A program made the position numbers and the translations under genes. A stretch of DNA of 46,983 bases. It comes from Sphaerisporangium sp. GTDB taxonomy: Bacteria > Actinomycetota > Actinomycetes > Streptosporangiales > Streptosporangiaceae. Location of the stretch: contig JAOPYI010000038.1 in assembly GCA_025964675.1 (NCBI GenBank), positions 1 through 46,983 of the forward strand, given 5' to 3'. The stretch's first letter is position 1, and the number at the start of each line of letters is the position of its first letter. This document shows, in pieces, positions 1 through 46,983 of this stretch. The notes under the pieces are model-generated. The model did no database searches, was not told the DNA's origin, and saw nothing but the letters and a program-made list of their open reading frames with translations.

Positions 1-179
1 TAGATCAGGTATATGTGTTGTACATCCATCCCGAGTTCCGCGGCCGACAGTCACATGAGCCCGAATTCGAGGGTTCGGGATACGGAAACGCGATAGGGCC
101 ACCTTCAGGCTGGAAGACCCACCCTGGTTCTCCTCCGGATACTCGCTGTCGACCGGGCGATCCCGCCATGCGGGTGACT

Positions 180-413
180 TCAGCGGCTCGCGTCCACGGC
201 CCCGAGCGCCGCGTCGATCAGGGCTGTCGCCGCGGCGCGGGCGGCGACGGCCGCGCCGGGGTCGTGGTCCATGCGTGCGGACAGTCCGGCGCCGTCGTAG
301 AGCAGGTGCAGCTGACGCGCCAGCGACGCCGGGTCGGCGGCGCCTGCCTGCTCGGCCAACTCGGTCAACAGACCGCGCACCCACGCGGGGTACGCGTCGG
401 CGGCCTGGTCCAC
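180..413 (-). pseudogene. TetR/AcrR regulator C-terminal remnant
   Basis: About 77 codons resemble the ligand-binding C-terminal end of TetR/AcrR regulators: helices with LARQLHLLYDGA and a closing stretch rich in ARAAA before LIDAALG. No DNA-binding HTH domain is present. An in-frame TGA (417-419) lies two codons before the GTG at 413, so the reading frame cannot extend upstream. I read it as the tail of a deleted regulator rather than a working gene. The identification rests on family resemblance only. Confidence 0.5.
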
Positions 414-468
414 CCCTCACGCATTCAGGTGATGTTCGAGTGCACTCCAAGCAAGCGCGGCGACCCGG

Positions 469-825
469 TCAGGTGTGGGGGTGTAGTTGCTCTACCAGTT
501 CGTACAGGCGGCCGTCTGGGGCGCGGAAGTGGATGTAGCGGTGGACGTCTGTGGTGCTGACGTCGTCGGTGGTGAGGCCGGCGTCTCTCAGTTCTCGTGC
601 GGCGTCTTCGACGTCGTCGACCAGGAAGCCCACTGTTCGCTCCGGTCGATCGGCGTCGCCGGTGCTTGATACCGCGAACGTCGTGCCGTCTGGCAGGGTG
701 AAGAAGTCCGCCTCCGCGCCTTCGACGTTCAGGGGACGCAGGCCCAGCACGTCTCTGACGAAACTCGACATGGCCGGCTGATCTGGCGCCCGCGTGCCGA
801 CGAAGGTGATCGCCTTTACCTGCAT
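469..825 (-). CDS. VOC family (glyoxalase-like) protein
   Basis: This is a 118-aa single-unit member of the vicinal oxygen chelate fold. It opens with MQVKAITFVG and carries the usual core: a central VLGLRPL segment, a beta strand with FFTLPDGTTFAV, and a final RAPDGRLYELVEQ that supplies the typical C-terminal Glu. The start at 825 is chosen because the VOC fold begins there; the open frame further upstream has no resemblance to any family. Substrate cannot be predicted: family members include dioxygenases, resistance proteins and isomerases. It stands alone between a TetR remnant and a long non-coding stretch. Confidence 0.8.
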   Translation of the reverse strand: MQVKAITFVGTRAPDQPAMSSFVRDVLGLRPLNVEGAEADFFTLPDGTTFAVSSTGDADRPERTVGFLVDDVEDAARELRDAGLTTDDVSTTDVHRYIHFRAPDGRLYELVEQLHPHT

Positions 826-2014
826 GCGTTGATTCTGGCATCGCTTCTGAAGGGGTGATGCCCCTGACGTCGCGATGAGGCAGGACGTCCCCGGCTGCGA
901 CATGCTTCCTCCTGAAGGTGACCGTACCGGTGTGCCCGCAGACCTCCGATCGTCGGGGCCCGTGCCGCTACATCGTTCACCCGTTGATGGCGCGGGTCGC
1001 GCCCGGGCGCACGCGAATATTGTTGCCGTTTCGGCAAAGCGACGGTCCTGACACGGCGGCCGAGGCGGCTCACCGCTCGTGGGCGTCCCCTTCGCGCAGG
1101 GGCCGAACGCGGGCCGGATCCACGACGGGTCCACGAGAGGTCCTCGCGTAGGCCGATGTGCGCCCTTGGCGACTCCACGGCGAACGCGGCCAGCCGACCA
1201 GCCTCTTTGGGACGCCGGGCCCCCGGCGGACCTGCCGGCCCCCCCTCCATCGCCGCACAGCGTCGCTGTTTTTCCCCAATCTGCACCCAATTGGGCCTAT
1301 ACAGGTCGGAACCCGACGTGTTACAACCCAGTTAATTAATCTTCCAGACATAAAAAAGCGGAGTGACGGTGTGACACAGCGACGGCAACATATCTGCGCG
1401 GCAGACGGCCTCCCGCCCACGGATCTGTGATCCGCGAGGCTGCGGAACGGCGGAGATGAAGACGGTCATTCGGGCTCGGCGGCCCGATCCCGGCCGACGC
1501 ACCCCGCGCGCCGTAGTCATCGGGTGGCCACCTCGCCAAGCCGGCGACCGGCTCATCGACGACCCGTCCGTGATACGGACCGGCGTAACCATCTGACAGC
1601 ACGACGGAGACGGCACCCTCCGCCCGACATCCCCGCACCCCCCGGCAACAAGCGCGGCGGCGCCTTGCCTGACTGAACCATGAGGTCAGGACATCATGCA
1701 TCTGTATATCGAGGTTCCCCTCCCAGGCGCCCCTACGGCGCTCCTCGGCCCCGTACCATCGCCCGGCGCGCCCCGGCGGAAGGCGCAACCGGCGGCCATG
1801 GGCTCCTTCGCCGCCGAGCATCGGCCGGACGCGGACTGTGAGCGCGCCGTACCCCCGTCCGTCTTCACCGGCGTGCCGGTGAGCGCGGTCGCCGGATTCG
1901 GCTGACGCCTCGACCGTGAACCGGCCGGCGTCCCCGTCGGCCATGCCACCGTGCCCGCCCGCCGGGCCCGGCTTTCCCCCCTACCCGATCACCCCCCATC
2001 TCGAGGAATTTCGT
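826..2014. other. Long stretch with no supported gene
   Basis: Several open frames cross this region on both strands, but none shows a recognisable domain, convincing start context or protein-like composition. Around 1250-1390 the DNA is noticeably richer in A and T, with a small palindrome CCCAATTGGG and the run TTAATTAAT, which would suit a promoter or a gene boundary. I cannot name any element. Together with the TetR remnant to its left, the region looks like a decayed gene neighbourhood. Confidence 0.5.
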
Positions 2015-2128
2015 ATGCGCATTTTCGTCCCGCTCATCCACGTGACCGCCCGCGCCGCGGGCGACCACGACCACGTGCAGGCCGCGCCGGCCTACGCCGG
2101 CGACGGCAGAGTCAGGGGTGCCGCGTGA
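2015..2128 (+). CDS. 37-codon upstream ORF coupled to the large secreted protein
   Basis: ATG at 2015 is preceded by GAGGAA with 6 nt spacing. The ORF encodes 37 residues beginning MRIFVPLIHV, and its TGA stop (2126-2128) overlaps the GTG start (2125) of the next gene in a GTGA arrangement. That geometry suggests translational coupling, so the small ORF may act as a leader controlling synthesis of the downstream exoprotein. It has no signal peptide and no recognisable domain. No attenuator hairpin is evident within it. Whether a stable peptide is made is unknown. Confidence 0.5.
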   Translation: MRIFVPLIHVTARAAGDHDHVQAAPAYAGDGRVRGAA

Positions 2129-5100
2129 GAAGGCTGCTGACCGCCCTGCTGCTGCTCCTCTCCATCGTCCTGGTCCCCACCGCCGCCGCGTCGGCGGCCG
2201 TCCCGGGCGCGGCCGCCGCCGTCCCGAGCGCGTCGGCCGCCGACCCGCCGTTCGCCGCGCTGGTCTTCTCCAAGACCGCCGGCTTCCGGCACGCCTCCAT
2301 CCCCGCGGGCATCGCCGCCATCAAGCAGCTCGGCCAGGAGCACGGCTTCACCGTCGACGCCACCGAGGACGGGGCCGCCTTCACCGAGGCGAACCTGGCC
2401 AAGTACGGGGTGGTCGTCTTCCTGTCCACCACGGGCGACGTCCTGGACGCCGCCCAGCAGACCGCCTTCGAGCACTACATCGAAGGCGGCGGCGGGTTCG
2501 TCGGCGTGCATGCGGCCGCCGACACCGAGTACGACTGGCCCTGGTACGGCAAGCTGGTCGGCGCGTACTTCAAGCAGCACCCCGCGCCGCAGGATGCCGT
2601 CGTCAAGGTCGAGGACCCCGCCCACCCGTCCACCGCGGGGCTCCCCACCCGCTGGGCCCGCAATGACGAGTGGTACGACTTCCGCACCGACCCGCGCGGC
2701 AGCGTGCACGTGCTGACGTCGATGGACGAGACGTCCTACACCGGCGGCACGATGGGCGCCGACCACCCCAACAGCTGGTGCCAGAACTATGACGGTGGCC
2801 GCGCCTGGTACACGGCGCTGGGCCACACCGACGCCTCCTACGTCGAGCCGAACTTCCTGAAGATGCTGCTGGGCGGCCTCCAGACGGCCGCCGGAGTGGT
2901 GCCGGCCGACTGCACGGCGAGCCTGGACTCGGCCTTCCAGAAGGTCACCCTCGACGACAACACCTCCAACCCGATGATGCTGGACATCGCCGCCGACGGC
3001 ACCGTCCTCTACATCGACAGGCTCGGCGACGTCAAGGCGATCAAGCCGGACGGCGGTGTCGTCACCTCGGGCCATCTCCCCGTCTTCACCGCCAACGAGA
3101 GCGGCCTGCTCGGCGTGGCGCTCGACCCGGCCTTCAGCACCAACCGCTGGGCCTACCTGTACTACTCGCCGCAGGACAAGGCCGTGGACCGGCTCTCACG
3201 CTTCACCATCGGCCAGGACCTGACGCTCGACGCCACCAGCGAGAAGATCGTGCTGGAGGTGCCCGTGCAGCGGGCGGAGTGCTGCCACCACGGCGGCGGC
3301 ATGGTGTTCGACAAGGCCACCGGCGACCTGTGGCTGGCCAACGGCGACAACACCAACCCCTTCGCCTCCGACGGCTACACCCCGATCGACGAGCGCGCGG
3401 GACGGGCGGCGTGGGACGCCCAGGGCAGCGCGGCCAACTCCAACGACCTGCGCGGCAAGGTGCTGCGCATCCACCCCGAGCCCGGCGGCACGTACACCAT
3501 CCCCGCGGGGAACATGTTCCCGGCGGGCACGGCGAAGACCCGTCCGGAGATCTACGGGATGGGCTTCCGCAACCCGTTCAGGATCGGCATCGATCCCAAG
3601 ACTCACAAACTGCTGGTCGCCAACTACGGCCCGGACGCGGGCACGGCCAGCGCGACGCGAGGCCCGGAGAACACCGTCGAGTGGGACATCCTCAACGGCC
3701 CGGGGTTCTACGGCTGGCCCTACTGCATCGGCAACAACAAGCCCTACATCGCCTACGACTTCGCGACGAACACCTCGGGGCAGCCGTTCGACTGCGCGGC
3801 GCCGAAGAACACCTCGCCCAACAACACCGGCATCACCGATCTCCCCAAGGCGCTGCCGGCCACCGTCTACTACCACTACGCAGCCGACCCCGCCTTCCCC
3901 GAGCTCGGCGGCGGCGGCGCGCCCATGGCCGGGTCCGCCTACCGCTACGACCCCGCGCTGGTGTCCGACCGCAAGTGGCCCGCCTACTGGGACGGCAAGG
4001 CCGTCTTCGGTGAGTGGAACCAGGACCACCTGTACTCCTTCCAGCTCAGCGCCGACGGCTCCCAGCTGGCCGACATCAACCCGATGCTGGCCTCGATGAG
4101 CTTCAAGAAGCCGATGGACATCAAGTTCGGCCCCGATGGAGCGCTGTACCTCATCGAGTGGGGCTCGGGCTTCGGCGGCAACAACACCGACTCCGGCATC
4201 TACCGGATCGACTACGTGCAGGGCAACAGGGCGCCGACCGCCAAGGCCAAGGCCGACAAGACCTCGGGTCCCGCGCCGCTGGCCGTGCAGTTCTCCAGCG
4301 CGGGGTCGGCCGACCCCGACGGGACGCCGATCACCTACGCCTGGGACTTCGACGGCGACGGCACCGTCGACTCCACCGAGGCGAACCCCGCGCACACCTA
4401 CTCCGCGACGGGTAACTTCACCGCCGTACTCACCGTGAAGGACGCGGGCGGCAAGACCGCCACCGCGAACGTGCCCATCGTGGTCGGCAACACGGCGCCG
4501 ACGGTCAAGGTGAACCTGCCGCCCGACGGCGGCCTGTTCGAGTTCGGCGACCAGGTGAAGTTCACCGTCACGGTCACCGACCCTGAGGACGGCACGATCG
4601 ACTGCGCCAGCGTGAAGGTGCAGGCCATCCTTGGGCACGACACCCACGGCCACCCGCTCGACCAGTACACCGGCTGCTCGGGCACCGTCCAGACGACCCT
4701 GTCCTCCGGGCACAGCGACGGCGACAACGTGTTCTACGTGCTGGAGGCCAGCTACACCGACAAGGGCGGCGCCGGGTCCTCGGCGCCGTTGACCGGCAGG
4801 GCGCAGGCCATCCTGCAGCCCAAGCACAAGCAGGCCGAGTTCTTCACCGAGACCGGCCGCGCCCCGGGCGGCATCGGGACCGGCGACCCCGGCGTGCGGG
4901 TGGAGGCGACCGGCGACACACTGGGCGGCTTCAACAACATCGGCTTCATCGAAGACGGCGACTACTGGAGCCACGACCCGATCAACCTGACGGGGATCGG
5001 CGGCCTGAGCTTCCGCGCGGCCTCCGCCTCCACAGGCGGCACGATCGAAGTCCACGCGGGCAAGGTCGACGGGCCGTTGGTCGGCAAGGCCGAGGTGACC

Positions 5101-7851
5101 AACACCGGCGGCTGGCAGACCTACCGTGACTTCCCGGTCACGCTGACCGACCCGCCGACGTCCAGCGGACCGCTGTACTTCGTCGTCCGCAACGCGGCGG
5201 GCAGCACCAACACCGGCGGCCTGCTCAACGTCAACTGGACCGACTTCGTCGGCAAGGGTGTCACCGACAACCAGCGCCCCGCCGTCACCGTCACCGCGAC
5301 CCCCGACAAGGGCCCGGCGCCGCTGCAGGTCAGCCTGCACGCCGAGGGCAGTGACCCCGACGGCAACACGCCGCTGACCTACAAGTGGAACCTCGGCGTG
5401 TCCGGCGCCCCCGCGCCCACCACGCCGGACGCCACCTACACCTACCAGGCGCCCGGCAACTACGACGCGTCCGTCACCGTGACCGACGCCAAGGGGGCCA
5501 GCCGCACCGAGCACGTCCGCATCACGGTGGACACGCCTGGCACGACCTGCCTGACCGGCAAGTCCGACGGCTTCGACGGCGTCGCGCTCGACCGCTCGCG
5601 GTGGACCGTGCTGCGGGAGAACCAGGACCTGCGGGTGGCCGGCGGTGCCCTGCACATCCCCACGGCCCTCGCGGAGATCTACGGCACCAACAACAGCACC
5701 CCCGTCCCCAACCTGGTCCTGCAGCCCACGCCCGCTGGGGCCTGGCAGGCGACGGCGAAGGTGACGATCGCTGCCCGGGACGCCTACCAGCAGGCAGGCC
5801 TCATCCTCTACGGCGATGATGACAACTACGCCAAGATGGTCATCTCGGCGCGCACCGCGAACGACCCGGCTACTCGCGTCTTCCAGTTCGTCAGGGAGGA
5901 GGCGGGCACACCGAACGAGGTCGCCGCGTCCAACACCGCCAACCTCGGAGCAGCCTTCCCCGACACGGCGTACGTCCGGCTGGCCAGCAACGGCACGAAC
6001 CTGACGGCGTCCTACTCGGCCGACGGGCTGACCTGGAAGGCGATGCCGCAGACCGACAAGGCGATGGCCGGGATCGTCAACCCGCGCATCGGCCTGACCT
6101 CCTTCGCCAGCACCGGCAACAGGACCGTCATCGATGCCGCGTTCGACTGGTTCCAGCTGACGCCCGACGGCAGCGCGGGCCCGTTGACGCCGGACGACGA
6201 GTTCGACGGCGCCTCCCTCGACGCTTGCCGGTGGAGCACCATCGTCCGCCCGGACGCGGCGGCGACCAGGGTGACCGGCGGCAACCTGGAGATCGACACG
6301 GGCAAGGGTGACATCTACGGCGCCGGCAACACCGGCCCGAACAACTTCATCCTGCAGACCCCGCCGTCCGGGGACTGGACCGTGCAGACCAAGGTCGACG
6401 GCTCCACGTTCAACGAGGCATACCAGCAGGGCGGGTTGATCGCCTACGTCGGCGACGGCGACTACGTGAAGCTCGACTACCTCACCGACGGCCCGACGTC
6501 GCGCAGGCTGGAGCTGCGCAGCGAGATAGGCGACGCGATACAGAACCCGCAACCGCAGATCACCGACCTCACCCAGGGCGTGTGGTGGCTGCGACTGACC
6601 AAGACGGGAACCACCTACCGAGGGTTCGGATCCTCTGACGGCACCACCTGGACCGAGGTCGGCTCCGGACTGGTCAACGCGGCGGTGAGCAGCGCCAAGG
6701 TCGGCGTGTTCGCCTTCGGCGTCAACCAGGCGGCGTCCAAGACGGCGAAGTTCGACTACTTCCACGCCTCGTGGGGGCAGCCGGCCGACACCACGCCGCC
6801 GAAGGTCTCGGCGGCCACCACCCCAGCGGCCCCCGACGGCGGTGACGGCTGGTTCGTCTCGAACGTGGCGGTCGCGGTGACCGCGTCCGACAGCGGCTCA
6901 GGGCTGGCCTCGACCGAGGTCAGCGTCGACGGCGGCCCGTGGGCGCCCTACACCGACCCGGTGAGCGTGTCGGCCGACGGCGTGCACACCGTCGCGTATC
7001 GGGCGGCCGACAAGGCGGGCAACACCGCTGACGGCACCGTGCAGGTGAAGAAGGACACCACGGCGCCCATGACCACCGCCCAGTTCGCCCCTGCCAACGA
7101 CGACGGCTGGCACGGCGCCACCGTGCCGGTCACGCTGGCCGCGGCCGACGGCGCCTCCGGTGTGGCGGGCATCGAGTACTCCCTCGACTCCGCCGCGTGG
7201 AAGCCCTACACCGACTCGGTCAACATCACCGGGGACGGCAGCCACGCCCTGGCCTACCGGGCCAAGGACAAGGCCGGAAACGTGGAGACCGAGAAGGCCG
7301 CGACCGTCAAGATCGACGGCACCAAGCCGACGGTCCTGGTGTCCGGCATCTCCGATGCCCAGATCTACGGCGACAGCCAGGACCTGCGCATCTCCTGGCA
7401 GGCCGTGGACAGCACCTCCGGGGTCAAGACGCTGACCGGCACGCTTGACGCGGGTCCCTACTCGTCGGGCAGGCTGCAGGCGCTGTACGAGCTGACGCTC
7501 GGCACGCACGCGCTGTCGGTCACCGCCACCGATTACGCGGGCAACGTCAGCAGCCAGAAGGTCACCTTCGGGATCGCCACCTCGACCCGGGACCTGAGCA
7601 ACCTGATCAACAGGTTCGCCGCGACCAGCAGGCTCAGCCAGGCAAGTGCCAACAAGCTGCAGTCGCAGCTCACCAAGGCCCGCAAGGCGGAGGCGTCGGG
7701 CAATGACTCAAAGACGGTCAACGAACTGCAGAAGTTCAAGACCCTCGCCACCAACCCGGCGGTCGTACCGACCGCCGAGATCCGCGATGTCCTCGCCCGC
7801 GACACCGACGCGGTGATCGCCAGGCTCACGGTTACGACCAAGAAGAAGTGA
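2125..7851 (+). CDS. Secreted multidomain ThuA / sugar-dehydrogenase-like protein with PKD, CBM, Ig and FIMAH modules
   Basis: The 1908-aa protein starts at GTG 2125, directly before a signal peptide (RRLL then a Leu-rich core, Ala-rich cleavage region to about residue 39). Domains in order, approximate residues: ThuA-like 43-258 (VFSKTAGFRHASI, then GGGFVGVHAAADTEYDW); glucose/sorbosone dehydrogenase-like propeller 269-700 (LLGVALDPAF, AECCHHGGGMVFD, GMGFRNPFRIGIDP); PKD 703-788; an Ig-like segment 789-903; CBM6-like 904-1045; PKD 1049-1137; two concanavalin-like modules 1146-1347 and 1358-1549; three Ig-like repeats 1556-1820 with SVDGGPWAPYTD-type motifs; FIMAH-like helical tail 1821-1908. 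It is probably exported and acts on or binds polysaccharide or sugar at the cell exterior; the actual reaction is not certain. A frame start at 1951 is rejected because it lacks a signal peptide. A strong terminator follows. Confidence 0.85.
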   Translation: MRRLLTALLLLLSIVLVPTAAASAAVPGAAAAVPSASAADPPFAALVFSKTAGFRHASIPAGIAAIKQLGQEHGFTVDATEDGAAFTEANLAKYGVVVFLSTTGDVLDAAQQTAFEHYIEGGGGFVGVHAAADTEYDWPWYGKLVGAYFKQHPAPQDAVVKVEDPAHPSTAGLPTRWARNDEWYDFRTDPRGSVHVLTSMDETSYTGGTMGADHPNSWCQNYDGGRAWYTALGHTDASYVEPNFLKMLLGGLQTAAGVVPADCTASLDSAFQKVTLDDNTSNPMMLDIAADGTVLYIDRLGDVKAIKPDGGVVTSGHLPVFTANESGLLGVALDPAFSTNRWAYLYYSPQDKAVDRLSRFTIGQDLTLDATSEKIVLEVPVQRAECCHHGGGMVFDKATGDLWLANGDNTNPFASDGYTPIDERAGRAAWDAQGSAANSNDLRGKVLRIHPEPGGTYTIPAGNMFPAGTAKTRPEIYGMGFRNPFRIGIDPKTHKLLVANYGPDAGTASATRGPENTVEWDILNGPGFYGWPYCIGNNKPYIAYDFATNTSGQPFDCAAPKNTSPNNTGITDLPKALPATVYYHYAADPAFPELGGGGAPMAGSAYRYDPALVSDRKWPAYWDGKAVFGEWNQDHLYSFQLSADGSQLADINPMLASMSFKKPMDIKFGPDGALYLIEWGSGFGGNNTDSGIYRIDYVQGNRAPTAKAKADKTSGPAPLAVQFSSAGSADPDGTPITYAWDFDGDGTVDSTEANPAHTYSATGNFTAVLTVKDAGGKTATANVPIVVGNTAPTVKVNLPPDGGLFEFGDQVKFTVTVTDPEDGTIDCASVKVQAILGHDTHGHPLDQYTGCSGTVQTTLSSGHSDGDNVFYVLEASYTDKGGAGSSAPLTGRAQAILQPKHKQAEFFTETGRAPGGIGTGDPGVRVEATGDTLGGFNNIGFIEDGDYWSHDPINLTGIGGLSFRAASASTGGTIEVHAGKVDGPLVGKAEVTNTGGWQTYRDFPVTLTDPPTSSGPLYFVVRNAAGSTNTGGLLNVNWTDFVGKGVTDNQRPAVTVTATPDKGPAPLQVSLHAEGSDPDGNTPLTYKWNLGVSGAPAPTTPDATYTYQAPGNYDASVTVTDAKGASRTEHVRITVDTPGTTCLTGKSDGFDGVALDRSRWTVLRENQDLRVAGGALHIPTALAEIYGTNNSTPVPNLVLQPTPAGAWQATAKVTIAARDAYQQAGLILYGDDDNYAKMVISARTANDPATRVFQFVREEAGTPNEVAASNTANLGAAFPDTAYVRLASNGTNLTASYSADGLTWKAMPQTDKAMAGIVNPRIGLTSFASTGNRTVIDAAFDWFQLTPDGSAGPLTPDDEFDGASLDACRWSTIVRPDAAATRVTGGNLEIDTGKGDIYGAGNTGPNNFILQTPPSGDWTVQTKVDGSTFNEAYQQGGLIAYVGDGDYVKLDYLTDGPTSRRLELRSEIGDAIQNPQPQITDLTQGVWWLRLTKTGTTYRGFGSSDGTTWTEVGSGLVNAAVSSAKVGVFAFGVNQAASKTAKFDYFHASWGQPADTTPPKVSAATTPAAPDGGDGWFVSNVAVAVTASDSGSGLASTEVSVDGGPWAPYTDPVSVSADGVHTVAYRAADKAGNTADGTVQVKKDTTAPMTTAQFAPANDDGWHGATVPVTLAAADGASGVAGIEYSLDSAAWKPYTDSVNITGDGSHALAYRAKDKAGNVETEKAATVKIDGTKPTVLVSGISDAQIYGDSQDLRISWQAVDSTSGVKTLTGTLDAGPYSSGRLQALYELTLGTHALSVTATDYAGNVSSQKVTFGIATSTRDLSNLINRFAATSRLSQASANKLQSQLTKARKAEASGNDSKTVNELQKFKTLATNPAVVPTAEIRDVLARDTDAVIARLTVTTKKK

Positions 7852-7890
7852 TGAGACTGAAGCACACCAACCACTAGCACGCTGACCCCC

Positions 7891-7935
7891 CGGGAACGCG
7901 GATCCGGCCCCCCGGATCCGCGTTCCCGGCCGTTT
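7891..7935 (+). terminator. Rho-independent terminator after the large exoprotein gene
   Basis: A perfect 17-bp inverted repeat (7891-7907 and 7912-7928) encloses a 4-nt loop of C and is followed by GCCGTTTT. It lies 40 nt past the stop codon of the exoprotein gene. Confidence 0.85.
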
Positions 7936-8085
7936 TGACCATGGAGGCGATGAACATCTGCTGCCGCTGGATGCGGCTGCGACGTGGTGCCCGCGCAGAT
8001 CATGGCCGCCTGCCGGTCGCAGGCTGAGCGAAGCGCTCACGGCAAGATCCCCATTCCTGGGCCGCTGGGCAGCGGCGCTGGCGGT

Positions 8086-8122
8086 GGCGGGTCGCCTCCC
8101 TCGCTGCGGGAGGCGCCCCGCC
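8086..8122 (-). terminator. Interrupted GC-rich hairpin downstream of the exchanger gene
   Basis: Two nested arms pair: GGCGGG (8086-8091) with CCCGCC (8117-8122) and GCCTCCC (8094-8100) with GGGAGGC (8108-8114), separated by a 2-nt internal loop, with a 7-nt apical loop. It lies just beyond the stop of the minus-strand exchanger gene. There is no U-tract, so it may be a weak or factor-assisted terminator. Confidence 0.45.
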
Positions 8123-8147
8123 TTGGCCGACGGCGGAGCTGCGGCGG

Positions 8148-9212
8148 TCAGGCCAGGAGGGGGATGAGGCAGGCGGCGAAGATCAGATAGAACACGGCGG
8201 CGAACGACAGGGTCTTGGCGTTGAACCGGCCGGTCTTCAGCAGCACCAGCAAGTAGATGATCGCGACCATGGTGACGATGCCGGACAGCATCAGCGGCCC
8301 GTTGAATCGCCATGGGGTGAACAGCAGGCCGAGCCCGCTCGGCACGGTGGCTTGGATCATCATGGCGCCCGAGATGTTCGCCAGCGCCAGCCGTGTTTTG
8401 CCCTGGCGCACCCAGATGATGGCGTTCATGATCTCTGGCAGTTCGGTGGCGATGGGGGACAGCAGCAGCGCGGTCACCGTGGCGGAAAGCCCCAGCATGG
8501 GCCCGACGGCATCGAGCTGGTGCACGAAGAGCTGGGACGCCAGGAAGATGATCGCCAGCGTGGCGAGGGTCTGGACGATGACCGCCCAGGTGTCCGGAGT
8601 TTCGCGGCGGCGCTGAAGCAGCAACGGCTCGAGGTCGACGCCGTCGCCCTGGTCTCCGTCGGCGCGGATCTCCCGCCAGAAGTACACCCCGTAGGCGGCG
8701 AAGAACAGCAGGCCCAGCCAGGGTTTGAAGGCGAAGGCGACCAGTCCGAGGGCGACCTTGACAACGAAGATGGCCATGAACCAGGTCTGGTCCCGGGCCA
8801 GCTTCTTGGCATCCCCGGCGTCAACGCCGGCCTGTTCGGCATCGCCGGGCGGCATGGGCTCACCGGCGGGTGCACCCGGGGCTGGGGCGCCGGCCAGGGC
8901 CAGGCTCCGGTTACGGCGCCGGCTCCACATCATCCAGCCGGTCACGCCGTAGGCCACCGTGGCCAACGCCAACGGGCCGCCCATGGCCGCCCCGACACCG
9001 ATGTCCTTTTGCTGCTGGCCGGTGCCGAAGACGACTGCCACGAAGGTGACGACACTTTCGGGGAGCGCGGTTCCGAAGGCGGCGAGAATCGTTCCGACGG
9101 CCAGAGCTCCGACGTTCAGCCGCTGGCCCAGCCACTCCACCGCGTTGACGAACCACTCACAGGAGAAGTAGATCACCACGGCACAGGCGATGAGCAACAC
9201 GAAATGGATCAT
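8148..9212 (-). CDS. CaCA-family cation exchanger (Na+/Ca2+ or Mn2+ exporter type)
   Basis: This 354-aa integral membrane protein has two alpha-repeat motifs of the cation/Ca2+ exchanger superfamily: TAFGTALPES-like in the N-terminal half (about residue 45) and PIATELPEIMN in the C-terminal half (about residue 250). Their acidic residues bind the cation. Hydrophobic segments flank both motifs; a cytoplasmic loop rich in Ala, Pro and Gly (about 100-135) lies between the halves. The protein should exchange a divalent cation against Na+ or H+ across the plasma membrane. The leader carries an apparent yybP-ykoY riboswitch, which suggests Mn2+ export rather than Ca2+ as the regulated function. Ion specificity is inferred from the leader, not from the protein. 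Confidence 0.85.
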   Translation of the reverse strand: MIHFVLLIACAVVIYFSCEWFVNAVEWLGQRLNVGALAVGTILAAFGTALPESVVTFVAVVFGTGQQQKDIGVGAAMGGPLALATVAYGVTGWMMWSRRRNRSLALAGAPAPGAPAGEPMPPGDAEQAGVDAGDAKKLARDQTWFMAIFVVKVALGLVAFAFKPWLGLLFFAAYGVYFWREIRADGDQGDGVDLEPLLLQRRRETPDTWAVIVQTLATLAIIFLASQLFVHQLDAVGPMLGLSATVTALLLSPIATELPEIMNAIIWVRQGKTRLALANISGAMMIQATVPSGLGLLFTPWRFNGPLMLSGIVTMVAIIYLLVLLKTGRFNAKTLSFAAVFYLIFAACLIPLLA

Positions 9213-9307
9213 TGGGGGGCCGGTTATCCTTCCCGCGTTACGCGAGGAAGCCGCACCCGGAGTAATGTCCCGAGACCTCGACCCCGCCGCAACGCAAACG
9301 TCGCTAT

Positions 9308-9410
9308 GGGTCGAAGGTCTCGTCCACCCCTACATGGGGCCCGGCAACCGGGAATCCCGTGAGATTCCAGCATGTCGACGACCGGCGGAGGACTACTCCC
9401 CTTCAGTCGC
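9308..9410 (-). promoter_or_regulatory. Candidate yybP-ykoY (Mn2+-sensing) riboswitch aptamer
   Basis: Read on the minus strand, the leader contains the family's two hallmark loops: GAAGGGGAGTAG (9393-9404) near the 5' side and GAGACCTTC (9313-9321) on the 3' side. GAAGG (9400-9404) can pair with CCTTC (9313-9317) to form P1. Immediately inside, GTCCTCC can pair with GGTGGAC apart from one mismatch. Small hairpins such as GGAATC with GATTCC and CCCGG with CCGGG fill the middle. Span near 100 nt fits the family, and the downstream gene is a cation exchanger, a typical regulated class. Family motifs are recalled from memory; no covariance search was run. Confidence 0.7.
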
Positions 9411-9500
9411 GGAGTCTATCCCAAATAATGCCGACAGGCATCCGGGGTGCCGAGCACTCCACGATCAGGGAACAGCGTGTGTTCAGGGATTCGGGACAGG

Positions 9501-11003
9501 TCAGGTCTGCCGGAGCGGCCCGGGGAGCTTGTCCGCGATGACGAAGGTGGCGGCGGTCAGCGCGGGGGCGCCGGGGGTGCTGACGTATCGCACGACCTTG
9601 AAGTCGGCCGTGAGCGCGGTGGGCTCCAGCTTGACCATGAGGTAGCCCCGCCGCCTCAGGTGGAACTTCAGGTGCGGATTGTTGGCCAGAAGCGAGTCCC
9701 TGGCGCGGTCGCTGTCGTGGCCGTCGCCGCCGCTGGTGATCGACGTCACGGCGAGCTCGGTGCCGACCAGGCGCGACGCGTCGTCATCGTAGTCCAGGGC
9801 GAGGTCGCCGGCCCAGTGCGAGTGCACGTCCCCGGTCAGCACGACGGCGTTGCGCACTCCCGCGTCGACCCAGCCGCGGGTGACCCTGGTCCGCGACCCG
9901 GAGAAGCCGTCCCAGGCGTCCTGCCTGACCACCAGCCCCGAGTCGGGACTCTTATTGCGCTGGCCGAAGAAGACCTGCTGGCCGATGACGTCCCACAAGG
10001 CCTTGGACTCGCGGAATCCTTCCAGGAGCCAGCGCTCCTGCTCGGCCCCGGTGATCGTCCGGGCGGGATCCCTGGATTCCGGGCAGTCCTTGAAGCCGGA
10101 GGAGCCACAGGCGTACCCGTCGCGGTACTGGCGGGTGTCGAGTAGGTGGATGGTGGCCAGCGTCCCCCACCGCAGGCGCCGGTAGAGCTTGATCGCCGGG
10201 CCTGCCGGAACGGCGGTCCGGCGGAGCGGCATGTGCTCGTAGTAGGCCCGGAACGCCGCCTCGCGCCGGTCGGCCGGCAGGCGCCTCGTCCAGTTGTTGC
10301 GGACCTCGTGATCGTCCATGATCGCGATCCATGGCGCCGCCGTGTGGGCCGCGCGTAGGTCGGGGTCGGTCTTGTAGAGCGCGTGCCTGCGCCGGTAGTC
10401 CGTCAGCGTCCGGGCCTCGGGTCCCTCGTGGTCGCGCGCGTTGCCGCCGGGGCACTGCTGCTCGCCCTTGCCGTACTCGTAGATGTAGTCGCCCAGGTGC
10501 AGCACCAGGTCCGGGCGCTCCTGCGCCAGCCTGGCGTACGCGGTGAAGTGCCCGTGCTGGTAGTTCGCGCACGACGTGACGGCGAGGTTGAGCGACTTGA
10601 CGAACGAGCCGGCCGCGGGAGCGGTGAGCGCCCGGCCGATGGGCGAGATGTAGGCCCCCGACTTGAACCGGTACCAGTACTCGCGCCCCGGCTCGAGCCC
10701 GGTGACCTCGGCGTGCACGCTGTGCGCCCAGTCGCGTACGGCCTCCTGGGTGCCGCGCCGTATCACCCGCGCGCAGGCGGGGTCGGTGGCGATCTCCCAG
10801 TAGACCGGCACCGGCGCCGGCGGCATGCCGCCGAATCCGTCCTCGGCGAGTGGCGCGGGAGCCAGGCGGGTCCACATGACGAAGCCGTCAGGGGCCGGGT
10901 CGCCGCATGCCACGCCGAGCGTGAACGGGTCGCCATAGGAGGCCCGCAGGGGTGGCACCGCCGATGCCAGCCCCATCACGAGGAACGATCGCCTGTTGAG
11001 CAC
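9501..11003 (-). CDS. phoD: PhoD-like alkaline phosphatase / phosphodiesterase, Tat exported
   Basis: The 500-aa product starts at GTG 11003 with NRRSFLVMG, a Tat-type signal. An Fe3+/Ca2+ metallophosphatase of the PhoD family follows: the N-terminal beta domain (about 25-135) with LGVACGDP, then the catalytic domain with LHLGDYIYEYG (near 180), DDHEVRNNW (near 240) and LTGDVHSHW (near 405), the last three supplying metal ligands. Such enzymes release phosphate from extracellular phosphate esters or teichoic acid. No Shine-Dalgarno is evident before the start. I looked for a PHO box upstream and could not identify a convincing one, so phosphate control is unproven here. Confidence 0.9.
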   Translation of the reverse strand: MLNRRSFLVMGLASAVPPLRASYGDPFTLGVACGDPAPDGFVMWTRLAPAPLAEDGFGGMPPAPVPVYWEIATDPACARVIRRGTQEAVRDWAHSVHAEVTGLEPGREYWYRFKSGAYISPIGRALTAPAAGSFVKSLNLAVTSCANYQHGHFTAYARLAQERPDLVLHLGDYIYEYGKGEQQCPGGNARDHEGPEARTLTDYRRRHALYKTDPDLRAAHTAAPWIAIMDDHEVRNNWTRRLPADRREAAFRAYYEHMPLRRTAVPAGPAIKLYRRLRWGTLATIHLLDTRQYRDGYACGSSGFKDCPESRDPARTITGAEQERWLLEGFRESKALWDVIGQQVFFGQRNKSPDSGLVVRQDAWDGFSGSRTRVTRGWVDAGVRNAVVLTGDVHSHWAGDLALDYDDDASRLVGTELAVTSITSGGDGHDSDRARDSLLANNPHLKFHLRRRGYLMVKLEPTALTADFKVVRYVSTPGAPALTAATFVIADKLPGPLRQT

Positions 11004-11150
11004 ATAACGATCATTAACTATTCACAGCAAACCTCGGGTATAGGGACACTCAGGTCACGGGGGATATTTCCGGACGATCACGCACTGGCTTCTTGGGCCT
11101 CAACGGTTGAGTCGGTACGGAGACGCCACTGGCCGTGTGTGGACTACAAA

Positions 11151-11309
11151 TCAGTCGAGGCCACCTACATGCAAGAAGACCACCAGAGCAGAGATGGCGA
11201 CGGCAACGACACCGAAGGCGGTGACGGCGACCACCGTGATGATCGTGGTCAGGCCGGCCCACCTGCCGGACTCGTCTACTGCGATGCCCGCACCCTCGTG
11301 CTGCTTCAC
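11151..11309 (-). CDS. Small single-pass membrane protein (52 aa)
   Basis: A GTG start at 11309 opens a 52-residue frame. It begins with a polar, charged segment (VKQHEGAGIAVDESGRW) and continues into one strongly hydrophobic helix (about residues 20-47, TTIITVVAV to ALVVFLHV), ending GGLD. The amphipathic head plus single transmembrane helix layout is typical of genuine small actinobacterial membrane proteins and unlikely by chance in 70 percent GC DNA. The ribosome binding site is weak (GAGTAAG about 20 nt upstream), which lowers certainty. Function is unknown. Confidence 0.5.
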   Translation of the reverse strand: MKQHEGAGIAVDESGRWAGLTTIITVVAVTAFGVVAVAISALVVFLHVGGLD

Positions 11310-11463
11310 GATCGCAAGCTAACACTTACTCAGGACCTCGAACAATCCGAATGAAGTTGGAGATTGATCTTGCCTCGGTTTGGTGGGACACCTGATGTCT
11401 GAGGAACCCTGGTTCCTGGAAGGCTCGGCCGGGTACCGGCCTGACCGGTCTGGTCGGCGCCTT

Positions 11464-11610
11464 TCAGTACGGGAGCTTCTGCAGCATCCAGGTGTTGCCG
11501 TCGGGGTCCTGGAAGCCGGCGTAGGAGACGGACGGGTCACCGGGCAGCCCGACGTCGTCGGCGGCGTCCATCAGAAGGCTCACCCAGCGGCGGCGCCGCT
11601 CCTCCGTACG
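11464..11610 (-). pseudogene. VOC family C-terminal remnant
   Basis: The minus-strand frame ending at the TGA at 11464-11466 encodes LLMDAADDVGLPGDPSVSY and then AGFQDPDGNTWMLQKLP, the characteristic C-terminus of a glyoxalase/bleomycin-resistance-type VOC protein. The upstream two thirds are missing: the frame runs straight into the terminator of the neighbouring gene at 11611. It is a truncated relic, probably left by a deletion that joined it to the HelD-like gene's 3' end. Confidence 0.65.
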
Positions 11611-11642
11611 AAAAGCTCTGGCCCCGCACCAGCGGGGCCAGA
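11611..11642 (-). terminator. Intrinsic terminator of the HelD-like gene
   Basis: An 11-bp perfect stem, TCTGGCCCCGC (11617-11627) with GCGGGGCCAGA (11632-11642), has a 4-nt loop. On the minus strand it is followed by GCTTTTCG, giving a short U-tract. It sits 23 nt past the stop codon. Confidence 0.85.
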
Positions 11643-11665
11643 AGGGACGACGGAAACCAGGGAAA

Positions 11666-13972
11666 CTACGCCAGCCCGCCGAGCATCGGCGGGAGCGTCC
11701 CCTCGTGCACGACCGTCAGCCGCCGGGTCGCCCGGGTGATCGCCACGTAGAGGTCCTGGCCGCCCTTCGGTGACTGGGCAAGGATCTCGTCGGGGGCCAC
11801 GACCACTACGGAGTCGAACTCCAGGCCCTTCGACTGGGTCACCGTGAGCACCACCGCGGGGGAGTCGAGGGCGTCGGCCGTCAGCGCCGACGCCGCCTCG
11901 GGCAGCAGTCCGGCGATCTCGCGGTGCCGGGCGTCGGGGGTCAGGACGGCCAGCCGCCCCTCACCGATCTCCGCGAGCTCGGAGGCGACCAGGGCGGAAA
12001 GAGCCGTGGGAAGGTCCGCGCGGGGGACGCGCAGGGCACGAGGTGGCGCGCCCTCGTCCCGTACGGAGATCGGAGGCTCCTGGCCCGGCAAGACCGACTC
12101 CAGCACGTCGGCGGCGACCTCCATGATCTCGGCGGGCGTCCGGTAGTTGACGAGGAGACGCGCTTCGCGCCAGCGCCCCTTCACATAGGGGTCGAGCATC
12201 TCGGCCCACGACCGTGCCCCCGCAGCGGAGCCGGTCTGCGCGACGTCGCCCACGATGGTGAGCGAGCGCGTCGGGATGCGGCGCATGATCGTACGCCAGG
12301 CCATGGACGACAGCTCCTGCGCCTCGTCCACGATGACGTGCCCGTACACCCAGTGGCGGTCGCGCACCGCCCTTTCGGCGGTCGTCAGGACGGGGCCTTC
12401 CGTGTGGTGCCGCTGGGTCAGCGTACGGGCGTCGACCATCTCCGTCTCGGCGATCCCGGTGATCTCCAGCACGCCGCGCGCGTACTCCTCCTCGGCCTCG
12501 CGCTCGCGTTCCGCGGCCCGTTCCGACGCTTTGGCCCTCGAGTCGTCCTCACCAAGGATCTCGGCGGCCTCGTCGAGCAGGGGGACGTCTCCGATCGTCC
12601 ACGGCGAGTCCAACGGCCGCAGCAGCGCCTTCTGCTCCTCGGGCCGCAACACTGGATCACTCCCGGCGGTGGAGGCCAAGCCCAAGGCGCGGGGGTCGGC
12701 GAGCAGCTCGGAGATCAGCCGTTCCGGCGTGAGCAGTGGCCAGAGGTCGTCCAGGGCCTTCCGCACGGGGGGCATCCGCCACAGCGCGCCCCGCGCGTAC
12801 CGCAGGTCGTCCGCGTCGAGCTCGCGGTCCAGCCGGCGTGCCTCGTCGAACGCGAGCGCCGTCAGCGCCGAGTCGATGAACAGCTTGCGTGCCACGTTGT
12901 GCGGGTTGCGCACCGCCCTGGCGCGGTCGCGGGCGCGCACGCAGGTGGCGTGGTCCATCAGCAATGTCATCCGCTCCACCACTACCTCGACGCCGCCCCT
13001 GCGCGAGGTCTTGACGTCGAGCGGGATCTCCAGGTCGCCGTCGGGCAGGCGCTGGCGGTCACGGACGGCGGCCTTGATCACCTCGACCATCCGGGGGTCG
13101 CCCTTGACGATCGCCGCCTCCGGCTCGTCCCCCGCCGTGGCCCGCACGCCCCGGTACAGCTCGCCAACGGTGGTCAGCACCACGTCGGTCTCGCCGAGCG
13201 AGGGCAGCACGTGGCCGATGTAGCGCATGAACATGGCGTTCGGGCCCACGATCAGCACGCCTCGGCGCTCCAGCGTGTCGCGGTGCGTGTACAGCAGGTA
13301 GGCCGCACGGTGCAGGGCGGCCACGGTCTTGCCCGTGCCTGGCCCTCCCTGCACGACGAGCGCCCCGGGCAGGCCCGAGCGGATCACCTGGTCCTGCTCG
13401 GTCTGGATGGTGGCGACCACGTCGCCCATCCGTCCCGTACGCCCGCGCCGCAGCGCCGCCATGAGCGCGGCCTCGCCGACCAGCATGCGGCGGTCGGGCT
13501 CGCTCATCCGCGCGAGGTCGAACACCTCGTCGTCGAGGTCCACGACCGTACGGCCGCGGGTGTGCAGGTGGCGACGGCGCACCAGGGGCCCGGGGTCGCT
13601 GGGCGTGGCGGTGTAGAAGGGCCGGGCGGCCGGGGCTCGCCAGTCGATGAGGACCAGGTCGTTGCCGGCGTCGCGCAGGCCGATCCTGCCTATGTAGTAC
13701 GTGTCGCTGTCGGTGTCGTCGATCCGGCCGAAGCACAGGCCGCGTTCCACCCCCCAGAGCTGCGCGATCCGCCGTGCGTGCTCGCCGGCGAACACGTCAC
13801 GCTCGAACCGTGCCTGGTGCGTCCCGCCCGGCGTGCCGCGCCCGTGTTCCTCGCTCAGGGCCGTCTGTGCGCGATCCCGTACCGCGTCAAGACGGTCGTA
13901 CAGCATGGAGACATAGGATTGCTCGGCTCGCATGGCTTCGGTGCGGGCCGTTTCGGATGCACGAGGCTCCAT
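11666..13972 (-). CDS. HelD/HelR-like RNA polymerase-recycling ATPase
   Basis: The 768-aa protein is a UvrD/Rep-like superfamily 1 ATPase of the HelD type. It has an N-terminal helical, probably coiled-coil arm (1-45), a Walker A GGPGTGKT at residues 209-216, motif II VDEAQELS with IVGDVAQTG just after (near 555-580), and a C-terminal helicase core with VTQSKGLEFDSV and YVAITRATRRL. Known HelD proteins bind RNA polymerase, push the arm into the secondary channel and free stalled or drug-bound enzyme; actinobacterial HelR members give rifamycin tolerance. Assignment to HelD rather than a DNA helicase rests on the N-terminal arm, the DEAQ box and overall length. It is monocistronic and carries its own terminator. 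Confidence 0.8.
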   Translation of the reverse strand: MEPRASETARTEAMRAEQSYVSMLYDRLDAVRDRAQTALSEEHGRGTPGGTHQARFERDVFAGEHARRIAQLWGVERGLCFGRIDDTDSDTYYIGRIGLRDAGNDLVLIDWRAPAARPFYTATPSDPGPLVRRRHLHTRGRTVVDLDDEVFDLARMSEPDRRMLVGEAALMAALRRGRTGRMGDVVATIQTEQDQVIRSGLPGALVVQGGPGTGKTVAALHRAAYLLYTHRDTLERRGVLIVGPNAMFMRYIGHVLPSLGETDVVLTTVGELYRGVRATAGDEPEAAIVKGDPRMVEVIKAAVRDRQRLPDGDLEIPLDVKTSRRGGVEVVVERMTLLMDHATCVRARDRARAVRNPHNVARKLFIDSALTALAFDEARRLDRELDADDLRYARGALWRMPPVRKALDDLWPLLTPERLISELLADPRALGLASTAGSDPVLRPEEQKALLRPLDSPWTIGDVPLLDEAAEILGEDDSRAKASERAAEREREAEEEYARGVLEITGIAETEMVDARTLTQRHHTEGPVLTTAERAVRDRHWVYGHVIVDEAQELSSMAWRTIMRRIPTRSLTIVGDVAQTGSAAGARSWAEMLDPYVKGRWREARLLVNYRTPAEIMEVAADVLESVLPGQEPPISVRDEGAPPRALRVPRADLPTALSALVASELAEIGEGRLAVLTPDARHREIAGLLPEAASALTADALDSPAVVLTVTQSKGLEFDSVVVVAPDEILAQSPKGGQDLYVAITRATRRLTVVHEGTLPPMLGGLA

Positions 13973-14136
13973 CGGTGTGGTATACTCCTAACGGGCAGTG
14001 CTGCAAAAGCCTGCGATAAACCACGCTGAACGATTGAGCGTACCAGCTTTCGGCCGTCGCTCGCGTCAACCGCTCGGCACGGGCCTTCACGGCTCGCCCG
14101 CATTCCCTCCCACATCTTCCTCTGTCGCCCTCCCCG

Positions 14137-14508
14137 TCAGGGCGCCTGCAGCACCGCGAGTGCGTCCTCCGTGGCCGCGAAGGTCTGGAAGTGGTGGTCC
14201 AGATGGGTGATCGTCAGAAGCCTGGAGATCATCCCCGGTGCCACCGCCAACCCCATCCTCCCGCCCATCTCGCGGACCCTGTTGAGCGTGTGGACCAGCA
14301 GGCCCAGACCGAGGGAGTCGCAGAAACGGGTCTGGGTGAGATCCAGCACAAGGCACGGCGGACGTACCGCCTCCAGGGCGGTGTCCAACTGCGCGCGGAG
14401 CAGGGGGACCGCGTTCATGTCGAGTTCGCCGATGATCTCGACGATCACGCATGGTCCCTGGCGCCTCTCGTGAATCTCCAGTCCTGTCTCGCGTGCCGGG
14501 TGGCCCAT
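14137..14508 (-). CDS. STAS domain anti-sigma factor antagonist
   Basis: This 123-aa protein is a single STAS domain. Key features are the strand VIVEIIGELDMNAVPLLRAQL and the loop TRFCDSLGLGLL, where the Ser after Asp is the usual phosphorylation target of an anti-sigma kinase. Unphosphorylated, such proteins bind the kinase and release the sigma factor. GGAGGTG at good spacing supports the start. No HATPase-type anti-sigma gene lies beside it, so its partner is encoded elsewhere; the SpoIIE-type phosphatase at 28239 could dephosphorylate it, which is speculation. Confidence 0.88.
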   Translation of the reverse strand: MGHPARETGLEIHERRQGPCVIVEIIGELDMNAVPLLRAQLDTALEAVRPPCLVLDLTQTRFCDSLGLGLLVHTLNRVREMGGRMGLAVAPGMISRLLTITHLDHHFQTFAATEDALAVLQAP

Positions 14509-14647
14509 GCCATCACCTCCGATGCGGACTCGTTACCCGGACAAAAAGGTAATAAGCCCAGATAGCCAAATAAGCAGGTAGGCCTGGTGATCCCATCGCC
14601 GAGATTAGGCCTCGTGTCGCGGGTAAGCGGTTACATAATGAATCGCA

Positions 14648-16450
14648 ATGAAGACGGAAAGTAATCGGCGTGTCGACGTCAGCATCGTGGTGCCCGTCCA
14701 CAACTGCCGCCCCTATCTCGACCGGTGCCTCGCCTCGCTGCTGGAGCAGCCCGTGAGCAAGGAGATCGTCATCGTCGACGACGGCTCCACCGACGGCAGC
14801 CGCGATCTTCTCGCCGACTATGCAGCCAAATTTCCGGAAATACGGGTCTCTTACCAGCAGGCCTCCGGCGGCGCCGGCCGGCCGAGGAACCACGCGATGG
14901 CCCAAGCCAGCGGTCGCTACGTCTTCTTCTGCGACGCCGACGACCACCTCGGCCCCGAGGCGCTGCGACGCATGCTCGCCATGGCCGACCGCAACGGCTC
15001 CGACATCGTGCTCGGGAAGATGGTCGGCCACGGCCGCAGGGTGCCGACCTCGATGTTCCGCGAGAACCGCGACCGCGCGCCGCTCGGCGAGACCACCGTC
15101 TACAACACCCTCACGTGCTTCAAGCTCTTCCGCCGCGAGCTGCTCACCCGCCACGGCATCCGCTTCGACGAGTCCCTCCGCGTCGGCGAGGACATCGTCT
15201 TCTCCGTCCACGCCTACTGCCACGCCGAGACGATCTCCGTGGTAGCCGACCACGACTGCTACCACCTCGTCGCCCGCCCCGACGGCAGCAGCATCATGCA
15301 GGAGCCGGGCAGCCGCGACCCCCTCGCCTGGCTGCGCATGATCCGCGTGCCGATCAAGCTCATGACCCGCCACATCCCCGAGGGGCCGCTCCGCGACCAC
15401 CTCATGCGCAGGCACTTCCGTTTCGACATCCTCGGCCAGCTCGCGGGGCCCTTCTTGTCGGCGGACTCCGCGTCCCGGCGGGCCATCGTCCGCGAGGTGT
15501 CCGACATGTGCGCCACCTGGCTGACCGACGGGGTGCTCGAGAAGTTACGGCCGATCGACCGGCTCCGGGCCGCCTCGCTCGGCGACGTCGACCGGCTCGT
15601 ACGGCTCGCGCGGGTGGAGACCGCCGCGATCCGCCGCAGCCTCACCGGGCTCCAATGGTCGGGCGACCGGCTGGAGGTGTCCGGCCGCGCCTTCCTCACC
15701 GACTCGTGGAACGGCGTCGCGGTCGGCCTGCTGCTGCGGGAACGCTCCACCTCCGCCGAGCGCCGTGTCCCTGTGACCTGCGTGGCCGACGTCTTCGCGG
15801 GGAGCGTCGAGGTGACACGGCTGCCTCCCGGCGTCTGGGACATGTACGTCGTGATCGCCTGCGAGGGGGTGCGCCGGGTGGCGAGGTTCGGCGCCGAACG
15901 CGAGCCCGAGGTCGGCTGCCCCGGCCCGCGCCTCGTGGCCGCCGTCTCCGCGCCCTACTTCACCCGGCCGCACGGCAACCTCAGCATCGACGTCGGCGGC
16001 AACGTCGTCACGGTCCCGGCGTCCGTACGGCTGACGCGGGCCACGTGGGGCGGCAAGGGGGTGCTGACGATCGAGGGCACGGTCACCGTCGCGAGCGAGT
16101 GCCCCGCGGCGCGGTCTGTCCGCCAGGTGGTCTGGCGCGAACGATCCTCGGGCAACGAGCGCAGGGCGCCCGCGTCGGTCGTCGGCGAGGGGCTGTTCAC
16201 CGCCACGGCCACGCTGGATGTCCCGGGCACCTGGGAGGCCAACCTCGAGCTCAACCTCGGCGGGCCGCCCCTGCGCTATCCCGTGCAGGTCGGCGAGGCG
16301 GAGCTCGGCCCCGGCGTGGCGTGGTGGCGCGGGCGGCGGCGCTGGACGGCGAAGGCCAGGGCCTCCAAGGTCCGGCGGAAGCTCGTCGTGAGCGTGCTGG
16401 CCAGAGGCCCCAAGGCGGTGGTCCGCCGCTCCATCCGCATCGGCCGCTGA
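14648..16450 (+). CDS. Family 2 glycosyltransferase with TarS/TarP-like C-terminal region
   Basis: The 600-aa protein has a GT-A fold catalytic domain at about 9-235: SIVVPVHNCRPYL, IVIVDDGSTDGS, the metal and nucleotide-sugar DxD in FFCDADDHLGPEA, and a putative catalytic GEDIVFSVHAY. Residues about 320-590 form beta-rich segments resembling the C-terminal domains of wall teichoic acid glycosyltransferases TarS/TarP. It most likely transfers a sugar to a cell-wall glycopolymer at the membrane. A CATAAT hexamer (14634-14639) lies only 8 nt before the ATG and no Shine-Dalgarno is seen, so translation is probably leaderless. Donor and acceptor are unknown. Confidence 0.85.
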   Translation: MKTESNRRVDVSIVVPVHNCRPYLDRCLASLLEQPVSKEIVIVDDGSTDGSRDLLADYAAKFPEIRVSYQQASGGAGRPRNHAMAQASGRYVFFCDADDHLGPEALRRMLAMADRNGSDIVLGKMVGHGRRVPTSMFRENRDRAPLGETTVYNTLTCFKLFRRELLTRHGIRFDESLRVGEDIVFSVHAYCHAETISVVADHDCYHLVARPDGSSIMQEPGSRDPLAWLRMIRVPIKLMTRHIPEGPLRDHLMRRHFRFDILGQLAGPFLSADSASRRAIVREVSDMCATWLTDGVLEKLRPIDRLRAASLGDVDRLVRLARVETAAIRRSLTGLQWSGDRLEVSGRAFLTDSWNGVAVGLLLRERSTSAERRVPVTCVADVFAGSVEVTRLPPGVWDMYVVIACEGVRRVARFGAEREPEVGCPGPRLVAAVSAPYFTRPHGNLSIDVGGNVVTVPASVRLTRATWGGKGVLTIEGTVTVASECPAARSVRQVVWRERSSGNERRAPASVVGEGLFTATATLDVPGTWEANLELNLGGPPLRYPVQVGEAELGPGVAWWRGRRRWTAKARASKVRRKLVVSVLARGPKAVVRRSIRIGR

Positions 16451-16503
16451 ACCAGGTCCCGCACCTCGTGCGATACCCCGCGATCAGCATGAATCCATCG
16501 TTA

Positions 16504-16542
16504 ATGCAAGTCTTTTGCAACTACAACCCGATGGCCTAGAGT
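16504..16542 (+). promoter_or_regulatory. Nur-box-like operator over the promoter of the ECF metal transporter
   Basis: ATGCAA-GTCTT-TTGCAA (16504-16520) matches the nickel regulator Nur consensus of Streptomyces, tTGCaa-N5-ttGCAA, as I remember it. Its right half TTGCAA (16515-16520) also serves as the -35, followed by a 16-nt spacer and TAGAGT (16537-16542) as -10. A bound repressor would occlude RNA polymerase. Start of the first gene is 30 nt further on, after CGGAG. Confidence 0.65.
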
Positions 16543-16572
16543 TGTCCCAACTCGATCCCTCGGAGATTCCTG

Positions 16573-17607
16573 GTGCACGTACCTGACGGTTTCTTCAACG
16601 CGCCGGTGTCCATCGCCGCCGGCGCGTTCGCGGCGACTGGGCTCGGCGTCTGCCTCCGCGGCGCACGGCGCGAGCTCGACGACCGTACGGCCCCGATGGC
16701 GGGCCTCGTGGCGGCCTTCATCTTCGCCGTCCAGATGCTGAACTTCCCCGTCGCCGCCGGCACGAGCGGCCACCTGCTGGGCGGCACGCTGGCGGCGGTG
16801 CTGGTCGGGCCGTACACCGCCGTCCTATGCGTCGCCGTGGTGCTGCTCGTCCAGGGGTTCTTCTTCGCCGACGGCGGCCTCACCGCGCTGGGCGTCAACA
16901 TCACCCTCATGGCGATCGTGACCACCGTCGTCGGCTATGCGGTGTTCCGGCTGATCGTGCGCAGCGCCCCCCGCAGCCGCACCGCCGTCTCCGTCGCCGC
17001 CTTCGCCGGGGCGGCCGTCTCCGTCCCTGTCGCCGCGATGGGCTTCACCGCGCTGTTCTGGGTCGGCGGCACCGCCCCGATCGACGTGTCGTCGGTCGCC
17101 ATCGCCATGGGCGGCGTGCACGTCCTGATCGGCCTGGGCGAGGGCGTCATCACGGCGCTGACCGTGAGCAGCGTGCTGGCCGTACGGCCCGACCTCGTCT
17201 ACGGCGCGCGCGGCCTGAAGGCTCCGCTGGTGCTGCGCACGGCCGGGGGCCAGAGCACCGAGGTGACCCCCGAGGCGGCACCGGAGCCGGCGCGTAGCGC
17301 CTGGCCTCTTCTGGCCGGCGGCGCCCTGGTGGCCGTGCTCCTCGCGGGCGTCGTGTCGTTCTACGCCTCCAGCAGCCCGGACGGGCTCGAGAAGGTCGCC
17401 AGTGACAAGGGCCTCAACACCCACCAGGAGAGCCATCCGCTCGGCGGCTCGCCGCTCGCCGGCTACGGCGGCAAGGCCGTCGGCGACCAGCGGCTGGCGG
17501 TAGGCGTCGCGGGCGTGGCGGGCGTCGGCATCACCGTCGTGGCCGGTGGGGCGATCTTCTACGCCGTGCGCCGCCGCGGACGTGTGGCAGACCGGGCACG
17601 CGCCTGA
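16573..17607 (+). CDS. cbiM: ECF transporter substrate-binding/membrane component CbiM fused to CbiN-like domain
   Basis: The 344-aa protein starts at GTG 16573 so that Met1-His2 precede VPDGF, the invariant N-terminus in which His2 coordinates Ni2+ or Co2+. Residues 1-225 are the CbiM/NikM multispan domain (SGHLLGGTLAAVLVGPYTAV, GGVHVLIGLGEGVITAL). A linker leads to a CbiN/PDGLE-like part (about 238-335) with two transmembrane helices and PDGLEKVA. It is thus a CbiMN fusion. It pairs with CbiQ and CbiO encoded immediately downstream in an operon with overlapping genes (TGATG). The Nur-box-like site upstream suggests Ni2+ as cargo; a Co2+ role is the alternative. Confidence 0.9.
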   Translation: MHVPDGFFNAPVSIAAGAFAATGLGVCLRGARRELDDRTAPMAGLVAAFIFAVQMLNFPVAAGTSGHLLGGTLAAVLVGPYTAVLCVAVVLLVQGFFFADGGLTALGVNITLMAIVTTVVGYAVFRLIVRSAPRSRTAVSVAAFAGAAVSVPVAAMGFTALFWVGGTAPIDVSSVAIAMGGVHVLIGLGEGVITALTVSSVLAVRPDLVYGARGLKAPLVLRTAGGQSTEVTPEAAPEPARSAWPLLAGGALVAVLLAGVVSFYASSSPDGLEKVASDKGLNTHQESHPLGGSPLAGYGGKAVGDQRLAVGVAGVAGVGITVVAGGAIFYAVRRRGRVADRARA

Positions 17608-18371
17608 TGGGTGCCGGACACCGCCACCAGCTCTACCGCCCGGGGAACACCGTCGTCCACCGGTTGCCGCCGCAGTGCAAGCTGCCGGCGGTCGCGGCCT
17701 TCGCCGTGGTCGTCGTCGCCACGCCGCGAGAGGTCTTCTGGGCCTTCGGGGTCTACGCCCTGCTGCTGGCGGCGGTGGCCTCGGTCGCCCGGGTCCCGGC
17801 GTCGTTCATGCTGCGGCGCATGGTGATCGAGGTGCCCTTCGTGGTGTTCGCCGTGGCGCTGCCGGTCATCGGGCTCGGCGAGCGCGTCGAGGTGCTCGGT
17901 CTGTCGCTCAGCGCGCAGGGGCTGTGGGCCGCGTGGAACATCCTCGCCAAGGCCACCCTCGGAGTCATGGCCAGCATCCTGCTGGCAGCCACCACCGAGC
18001 CGCGCATGATGCTGCTCGGCGCCCAGCGGCTCCGGCTGCCGTCTCTGCTGGTGCAGATCGCCATGTTCATGCTCCGCTACATGGACGTGATCCTCGACGA
18101 GATGCGCAGGATGCGGGTGGCGAGAGAGTCACGTGGCTTCGCCGCGCGTGACGTGCGCCACCTGCCGGTGCTGGCGAAGTCGGCGGGCGCGTTGTTCATC
18201 CGCTCGTACGAGCGGGGCGAGCGGGTGCACCTCGCCATGCTGAGCAGGGGGTACAACGGCTCGATGCCGATAATGAATGACGCCACCGCCTCGGCTCGGA
18301 GCTGGGCCACCGCCGCGCTCCTGCCGGCGGCGGCGCTGGCGACGGCCGTACTTTCCTGGAGCGTCTCGTGA
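17607..18371 (+). CDS. cbiQ: ECF transporter transmembrane component CbiQ
   Basis: The 254-aa protein is the T-component that couples ATP hydrolysis to the CbiMN module. It has about five hydrophobic segments and the two characteristic cytoplasmic motifs that contact the ATPases: RVARESRGF (near 170) and AMLSRGYNG (near 210). Its ATG shares one base with the stop of cbiM (TGATG), indicating coupled translation. RLPPQCKL near the N-terminus is a usual CbiQ signature. Confidence 0.92.
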   Translation: MGAGHRHQLYRPGNTVVHRLPPQCKLPAVAAFAVVVVATPREVFWAFGVYALLLAAVASVARVPASFMLRRMVIEVPFVVFAVALPVIGLGERVEVLGLSLSAQGLWAAWNILAKATLGVMASILLAATTEPRMMLLGAQRLRLPSLLVQIAMFMLRYMDVILDEMRRMRVARESRGFAARDVRHLPVLAKSAGALFIRSYERGERVHLAMLSRGYNGSMPIMNDATASARSWATAALLPAAALATAVLSWSVS

Positions 18372-19120
18372 CCACGGTTTCACCTTCTCTGCGTGTCAGC
18401 GAGCTGGCCTACGCCTACCCGGACGGCACCCAGGCGCTGTTCGGCGTCGACCTGACCATCGGGCGCGGCGAGCGGGTGGCGCTGCTCGGGCCGAACGGCG
18501 CGGGCAAGACCACGCTGGTCATGCACCTCAACGGCATCCTGACCGCCGGGCACGGCTCGGTCGAGGTGGCGGGCCTGCCCGTGCGCAAGGACACCCTGGG
18601 GGAGATCCGCCGCCGGGTCGGCCTGGTGTTCCAGGATCCCGACGACCAGCTGTTCATGCCCACCGTGCGGGAGGACGTCGCGTTCGGCCCCGCGAACCTC
18701 GGCGTGCGCGGCCCCGAGCTGGAGCTCCGGGTAAAGGAGGCGCTCGAACTGGTCGGCCTGCCGGACGTCATCGACCGGCCGCCGCACCACCTGTCGTTCG
18801 GGCAGCGGCGCAGGGTCGCCGTGGCCACGGTCCTCGCGATGCGGCCGGAGATCCTGGTGCTGGACGAGCCGTCGTCGAACCTCGACCCGGCGTCCCGGCG
18901 CGAGCTGGCCGAGGTCCTGCGCTCCCTTGACGTCACCGTGCTCATGGTCACGCACGACCTCCCGTACGCCCTGGAGCTGTGCGAACGCTCGCTGATCCTG
19001 TCGGGTGGCGTGATCGCGGCGGACGGGCCGACCCGCGACATCCTCGGCGATCCCGGGCTGCTCGCGGCACACCGCCTGGAGCTGCCGTACGGCTTCGTGG
19101 TGGCCGACCGGCCGTACTGA
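18368..19120 (+). CDS. cbiO: ECF transporter ATP-binding protein CbiO
   Basis: The 250-aa ABC ATPase has Walker A GPNGAGKTT (41-49), Q-loop FQDPDDQLF, signature LSFGQRRRVAVA and Walker B LVLDEPSSNLDP, with the switch His in THDLPYA. The FGQ signature and the DPDDQ Q-loop are typical of ECF metal ATPases. GTG 18368 overlaps the cbiQ stop by four bases. It powers metal uptake with CbiMN and CbiQ; no second ATPase is present, so it probably works as a homodimer. Confidence 0.93.
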   Translation: MTTVSPSLRVSELAYAYPDGTQALFGVDLTIGRGERVALLGPNGAGKTTLVMHLNGILTAGHGSVEVAGLPVRKDTLGEIRRRVGLVFQDPDDQLFMPTVREDVAFGPANLGVRGPELELRVKEALELVGLPDVIDRPPHHLSFGQRRRVAVATVLAMRPEILVLDEPSSNLDPASRRELAEVLRSLDVTVLMVTHDLPYALELCERSLILSGGVIAADGPTRDILGDPGLLAAHRLELPYGFVVADRPY

Positions 19121-19261
19121 GCATCGTCCGGCCATCACTGGAGCTCATAGCCGAGGTCAGGCGTCGGGAGGTCGTCCATTGCCGGAATCTGACGACCTTG
19201 TGGCCGCGCGACTTCTATCTCGGTGATTGCGAAGTAAAGTGGGCGCGCGAGGAGGTTCCAC

Positions 19262-19603
19262 ATGAAGCTGCGGCTGGCGCGGCGCGCGTTCGGAGACGCC
19301 GTGGTCGTGGCCGTCGAGGGCGAGCTGGATCTGTTCACGGCACCCTTCCTCCGAGACGAGGTGCGTGATGCCATCAAACAGGACAGCAACCGGCTGGTGC
19401 TCGATCTGGGCGCCCTTTCCTTCATGGACTCCAGCGGGCTGTCGGTGCTCATCGAAGCGTGGCGTCTCGCGACCGGCGAGGGCGGCGGGGTCTCCCTCGC
19501 GGCTCCCCAGCCGCCGGTGGCGCGCATCCTGCGCACGACCGGCCTCGACCGGCGCATCAAGGTCTACCCTGACGTCGATGCCGCGATTTCGGGCGAGATT
19601 TGA
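19262..19603 (+). CDS. STAS domain anti-sigma factor antagonist
   Basis: The 113-aa protein is a single STAS domain: VVAVEGELDLFTAPFLRDEV and LSFMDSSGLSVLIEA, where the second Ser of DSSG is the expected phosphorylation site. The AGGAGG before the ATG is strong. It belongs to the partner-switching class that controls sigma factors of the SigB type. It is not similar enough to the STAS protein at 14137 to look like a recent duplicate, and no kinase or sigma gene lies next to it. Confidence 0.9.
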   Translation: MKLRLARRAFGDAVVVAVEGELDLFTAPFLRDEVRDAIKQDSNRLVLDLGALSFMDSSGLSVLIEAWRLATGEGGGVSLAAPQPPVARILRTTGLDRRIKVYPDVDAAISGEI

Positions 19604-19651
19604 GCCACCCCCAGTAGAACTTCATTCGGTTGCCACGTTAGGGTCCCGGAT

Positions 19652-20425
19652 ATGGACCTGAACGGAGCAGCAGCAATCATCTCAGGCGGTGCCAGCGGCC
19701 TCGGTGAGGCCACGGCACGCGAACTCGCCGGCGCCGGCGCCACCGTCGTCATCGCCGATCTGAACGCCGACCGCGGCAAGGCTCTGGCCGACGAGCTCGG
19801 CGGCGTCTTCGTGCAGACCGACGTCTCCGATGAGGCCTCGGTGCAGGTGGCCGTGGACGCCGCGGTGGCGACGGGCAAGCCGCTCCGCGCGGTCGTCAAC
19901 AGCGCGGGCATCGGCTGGGCGTCCCGTACGGTGGGCCGCGACGGCACGCCGCACGACCTCGCCAGTTATCGCAAGGTGATCGACGTCAACCTGATCGGCA
20001 CGTTCAACCTCATGCGCATCGGCGCGGCGGCCATGGCGAAGACCGAGCCCGCCGACGCCGACGGAGCGCGTGGCGTCGTCATCAACACCGCCTCGGTGGC
20101 GGGCATCGAGGGCCAGACCGGCCAGGTCGCCTACTCCGCCTCCAAGGGGGGCATCATCGGCATGACCCTGCCCGCCGCGCGCGACCTCGCCGCGGTCGGC
20201 GTCCGGGTGCTGACGATCGCCCCCGGCATCATCGACACCCCGATCTACGGATCCGGCCCCGAGTCCGAGGCCTTCAAGGCCAAGCTGTCGGCGCCGGTGC
20301 CGTTTCCCAAGCGGATGGGCCGGGCGTCCGAGTTCGGCCACCTGGTGCGTGCCCTCGTCGAGAACGACTACATGAACGGCGAGGTCATCCGCTTCGACGG
20401 CGGTATCCGCTTCCAGCCCAAGTAG
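19652..20425 (+). CDS. Short-chain dehydrogenase, 3-hydroxyacyl-CoA dehydrogenase type-2-like
   Basis: The 257-aa SDR has the NAD-binding SGGASGLGEATAR (11-23), an Asp at the end of beta2 (IADLN) that favours NAD(H), NSAGIG, and the catalytic triad Ser148, Tyr161, Lys165 (YSASKGG). APGIIDTPIYG and the spacing match HSD17B10-like 3-hydroxyacyl-CoA dehydrogenases. A crotonase follows after 22 nt, so the two probably catalyse consecutive beta-oxidation steps (hydration, then oxidation). TAGGGT seven nt before the ATG and no Shine-Dalgarno suggest a leaderless message. Confidence 0.85.
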   Translation: MDLNGAAAIISGGASGLGEATARELAGAGATVVIADLNADRGKALADELGGVFVQTDVSDEASVQVAVDAAVATGKPLRAVVNSAGIGWASRTVGRDGTPHDLASYRKVIDVNLIGTFNLMRIGAAAMAKTEPADADGARGVVINTASVAGIEGQTGQVAYSASKGGIIGMTLPAARDLAAVGVRVLTIAPGIIDTPIYGSGPESEAFKAKLSAPVPFPKRMGRASEFGHLVRALVENDYMNGEVIRFDGGIRFQPK

Positions 20426-20447
20426 GACCCGCTAACCGGAGGTAAGG

Positions 20448-21212
20448 GTGTCTGACGAGGTTCTCGTCGAGGTCGAGGGCGGCATCGCCGTCATCACGAT
20501 CAACCGGCCGCGGGCCAGGAACGCCGTCAACGGCGCCGTCGCGCGCGGCGTCGTCGCGGCGCTGGACGAGCTGGAGGAGCGCAAGGACGTCTCCGCGTAC
20601 GTCCTCACCGGAGCCGGCGGCACGTTCTCCGCCGGCATGGACCTCAAGGGGTTCCTGACCGGCGACTTCCCGGTCGTGGAGGGGCGGGGCTTCGGCGGGC
20701 TCGCCGAGTCGCCGCCGAAGAAGCCCGTCGTCGCGGCCGTGGAGGGCTACGCCCTGGCCGGGGGCTTCGAGCTGGTGCTGTCCTGCGACATCGTCGTCGC
20801 CTCGGAGGAGGCGAAGTTCGGGCTGCCGGAGCCCAAGCGCGGCTTGGTCGCGGGCGCGGGCGGCGTGATGCGGCTGCCGCGCCGCATCCCGTACCACATC
20901 GCCATGGAGATGGCCCTGACCGGCGACCACTACCCTGCCTCGCGGCTGTACGAGCTCGGCCTGGTGAACCGCGTCACCCCGGCGGGCGAGGCGCTGGCCG
21001 TGGCCAAGGAGATGGCGGCCAAGATCGCCGCCAACGCTCCGCTGGCGCTGCTCGCGACCAAGCGGGTCATGGTGGAGTCCGCCGACTGGTCGCGCGACGA
21101 GATGTTCGCGAGGCAGGCCGAGATCATCAACCCCGTGTTCGGCTCCAAGGACGCGATGGAGGGCGCCGCCGCCTTCGCGGAGAAGCGTGCGCCCAACTGG
21201 GCGGGGGAGTGA
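20448..21212 (+). CDS. Enoyl-CoA hydratase (crotonase family)
   Basis: The 254-aa crotonase has oxyanion-hole motifs FSAGMDLKGF and GYALAGGFEL, and both catalytic glutamates are retained: the Glu in GGFEL and the Glu in FGLPEPK. It should hydrate 2-enoyl-CoA to 3-hydroxyacyl-CoA. GTG 20448 is preceded by CGGAGGTAAGG. The gene forms a short operon with the SDR upstream, and a hairpin terminator lies 40 nt downstream. Chain-length preference cannot be judged. Confidence 0.88.
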   Translation: MSDEVLVEVEGGIAVITINRPRARNAVNGAVARGVVAALDELEERKDVSAYVLTGAGGTFSAGMDLKGFLTGDFPVVEGRGFGGLAESPPKKPVVAAVEGYALAGGFELVLSCDIVVASEEAKFGLPEPKRGLVAGAGGVMRLPRRIPYHIAMEMALTGDHYPASRLYELGLVNRVTPAGEALAVAKEMAAKIAANAPLALLATKRVMVESADWSRDEMFARQAEIINPVFGSKDAMEGAAAFAEKRAPNWAGE

Positions 21213-21251
21213 TCTCCGCGCTGGAACGATCATCCAGGCGCTGACGAACAG

Positions 21252-21290
21252 AAGGCGCATGTTGCGGATGGACGGCAACATGCGCCTTAT
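21252..21290 (+). terminator. Hairpin terminator after the SDR-crotonase pair
   Basis: A perfect 14-bp inverted repeat (21252-21265 with 21275-21288) has a 9-nt loop. Only ATT follows, so the U-tract is poor, but position and stem strength support termination. Confidence 0.7.
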
Positions 21291-21381
21291 TCGTGTCCCA
21301 CGCGAAATCGCGGGTTAAACACGGTTTGCGTACGGTAAAGGGAGAGCAAAGCATTCCAGGGTCAGTCACAAGAGGAGAACG

Positions 21382-22023
21382 ATGAGCGATTACGCGACCG
21401 GAGTTGCACCTGCCGGTCGAACCTCGGGTGAGGTGGTCAAGCGGCGCGTCGTCAGCCTGGTGACGGGAGCGCTCGGGGCCGCCATCGTCATCTCGCTCCT
21501 GGTGGCCGTCGAGTGGGCCGTCGAGGTCGCCGACTACGTCCTGCCGAAGGACCTTGACCAGTTCGGCATCGTCTCGCACGAGGTGAACGGCCTGCCGGGC
21601 ATCTTGATGGCTCCGTTCCTGCACGCGGGGTTCCCGCACCTCATGGCGAACACCGTGCCGCTGGCCATCCTCGGCTTCCTCGCGGCCCTGCGGGGTCTCG
21701 GGCGCTTCTTCGTGGCGAGCCTCATCATCATCGTCGTCAGCGGCCTCGGGGTGTGGTTCCTCAGCCCTCCCGGACTGACCGTGGGCGCCAGCGGGCTGGT
21801 GTTCGGCTACTTCGGGTACGTCGTGACGCGCGGGCTCTTCGACCGCCACCTGCTCGACATCGCGCTCGGCATCGGGGTCGCCGTCCTGTACTACTCGCTC
21901 ATCTGGGGAGTGCTCCCGGGCCAGCCCGGCATCTCGTGGCAGGGCCACCTGTTCGGCCTGGTGGGTGGCGTGCTCGCCGCCTGGGTGCTGCGCCGAAGGA
22001 GGCGGGCCGCCGCGCTCGCCTGA
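21382..22023 (+). CDS. Rhomboid family intramembrane serine protease
   Basis: The 213-aa protein has six hydrophobic segments. The catalytic dyad is visible: Ser137 in GASGLVFG and His189 in WQGHLFG, with the oxyanion pair from HLMAN (His86, Asn90). These define rhomboid proteases, which cut membrane proteins within or near the bilayer. The ATG is preceded by AGAGGAGAA. An unusually long first loop before HAGFPHLMAN matches actinobacterial forms. Substrates are unknown. Confidence 0.9.
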   Translation: MSDYATGVAPAGRTSGEVVKRRVVSLVTGALGAAIVISLLVAVEWAVEVADYVLPKDLDQFGIVSHEVNGLPGILMAPFLHAGFPHLMANTVPLAILGFLAALRGLGRFFVASLIIIVVSGLGVWFLSPPGLTVGASGLVFGYFGYVVTRGLFDRHLLDIALGIGVAVLYYSLIWGVLPGQPGISWQGHLFGLVGGVLAAWVLRRRRRAAALA

Positions 22024-22138
22024 CGTTTCCCGCAGCGTTTTTGATCGCAAAATGCGTCAAGAGGCTATTACCGCATCAAAGTACGTTAACAAGCATCTTA
22101 ACTAGCCTTGACCGGGGTGACTGAGAGAGAATGTCGGC

Positions 22139-22549
22139 GTGAACAACCTGGGGTCTTTGGAGCGCGCCATCATGGAAGTGCTCTGGGACTCCGCGCATCC
22201 CTTGCTCGTCCGCGAGCTGCAGTCAGTGCTCAACGCGGACGCCGACAAGCTGCTCGCCTACACCACGGTGCAGACCGTCGCCGAGCGCCTGGTGAAGAAA
22301 GGCATGCTGGGCCGCGCGGCCGAGCGCAAGGCCTTCCGCTACTCCGCGAGACGCTCGCGCGACGAGCACGTCACGGCGGTCATGCTGGAGGCTCTCGCGG
22401 AGAGCCCCGACCGGGCCCCCGTGCTCTCCTGCTTCGCGCAGAGCGTCGATCTCGACGACGCGCTGCGCCTGCTCGAGGAGCTGGCCCGTCGCACGGGCCG
22501 GCACAGGCATGTCGGGGGCCCCGGCTGGGTTCCGCCGCCGTCTTCCTAG
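22139..22549 (+). CDS. BlaI/MecI/CopY-type transcriptional regulator
   Basis: The 136-aa protein from GTG 22139 has a winged-helix domain at 1-75 (SLERAIMEVLWDS, then YTTVQTVAERLVKKGML, then FRYSARRSRDEH) typical of the penicillinase repressor family, plus a short dimerisation tail. Most relatives sit beside an M56 sensor protease; none is present here, so its signal is unclear. The upstream region has GTTAA-N8-TTAAC (22085-22102), a possible operator, which I cannot verify. A hairpin follows the gene. Confidence 0.85.
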   Translation: MNNLGSLERAIMEVLWDSAHPLLVRELQSVLNADADKLLAYTTVQTVAERLVKKGMLGRAAERKAFRYSARRSRDEHVTAVMLEALAESPDRAPVLSCFAQSVDLDDALRLLEELARRTGRHRHVGGPGWVPPPSS

Positions 22550-22553
22550 ACCT

Positions 22554-22577
22554 GGTCCCGGGTTTCTTCCCGGGGCC
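22554..22577. terminator. Bidirectional hairpin between convergent genes
   Basis: GGTCCCGGG pairs with CCCGGGGCC (one G-U) around TTTCTT. It lies between the ends of the BlaI-type gene and serC. No U-tract follows on either side. Confidence 0.4.
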
Positions 22578-22601
22578 CGGTCGCGGGCGTCGGGGCAGCC
22601 G

Positions 22602-23714
<1,113 letters not shown>

Positions 23715-23795
23715 CTAACCAAGGGTAGTGAGCTGCCTCGATGGTCACGCCGCGGGTCCGGATCGTGAGATGTGCGCAGGTGGGGGGTGTACGCG

Positions 23796-23823
23796 AAAGG
23801 CCCGCAACTGGGGGCTGCGGGCC
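23796..23823 (-). terminator. Intrinsic terminator of the citrate synthase gene
   Basis: GGCCCGCA (23799-23806) pairs with TGCGGGCC (23816-23823) around a 9-nt loop; on the minus strand TTTCG follows. It lies 18 nt past the stop of the citrate synthase gene. Confidence 0.75.
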
Positions 23824-23840
23824 CTCTTCAGTGGAGCTGG

Positions 23841-24947
23841 TCAGTTCTTGCCGATGACCTCGTCCGCTCCCGGGACGTCGTTCACCGAGCGCTGCGGGGG
23901 ACCCACGTAGTCCGCGCTGGGGCGGACAAGCCTGCCCGTACGCTTCTGCTCCAGGATGTGGGCGGCCCAGCCGGCGGTGCGGGCGCAGGTGAACATCGAG
24001 GTGAACATGTGCGGGGGCACCTCGGCGAAGTCAAGCATGATCGCCGCCCAGAACTCGACGTTCGTGGCGAGGACGCGGTCGGGCTTGCGGGCGTGCAACT
24101 CGGCCAGCGCGGCGGTCTCCAGCGCGCACGCCACCTCGTAGCGGGGGGCGTTCAGCTCCTGGGCGGTGCGGCGGAGCACGCGGGCGCGGGGGTCCTCGGC
24201 GCGGTAGACGCGGTGGCCGAAGCCCATCAGGCGCTCGCCGCTGTCGAGGGCCTTCTTGACGTAGGTCTCGGCGCTCCCGATGCGCTCGACCTCTTCGATC
24301 ATGTGCAGTACGCGGGCGGGGGCACCGCCGTGCAGCGGGCCGGACATGGCGCCCACCGCGCCCGACATGGCCGCGGCGACGTCGGCGCCGGTGGAGGCGA
24401 TGACGCGGGCGGTGAACGTGGAGGCGTTCATGCCGTGCTCGGCGGCGGAGGTCCAGTACGCGTCGATGGCCTTGACGTGATCGGGGTCGGGCTCACCGCG
24501 CCAGCGGACCATGAACCGCTCGACGATCGTGGACGCCTCGTCGACGCGCGACTGCGGCACCATGGGCAGGCCGAGGCCACGGGCGGACTGGGCGACGAAC
24601 GACAGCGCGGTGACCGAGGCGCGTGCGAGATCGTCGCGGGCCTGGGTCTCGTCGATGTCGAGGAGCTGGTGGAAGCCGTAGGCCGGGGCCAGCATGGCAA
24701 GGGCGCTCTGGACGTCGACGCGGATGTCACCGGAGTGGACAGGAATGGGGTACGGCTCGGCCGGGGGGAGGCCCGGCTTGAACTTGTTGTCGACCAGCAG
24801 GCCCCAGACGTGTCCGTAGGAGACCCGCCCGACCAGCTCTTCGATGTCGACGCCCCGGTAGCGAAGGGCGCCCCCTTCTTTGTCCGGTTCCGCGATCTCG
24901 GTCTCGAACGCTACTACGCCTTCCAGCCCCGGTTTGAAGTCGGACAT
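23841..24947 (-). CDS. Citrate synthase (type 2 actinobacterial)
   Basis: The 368-aa enzyme condenses acetyl-CoA and oxaloacetate. Active-site residues are seen at His171 (AEHGMNAST), His207 (GPLHGG) and His245 (MGFGHRVYR). In the position of the usual catalytic Asp, the motif reads NVEFWAA with Glu298, as I recall it does in the short citrate synthase 2 group. GGGAGG precedes the ATG. It does not belong to an operon; the sugar-acid cluster at 32.9-45.3 kb would feed the same cycle through 2-oxoglutarate, but no regulatory link is visible. Confidence 0.9.
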   Translation of the reverse strand: MSDFKPGLEGVVAFETEIAEPDKEGGALRYRGVDIEELVGRVSYGHVWGLLVDNKFKPGLPPAEPYPIPVHSGDIRVDVQSALAMLAPAYGFHQLLDIDETQARDDLARASVTALSFVAQSARGLGLPMVPQSRVDEASTIVERFMVRWRGEPDPDHVKAIDAYWTSAAEHGMNASTFTARVIASTGADVAAAMSGAVGAMSGPLHGGAPARVLHMIEEVERIGSAETYVKKALDSGERLMGFGHRVYRAEDPRARVLRRTAQELNAPRYEVACALETAALAELHARKPDRVLATNVEFWAAIMLDFAEVPPHMFTSMFTCARTAGWAAHILEQKRTGRLVRPSADYVGPPQRSVNDVPGADEVIGKN

Positions 24948-25117
24948 TCGCGGCTGCCTCCCTTTCTTGAAGTCAAAGCCTTGATGTCGAGATACCGGCG
25001 GGTCATATTCAACCCCCTAGGCGGAAGTGCTCCGCCTCCGGACCCGCCGAAACGCCATCGTCCCTGGTGGGGGGTGCCGCTTCGGTGGTGGTGCCGGACG
25101 CGGAAGAATACCGGTCT

Positions 25118-25771
25118 GTGGATGCCGCCTCGAGCCCGCCGTCCTTCGCCGGGCTCCGCCGTACGTACGAGGGACAGCCGTTGAAAGAGGCCGACCTCGC
25201 CGCCGATCCCGTCACGCAGTTCGCTTCGTGGTTCGCCGACGCCGTGGAGGCCGGGCTTCCGGAGCCGAACGCCATGGTGCTCGCGACCGCCTCCGCGGGG
25301 GGCCTGCCGACCGCGAGGACCGTCCTGCTCAAGGGCTATGACCGTGAGGGGTTCGTCTTCTACACCAACTACGAGTCGCGCAAGGGCCGCGACCTCGCCG
25401 AGAACCCGCGCGCCTGCCTGGTCTTCCCCTGGCACCCGCTGCGCCGCCAGGTCCGCGTGGAGGGCAAGGTGGTACGGCTGCCGCGCGAGGACTCCGCCGC
25501 CTACTTCCAATCCCGCCCGTACGGCTCGCGCATCGGGGCGTGGGCCTCGCGGCAGTCGGCGGTCGTGCGATCGAGGGACGAGCTGGACGCGCGCTATCAC
25601 GAGCTGGCGGAGCGCTGGCCCGAGGATCCGCCGATGCCCGACTTCTGGGGCGGGTTCCGAGTGGTGCCGACGGAGGTGGAGTTCTGGCAGGGGCAGACCG
25701 ACCGCATGCATGATCGGCTGCGCTACCGCCGCTCCGGGGAGTCCTGGGTGGTGGAACGCCTCGCCCCGTGA
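25118..25771 (+). CDS. pdxH: Pyridoxamine 5'-phosphate oxidase
   Basis: The FMN enzyme oxidises pyridoxamine- or pyridoxine-phosphate to PLP. From GTG 25118 it is 217 aa, the usual length. Landmarks are LRRTYEGQPL, TARTVLLKGYD (FMN), FYTNYESRKGRDL, FPWHPLRRQVRVEG, the QSRPYGSRIGAWAS segment and the C-terminal HDRLRYRR that contacts substrate. An in-frame GTG at 25067 would add 17 residues without family similarity; GGAAG upstream of 25118 supports the shorter form. It is divergent from the citrate synthase gene with 170 nt between them. Confidence 0.9.
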   Translation: MDAASSPPSFAGLRRTYEGQPLKEADLAADPVTQFASWFADAVEAGLPEPNAMVLATASAGGLPTARTVLLKGYDREGFVFYTNYESRKGRDLAENPRACLVFPWHPLRRQVRVEGKVVRLPREDSAAYFQSRPYGSRIGAWASRQSAVVRSRDELDARYHELAERWPEDPPMPDFWGGFRVVPTEVEFWQGQTDRMHDRLRYRRSGESWVVERLAP

Positions 25772-25847
25772 GCCGTCGCTCATTTCGCCTGAGTAAAGTG
25801 CCCGAAGACGTCCCATATGTCCAGGGTTCGCGAGATGAGGAACACCG

Positions 25848-27176
25848 GTGGTCCAGTCAGGCCTGAAGCGGGTCGCCGTCGACATCAGGCCGTTGCGCAT
25901 ACCGGCGTACCGGAGGCTCGTCCTGGGGCAGGGCGTGTCCTTCATCGGCTTCCAGCTCACCTCGGTGGCGGTCAGTGCCCAGGTGTACGACATCACCGAG
26001 TCGTCGCTCTGGGTCGGCCTGCTGGGCCCGGCCAACCTGATCCCGCTGGTGATCTTCGGTCTGTGGGGCGGCGCCGTCGCCGACGCCGTGGACCGCCGCA
26101 GGCTGCTGCTCATCGGCTCCTTGGTCGCTTGGGCGGCCACCCTGGCCCTGCTTCTTCATGCCCTGTCCGGCCTCAATAACGTCTATCTCATGCTGGCCGT
26201 GGTGGCCGTGCAGTCCACCGGGTTCGCGATCACGTCGCCGGTGCGCGGCGCGATCATCCCCAGGCTCGTCCCCACCGAACGGGTCGCGGCGGCCAACACG
26301 CTGAACTTCCTTGTGAGCAGCGTCGGCACGGTGCTCGGCCCGCTGCTGGCCGGCATCGTGCTCGCGAAGGCGGGGTACCCCACGGCGTACCTCATCGACG
26401 TGGTGCTCTTCGGTGCCGGGTTCTACGCGGCCTTCCGGCTGCCGCGGCTCGACCCTCTCGGCGAGATCTCACGCCCCGGCCTGCGGTCGGTGGTCGACGG
26501 GCTCCGCTACATCGGGGGCCAGCCCATCGTGATGATGTCGTTCGTGGTGGACATCATCGCCATGGCCTTCGCGATGCCCCGGGCGCTGTATCCGGAGATC
26601 GCGGCCGAGCGGTTCGGAGGGTCCGCGATCGCGTTCGGCTGGCTCTCGGCGAGCCTCGCCATCGGGGCGGTCGTGGCGGGGCTGCTGTCCGGATGGGTCG
26701 GGCGGGTACGCCGCCAGGGCGTGGCGCTGACCATCGTGATCTCGCTCTGGGGCCTCACCGTCGCCGCGTCCGCGCTCGCGCAGCCGCTGTGGCTGATCGT
26801 CGCGCTGCTGGCCGTCGGGGGCGCCATCGACCTGGTGTCGGCCGTCTGGCGGCAGACGATCCTGCAGACCTACGCCCCCGACGAGATGCGCGGGCGCATG
26901 CAGGGGGTGTTCATGGTCGTGGTGGCGGGCGGTCCCCGGCTCGGAGACCTGCGGGCGGGCACGACGGCGAGCGCGTTCGGGCTCGTGCCGGCCTGGGCGG
27001 GCGGCGGGCTGCTCTGCGCGGTGATCGTGCTGTTCGCCGGGTTCGCCGTGCCCGCCTTCAGGAACTACGACGCGGTCGCCGAACGCCTTCGCAGGGTGAC
27101 GAACGTCACCGCTGGGAACGCACCCGACGAAAGATCACGTTCTCGGCGTTCGCGCGACGCCGGAGGCGAAGAGTGA
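25848..27176 (+). CDS. MFS exporter of the EntS-like group
   Basis: The 442-aa protein has about 12 hydrophobic segments in the major facilitator fold. It has GGAVADAVDRRRLL as the loop 2-3 motif and SPVRGAIIPRLVP plus RVAAANTLNFLVSSVGTVLGP, typical of the enterobactin exporter EntS/MFS_3 subfamily. A hydrophilic tail of about 40 residues, rich in Arg and Ser, follows the last helix. GAGGAA precedes the GTG start. An iron-dependent repressor is encoded 189 nt downstream, which fits siderophore export, but no iron box was seen at its own promoter, so other substrates are possible. Confidence 0.8.
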   Translation: MVQSGLKRVAVDIRPLRIPAYRRLVLGQGVSFIGFQLTSVAVSAQVYDITESSLWVGLLGPANLIPLVIFGLWGGAVADAVDRRRLLLIGSLVAWAATLALLLHALSGLNNVYLMLAVVAVQSTGFAITSPVRGAIIPRLVPTERVAAANTLNFLVSSVGTVLGPLLAGIVLAKAGYPTAYLIDVVLFGAGFYAAFRLPRLDPLGEISRPGLRSVVDGLRYIGGQPIVMMSFVVDIIAMAFAMPRALYPEIAAERFGGSAIAFGWLSASLAIGAVVAGLLSGWVGRVRRQGVALTIVISLWGLTVAASALAQPLWLIVALLAVGGAIDLVSAVWRQTILQTYAPDEMRGRMQGVFMVVVAGGPRLGDLRAGTTASAFGLVPAWAGGGLLCAVIVLFAGFAVPAFRNYDAVAERLRRVTNVTAGNAPDERSRSRRSRDAGGEE

Positions 27177-27365
27177 GATCCTGGGGGCGGAGTCACGTCC
27201 TCCCGCTGTCGCGGTCGTTCCCCGTCTCGGGCGGTTCTGTCAGTAGGTCTGCGTAAGCTCTGTTCCGACGTCTGAGTCGTGCCCTCGGGGCAACCTTCTC
27301 AGCCTGCTCACACGCGGCTGTCAACGCAGATAGACGTAGCATCGATACTTGGGAGGGGAGGAGCC

Positions 27366-28070
27366 TTGACCGCACACGGCCTCATCGACACCACGGAGAT
27401 GTATCTGCGCACCATCTTCGAGTTGGAAGAGGAGGGGATCACCCCTCTACGCGCGCGCATCGCCGAGCGCCTGCAGCAGAGCGGACCGACGGTCAGTCAG
27501 ACGGTGGCTCGCATGGAGCGCGACGGCCTTGTCCGCGTCGAGGGCGACCGCCACCTGACGATGACGGACCTCGGGCGCACGCTCGCCACCAGGGTGATGC
27601 GCAAACACCGTCTGGCGGAGTGCCTCCTCACCCAGGTCATCGGTCTGCCGTGGGAAGAGGTCCACATCGAGGCCTGCCGCTGGGAGCATGTGATGTCGGA
27701 GTCGGTGGAGACCCGTTTGGTCAGCCTCCTCGGCAATCCGGTGGTCTGCCCTCACGGCAATCCGATCCCCGGTCTTGATGAGCTGGGCGTCAAAAAGTCT
27801 GAACTGTCCGTTGATGTGGTGATCTCCGCCATGGCCGATGTCGCCGGGCCAAGAGATATACCCGTGGTGGTCCGCCGAATTAGCGAACAAGTGCAAAGTG
27901 ATCCCGCTGTGATGCTTAAACTCAAGCAAGTTGGGATACAACCCGGACGCGAGGTGACGCTCGCGGCGAGCGACGACGGTGTACGGGTGACAGGTGACGA
28001 TGAAGCGGACCACACTCCCGCGGACTTCCCGCGCGATGTCGCCGCGCATGTCTTCGTCTCCCTCCGCTGA
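27366..28070 (+). CDS. ideR: IdeR/DmdR-type iron-dependent repressor
   Basis: The 234-aa DtxR-family regulator begins at TTG 27366, set by GGGAGGGGAGG just upstream and by alignment of [11 protein letters not shown] to the N-terminus of IdeR and DmdR. Residues 1-75 form the winged HTH ([19 protein letters not shown]). All metal ligands are retained: Met12, Cys104, Glu107, His108 (primary site) and His81, Glu85, His100 (ancillary). An SH3-like third domain ends the protein. With Fe2+ it should repress siderophore and iron-uptake genes. An upstream in-frame ATG at 27279 gives an extension with no family match. Confidence 0.92.
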
Positions 28071-28238
28071 TCGTTCAGGGTGTGCTTGGTTGGTTCCCCC
28101 TGGGGAGGCCCCCCTTCCCTTGTCCGATGACCCGGCCTTCCCGGATCCTCCGGGTGGACACCGCCTAGCCGCCGAGGCTGCTGCAGGAGCGCACGTGTTC
28201 CTCTTTGTGATTGACCCTCTCCGAGGGGTGGCCGCCAG

Positions 28239-30467
28239 ATGAAGCGATGGGGGGACCTCTCGCAGGACGCGGCCGATCACCTGACGGCGGAGTCCGTCCT
28301 CGACAACGCCGAGATGGCGGTCGTCGTCACAGATCGCTTCAGCAACGTGCTCTATTGGAACCCGTTCGCCGAGCGGCTGTTCGGCCGTCCGGACCGTCCG
28401 GTGGGCGGCGATGAGACCGTCCTGTCCTTAGGCATCATGGAGAAGGACCACCCTCTCGCCGTCGAGCTCGCCAAACACGTCCTGAAGGGCGGCGTCTGGG
28501 AGGGCACCTTCGACGTGGCGCGCGGCGACGGCACCATCATCTACGTCCGGGCCCAGGCGGTCCCCCTCCGCCACCCCTCCGGCTCGGTCACCGGCATCGT
28601 GATCACCGCCCGCGAGGCGATGCGCAGCAACGAGCGTGAGAAGGACCGCTTCGGCCTGCTGGAGCGCATCGGCGAGCGGCTCGCCAGCTCGCTGTACGTC
28701 GAGGAGACGCTCAACCGGGTCGCCGAGATGCTGGTGCCCCAGTTCGCCGACCACTGCTTCATCGAGCTCACCGAGGGCGACCGGCTGGTCCGCAAGGTCT
28801 CCACCCACGTGCAGGGCTGGACACCCCCGCCCGACACCTGGCGCCCCGTCGGCTCGGAGATCCGCTATCCCGCCGGCCACTACGCCGAGATCGCCCTGCG
28901 CCGCCAGGAGACGATCATCGTCGAGGACTTCGCGCAGATGAGCTATCCCTCGCCGAGCGAGGAGAGCGCCAAGCTGTGCGGAGAGATCGGCATGACCTCG
29001 GCCATCGTGGCGCCGCTGTGCGCGCGCGGCGAGACGCTCGGCCTGATGTATCTCGGCATGTCCAACCTCACCGATCGCAGGTCGCCCCACTACGACGCCT
29101 TCGACCGCGACTTCGTCGGCGCCATCGCCACCCGGGTCGCGCTGGCCGTCGACAACGCCCTGCTGTTCGAGGAGGAGCGGCACACCGCCGAGTCCTTCCA
29201 GAAATACCTGCTCCCGCGTGAGCTGCCCCAGCTCGACGGCCTGGAGATCGCGGTCCGCTACTACCCCGCCGCCCCGCTCGCCTCCCACGGGCAGGGCATC
29301 CAGACCCAGGTCGGCGGCGACTGGTACGACGTGATCCCCCTGTCCGCGGGCCGGGTCGGCATCGTCATCGGCGACGTCGAGGGCCGCGGAGCCAAGGCGG
29401 CCGCGATCATGGGCCAGCTCAGGGCCGCGCTGCGCGCCTTCGCCCAGGACGACAAGTCCCCGGCCGACATCCTGGCCCGGCTCAACGAGTGGACGCGCAT
29501 CGTCGCCCCGCTGGAGCTCGACGACTACGGCGCCGACGTCAGCACCCCGCCGATCGTCACCTGCCAGTACCTCGTGTACGACGCGTGGTCGCGGCAGCTC
29601 TCGTTCGCCAACGCGGGCCACTCCCCGCCCCTGCTGATCGTCGATGGCGTCGTCACCGAGCTCGACATCTCAGAGGTCGGTCAGCCGCTCGGCGTCAACG
29701 CCAAGGGCATGCACGCCGACCTGGTCTACAAGGAGGAGAGCCGGGTGTTACCGCCCGGTGCCGCGCTCCTGCTCTACACCGACGGCCTGGTCGACCGGCG
29801 CCCGGTCCGCGAGTCCGGCGAGTCGCCGCTGACCGATGACGAGACCCTCCGCATCCTCTGCGAGAAGGTCGCCAAGGCCTCGGCCGACACGGTCGAGCGC
29901 ATCGCCGACGCCGCGACGGTCGCCGTTCCGGGCGAGATCGACGACGACATGGCCATCCTCGTGATCCGTTCCGCCGGCAAGGAGCTGAAGTTCGAGGAGC
30001 GCACCTTCCCCGCTCAGCCGATCATGGTGGGTGAGGCCCGGCGCATGGCCTCTGAGGCGTTCACGAGCTGGGGGGTCCCCGGTGAGCGTTCCGAGCTGGC
30101 ATGCCTCCTCGTCTCCGAGGTCGTCACCAACGTCGTGCTACACGCGGCCAGTGCCAGCATCCCCCGCAGGGAGCTCGTGCTCGACGGCCCGCCGCTGCCG
30201 TTCGACGAGTCGTGGGACGTTCCCGGCTTCGACAACGAGATCGTCAACGAGAAGGAGTTCACGCTGCGGCTGCGCCGTGGCGAGGAGTCCATCTGGGTCG
30301 AGGTCTTCGACCAGGATCTCCGGCTGCCCCGCATCCGCAGCGCCGGCGAGAACGACGAGGGCGGCCGTGGCCTCTACCTCGTCGACCAGCTCGCCCGCCG
30401 CTGGGGCTCCCGCCCCACCAAGGAGGGCAAGGCGGTCTGGTTCGAGATCCCGACGCGGGGGCGTTAG
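28239..30467 (+). CDS. PAS-GAF-SpoIIE (PP2C)-HATPase signalling protein
   Basis: The 742-aa cytoplasmic protein has four modules. PAS at about 20-125 (VVVTDRFSNVLYWNPFAERLFG); GAF at about 150-305; a PP2C-type SpoIIE phosphatase at about 325-565, with metal-binding QVGGDWYDV, GDVEGRG and the closing DDDMAILV; and a GHKL ATPase like RsbW at about 600-735, with SEVVTNVVLHA (N box) and NDEGGRGLYLVDQL (G1 and G2). Between the boxes is an insertion of about 35 residues. It could both phosphorylate and dephosphorylate anti-anti-sigma proteins in response to a sensed signal. The two STAS proteins in this window are possible substrates. Confidence 0.92.
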   Translation: MKRWGDLSQDAADHLTAESVLDNAEMAVVVTDRFSNVLYWNPFAERLFGRPDRPVGGDETVLSLGIMEKDHPLAVELAKHVLKGGVWEGTFDVARGDGTIIYVRAQAVPLRHPSGSVTGIVITAREAMRSNEREKDRFGLLERIGERLASSLYVEETLNRVAEMLVPQFADHCFIELTEGDRLVRKVSTHVQGWTPPPDTWRPVGSEIRYPAGHYAEIALRRQETIIVEDFAQMSYPSPSEESAKLCGEIGMTSAIVAPLCARGETLGLMYLGMSNLTDRRSPHYDAFDRDFVGAIATRVALAVDNALLFEEERHTAESFQKYLLPRELPQLDGLEIAVRYYPAAPLASHGQGIQTQVGGDWYDVIPLSAGRVGIVIGDVEGRGAKAAAIMGQLRAALRAFAQDDKSPADILARLNEWTRIVAPLELDDYGADVSTPPIVTCQYLVYDAWSRQLSFANAGHSPPLLIVDGVVTELDISEVGQPLGVNAKGMHADLVYKEESRVLPPGAALLLYTDGLVDRRPVRESGESPLTDDETLRILCEKVAKASADTVERIADAATVAVPGEIDDDMAILVIRSAGKELKFEERTFPAQPIMVGEARRMASEAFTSWGVPGERSELACLLVSEVVTNVVLHAASASIPRRELVLDGPPLPFDESWDVPGFDNEIVNEKEFTLRLRRGEESIWVEVFDQDLRLPRIRSAGENDEGGRGLYLVDQLARRWGSRPTKEGKAVWFEIPTRGR

Positions 30468-30637
30468 GGTTCGCGCGCTTTGTATGACCACCGCTGAGAA
30501 TGGCGGTTCCCTCGCCGTGTCCACCTCGCCCGTGACAGGGGACGCCGCCTATCATCGTGACCGGGCACCACAGACGTCGTCACCGTCTGGGTGAGGCGCA
30601 CGAGGTGTTCGTGAGATGCCCATGGAGGCATTCCACC

Positions 30638-31027
30638 GTGTCAGTCGAGCTGAACCACACCATCGTCATGGCCCGTGACCGGCAGGTTTCCGCCGACTTC
30701 ATGGCCACCATCCTGGGCCTGGAGGTCGGACCACCCTTCGGCCCGTTCCTGCCCGTCGCGACCAGCAACGACGTCACCTTGTACTTCGCGAACAGCGACG
30801 AGGACACGATCACCGCGCAGCACTACGCGTTCCTGGTCTCCGAGCAGGAATTCGACACGATCTTCGAGCGGATCCAGCAGGCCGGGATCACCTACTACGC
30901 CGACCCGTCGCTCCAGCACCCAGGCGAGAGCAACCGCCGCGCCGGCGGCCGAGGCACGTACTGCCTGGACCCGGACGACCCCTTCCCGGAGAACCTCACC
31001 CGGCCGTACGGCAGCCGCGAAGAGTAA
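30638..31027 (+). CDS. VOC family protein
   Basis: The 129-aa VOC-fold protein starts at GTG 30638, after GGAGG at 9 nt spacing. It opens VELNHTIVMARDRQVSADF and has HYAFLVSEQEFDTIFERI. The C-terminal ligand segment reads DPDDPFPENLTRPYG where close relatives have DPDGH-LLE-LTRPYG, so the Glu stays in place while the Gly-His pair is changed. A longer frame from 30557 lacks similarity at its N-terminus. Substrate is unknown. It follows the SpoIIE-type gene with a 170-nt gap. Confidence 0.8.
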   Translation: MSVELNHTIVMARDRQVSADFMATILGLEVGPPFGPFLPVATSNDVTLYFANSDEDTITAQHYAFLVSEQEFDTIFERIQQAGITYYADPSLQHPGESNRRAGGRGTYCLDPDDPFPENLTRPYGSREE

Positions 31028-31140
31028 CGCAGGCCGTGTGCGTGCCGCACGCTGAGCCCCGCACGAGTCCCACGCCGCCGGCTCAGGGATGACCGGGCGG
31101 CACCGTGACAGGCCCGAGGATGGGTGCTTGACTCAGGCTC

Positions 31141-31917
31141 ATGGAACTGGCCTACGAACGGCGCGGCGACGGTCCACCCCTGGTGCTGATGCACGGCATA
31201 GGTCACCACTGGCAGGCCTGGGAGCCCGTCATCGACCTGCTCGCCCGGTCGCGTGACGTCATCGCCGTGGACCTCCCCGGCTTCGGCGTCTCTCCTCCGC
31301 TCCCGTCCGGCACGCCGTACAGCCCGGAGACCCTCGCGGACGCGGTCGAGTCGTTCTTCGCCCACCTCGGGGTGAGCGAGCCGCACGTGGCGGGCAACTC
31401 GCTCGGCGGCTACATCGCGCTCACCCTGGCCGCGCGAGGCACGGTCCGTACGGCCACCGCGCTGTCGCCCGCGGGTTTCTGGGTCGGCGCCGAGCCCCTT
31501 CTGGCACACGTCATCCTGCGCGGCCTGCGCGACCTGTCCCGGTCGCTGCCCACGGGCCGTACGGACGCCCTGGCCCGGTCGGCGGTGGGCCGCGCGCTGT
31601 CGGTGGGGTTCATCGTCGCCCGCCCCTCACGCATGACGCCCGAGGCCGTCATCGCGGGCGGCCGCGCCCTCAGCGGCGCGGTCGGTTTCGACGAGACGCT
31701 GAGATCGTTCCGCTCGGTCGTGCCTCCGGGGCCGCCGAAGGTGCCGATCACGATCGCGTGGGGAGAGCGCGACCGGGTGCTGCTGCGCCGGCAGGCCGTG
31801 CGGGCCGCGAAGTGGTCGGACCAGCGGGTGAAGCTCCTCAGGGGCTGCGGTCACGTGCCCATGAGCGACGACCCCGAACTGGTCGGCCGGGTGCTGCTGG
31901 AGGGCAGCTCTCACTGA
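31141..31917 (+). CDS. Alpha/beta hydrolase
   Basis: The 258-aa protein has the hydrolase fold: LVLMHGIGHHW oxyanion region, VIAVDLPGFG, nucleophile Ser87 in GNSLGG, an acid at about Asp211 (WGERDRV) and His238 (CGHVPMSDDP). The family covers esterases, lipases, C-C hydrolases and haloperoxidases, and no residue decides between these. It converges on the IclR gene 49 nt downstream. There is no clear Shine-Dalgarno at the usual distance from the ATG. Confidence 0.85.
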   Translation: MELAYERRGDGPPLVLMHGIGHHWQAWEPVIDLLARSRDVIAVDLPGFGVSPPLPSGTPYSPETLADAVESFFAHLGVSEPHVAGNSLGGYIALTLAARGTVRTATALSPAGFWVGAEPLLAHVILRGLRDLSRSLPTGRTDALARSAVGRALSVGFIVARPSRMTPEAVIAGGRALSGAVGFDETLRSFRSVVPPGPPKVPITIAWGERDRVLLRRQAVRAAKWSDQRVKLLRGCGHVPMSDDPELVGRVLLEGSSH

Positions 31918-31966
31918 CGGCTCTTCCGGCGTCCGGCCTTCCCCGGAACCGCGACACCGTGCCCGA

Positions 31967-32758
31967 CTAGCGTCCCCCCAGCTCGGTGGTGATGCTGTCG
32001 GCGTAGCGGCGGACGAGGGCGCCGATCTCGGCGGCGGCGTCGGCACGCATCTCGTGCTTGAGCGCCGTCACGCTGATCGCGCCGACGCAGGTAGCCGTGC
32101 GGTCGTGCACGCTCGCACCGATGCACACGACTCCGGCCGTGTCCTCCTCATCGTCGACCGCGTAGCCCCGTTCGGCGGTGCGGTGCAGGTCGCGCAGCAG
32201 GGTGTCGATGTCGACGATGGTGTTGGGGCCACGCGCGAGGAGGCCGATCGGCTCGATGATCGCGCGGACCTCGTCGTCCCCGAGGGTGGCGAGCATCGCC
32301 TTGCCGATCGCGGTGGCGTGTGGCAGCTCGCGGCGGCCGAGGAACGGGGCGATGCGGATGGTGCCGGGGCCGTCGATCCGCCCGATGGCCACGGCGTACC
32401 CCTCATCGAAGATGGCGAGACGTGAGGTCAGGCCGGCCACTCGGGTCAGCTCCTCCAGGTAGGGCATCGCGACCTCGCGGAGCCCGGTCTGGGAGGTCAC
32501 CTGGTCTCCCAGGTAGGCGAAACTCAGGCCGAGGCGGTATCGCCGGGTCGGGCCGCTCCCATGGCTGGCCACGAATCCACGTCGCAACAGTGTCTGCAGG
32601 ATGGAGTAGGCGCTGCTCTTGGACATGCCGACGGCGGTCGCGACCTCGGTGACGGCCAGTCCGTCGCGTCCACCGTGTCCGAGGGCCTCCACCACGTCGA
32701 GGGCGTGGTCGAGGCTCTTCACGCGGTACTTGTCGGCGTTGTCAGCGTTTGGGGTCAC
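31967..32758 (-). CDS. IclR-family transcriptional regulator of the divergent catabolic operon
   Basis: The 263-aa regulator has an N-terminal winged HTH at about 14-75 (SLDHALDVVEAL, VGMSKSSAYSILQTLLRRGFV) and the IclR effector domain at about 90-255 (ELPHATAIGKAMLA, ERGYAVDDEEDTAGVVCIGA). The start is GTG 32758. A GATAAT -10 ends 6 nt before it, so the message should be leaderless, and an upstream in-frame extension to 32890 is rejected because it would cross this promoter. IclR proteins sense small carboxylates or aromatic acids. It is divergent from the sugar transporter-Hyu-dehydratase operon and most likely controls it together with itself. Confidence 0.88.
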   Translation of the reverse strand: MTPNADNADKYRVKSLDHALDVVEALGHGGRDGLAVTEVATAVGMSKSSAYSILQTLLRRGFVASHGSGPTRRYRLGLSFAYLGDQVTSQTGLREVAMPYLEELTRVAGLTSRLAIFDEGYAVAIGRIDGPGTIRIAPFLGRRELPHATAIGKAMLATLGDDEVRAIIEPIGLLARGPNTIVDIDTLLRDLHRTAERGYAVDDEEDTAGVVCIGASVHDRTATCVGAISVTALKHEMRADAAAEIGALVRRYADSITTELGGR

Positions 32759-32764
32759 CGAACG

Positions 32765-32794
32765 ATTATCGGTATTACCGAACGCAGACGTCAA
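32765..32794 (-). promoter_or_regulatory. Leaderless promoter of the iclR-type gene
   Basis: On the minus strand TTGACG (32789-32794) is followed by an 18-nt spacer and GATAAT (32765-32770). Six nt separate the -10 from the GTG codon, so transcription would begin at or within a base of the start codon. Confidence 0.7.
32768..32783. promoter_or_regulatory. Operator-like palindrome O1
   Basis: ATCGGTATTACCGAAC lies between the -35 and -10 of the iclR-type promoter and overlaps the -10. A further half-site ACCGAAC (32757-32763) lies 20 bp away. Binding here would block transcription of the regulator gene. Confidence 0.6.
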
Positions 32795-32823
32795 CCCTCG
32801 CACGTAAAGTGCTGCATACCTCC

Positions 32824-32853
32824 TTGACGTCCACAATTTCCCAATGCCATAGT
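32824..32853 (+). promoter_or_regulatory. Promoter of the ABC transporter-Hyu-dehydratase operon
   Basis: TTGACG (32824-32829), an 18-nt spacer and CATAGT (32848-32853) resemble a housekeeping sigma promoter. The expected start of transcription is about 32860, giving a leader of about 48 nt that contains operator O2. Confidence 0.55.
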
Positions 32854-32872
32854 TTTGCAGGACATAACCCCG

Positions 32873-32888
32873 TTTGGTGATACCGAAC
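32873..32888. promoter_or_regulatory. Operator-like palindrome O2
   Basis: TTTGGTGATACCGAAC shares 12 of 16 bases with O1, including the TACCGAAC half. It lies just downstream of the inferred transcription start of the operon and exactly 105 bp from O1, close to ten helical turns, so both sites face the same side of the DNA. Confidence 0.6.
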
Positions 32889-32907
32889 AAGATCTAGGGT
32901 GGAACGT

Positions 32908-34041
32908 ATGCTCCGCTATCGCTCCTGGTCGCTAGGCGCGGCCGGTCTCGCCGCCGTCCTCGCGACCGCAGGTTGTCAGGCCTCGAAGACGTCGACCTCC
33001 ACGGGGATTGAGGTGCCTGCCCAGGCGATGTCGCACACGTTCTCGTGGGGCCAGTTCAAGCTCGCGCCTCGTATCGCCGAAAAACTCAAGAGCGGCGAGC
33101 AGGCGAACGTGATCATCGACATCCAGGGCACCGCGCTGCCGATCCAGGGCGCGCAGATGCGCATCGGCATGCAACGCGGATGCGACAAGGAGCAGGCCCG
33201 GCTGAGCATCTCGTGCCGGCTCACCGGCCCGGTCACCACCAACACCTCGGCGCAGCTGGCCGAGCTTGAGACGCTGCTCAGCGGCAACCAGGTCGACTGC
33301 CTGGGCCTTCAGTCGCCCCTTCCCGACCAGTACGTGGGCATCATCAACAAGTACGTCCAGGCCGGCGTTCCGGTCTTCACCCTGAACAACGACGTTCCCA
33401 ACTCGAAGAGGTTCGCGTTCTACGCGCTGAACGAGCAGCAGTCCGGCGAGATCAACGGCAAGACCACCGCGGCCATCGTCAAGGCCAAGGGCTACCAGCT
33501 CGGCACCGTCGCCCTCGGAAGTGGCCAGCCGGCGGGGCCTTGGGCACAGGCCCGCATGACCGGCTTCGTGGCCGGGTTCAAGTCCGCCTTCCCCCAGACC
33601 CCCTTCTTCAACGATCCCAAGAGCGGCATCCCCACCGGCGACAACTTCACCACCCAGGAAGTTCTCAACAGCGTCGGGCCGTTCCTGCTGGCACACAACG
33701 ACGTCAACCTCTTCTTCCACACCGACCAGGGGGTCGAGGGGGTCGGCGACATCATCAAGAGCAAGAACCTGACCGGCAAGGTGTGGACCTCCGGCTTCAA
33801 CGTCAGCGGTCCGATCCTCGACTCGATCGACGCGGGCCGGACGCTGGTCACCATCGACCAGGGCTTCGACAACCAGGCCGAGGCGCCCGTCTCGGCGTGC
33901 GTGGACTACCTGACGAGCGGCAAGGTCCCGGCGGAGCCCCTTCAGTACCTGCAGCCGATCGTGATCACCAAGGACGGCGGCGCCGGGCTCATGACAACCG
34001 CCGAGGCACGCAAGCGCCTCGCCGACGCCACGACGCGGTAG
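32908..34041 (+). CDS. Sugar ABC transporter substrate-binding lipoprotein
   Basis: The 377-aa lipoprotein has a signal peptide ending LATAGC, with lipidated Cys23. The mature part is a type I periplasmic binding protein of the RbsB/Peripla_BP_4 class: CLGLQSPLPDQYVGIINKYV, AGVPVFTLNNDVP, an IDQGFDNQ hinge segment and SACVDYLTSG. A GGGTGGA at 32897-32903 supports ATG 32908 over GTG 32899. Ligands of the family are mostly pentoses, hexoses, autoinducer-2 and related polyols; here the downstream enzymes suggest a pentose, sugar acid or sugar-like lactam. It heads the operon. Confidence 0.88.
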   Translation: MLRYRSWSLGAAGLAAVLATAGCQASKTSTSTGIEVPAQAMSHTFSWGQFKLAPRIAEKLKSGEQANVIIDIQGTALPIQGAQMRIGMQRGCDKEQARLSISCRLTGPVTTNTSAQLAELETLLSGNQVDCLGLQSPLPDQYVGIINKYVQAGVPVFTLNNDVPNSKRFAFYALNEQQSGEINGKTTAAIVKAKGYQLGTVALGSGQPAGPWAQARMTGFVAGFKSAFPQTPFFNDPKSGIPTGDNFTTQEVLNSVGPFLLAHNDVNLFFHTDQGVEGVGDIIKSKNLTGKVWTSGFNVSGPILDSIDAGRTLVTIDQGFDNQAEAPVSACVDYLTSGKVPAEPLQYLQPIVITKDGGAGLMTTAEARKRLADATTR

Positions 34042-34113
34042 ACGTGCGTCCCGCCGGAACAGTCGTCGCGGCGACGAGTCGCTCAACGTGCATCGAGTGT
34101 CAGGAGGTGTCAC

Positions 34114-35181
34114 ATGTCAACCGCAGCCGACGTCGTTAGTCCACCCGTCCAGCGCGCGGCGCTGCCCTTGGAGCGCCTGCGAACGCTGGGACTGGTGCTC
34201 GCGATCATCCTGATCGGCCTGTTCTTCCAGTCGCAACGGTCGACATTCCTCAGCAGCGACAACCTGTTGACCCTGCTGCGGTCGATGTCCTCGCTCGGCA
34301 TCATCGCCTTCGCCCAGCTGCTCGTCATCCTGCTGGGTGAGATCGACCTCGCCGTGGGCGCGATCTACGGCTTGGTCTCGACCTCCCTGGCGGTGCTGTG
34401 GCTGGGCGGCGGAAGCCTCCCCTTCACGCTCCCGTTCCTCCCAGCCCTGGCGGCGGCGTTGCTCATAGGCCTGTTCGCCGGCGCGCTGAGCGGGTTCCTG
34501 ACCGCCTACCTCAAGATCCACTCATTCATCGCGACCCTTGGGCTGCTCAGCCTCGCGTCCGGCACCGAGCTGCTGATCAGCAACGCCTCCACGTTCAACC
34601 CCGCGTACAACACCCCGCCCCCACCCTCGTGGGAGCTGGGCATCTTCCAGGCCCTCGGCGGCACGCAGCTGCCGTTCGGCATTCCGATCCAGGTGCTGTG
34701 GCTCGTGCTCTTCTTCGGCCTCTTCTGGTTCCTCCGCCACCGGAGTATCGCCGGGTTCCGCCTCCTGGCGATCGGGGGCAATCCCAAGGCCGCGGCCATC
34801 GCGCGCCTGCCGATCCGGCGCTACCGGCTGGTGGTCTTCATGGTCAGCGCCCTGATGGCGGCCATCGCCGGCATTCTGGACTTCTCCTATGTCGGCTCGG
34901 TCGGGCCGAACTCCGCCGGCCAGCTCAATCTCCAGGTGATCGCCGCCGTGGTGATCGGTGGCGCGAGCCTGATGGGTGGGCGCGGCACCATCTGGGGCAC
35001 CCTCCTCGGAGCGGTGCTGCTCGCCGTGCTGGCCAACGGTCTCGCCCTGCTCGGTATCGGTGCCTTCGCCCAGCTGCTCTTCGTGGGATTCGTGACCATC
35101 GGAGCGGTGATCCTCGACCGGGTGACAAGTGATCTCGGCAGCCGCCGCCGGGGGATGGCGGTCGGGAGTGCGACCTCATGA
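34114..35181 (+). CDS. Sugar ABC transporter permease (RbsC-like)
   Basis: The 355-aa protein has about ten hydrophobic segments and the BPD_transp_2 fold: LGIIAFAQLLVILLGEIDLAVG near residue 68, FIATLGLLSLASG, and the carboxy-terminal VVIGGASLMGGRGTIWGTLLGA, which carries the ATPase-coupling region. AGGAGGTG precedes the ATG. Its last four bases overlap the next gene. It forms the channel for the binding protein encoded upstream. Confidence 0.92.
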   Translation: MSTAADVVSPPVQRAALPLERLRTLGLVLAIILIGLFFQSQRSTFLSSDNLLTLLRSMSSLGIIAFAQLLVILLGEIDLAVGAIYGLVSTSLAVLWLGGGSLPFTLPFLPALAAALLIGLFAGALSGFLTAYLKIHSFIATLGLLSLASGTELLISNASTFNPAYNTPPPPSWELGIFQALGGTQLPFGIPIQVLWLVLFFGLFWFLRHRSIAGFRLLAIGGNPKAAAIARLPIRRYRLVVFMVSALMAAIAGILDFSYVGSVGPNSAGQLNLQVIAAVVIGGASLMGGRGTIWGTLLGAVLLAVLANGLALLGIGAFAQLLFVGFVTIGAVILDRVTSDLGSRRRGMAVGSATS

Positions 35182-36725
35182 CCACCATGGAGATCCGAGG
35201 AGTGCGCAAGCGGTTCGGGAACACGCAGGCGCTGGCCGGAGTCGACCTCACCCTGCGCGGTGGCGAGATCCTCGGCATCGCCGGGCCCAATGGCGCCGGT
35301 AAGAGCACCTTGACGAAGATCCTCTGCGGCGAGGAGTCGATGGACTCCGGCGAGATCCTCGTCGACGGACGCCTGTGGCAGCCGGGAGACGCCTCCGACC
35401 CCATCGCCATCGTTCACCAGGAACCCCAGGTGTGGACCAATCTCACCCTTGAGGAGAACCTTCTCGTGGGGAACGAGGGCTCCTGGTGGCGATCCCCGGT
35501 GGCAGGAGAGGAACAGCGGCGCATCCTGCGATCGCTGGGCGTCGCACACCTGGCCGACCAGCCGTTGGAACGGTGCACGCTCGCGGTGCGGCAGCGGACG
35601 GAGATCGCTCGCGCTCTGGTCCGGTCGGCCAGGTTCTTCCTGTTCGACGAGCCGAACTCCGCCCTCACCGACGAGGAGTCTCACGCCCTCTTCGCCTTCA
35701 TGCACGGTCTGGCGGATCAGGGCTACATCGTGGTCTTCATCTCCCACCGCCTGTCCGAGATGGTCGCGCACTGTGACCGCGTCGTGGTGATCAGGGACGG
35801 CCTGCCGGCGGCCACCCTAACCGGGGACGCGCTCACCGAGACGGCCATCGCCGTCGAGCTCGTCGCCGGCCAGTCGCTGCGCACCGAGCGCCGCGCGACC
35901 CCCAGGCTCACCGACGGCGAGAAAGCCGCGGAGGTGCTGGCCGTGACCGCCTGGAGTGACGGCGCCGGGTCGTTCAGCCCGTTGGACCTGACGCTTCGTC
36001 AGGGAGACGTGCTGGCGGTCGTCGGCGTGGAGGGGTCCGGCGGGCGCGAGCTGGTGGCCTCCCTGGGCGGGCATCGCCCCGCGACCGGCACGGCCAGGGT
36101 GAACGGCGCGCATGGTGCCAAGGCGCTCCGGACCAGGACCTCCTATCTCTCGGCGGACCGCCAGGAGATGCTGTTCCACCACATGTCCGTGGGTGAGAAC
36201 CTCGTCCTCCGTCTCGGACGCCGCGAGATCTGCGGGCCGTTCGCGCGCCTTCGCCGACGGGAGATCCAGTCCCGGTCGAATCAGATGATCGAGCGGTACG
36301 CGGTCCGTACCTCAGGACCGGCCCAGAACCTGTCGGCGCTCAGCGGTGGGAACCAGCAGAAGGTGGCCATCGCCGCCGCGATGGCCACCATGCCCGATGT
36401 GCTGGTCATCGAGGAGCCCACCCGCGGCGTGGACATCGGCAGCAAGGCCGAGATCTACACCATGCTCAACGAGTTCGCCGCCGACGGCCGCGCCGTCGTC
36501 GTGTTCTGCACCGAGGCCCCCGAGGTCTTCGAGGCAGCCAACCGGGTGATGGTCCTGGAAGGCGGCCGGATCGTCCAGGAGTTGGCGGTCGGCGACTACG
36601 ACACCGTCGACGCCTTCGCGCACGCCCTCGCGCTGCTCGAAGGCGTCGACACGACCCAGGATCAGCCCTCGACCGGTCTCACGACCCTCGTCGGCCCGTC
36701 CGAGAGAACGGAGGAATCATCGTGA
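35178..36725 (+). CDS. Sugar ABC transporter double ATPase (RbsA/MglA-like)
   Basis: The 515-aa protein is a tandem ABC ATPase. The first half has an intact Walker A GPNGAGKST and Walker B FFLFDEPNSALT but a weakened signature (LAVRQRTEIARAL). The second half has a degenerate Walker A (GVEGSGGRELV) with an intact LSGGNQQKVAIA and VLVIEEPTRGVDIGS. This asymmetry is normal for the carbohydrate-uptake CUT2 family. ATG 35178 overlaps the permease stop by 4 nt, and its own end overlaps the next gene by 4 nt. Confidence 0.92.
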   Translation: MTTMEIRGVRKRFGNTQALAGVDLTLRGGEILGIAGPNGAGKSTLTKILCGEESMDSGEILVDGRLWQPGDASDPIAIVHQEPQVWTNLTLEENLLVGNEGSWWRSPVAGEEQRRILRSLGVAHLADQPLERCTLAVRQRTEIARALVRSARFFLFDEPNSALTDEESHALFAFMHGLADQGYIVVFISHRLSEMVAHCDRVVVIRDGLPAATLTGDALTETAIAVELVAGQSLRTERRATPRLTDGEKAAEVLAVTAWSDGAGSFSPLDLTLRQGDVLAVVGVEGSGGRELVASLGGHRPATGTARVNGAHGAKALRTRTSYLSADRQEMLFHHMSVGENLVLRLGRREICGPFARLRRREIQSRSNQMIERYAVRTSGPAQNLSALSGGNQQKVAIAAAMATMPDVLVIEEPTRGVDIGSKAEIYTMLNEFAADGRAVVVFCTEAPEVFEAANRVMVLEGGRIVQELAVGDYDTVDAFAHALALLEGVDTTQDQPSTGLTTLVGPSERTEESS

Positions 36726-38860
36726 CGACCTCGCCCCGCTGGCGCGTCGGGATGGACACGGGTGGGACGTTCACCGACCTCGTCGCGCTGTCCGACCAGG
36801 GACAGCTGCTGCTACGGAAGGTCAGCTCTACTCCGCGTCGCCCCTCCGACGCCGTGTTCGCCGCGCTGGAGCGCACCGGCCTGGACCTGACCGGCGACCT
36901 CGACGACTTCGTCCTCGGCACCACGATCGCCACGAACGCCGTGATCATGCGCCGCGGCGCCCCCGTCATCCTGCTCACCACGGCCGGTTTCGAGGACGTC
37001 CTCTACATTCAGCGCATCGACCGTCCCGGCAGGTACGACCTGCAGTGGGTCAAGGCGGAGCCGTACGCCCCTCGCCGGAACACGGTCGGGGTCAGGGAAC
37101 GGGTGCTCGCCGACGGGACGGTCCGCCTCGCGCTGGCGGACGAGGAGGTCGACCGGGTGATCGAGGCCGTCGGCGGACTGCTGGCGGAGCACGACGGTGC
37201 GGCCATCGCGGTGTGCCTGCTCAACAGCTATCTCAACCCCGACCATGAGCGTGCCCTGGCGGCGAAGCTGCGTGCGGCCTTCCCGCAGGTGGCGGTCTCG
37301 CTGTCGGCTGAGGTGGCCCCCGTGTGGCGGGAGTACGAGCGCACGGCCACCACCGTGATGGACGCCTACGTGAGCCCCATCGTCCAGCGGTTCGCGCGAA
37401 CTCTGGCGTCGGGCCTGGATGAGCGTGCCATGTCGGGATGGCACGCCCTCATGAAGTCCAACGGCGGCCAGGTGCCACTCGAGCACTCCGCCGACCGGCC
37501 CATCGAGCTCGTCCTGTCCGGGCTGGCCGGCGGCATGATGGGCGGCGGCTACTGGGCGCGTGCGGTCGGGTCGGAGAAGGCCGTCACCCTCGACATGGGC
37601 GGTACCAGCGCCGATGTCGGAGTGGTGGTGGATGGGCAGCTCCAGTACACGGGCCTGTTCGAAGTGGAGTGGGGCGTGCCCATCGCCGTACCCATCATCG
37701 ACGTCTCGACGATCGGCGCCGGCGGGAGCTCGCTTGCCTACGTGGGCAACGACGGGCTGCTGCACGTCGGACCGGACAGCGCCGGGGCCGACCCCGGCCC
37801 GGTGTGCTACGGCCGGGGCGGCACCCAGCCGACGGTGACCGACGCCAACCTGGTCATGGGGCGGCTGCATCCGGATCACTTCCTCGGCGGGGAGCTGAGC
37901 CTGGACGCGGAACGCGCCGAGGCGGCGGTCGGTGAGCTGGCTGACTCGCTGGAACTGGGCGTCGACGCCGCCGCCGAGGCGATCCTCACCCTGGCCGTGG
38001 AGAACATGGCCGGCGCGGTACGGCTGGTCACCGTCGACCGTGGGCATGACTACCGCGAGTTCGACCTGGTCGCCTTCGGCGGCGCCGGCCCGCTCCACGC
38101 GGCGGCCATCGCCCGGCACATGCGGATGCGGCGGGTTGTCGTGCCGCCGACGCCCGGTCTGGTGTCGGCGTTCGGGACGATCATCTCCGACCAGCGCGTG
38201 GACCGCAGGATGACGGCCGTCCGTCGGCTCGACACCCCGGAGGCGGCGGACCTGGCCGGCATCCTGGCCCGCCTTGCCCGGGAGGCGCACGCGGAGCTGG
38301 CCGCGCAGCGCCGAGCCGACGCGACCGGCGACATCGTCGTTACCACGTACGTGAGCTGCCGGTACGTCGGGCAGAACTACGAGCAGGAGATCCGGACTTA
38401 CCGGGGCCACCTCGACCGCTCGTATGAGTCACTGCTCCCGGCCTCTCCGGACGATCCGGACCTGAACGGGCGCCTGTCGGAGATGTTCCACGCCTCGCAC
38501 GCCCGTGTGTACGGGTACGACCTCCCGGAGCAGGCCGTGCAGACCGTCTACGTCGGCGCGACCGCCCTCCTCGCGGGAGGAGAGGTGCGGTTCGTCCCCT
38601 ACGCGCGCACCACTCCGAATCCAAGGATCTCGACCAGGAGAGTGCAGGTCGGCGAAGGCGTCTGGGCCGACACCGTGGTCGTCGACCGCGAGGAACTCCC
38701 GCCGGGCTACGTGCTGAACGGACCGGCGATCGTGGAGGAGCCCAACTCGACCACCTTCGTCCCTCCCGGCTATCGCATGGAAGTGGACGGGACGTACTGC
38801 CTGATCATCGAGGCCGTCAAGGGTCTCGGGGAGAGCCTCGACACGGGAGCGGACGCGTGA
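36722..38860 (+). CDS. Hydantoinase/oxoprolinase A-like subunit
   Basis: The 712-aa protein belongs to the HyuA/acetone carboxylase beta family. It has Hydant_A_N at about 8-185 (RVGMDTGGTFTDLVAL, an actin-like phosphate loop; LGTTIATNAVIMRRGAP), the Hydantoinase_A domain at about 205-490 (LDMGGTSADVGVV, STIGAGGSSLAYV, VAFGGAGPLHA) and a C-terminal beta domain. Such subunits use ATP to activate a lactam, hydantoin or ketone enol together with a B subunit. GTG 36722 overlaps the ATPase gene by 4 nt. Substrate among oxoproline, hydantoins, lactams or ketones is not decided by sequence. Confidence 0.9.
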   Translation: MTTSPRWRVGMDTGGTFTDLVALSDQGQLLLRKVSSTPRRPSDAVFAALERTGLDLTGDLDDFVLGTTIATNAVIMRRGAPVILLTTAGFEDVLYIQRIDRPGRYDLQWVKAEPYAPRRNTVGVRERVLADGTVRLALADEEVDRVIEAVGGLLAEHDGAAIAVCLLNSYLNPDHERALAAKLRAAFPQVAVSLSAEVAPVWREYERTATTVMDAYVSPIVQRFARTLASGLDERAMSGWHALMKSNGGQVPLEHSADRPIELVLSGLAGGMMGGGYWARAVGSEKAVTLDMGGTSADVGVVVDGQLQYTGLFEVEWGVPIAVPIIDVSTIGAGGSSLAYVGNDGLLHVGPDSAGADPGPVCYGRGGTQPTVTDANLVMGRLHPDHFLGGELSLDAERAEAAVGELADSLELGVDAAAEAILTLAVENMAGAVRLVTVDRGHDYREFDLVAFGGAGPLHAAAIARHMRMRRVVVPPTPGLVSAFGTIISDQRVDRRMTAVRRLDTPEAADLAGILARLAREAHAELAAQRRADATGDIVVTTYVSCRYVGQNYEQEIRTYRGHLDRSYESLLPASPDDPDLNGRLSEMFHASHARVYGYDLPEQAVQTVYVGATALLAGGEVRFVPYARTTPNPRISTRRVQVGEGVWADTVVVDREELPPGYVLNGPAIVEEPNSTTFVPPGYRMEVDGTYCLIIEAVKGLGESLDTGADA

Positions 38861-40635
38861 GCACACGGACGGGCACGGACGTTGACAAGATCACCCTGAC
38901 CCTGGTCCACCGCCAGCTGGTCAACACCTGCGACGAGATGGCCGTCTCCATGATGAGGACCGCCTACTCGCCGATCTTCTCGGAGGGTCTGGACTTCTCC
39001 ACGCTCATCCTCGACCGGGACGGCAACCTCGTCGCCAACGCGGGCCTGAACCCCTCGATGCTCGGGGCGTCGTTGTACGCGGCGACCTGGATAGTGCGAG
39101 AGGTCGGCGCGGAGAACTTCGCCGAGGGCGATGTCTACATCCACAACGACCCCTACCGGGGCGGCTCGCACATGCCCGAGCACATGATGGTCATGCCGAT
39201 GTTCGTCGACGGGGAGCTCGTCGCCTTCATCGGCAACATCGCGCACATGGCCGAGATCGGCGGGATGGCGCCCGGATCCTTCGCCGCCACCGCCACCGAC
39301 GTGTACCAGGAAGGGCTCCGGCTTCCCCCGGTCCTGTTCTACCGAGGCGGTGAACCCGTCAGGGACATCTGGCGCATCATGCTCGCCAACCACCGGACGC
39401 CCAACGACTCCTGGGGGGACCTCCACGCGATGTACGGGTCGCTCCAGGTGGGTCGTCGCCGCCTGGAGCAGCTGATGGAGGAGCGTGGCATCGACCTGGT
39501 GACCGGGGTGTTCAGCGGCATCCAGGACTACACCGAGGCTGCGCTCCGGGAGAACATCCGAGCGCTGCCCGACGGCGTCTACCACGGGATGGAATGGTTC
39601 GACGACGACGGCATCACCGCGACCCCGTACGCGATCCGCCTCAGCCTGATCGTCGAGGATGACGAGATCATCTTCGACTACTCCCGCTCGGATCCCCAGG
39701 CGACCGGGCCGATCAACGCGCCGTACGTCGTGACCATGTCCGCGTCGCTGAACGCGCTCCTGTACATGATCGGAAGTGACCTGCCGGTCAACGCGGGCCT
39801 CAACCGCCCGGTCCGGGTCGTCACCAAGCCCGGCACCATCTGCTGCGTGCAGCTGCCGGGCGCCTGCGTCGGCGGCCAGACCGAGTACCAGCCCCGCGTC
39901 ATGGAGATGATCATGGGCCAGGTCCTCGGGCCCCTCCTGCCGGAGCGGGCCGCCGCGTCCAGCGGCAACACCTCGCTCAACTTCCTGTTCGGCGGCATCG
40001 ATCCTCGCACCGGTGACTATTACGCCCACTACCACTTTGAGGCCACCGGCTGGGGCGGCCGGATGACCACCGACGGCAACAACGCGACCATGCCTCCCCA
40101 CGCCAACTGCCGCAACACACCCGTCGAGATCTTCGAACTGCGATGGCCATGGATCCACGAGAGCTACCGGCTCGCCCGCGACGAGGTGGGAGCGGGCCGT
40201 CTGCGCGGCGGCGCGGGCGTGGTCCGGGTGCTGGAGGTCGCCGCGGAGACCATCTCCGTGAGCGCGCTATCCGACCGGGCCCACCAGGAACCGTGGGGGC
40301 TGTTCGGCGGGTCGGACGGCAGCCGCACCAGGATCGAGATCAGCCCGGCGGGAAGCGACGAGTTCGTCAGCTTCCAGCGGCACTTCGGGCTGGTGAGCCC
40401 GACCAAGTTCACCAACGTCCGTCTGCACCGCGGCGACCGGGTGCGCCTGACGTCCCCCTCGGGCGCCGGCTACGGGCCACCGGCAGAGCGCGTCCCCCAG
40501 CTCGTCGCACAGGACGTTCGTGAGGGCTACGTGAGCCCCGAGGACGCGGAGTCGGTGTACGCGGTCCGCCTGGACGCCGCGGGCGACGTCGACCATGTGG
40601 CCACCGTCCGTCTCCGTGAAGGGACATCCGCATGA
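38857..40635 (+). CDS. Hydantoinase/oxoprolinase B-like subunit
   Basis: The 592-aa protein is the HyuB/acetone carboxylase alpha-type partner of the HyuA-like protein. It opens ITLTLVHRQLVNTCDEMAVS and has YSPIFSEGLDFSTLILDRDGNL, the metal-binding-like HNDPYRGGSHMPEHM (near 105) and GQTEYQPRVMEM; near residue 435 comes DEVGAGRLRGGAGV. GTG 38857 overlaps hyuA-like by 4 nt and its end overlaps the small gene by 4 nt. Both genes therefore make a stoichiometric complex by inference. Confidence 0.9.
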   Translation: MSTRTGTDVDKITLTLVHRQLVNTCDEMAVSMMRTAYSPIFSEGLDFSTLILDRDGNLVANAGLNPSMLGASLYAATWIVREVGAENFAEGDVYIHNDPYRGGSHMPEHMMVMPMFVDGELVAFIGNIAHMAEIGGMAPGSFAATATDVYQEGLRLPPVLFYRGGEPVRDIWRIMLANHRTPNDSWGDLHAMYGSLQVGRRRLEQLMEERGIDLVTGVFSGIQDYTEAALRENIRALPDGVYHGMEWFDDDGITATPYAIRLSLIVEDDEIIFDYSRSDPQATGPINAPYVVTMSASLNALLYMIGSDLPVNAGLNRPVRVVTKPGTICCVQLPGACVGGQTEYQPRVMEMIMGQVLGPLLPERAAASSGNTSLNFLFGGIDPRTGDYYAHYHFEATGWGGRMTTDGNNATMPPHANCRNTPVEIFELRWPWIHESYRLARDEVGAGRLRGGAGVVRVLEVAAETISVSALSDRAHQEPWGLFGGSDGSRTRIEISPAGSDEFVSFQRHFGLVSPTKFTNVRLHRGDRVRLTSPSGAGYGPPAERVPQLVAQDVREGYVSPEDAESVYAVRLDAAGDVDHVATVRLREGTSA

Positions 40636-40871
40636 GCTGGCTGGATCTGACCAAGAGCTGGCAGGACACCTCCGTCGACTACTGCGACGTATGTGGAAAT
40701 CTCCTGATCCATACGTACTGGGAGTTCGCCGACGGCGACACCACCCTGCGGGCCTGCCGGCAGCAGGACGAAGCGCTGTGGCACCGCCTCAAGCGCCTCA
40801 GAGCCGAATACCCGCCGGTCGACCGCACACTGCCGCCGGGACTGGTGGCCGCGCGCGACCAGCGCGAGTAA
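40632..40871 (+). CDS. Small Cys-containing protein, possible third subunit of the Hyu-like complex
   Basis: The 79-aa product has Cys18 and Cys21 in YCDVCGN and Cys42 in LRACRQ, with His27 and His51 nearby: a plausible zinc site. Acetone carboxylases of the same HyuA/HyuB superfamily carry a small zinc-binding gamma subunit, and the 4-nt ATGA overlap with the B gene argues for joint assembly. This makes a carboxylase-type rather than an amidohydrolase-type reaction worth considering. The similarity is at motif level only, and the protein is much shorter than typical gamma subunits. Confidence 0.7.
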   Translation: MSWLDLTKSWQDTSVDYCDVCGNLLIHTYWEFADGDTTLRACRQQDEALWHRLKRLRAEYPPVDRTLPPGLVAARDQRE

Positions 40872-40925
40872 GGCCAGTTCATCCTCCCAACCGTCCCGTC
40901 CTTGGCGTTCTCATCGAGGAGAAAA

Positions 40926-41849
40926 ATGCCAACGCTAGTGAACCAGACCTACCGGCTGCCGTATCGGCACGGCGTCACTCCGAGCCGTGGTCGCTTTCCG
41001 GACGGTGCCAGCTTCCGCATCGAGATCCCCAGCGTCGAGAACCCGTCGGTCCTTGAGGCGGTGCTGTCCGCCGCCGCCAAGCACGACGTCGTGGTGAACC
41101 GTGTCTCGCAGGGATCAGGGGCCATGCTGCTCACCACGTCCGAACTGCGCGACATGGCCGCGATGGGCGCCGAGAACGGCATCGAGGTGTCGCTCTTCGT
41201 AGGACCGCGCGAGTCCTTCGACGTGGGAGCCAACGCGCGTACCCCCGAGGGCGCGGGACGCGGGGGACAGCTGCGCGGGGTGCGTCAGCTGATGTACGGG
41301 GTCGAGGACGTCGTCCGGGCCGTGGACGCGGGCATCCGGAGCTTCCTCATCGCCGACATCGGACTGCTCGTGGCCCTCCGCGACCTTCAGCGGACCGGTG
41401 ACCTCCCCGATGAGTGCGTGTGGAAGGTCAGCGTCTCCCTCGCCCCCTCTAATCCGGCGGCGCTGCGGGTGCTCGCGGATCTCGGGGCGTCCACGGTGAA
41501 CGTCCCTTCGGACCTGGCGTACGCGGACCTGGCCGACATGCGGGCGGTCACCGATCTCCCGCTCGACCTCTATCTCGAGTCGTCCGACGGCCTCGGGGGC
41601 GTGGTCCGGGGTCATGAGATCGCGGATCTCGTCGCGATCGGGGCACCGCTGTACACGAAGTTCGGCCTGCGCAACGCCCGGGACGTCTACCCGTGCGGGG
41701 AGCAACTCCTCGACGACGCGATCCGCAATGTCCGCGCCAAGGTCCATCGGGCGGCGGTCGCCCTCGAATGGCTGGCTCGCTCCGGTACCGGCGCGGTGCA
41801 GTCCAAGCCGCACGCGGCTGGGCTCGGCCTTCCCCGCCGGGCGGCCTAG
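40926..41849 (+). CDS. Barrel-like protein of unknown function
   Basis: The 307-aa product starts at ATG 40926, after GAGGAG at 4-5 nt spacing. Alternating strands and helices look like a TIM barrel: FRIEIPSV, NGIEVSLFVGP, GIRSFLIADIGLLVALRDL, VWKVSVSLAPS, STVNVPSDLAYADLADM, LPLDLYLESSDGLGG, APLYTKFGLRN. I do not recognise the family. It shows no DapA/DHDPS lysine motif and no U32 peptidase signature. It lies where the second, dehydrating enzyme of an oxidative pentonate route would be expected, so an aldolase, lyase, isomerase or dehydratase role is possible but unproven. Confidence 0.75.
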   Translation: MPTLVNQTYRLPYRHGVTPSRGRFPDGASFRIEIPSVENPSVLEAVLSAAAKHDVVVNRVSQGSGAMLLTTSELRDMAAMGAENGIEVSLFVGPRESFDVGANARTPEGAGRGGQLRGVRQLMYGVEDVVRAVDAGIRSFLIADIGLLVALRDLQRTGDLPDECVWKVSVSLAPSNPAALRVLADLGASTVNVPSDLAYADLADMRAVTDLPLDLYLESSDGLGGVVRGHEIADLVAIGAPLYTKFGLRNARDVYPCGEQLLDDAIRNVRAKVHRAAVALEWLARSGTGAVQSKPHAAGLGLPRRAA

Positions 41850-41888
41850 CGTGAGCGCCGACCGTGACCAGAGGCGGCGGTCAAGGCC

Positions 41889-43619
41889 GTGACGGCGTCG
41901 TTGCGCAGCGCCGCGTGGTTCGACGGTGACGACGAGGTCGCCGTCGAGCACCGCGCCGCCCTCGGGTCGCTCGGGATCACCATCTCGCCCGCCGACCCCC
42001 GGCCGGTCATAGGCATCGCGCAGTCCGTCAGTGACCTCAACCCCTGCAACGAGGGACTCCGCGACCTGGCCGAGGCGGTGAAGGAAGGCGTGCGGGCGGC
42101 GGGGGGAATCCCCCTTGAGTTCCCCACCATCAGCCTGGGCGAGGACCTCATGAAGCCCAGCGCCATGCTGTACCGAAATCTCATGGCCATGGACGTCGAG
42201 GAGACCCTGCGGGCCCACCCGATCGACGGGGTGGTCCTGCTGGGCAACTGCGACAAGACGATCCCCGCGCAGCTCATGGCCGCCGCGAGCGCTGATCTCC
42301 CGGCGATCCAGGTGGCCGGCGGATCCCGGCCGGTCGCGACCTTCCGGGGAAAGCCGGTCGGCGCGGGAACGGACCTCTGGCGGCTCTGGGAGGAGTACCG
42401 CACCGGTGAGCTGAGCCCGGAGGACTGGGCCGCGTTCGAGCGCTGCCTCAGCTGTGGTCCGGGCGCCTGCAACACGATGGGGACGGCGTCGACCATGGCG
42501 CTTCTCGCCGAAGCGGTTGGCATGTCCCTGCCGGGGACGTCGTCGATCCCGACCGGTGACCCCCGTGCCCGGGTGGCGGCCGAACAAGCCGGTCGCCGGG
42601 TCGTGGCCATGGTTGAGGAGGGGCTTCGCCCTTCGACGATCATGACCTCGGCCGCCTTCGACAACGGGGTCACGGTGCTCGCCGCGATCGGCGGGTCGAC
42701 CAACGCCGTCATCCATCTCTGCGCGATAGCCGGTCGGCTGGGTCTGCGGATCCCTCTCGAACGGTTCCAGCAGCTGGGCCATCGTGTCCCCGTCCTCGCC
42801 GACGTGTCGCCATCGGGGCGCTACCTGATGGACGCCTTCGACCGGGCCGGCGGGCTGCCCGCCCTCCTCGCCGAGATCGCCGGCCATCTGGACCTCCAGA
42901 CGACGACGGTCACCGGAGGCCCGCTGAGCGGCTATGTCGCCGCTACCGGAGGGTCCCCGCGCGGTGCGATCCGGAGTCTGGACCATCCCGTCCAGGAGCA
43001 TGGCGGCATCGCCGTGCTCCGGGGCAACCTGGCTCCGGACGGGGCCGTCCTGAAGACCGCCGCCGCGAGCCCCGAGCTGTTCCGCCACCGTGGCCCCGCT
43101 GTCGTCTTCCGCGGATGGCACGACCTGCGGCGGCGGCTGGACGATCCGGACCTCCCGCTCAGCGCGGAAACGGTCCTGGTGCTGACCGGTTGCGGGCCCA
43201 AGGCCGTGCCCGGGATGCCCGAATGGGGGATGATTCCGATACCCGCCCGCCTGGCGGCGGCCGGGGTCAAGGACATGGTGAGGATCAGCGACGGGCGGAT
43301 GAGCGGAACGAGTTTCGGGACGTGCGTGCTGCACGTGGCGCCCGAGGCGGCGGCCGGAGGTCCGCTCGGGCTGGTCCAGGACGGGGACATGATCGAACTG
43401 GATGTGGAGGCCGGTCTGCTCCACCTCGATGTCCCCGAGCCGGAGCTGGAGGCTCGCCGCCGGCTCGCCGAACCGTTCCGCACGCCGCACCTGCGTGGCT
43501 GGCCTCGCCTCTACCAGGACCACGTGACCCAGGCACCCGAAGGATGTGACCTCGACTTCCTCCAAGCGCCGACCCCCGAACACCGCCGCTTCGTCGAACC
43601 CGTCGTGGGGCGTTCCTGA
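41889..43619 (+). CDS. IlvD/Edd family dehydratase, pentonate (xylonate/arabonate) type
   Basis: The 576-aa enzyme has the iron-sulfur cysteines of the family: Cys53 (NPCNEG), Cys121 (GNCDKT) and Cys194 (GACNTMGTASTM). SLGEDLMKPSAMLYRNLMAMDVEE is the signature of sugar-acid dehydratases such as L-arabonate and D-xylonate dehydratase rather than of branched-chain IlvD. IGGSTNAVIHL and SDGRMSGTSFG complete the active site. It should dehydrate an aldonate to a 2-keto-3-deoxy acid. Start GTG 41889 has a modest AAGG close by. The exact sugar acid (pentonate, galactonate, gluconate) is not determined. Confidence 0.88.
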   Translation: MTASLRSAAWFDGDDEVAVEHRAALGSLGITISPADPRPVIGIAQSVSDLNPCNEGLRDLAEAVKEGVRAAGGIPLEFPTISLGEDLMKPSAMLYRNLMAMDVEETLRAHPIDGVVLLGNCDKTIPAQLMAAASADLPAIQVAGGSRPVATFRGKPVGAGTDLWRLWEEYRTGELSPEDWAAFERCLSCGPGACNTMGTASTMALLAEAVGMSLPGTSSIPTGDPRARVAAEQAGRRVVAMVEEGLRPSTIMTSAAFDNGVTVLAAIGGSTNAVIHLCAIAGRLGLRIPLERFQQLGHRVPVLADVSPSGRYLMDAFDRAGGLPALLAEIAGHLDLQTTTVTGGPLSGYVAATGGSPRGAIRSLDHPVQEHGGIAVLRGNLAPDGAVLKTAAASPELFRHRGPAVVFRGWHDLRRRLDDPDLPLSAETVLVLTGCGPKAVPGMPEWGMIPIPARLAAAGVKDMVRISDGRMSGTSFGTCVLHVAPEAAAGGPLGLVQDGDMIELDVEAGLLHLDVPEPELEARRRLAEPFRTPHLRGWPRLYQDHVTQAPEGCDLDFLQAPTPEHRRFVEPVVGRS

Positions 43620-43667
43620 AGACCTTGTGTGGCCTCATCCGAACCGAACTCCAAGGAAACAGCGCCG

Positions 43668-45260
43668 ATGCCCTCTCATGCCCCCGGCCAGACGGCCGAG
43701 CCGACGACCTTCCGGGCGACGTCCCCCCTCACGGGCGAGGACGGTCCTTCGATTCCCGAGGCCACCGAGGCGCAGGTCAAAGCGGCCGTGACAGCGGCCA
43801 CGGACGCGTACCGGGCGCTGCGGACCTGGCGGCCGTCCCGGCTGGCGGCCCTCCTGGACGCCGTGGCCGACGCGTTGGAGCACCGGAGCCACGAGATCGT
43901 CGCCGCGGCGCGCCAGGAGACGGGCCTCGCCGTGGCCGCCCTGGAGGGGGAGTCCCTCCGCACCGTCGGCCAGCTCCGCATGTTCTCCCGCCTGGTGCTC
44001 ACCGGCCGCCACCTCGAAGCGACGGTCGACCACGCGGATCCCGGCGCCCGCCCGCCGCGCCCCGACCTACGCCGGATGAACGTGCCGCTAGGTCCCGTCG
44101 CGGTGTTCGGGGCCAGTAACTTCCCCCTCGCCTTCGGGGTTGCCGGCGGTGACACGGCGTCGGCTCTGGCCGCCGGATGCCCGGTCGTCGTCAAGGGCCA
44201 CCCGCTGCACCCGGTCACCTCGACGCTGTGCGCGGAGGCCATCGATGCCGCCCTTCGAGACATGGCGGCACCTCCTGGCACGTTCGCCCTGCTCCAGGGA
44301 GGTTCCCACGCGGTCGCCCGCCAGTTGGTCACCGAGCCGGGGATCAAGGCCGTGGGCTTCACCGGATCGACGGCCGGTGGACGGGCGCTTTACGATCTCG
44401 CTGCGGCCCGCCCGGAACCGATCCCCGTCTTCGCGGAGATGGGCAGCGTGAACCCAGTGGTGATCTTCGAGTCCGCGCTGAGGGTCCGCGGCGCGCGGAT
44501 CGCGACCGAGCTGGCGGGATCGCTGCTGACACGCACCGGCCAGCTGTGCACCAGCCCCGGCATCCTGTTCGTTCCCCAGGGAGAGCCCGGTGACGCGCTG
44601 GTCGCCGCGCTCCGCGAGGAGCTGCTCGCCGGTGGCCGAGGGCCGATGCTGAGCCCTGGCATGGCAGGGTCGCTGACCTCCGCGCTCGAGGAGGCGTGCG
44701 CGACACCGGGAGTGAGTCTCGCGACCGGGGGCCACAGGCTGTCGGCCGTCGAGCTGGAGAACACCCTGGTCATCGCGGACGCTAAGGCATTCTCCGCCGG
44801 TCCGCACCTCCGGGAGGAGTACTTCGGCCCCGCGTCGGTCTTGGTCCGGTTCGGTCCGATGGCCGAGCTGCTGTCGATGCTGGACCTCCTGCCGGGCAGC
44901 CTGACGTTCACCATCCACGCCGAGCCGGGGGACGCCCCTGACCCGGTGGTCGCCCTGGCCGCCGAAAGGGCCGGGAGGATCGTCTGGAACGACTACCCCA
45001 CGGGGGTCGCGGTGACGGAGGCCATGCACCACGGCGGGCCGTACCCCGCCACGAGTTCGGCCGCCCACACCTCCGTCGGACCCGCGGCGATCCGCCGGTT
45101 CCTGCGGCCGGTGTCGTACCAGAACACGCCCGACGCCGTCCTGCCCGAAGCGCTGCGGGAGCGGAATCCGCTCGGCCTTTCCCGCCTGGTCGACTCCGAG
45201 TGGACCCGCGCCGGCGAGCCGGGTCTCAGCGCTGGGTCTGGGTGTACAGGGCGAGCATGA
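43668..45260 (+). CDS. 2,5-dioxovalerate (alpha-ketoglutarate semialdehyde) dehydrogenase
   Basis: The 530-aa aldehyde dehydrogenase (from ATG 43668, after AAGGAAA) resembles the long KGSADH group with VFGASNFPLAFGVAGGDTASAL, VVKGHPLHP (Lys176), FTGSTAGGRAL, Glu257 in FAEMGSVNPV and the nucleophile Cys294 in TGQLCTSPG. That enzyme oxidises 2,5-dioxopentanoate to 2-oxoglutarate, the final step of Weimberg-type pentose or hydroxyproline catabolism. A start at 43629 would add 13 residues without support. The C-terminus overlaps a small gene on the other strand by 35 bp. Confidence 0.88.
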   Translation: MPSHAPGQTAEPTTFRATSPLTGEDGPSIPEATEAQVKAAVTAATDAYRALRTWRPSRLAALLDAVADALEHRSHEIVAAARQETGLAVAALEGESLRTVGQLRMFSRLVLTGRHLEATVDHADPGARPPRPDLRRMNVPLGPVAVFGASNFPLAFGVAGGDTASALAAGCPVVVKGHPLHPVTSTLCAEAIDAALRDMAAPPGTFALLQGGSHAVARQLVTEPGIKAVGFTGSTAGGRALYDLAAARPEPIPVFAEMGSVNPVVIFESALRVRGARIATELAGSLLTRTGQLCTSPGILFVPQGEPGDALVAALREELLAGGRGPMLSPGMAGSLTSALEEACATPGVSLATGGHRLSAVELENTLVIADAKAFSAGPHLREEYFGPASVLVRFGPMAELLSMLDLLPGSLTFTIHAEPGDAPDPVVALAAERAGRIVWNDYPTGVAVTEAMHHGGPYPATSSAAHTSVGPAAIRRFLRPVSYQNTPDAVLPEALRERNPLGLSRLVDSEWTRAGEPGLSAGSGCTGRA

Positions 45261-45390
45261 CGATGACGAACGTGATCATCACACCGGCGTAGGCCAGCGG
45301 CCCGAGCCGGAAGATCCTGCGGACGCGGTTCAGACCCCACACGAACAGGAACGCCAGGAAGACCAGCAAGATAAGTCCGCCGTTGTCCAT
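45226..45390 (-). CDS. Small membrane protein (54 aa)
   Basis: An ATG at 45390, with CGGAGG eight bases upstream, opens a 54-aa frame. It has two hydrophobic helices (about 5-20, LILLVFLAFLFVWGL; and 33-49, AYAGVMITFVIVMLAL) separated by a basic loop (NRVRRIFRLG). Composition and ribosome binding site both argue for a real gene. It overlaps the 3' end of the aldehyde dehydrogenase gene on the opposite strand. Function is unknown. Confidence 0.7.
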   Translation of the reverse strand: MDNGGLILLVFLAFLFVWGLNRVRRIFRLGPLAYAGVMITFVIVMLALYTQTQR

Positions 45391-45507
45391 CGCCACCGCC
45401 TCCGGGAGCCCGCTCTCTGGGGCGCGCTTTCGCCGCCCCGCCTTGGGAGCCCGCCTTCGGGAGCCTCCGCTGACCAGTATGCGGCGCGTCACCGCCCCGC
45501 GCGGGGC

Positions 45508-45604
45508 CGTACGGCTCGCGCGTCGCGTTTTCTGGCGAACCGGTATGGCTCGCACCCGGCATTCCCAGGAGGCGCGTCCGGGGCGTGCGAGCGCGAGCCG
45601 TACG
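45508..45604. repeat. 14-bp perfect inverted repeat after the acyl-CoA dehydrogenase gene
   Basis: CGTACGGCTCGCGC (45508-45521) is the exact reverse complement of 45591-45604, with a 69-nt interval. It starts 7 nt from the stop of the acyl-CoA dehydrogenase gene. No target-site duplication or transposase was seen, so a 3' UTR structure is a reasonable alternative to a mobile-element end. Confidence 0.55.
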
Positions 45605-45610
45605 AGTGGA

Positions 45611-46756
45611 TCAGAAGCCGAACGAACGGCCGATGATCTCCTTCATGATCTCCGTCGTCCCGCCGTAGATGGTCTGCACGCGGCTGTCCATCCAGGCCTT
45701 GGCCACGGGGTACTCCGTCATGTAGCCGTATCCGCCGTGCAGCTGGAGGCAGCGGTCGATCACCTTCTGCTGGAGCTCGGTGGTCCACCACTTGGCCTTG
45801 GCGGCGTCAACGACCGTGAGCTCCTTGGCGTTGAGAGCCCGGACGCACTTGTCGACGTAGTGGCGGGCGATCTCCACCTCGGTCGACATCTCGGCGACGA
45901 CGAAACGGGTGTTCTGGAAGGCGCCGATGTTCCGGCCGAAGGCCTTGCGGGTCTTGCAGTACTCGATGGTCGTCTCCAGCACCGACTCGGCCGCCGCCAC
46001 CGCCGCCACCGCGATCGACAGGCGCTCCTGAGGCAGGTTGGCCATGAGCTGGAAGAAGCCCTGGCCCTCCTCGTCGCCGAGCCGGTTGGCCACCGGCACG
46101 CGGACGTTCTCGAAGAACAGCTCGGCGGTGTCCTGTGCGTGCATGCCGATCTTCTCGAGGTTGCGGCCCCGGCTGAAGCCGTCCATGCCCCGCTCGACGA
46201 CCAGAAGCGTGGTGCCGCGCGCGCCCGCCGACGGGTCGGTCTTGGCGACGACCACCACCAGGTCGGAGTTGATGCCATTGGTGATGAAGGTCTTCTGCCC
46301 GTTGACGATGTAGTAATCGCCTTCGCGGACCGCCGTCGTCCTGATGCCCTGCAGGTCGCTGCCCGCACCCGGCTCCGTCATCCCGATCGCGGTGATCAGC
46401 TCGCCGGAGGCGAAGCCGGGCAGCCAGCGCTGCTTCTGCTCGTCGTTGGAGAGATCCACTATGTAGGGCGCCATGATGTCGTTGTGCAGGCCGAACCCGA
46501 GGCCGGTCGCACCGTTTCTCATGATCTCTTCGACGATGATCGTGTTGTAGCGGTAGTCGGTGATGCCCGCCCCGCCGTACTCCTCGGGCACCGAGAAGCC
46601 GAACATGCCGATCTCGCCGGCCTTCTTCCACACCTCGCGCGGGACGATGCCGTCCTTCTCCCACTGAGCGTGGTGCGGTACGACCTCACGGGCCATGAAC
46701 TCACGCACGGTCTCACGGAAGAGCAGGTGCTCTTCCTCGAAGAGGTCTCGCTGCAT
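45611..46756 (-). CDS. Acyl-CoA dehydrogenase
   Basis: The 381-aa flavoenzyme has the family order: helical N-terminus (EEHLLFRETVREFM), ITAIGMTEPGAGSDL and FITNG for FAD binding, RKAFGRNIGAFQN, and the C-terminal LHGGYGYMTEYPV and IYGGTTEIMKEII. The catalytic Glu is expected in the YGGTTEI loop as in medium- and branched-chain enzymes. GGAGG lies 6 nt before ATG 46756. A CAGAAT-acg-ATTCTG palindrome lies just upstream. Chain-length class is not decided. Confidence 0.9.
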   Translation of the reverse strand: MQRDLFEEEHLLFRETVREFMAREVVPHHAQWEKDGIVPREVWKKAGEIGMFGFSVPEEYGGAGITDYRYNTIIVEEIMRNGATGLGFGLHNDIMAPYIVDLSNDEQKQRWLPGFASGELITAIGMTEPGAGSDLQGIRTTAVREGDYYIVNGQKTFITNGINSDLVVVVAKTDPSAGARGTTLLVVERGMDGFSRGRNLEKIGMHAQDTAELFFENVRVPVANRLGDEEGQGFFQLMANLPQERLSIAVAAVAAAESVLETTIEYCKTRKAFGRNIGAFQNTRFVVAEMSTEVEIARHYVDKCVRALNAKELTVVDAAKAKWWTTELQQKVIDRCLQLHGGYGYMTEYPVAKAWMDSRVQTIYGGTTEIMKEIIGRSFGF

Positions 46757-46783
46757 TCGTATCCTCCTTGGGGGTCCGCCCAA

Positions 46784-46798
46784 CAGAATACGATTCTG
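46784..46798. promoter_or_regulatory. Perfect palindrome upstream of the acyl-CoA dehydrogenase gene
   Basis: CAGAAT-ACG-ATTCTG has 6-bp arms and a 3-nt centre, 28 nt from the start codon. Its position and symmetry suit a repressor operator. I cannot name the regulator. Confidence 0.4.
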
Positions 46799-46958
46799 GT
46801 GGTCAGTGGAGCACCTCGCCCTGGTCATCCGGGGACGTCCCGCTCCGTCACAAATCAGCCACGTTCTGCATCGGTGGCTCAGCATAAGCCCGGCATAAGA
46901 TTGAAAGTCATACGATCTACCTTCGGCTGTCATGGGCCGCGGTTGATCGGAGGCGATC

Positions 46959-46983
46959 TTGAACAGCTGGGGATCCAAGGTTC
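46959..46983 (+). CDS. First codons of a divergent gene cut by the window end
   Basis: TTG at 46959 has GGAGG with 5-nt spacing and would encode (M)NSWGSKV before the window ends. It is divergent from the acyl-CoA dehydrogenase gene. Eight codons are too few to assign a family. Confidence 0.35.

What the first reader, a model, noticed from the sequence alone, without database searches (positions are those of the whole stretch)
31967..45260. IclR-controlled operon combining a sugar ABC transporter, HyuA/HyuB/small protein, pentonate dehydratase and 2,5-dioxovalerate dehydrogenase
Seen: nine co-directional genes from 32908 to 45260, with four 4-nt start/stop overlaps joining permease, ATPase, HyuA, HyuB and the 79-aa gene. 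Known: IlvD/Edd pentonate dehydratases and KGSADH are the first and last enzymes of the Weimberg-type route to 2-oxoglutarate; HyuA/HyuB proteins spend ATP on lactams, hydantoins or ketones. Inference: the cluster imports a sugar-like compound that needs an ATP-dependent ring opening or carboxylation before or beside oxidative pentonate catabolism. No sugar dehydrogenase, lactonase or known 2-keto-3-deoxypentonate dehydratase is present, so the pathway is not a copy of a described one.
Basis: partly seen in the sequence, partly recalled or inferred. Interest (0 to 1): 0.75.

Follow-up and report, generated by a model that had tools for sequence, protein, structure and literature searches.

The report
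Probable sugar-lactam catabolic operon
An actinobacterium carries a ten-gene cluster that probably imports a sugar-like ring compound, opens the ring with ATP and turns the carbon chain into 2-oxoglutarate, using an enzyme from a family labelled 'peptidase' that may be a new kind of sugar-acid dehydratase.

Summary
All ten recur, rearranged, in a second actinobacterial MAG (G489), and both loci carry similar palindromes beside the IclR gene.

The 315-aa ORF at 40902-41849 belongs to a widespread, distant U32-peptidase-like TIM-barrel family ('U32L'); 67 of 80 loci also hold a sugar-acid dehydratase or aldehyde dehydrogenase. The host genome has no recognisable known 2-keto-3-deoxypentonate (KDP) dehydratase. 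I infer that U32L is that enzyme: a third, unrelated class.

HyuA, HyuB and the 79-aa protein look like an ATP-dependent lactamase with a small CxxC subunit, not a carboxylase. In Shinella the relatives precede GABA transaminase and succinate-semialdehyde dehydrogenase; in Rhizobium they lie near a sugar importer, altronate dehydratase and a DHDPS-family gene, in the one case tested an L-KDP dehydratase.

Best reading: import of a polyhydroxylated C5 lactam, ATP-driven ring opening, IlvD dehydration, U32L elimination, oxidation to 2-oxoglutarate. Substrate and U32L activity are inferred, not shown.

The parts
31967..32890 (-). IclR-family regulator, divergent; true start probably about 45 codons downstream of 32890
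   Evidence: PF01614 and PF09339; 60% identical partner in G489
32747..32763 (+). operator-like palindrome 1 (2 mismatches to the pattern)
   Evidence: 9 strand-matches in the window (6 at these three palindromes, both strands counted), expected 1.14, 0 of 100 shuffles reach 9
32767..32783 (+). operator-like palindrome 2 (2 mismatches)
32872..32888 (+). operator-like palindrome 3; the only exact TTYGGTNNYACCGAA in G000
   Evidence: counterparts in G489 at L154 10235-10251 and 10384-10400
32908..34041 (+). sugar-type ABC substrate-binding protein, lipoprotein-like N-terminus
   Evidence: PF13407; lipobox read by eye in the translation
34114..35181 (+). ABC permease, sugar type
   Evidence: PF02653; NCBIfam sugar permeases, all below cut-off
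35178..36725 (+). ABC ATPase, xylose/arabinose/ribose type
   Evidence: PF00005, two stretches; NCBIfam below cut-off
36722..38860 (+). HyuA: ATP-binding subunit of an ATP-dependent lactamase/hydantoinase
   Evidence: PF01968/PF05378; best solved relative N-methylhydantoinase 432 bits, then caprolactamase 6yra 347
38857..40635 (+). HyuB: metal-site subunit; D46, H105, E108, H130 line up with the CapB metal ligands, with Glu in place of the usual Asp at 108
   Evidence: PF02538
40632..40871 (+). 79-aa CxxC protein, small third subunit
   Evidence: C18, C21, G22, C42 shared with Hyu-linked small proteins of Rhizobium, Shinella, Sulfitobacter, Halalkalicoccus and the HyuB N-terminus of Agrobacterium vitis
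40902..41849 (+). U32L: divergent U32-like TIM-barrel protein, proposed KDP dehydratase (start may be ATG 40926)
41889..43619 (+). IlvD/Edd sugar-acid dehydratase
   Evidence: PRK06131 771 bits, cut-off 539; L-arabinonate dehydratase model 702 bits, below cut-off 882
43629..45260 (+). aldehyde dehydrogenase, proposed 2-oxoglutarate-semialdehyde dehydrogenase (start may be ATG 43668)
   Evidence: PF00171; 1eyy/3v4c; 49% identical homologue next to SMP-30 and DHDPS genes in Azospirillum

Best explanation
The operon is a catabolic pathway for a polyhydroxylated five-carbon lactam (an aldonolactam, for example a 4- or 5-amino-deoxy-pentonic acid lactam). The sugar-type ABC importer takes it up. 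HyuA, HyuB and the small CxxC protein hydrolyse the lactam with ATP to an amino-deoxy-pentonate. The IlvD-type dehydratase removes water from C2-C3, giving a 2-keto-3-deoxy acid. U32L, a TIM-barrel lyase of a family annotated as U32 peptidase, eliminates at C4 and so makes 2-oxoglutarate semialdehyde (from a 5-amino substrate as the imine, which would release ammonia spontaneously). The aldehyde dehydrogenase oxidises this to 2-oxoglutarate. IclR controls both transcripts through palindromic sites. Shown: the genes, their families, conservation of the ten-gene set, the palindromes as sequence, the U32L association. Inferred: every chemical step, the regulation, the substrate class, and U32L as the KDP dehydratase (about 0.6 on its own; lactam as substrate class about 0.5).
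For: Ten-gene set in G489 with 37-79% identity and a different arrangement. A dehydratase or ALDH in 67 of 80 U32L loci. Paenibacillus paeoniae L102 (Cohnella L115 alike by the profile table): ABC - SDR - GH4 - aldose epimerase - IlvD - U32L - ALDH10, with no KdaD-like FAH or AraC-like DHDPS in the L102 genome at E<=1e-10. ALDH10 next to U32L in 9 of 13 loci titled Acidobacteria or Terriglobia, three of which also carry FGGY-kinase and class II aldolase genes. Neither known KDP dehydratase class in 13 of 27 U32L genomes at loose thresholds, the window's genome included. Rhizobium: sugar ABC + Hyu genes near DHDPS and altronate dehydratase genes in 5 of 5 closely related records; the DHDPS of the one tested (L172) is an L-KDP dehydratase by sequence, 3fkk 368 bits, and its ALDH is 43% identical to the window's. 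Shinella HyuA-HyuB-small-GabT-SSADH, both models above cut-off. HyuA/HyuB rank N-methylhydantoinase, caprolactamase, acetophenone carboxylase, acetone carboxylase. TIM-barrel model pLDDT 89; invariant polar residues on or near strands, no invariant Cys or His.
Against: An L-KdpD-like DHDPS shares the locus with U32L in 4 of 80 (L060, L064, L065, L087; only L065 tested) and a KdaD-like FAH in 6 of 80 (only L125 tested), where U32L would be redundant or of other stereospecificity. Three more loci hold DHDPS genes of another kind by eye (L094, L114, L127). 13 of 80 loci show neither dehydratase nor ALDH (some on short contigs). No aminotransferase in the window's operon, unlike the Rhizobium, Agrobacterium, Shinella and Sulfitobacter clusters. 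HyuB and its six relatives have Glu where CapB, N-methylhydantoinase and both carboxylases have Asp in the metal site, so the chemistry may differ. The ALDH misses both curated KGSADH models. Foldseek gives only generic TM 0.4-0.5 barrel matches. No assay, no known substrate.
Confidence: 0.4

Rival explanations
1. The operon degrades a conjugate in which a pentonate or pentose is tied to an amino-acid lactam or hydantoin (opine-like); Hyu opens the amino-acid ring, and the sugar half goes through IlvD, U32L and ALDH.
For: PMC6733357 (passages) suggests that HyuA/HyuB genes on a succinamopine Ti plasmid open lactam opines. Hyu relatives lie on Rhizobium and Agrobacterium plasmids with sugar ABC importers and aminotransferases. 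HyuA/HyuB are closest to N-methylhydantoinase.
Against: No gene in the ten-gene set is recognisable as splitting sugar from amino acid or using the amino acid.
Confidence: 0.22
2. U32L is not the KDP dehydratase but an epimerase or accessory enzyme of sugar-acid catabolism; the KDP step is done by an unrecognised enzyme elsewhere.
For: L-KdpD-like DHDPS or KdaD-like FAH in the same locus in 10 of 80 loci.
Against: L102-type clusters and the Acidobacteria ALDH-U32L neighbours leave that step for U32L alone as far as I can see; the window's genome has no recognisable alternative.
Confidence: 0.25
3. HyuA/HyuB/small is an ATP-dependent ketone carboxylase (acetone carboxylase-like, gene order alpha-beta-gamma) that builds a C5 acid from a C4 ketose.
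For: Third small CxxC gene downstream of HyuB, as PMC5214803 describes for acetone carboxylases (section 7 read).
Against: HyuB 592 aa versus 776 in acetone carboxylase and 581 in caprolactamase; ranking of relatives; the small protein has 3 of the 4 cysteines at most and no Acetone_carb_G match (hhalign probability 3.6%); GABA-type downstream genes in Shinella.
Confidence: 0.08
4. The Hyu trio is an unrelated passenger in a plain pentonate operon.
For: Hyu found with U32L in only 2 of 80 loci, L055 and L056.
Against: Same order of the seven + strand genes in G489, with U32L overlapping the small gene by 4 nt; HyuB 79% identical there.
Confidence: 0.05

Closest known systems
Weimberg-type (non-phosphorylative) pentose oxidation
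   Same: IlvD/Edd dehydratase and a terminal aldehyde dehydrogenase; end product 2-oxoglutarate inferred
   Different: No sugar dehydrogenase or lactonase in the cluster; no FAH or DHDPS KDP dehydratase; a Hyu lactamase stands at the entrance
Caprolactamase CapAB (6yra) / N-methylhydantoinase / 5-oxoprolinase (Hyd branch)
   Same: HyuA ATP motifs, three of four HyuB metal ligands identical, HyuB length
   Different: Glu for Asp at the fourth metal ligand (E108); extra small CxxC subunit gene; sugar-type importer and sugar-acid enzymes around it
Acetone carboxylase AcxABC
   Same: alpha-beta-gamma gene order
   Different: HyuB much shorter; gamma-type four-cysteine site incomplete; sequence closer to the hydrolases
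U32 peptidase family PF01136 (structure 5d88)
   Same: Distant profile match in 55 of 55 members at E<=0.1, TIM-barrel fold
   Different: Window member below the gathering score; no invariant Cys; sugar-acid gene context
L-KDP dehydratase (DHDPS family, 3fkk) and D-KDP dehydratase (FAH family, 2q18)
   Same: Proposed same reaction
   Different: No Pfam match of U32L to either family
Rhizobium plasmid cluster (L172, L174-L176, L166+L180)
   Same: Sugar ABC, HyuA/small/HyuB, sugar-acid dehydratase, DHDPS family, ALDH in 4 of 5 gene tables
   Different: DHDPS instead of U32L, altronate dehydratase instead of IlvD, plus DegT aminotransferase (4 of 5 tables) and SDR

Membership tests
Weimberg pathway cluster | pentonate dehydratase (IlvD/Edd) | tested here: met
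   PRK06131 above cut-off; best solved relatives 8ej0 and L-arabinonate dehydratases 5j83/9evv; the specific L-arabinonate equivalog cut-off is not met
Weimberg pathway cluster | sugar dehydrogenase and lactonase in the cluster | tested here: not met
   No such gene among the nine
Weimberg pathway cluster | known KDP dehydratase (FAH or DHDPS type) | tested here: not met
   Absent from the cluster; G000 has no match to a KdaD-like or an AraC-like query at E<=1e-10, though 3 DHDPS and 3 FAH family members of other kinds
2-oxoglutarate-semialdehyde dehydrogenase | curated equivalog models NF042993 / NF052305 | tested here: not met
   89.6 bits against 770 and 96.7 against 750; context in Azospirillum supports the function only indirectly
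Hyd branch (ATP-dependent lactamases/hydantoinases) | ATP motifs in HyuA, Hyd-like HyuB length | tested here: met
   DTGGTFTD, DMGGTSAD, GADPGP; HyuB 592 aa
Hyd branch (ATP-dependent lactamases/hydantoinases) | metal tetrad Asp-His-Asp-His in HyuB (PMC8453981, passages) | tested here: not met
   D46, H105, E108, H130: the second Asp is Glu in all seven aligned proteins
Hyd branch (ATP-dependent lactamases/hydantoinases) | only two genes, no gamma subunit (PMC5214803, section 7) | tested here: not met
   small CxxC gene present; also in Rhizobium, Shinella, Sulfitobacter, Halalkalicoccus
Acetone carboxylase | gamma subunit with four conserved cysteines (PF08882) | tested here: not met
   3 Cys only; no PF08882 match; hhalign probability 3.6%
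U32 peptidase PF01136 | profile match above gathering score | tested here: not met
   window member 15.9 bits, cut-off 22.4; best member of 55 E 5.6e-10
U32 peptidase PF01136 | conserved cysteines for an Fe-S cluster (recalled for other U32 proteins) | tested here: not met
   no Cys column above 30% in 55 sequences
KDP dehydratase (function) | converts 2-keto-3-deoxypentonate to 2-oxoglutarate semialdehyde | not testable with these tools
   needs an enzyme assay

The most novel reading that the evidence does not exclude
Bacteria have a dedicated catabolic route for sugar lactams: an ATP-dependent three-subunit lactamase feeding a sugar-acid pathway whose KDP dehydratase is a third, unrelated enzyme class (U32-like TIM barrel). 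The family, with at least 582 relatives in one genome collection and named 'U32 family peptidase' in both annotated records that I found, would then be sugar-acid lyases rather than peptidases.
Probability: 0.35. Interest if true: 0.85.

Novelty: new variant of a known kind. Interest (0 to 1): 0.7.

Why it matters
If right, a large family labelled as peptidase gets a function, the Weimberg route gains a third non-homologous KDP dehydratase usable in pathway engineering, and sugar lactams (relatives of iminosugar glycosidase inhibitors) gain a proposed biodegradation route. The claims are directly testable with a few purified proteins.

Tried and rejected
Carboxylase reading of Hyu: considered because of the alpha-beta-small gene order; demoted. 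U32L as a true peptidase: demoted on gene context and the absence of conserved Cys. U32L as a DHDPS or FAH relative: no such Pfam match. Homologues of the 79-aa protein: 1 of 396 phylum genomes, the window's own. HyuB at E<=1e-150: 2 of 149 relatives and 1 of 199 relatives of G489, itself. Fold search against PDB gave only generic barrels.

Literature (held open-access library only; most subscription journals are missing): no paper with 'peptidase U32' plus 'arabinonate' or plus '2-keto-3-deoxy', 'Weimberg' plus 'hydantoinase', three of hydantoinase / dihydroxy-acid dehydratase / ketoglutarate semialdehyde dehydrogenase / acetone carboxylase, or four terms on actinobacterial arabinonate clusters. 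Searches (8 papers; 8; 10 of 45 listed; 15 of 31 listed; 15 of 27 listed) I saw as listings; no title listed describes this pathway, but unlisted papers were not seen. Of papers, I read passages of PMC9795676, PMC7374468, PMC8453981 and PMC6733357, the outline and abstract of PMC6336799, and passages plus section 7 of PMC5214803.

Limits. The neighbourhood counts have no shuffled background. The 80 loci are the best of at least 582, so they lean to relatives of the window. Profiles were built from clusters of the same loci. Loci cut by contig ends were not dropped. One further FAH-family hit of another kind lies in L061. In L122 the ALDH is split over two ORFs and in L106 a 266-aa ORF separates ALDH and U32L.
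Full report
What is there. Nine + strand genes run from 32908 to 45260, with a divergent IclR gene. Four adjacent pairs overlap by 4 nt. The families are a sugar-type ABC importer (three genes), HyuA, HyuB, a 79-aa CxxC protein without Pfam match, a 315-aa protein without Pfam match at E<=0.001 (U32L), an IlvD/Edd dehydratase and an aldehyde dehydrogenase.

Regulation. The region holds three copies of a palindrome (GTTYGGTNNTACCGAAC) at 32747-32763, 32767-32783 and 32872-32888. The window gives 9 strand-matches at up to 3 mismatches, 6 of them at these three sites (each palindrome counts on both strands); expected 1.14, 0 of 100 shuffles reach 9. The motif occurs twice in the corresponding region of G489 (L154 10235-10251, 10384-10400). 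In G000 the only exact match to TTYGGTNNYACCGAA is this site; with up to one mismatch the counts are 10 forward and 8 reverse against 5 and 4 for the reversed control pattern. In G489 the two sites match with one mismatch, and two exact matches lie elsewhere in that genome.

Conservation of the set. In an actinobacterial MAG (nzgw101; G489:C47 = L056/L154, 1.8 Mb) all ten genes are present: IlvD, ALDH and IclR on one strand, and SBP, permease, ATPase, HyuA, HyuB, small protein and U32L on the other. Identities in that order are 59, 37, 60, 73, 73, 54, 70, 79, 67 and 72%. In S. album all ten are collinear with the window. Among 149 relatives only G000 and G005 have HyuB at E<=1e-150, and among 199 relatives of G489 only G489 itself. 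So the set is rare and patchy but holds together, which suggests transfer (inference).

U32L. The family is found in 22 of 100 relatives, G000 included, at E<=0.001; one of them (G069) is a marginal partial match. The 80 kept loci include Actinobacteria, Acidobacteria, Chloroflexi, Thermomicrobium and Bacillota. The two annotated records I found name it 'U32 family peptidase'. 55 of 55 aligned members match PF01136 at E<=0.1, best 5.6e-10; the window's member scores below the gathering cut-off. The AlphaFold model is a TIM barrel (pLDDT 89); the top PDB matches are class II aldolases, with U32 protein 5d88 at rank 10, at TM 0.4-0.5. Invariant polar residues include E41, R67, D152, K175, N200, D222, Y224, E226, K253, on or near predicted strands. 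No Cys column exceeds 30%, and the three His columns above 30% are not invariant.

U32L neighbourhoods. In the 80 loci: IlvD-type dehydratase 40, enolase-type 15, UxaA-type 5, any dehydratase 51; ALDH 39; both 23; either 67; neither 13. MDR or SDR dehydrogenase 47, SMP-30 lactonase 23, IclR 42. KdaD-like FAH 6, DHDPS 7. Of the 23 with dehydratase and ALDH, 16 have neither FAH nor DHDPS in the stretch. Many stretches are cut by contig ends and there is no shuffled background. The clearest cases are these. Paenibacillus L102: ABC permeases, SDR, GH4 hydrolase, aldose epimerase, IlvD, U32L and an ALDH10 enzyme; Cohnella L115 is alike by the profile table. Acidobacteria and Terriglobia: ALDH10 is listed directly before U32L in 9 of 13 loci so titled. 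In three of these (L106, L121, L122) genes of the same two clusters, by Pfam of the L106 members an FGGY-type sugar kinase and a class II aldolase, lie in the stretch, with a sodium:solute symporter (Pfam on L106 and L122), a pentose-like context; I saw no such genes listed in L108 and L113. The ALDH10 representative (L113) scores best against a 2-oxoglutarate-semialdehyde dehydrogenase model, 640 bits, cut-off 770. In three mycobacterial loci the profile table shows SDR, U32L, SMP-30 and ALDH (L093, L094, L097); in L093 a D-serine-dehydratase-domain protein and a RidA-like protein lie beside them.

Is another KDP dehydratase available? Two papers, read in passages, state that D-KDP dehydratases are FAH proteins and L-KDP dehydratases DHDPS proteins (PMC7374468; PMC9795676). 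I searched 27 genomes (26 loci plus G000; positive controls L114, L125, L127, L060, L065 included). A KdaD-like FAH of at least 150 bits is in 7 of 27 and a DHDPS of at least 80 bits to the L065 protein in 8 of 27; 14 have one or the other, 13 neither, among them G000, G489 and the genomes of Paenibacillus paeoniae, Mycolicibacterium S2-37 and Kitasatospora SUK 42. G000 has no match at E<=1e-10 to either query, but 3 DHDPS and 3 FAH family members of other kinds. Against this, L-KdpD-like DHDPS genes share the locus with U32L in L060, L064, L065 and L087 (the one tested, L065, is closest to L-2-keto-3-deoxyarabonate dehydratase, 104 bits), and KdaD-like genes in six loci (L125 tested: 2q18, 231 bits). 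I read this as added stereospecificity, but it is the main weakness of the U32L assignment.

The Hyu trio. HyuA and HyuB rank N-methylhydantoinase (432 and 266 bits), caprolactamase 6yra (347 and 213), acetophenone carboxylase, acetone carboxylase (6YRA is CapAB). HyuA keeps the ATP motifs DTGGTFTD, DMGGTSAD and GADPGP. By the alignment the CapB metal ligands Asp41, His99, Asp102 and His124 (PMC8453981, passages) correspond to D46, H105, E108 and H130. E108 is Glu in all seven aligned proteins, where the four kinds of solved relatives have Asp. This is a subgroup trait whose effect is unknown. PMC5214803 (section 7) says hydantoinases have two genes and only carboxylases a gamma gene with four cysteines. 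The window's 79-aa protein does not match Acetone_carb_G. But small CxxCG...C proteins accompany HyuA/HyuB in Rhizobium, Shinella, Sulfitobacter and Halalkalicoccus, and one is fused to HyuB in Agrobacterium vitis. A small subunit is therefore a recurrent part of this Hyu subgroup.

What those relatives do by context. Shinella: ABC - GntR - HyuA - HyuB - small - GABA transaminase (544 bits, cut-off 506.65) - succinate-semialdehyde dehydrogenase (706, cut-off 646.35), the logic of 2-pyrrolidone degradation (inference). Sulfitobacter is similar with another aminotransferase. Agrobacterium vitis and Allorhizobium ampelinum: sugar ABC, HyuA, HyuB, aminotransferase, SDR, gluconokinase, which would fit a gluconolactam route via 5-ketogluconate (inference). 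A published report suggests that Hyu genes on a succinamopine Ti plasmid open lactam opines (PMC6733357, passages), which supports lactam opening but also the opine rival. Rhizobium: sugar ABC with HyuA, small and HyuB genes (in one record the small gene is annotated as part of hyuB, and one gene table lacks hyuA), with DHDPS and altronate dehydratase genes nearby in 5 of 5 plasmid records and a DegT aminotransferase in 4 of 5, the fifth stretch being cut at the DHDPS gene. ALDH appears in 4 of 5 tables. These five records are close relatives (small proteins 95-100% identical), so they are not five independent cases. Only L172 was tested further: its DHDPS is an L-KDP dehydratase by sequence (368 bits to 3fkk) and its ALDH is 43% identical to the window's. 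This cluster mirrors the window with DHDPS in place of U32L and altronate dehydratase in place of IlvD.

Mechanism. From these parallels I propose lactam import, ATP-dependent ring opening, C2-C3 dehydration, C4 elimination by U32L, and oxidation. The window lacks an aminotransferase; with nitrogen at C5 the elimination product would be an enamine/imine that hydrolyses to 2-oxoglutarate semialdehyde and ammonia, so none would be needed (chemical inference). The identity of the lactam is open.

Verdict. New variant of a known kind, with a plausible new enzyme class inside.

Noticed in passing
L173 (Shinella sumterensis plasmid) 6965-13748: HyuA-HyuB-small-GabT-SSADH cluster reads as a 2-pyrrolidone degradation operon.
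   Followed up: partly
L170 / L178 (Agrobacterium vitis, Allorhizobium ampelinum plasmids) 1326-13442: Sugar ABC, HyuA, HyuB (small domain fused), aminotransferase, gluconate-5-dehydrogenase-like SDR and gluconokinase: could be a gluconolactam route.
   Followed up: partly
L093, L094, L097 (mycobacteria): U32L with SDR, SMP-30 and ALDH; in L093 also a D-serine-dehydratase-domain protein and RidA: perhaps an amino-sugar-acid entry to the same route.
   Followed up: partly
HyuB 108 and its counterparts in L056, L165, L170-L173: Glu replaces the metal-ligand Asp in all seven aligned HyuB proteins, which all come with a small CxxC protein or domain: a possible subgroup mark.
   Followed up: partly
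L058-L096, many loci: An M24-peptidase-fold protein (cluster c11, 19 members) accompanies U32L and IlvD in actinobacterial clusters; function unknown.
   Followed up: no
L114 6440-7687 and L127 6730-8771 (Bacillaceae): Lactate-racemase-domain (Lar_N), nickel-insertion (LarC-type) and AIR-carboxylase-domain genes lie in U32L sugar-acid clusters.
   Followed up: partly
G005/G733 contig C1 39226-41823 (S. album): An IlvD gene and a KdaD-like FAH gene side by side: a conventional D-KDP route beside the Hyu operon.
   Followed up: no
window 22509-25184 and 30557-31027: Three ORFs (419, 470 and 156 aa) without Pfam match at E<=0.001.
   Followed up: no
L054 (Enterobacter chuandaensis plasmid) 10868-22472: A 27%-identical U32L relative in a cluster with aminotransferase, oxidoreductase and two iron-containing redox enzymes; not a sugar-acid context.
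   Followed up: no
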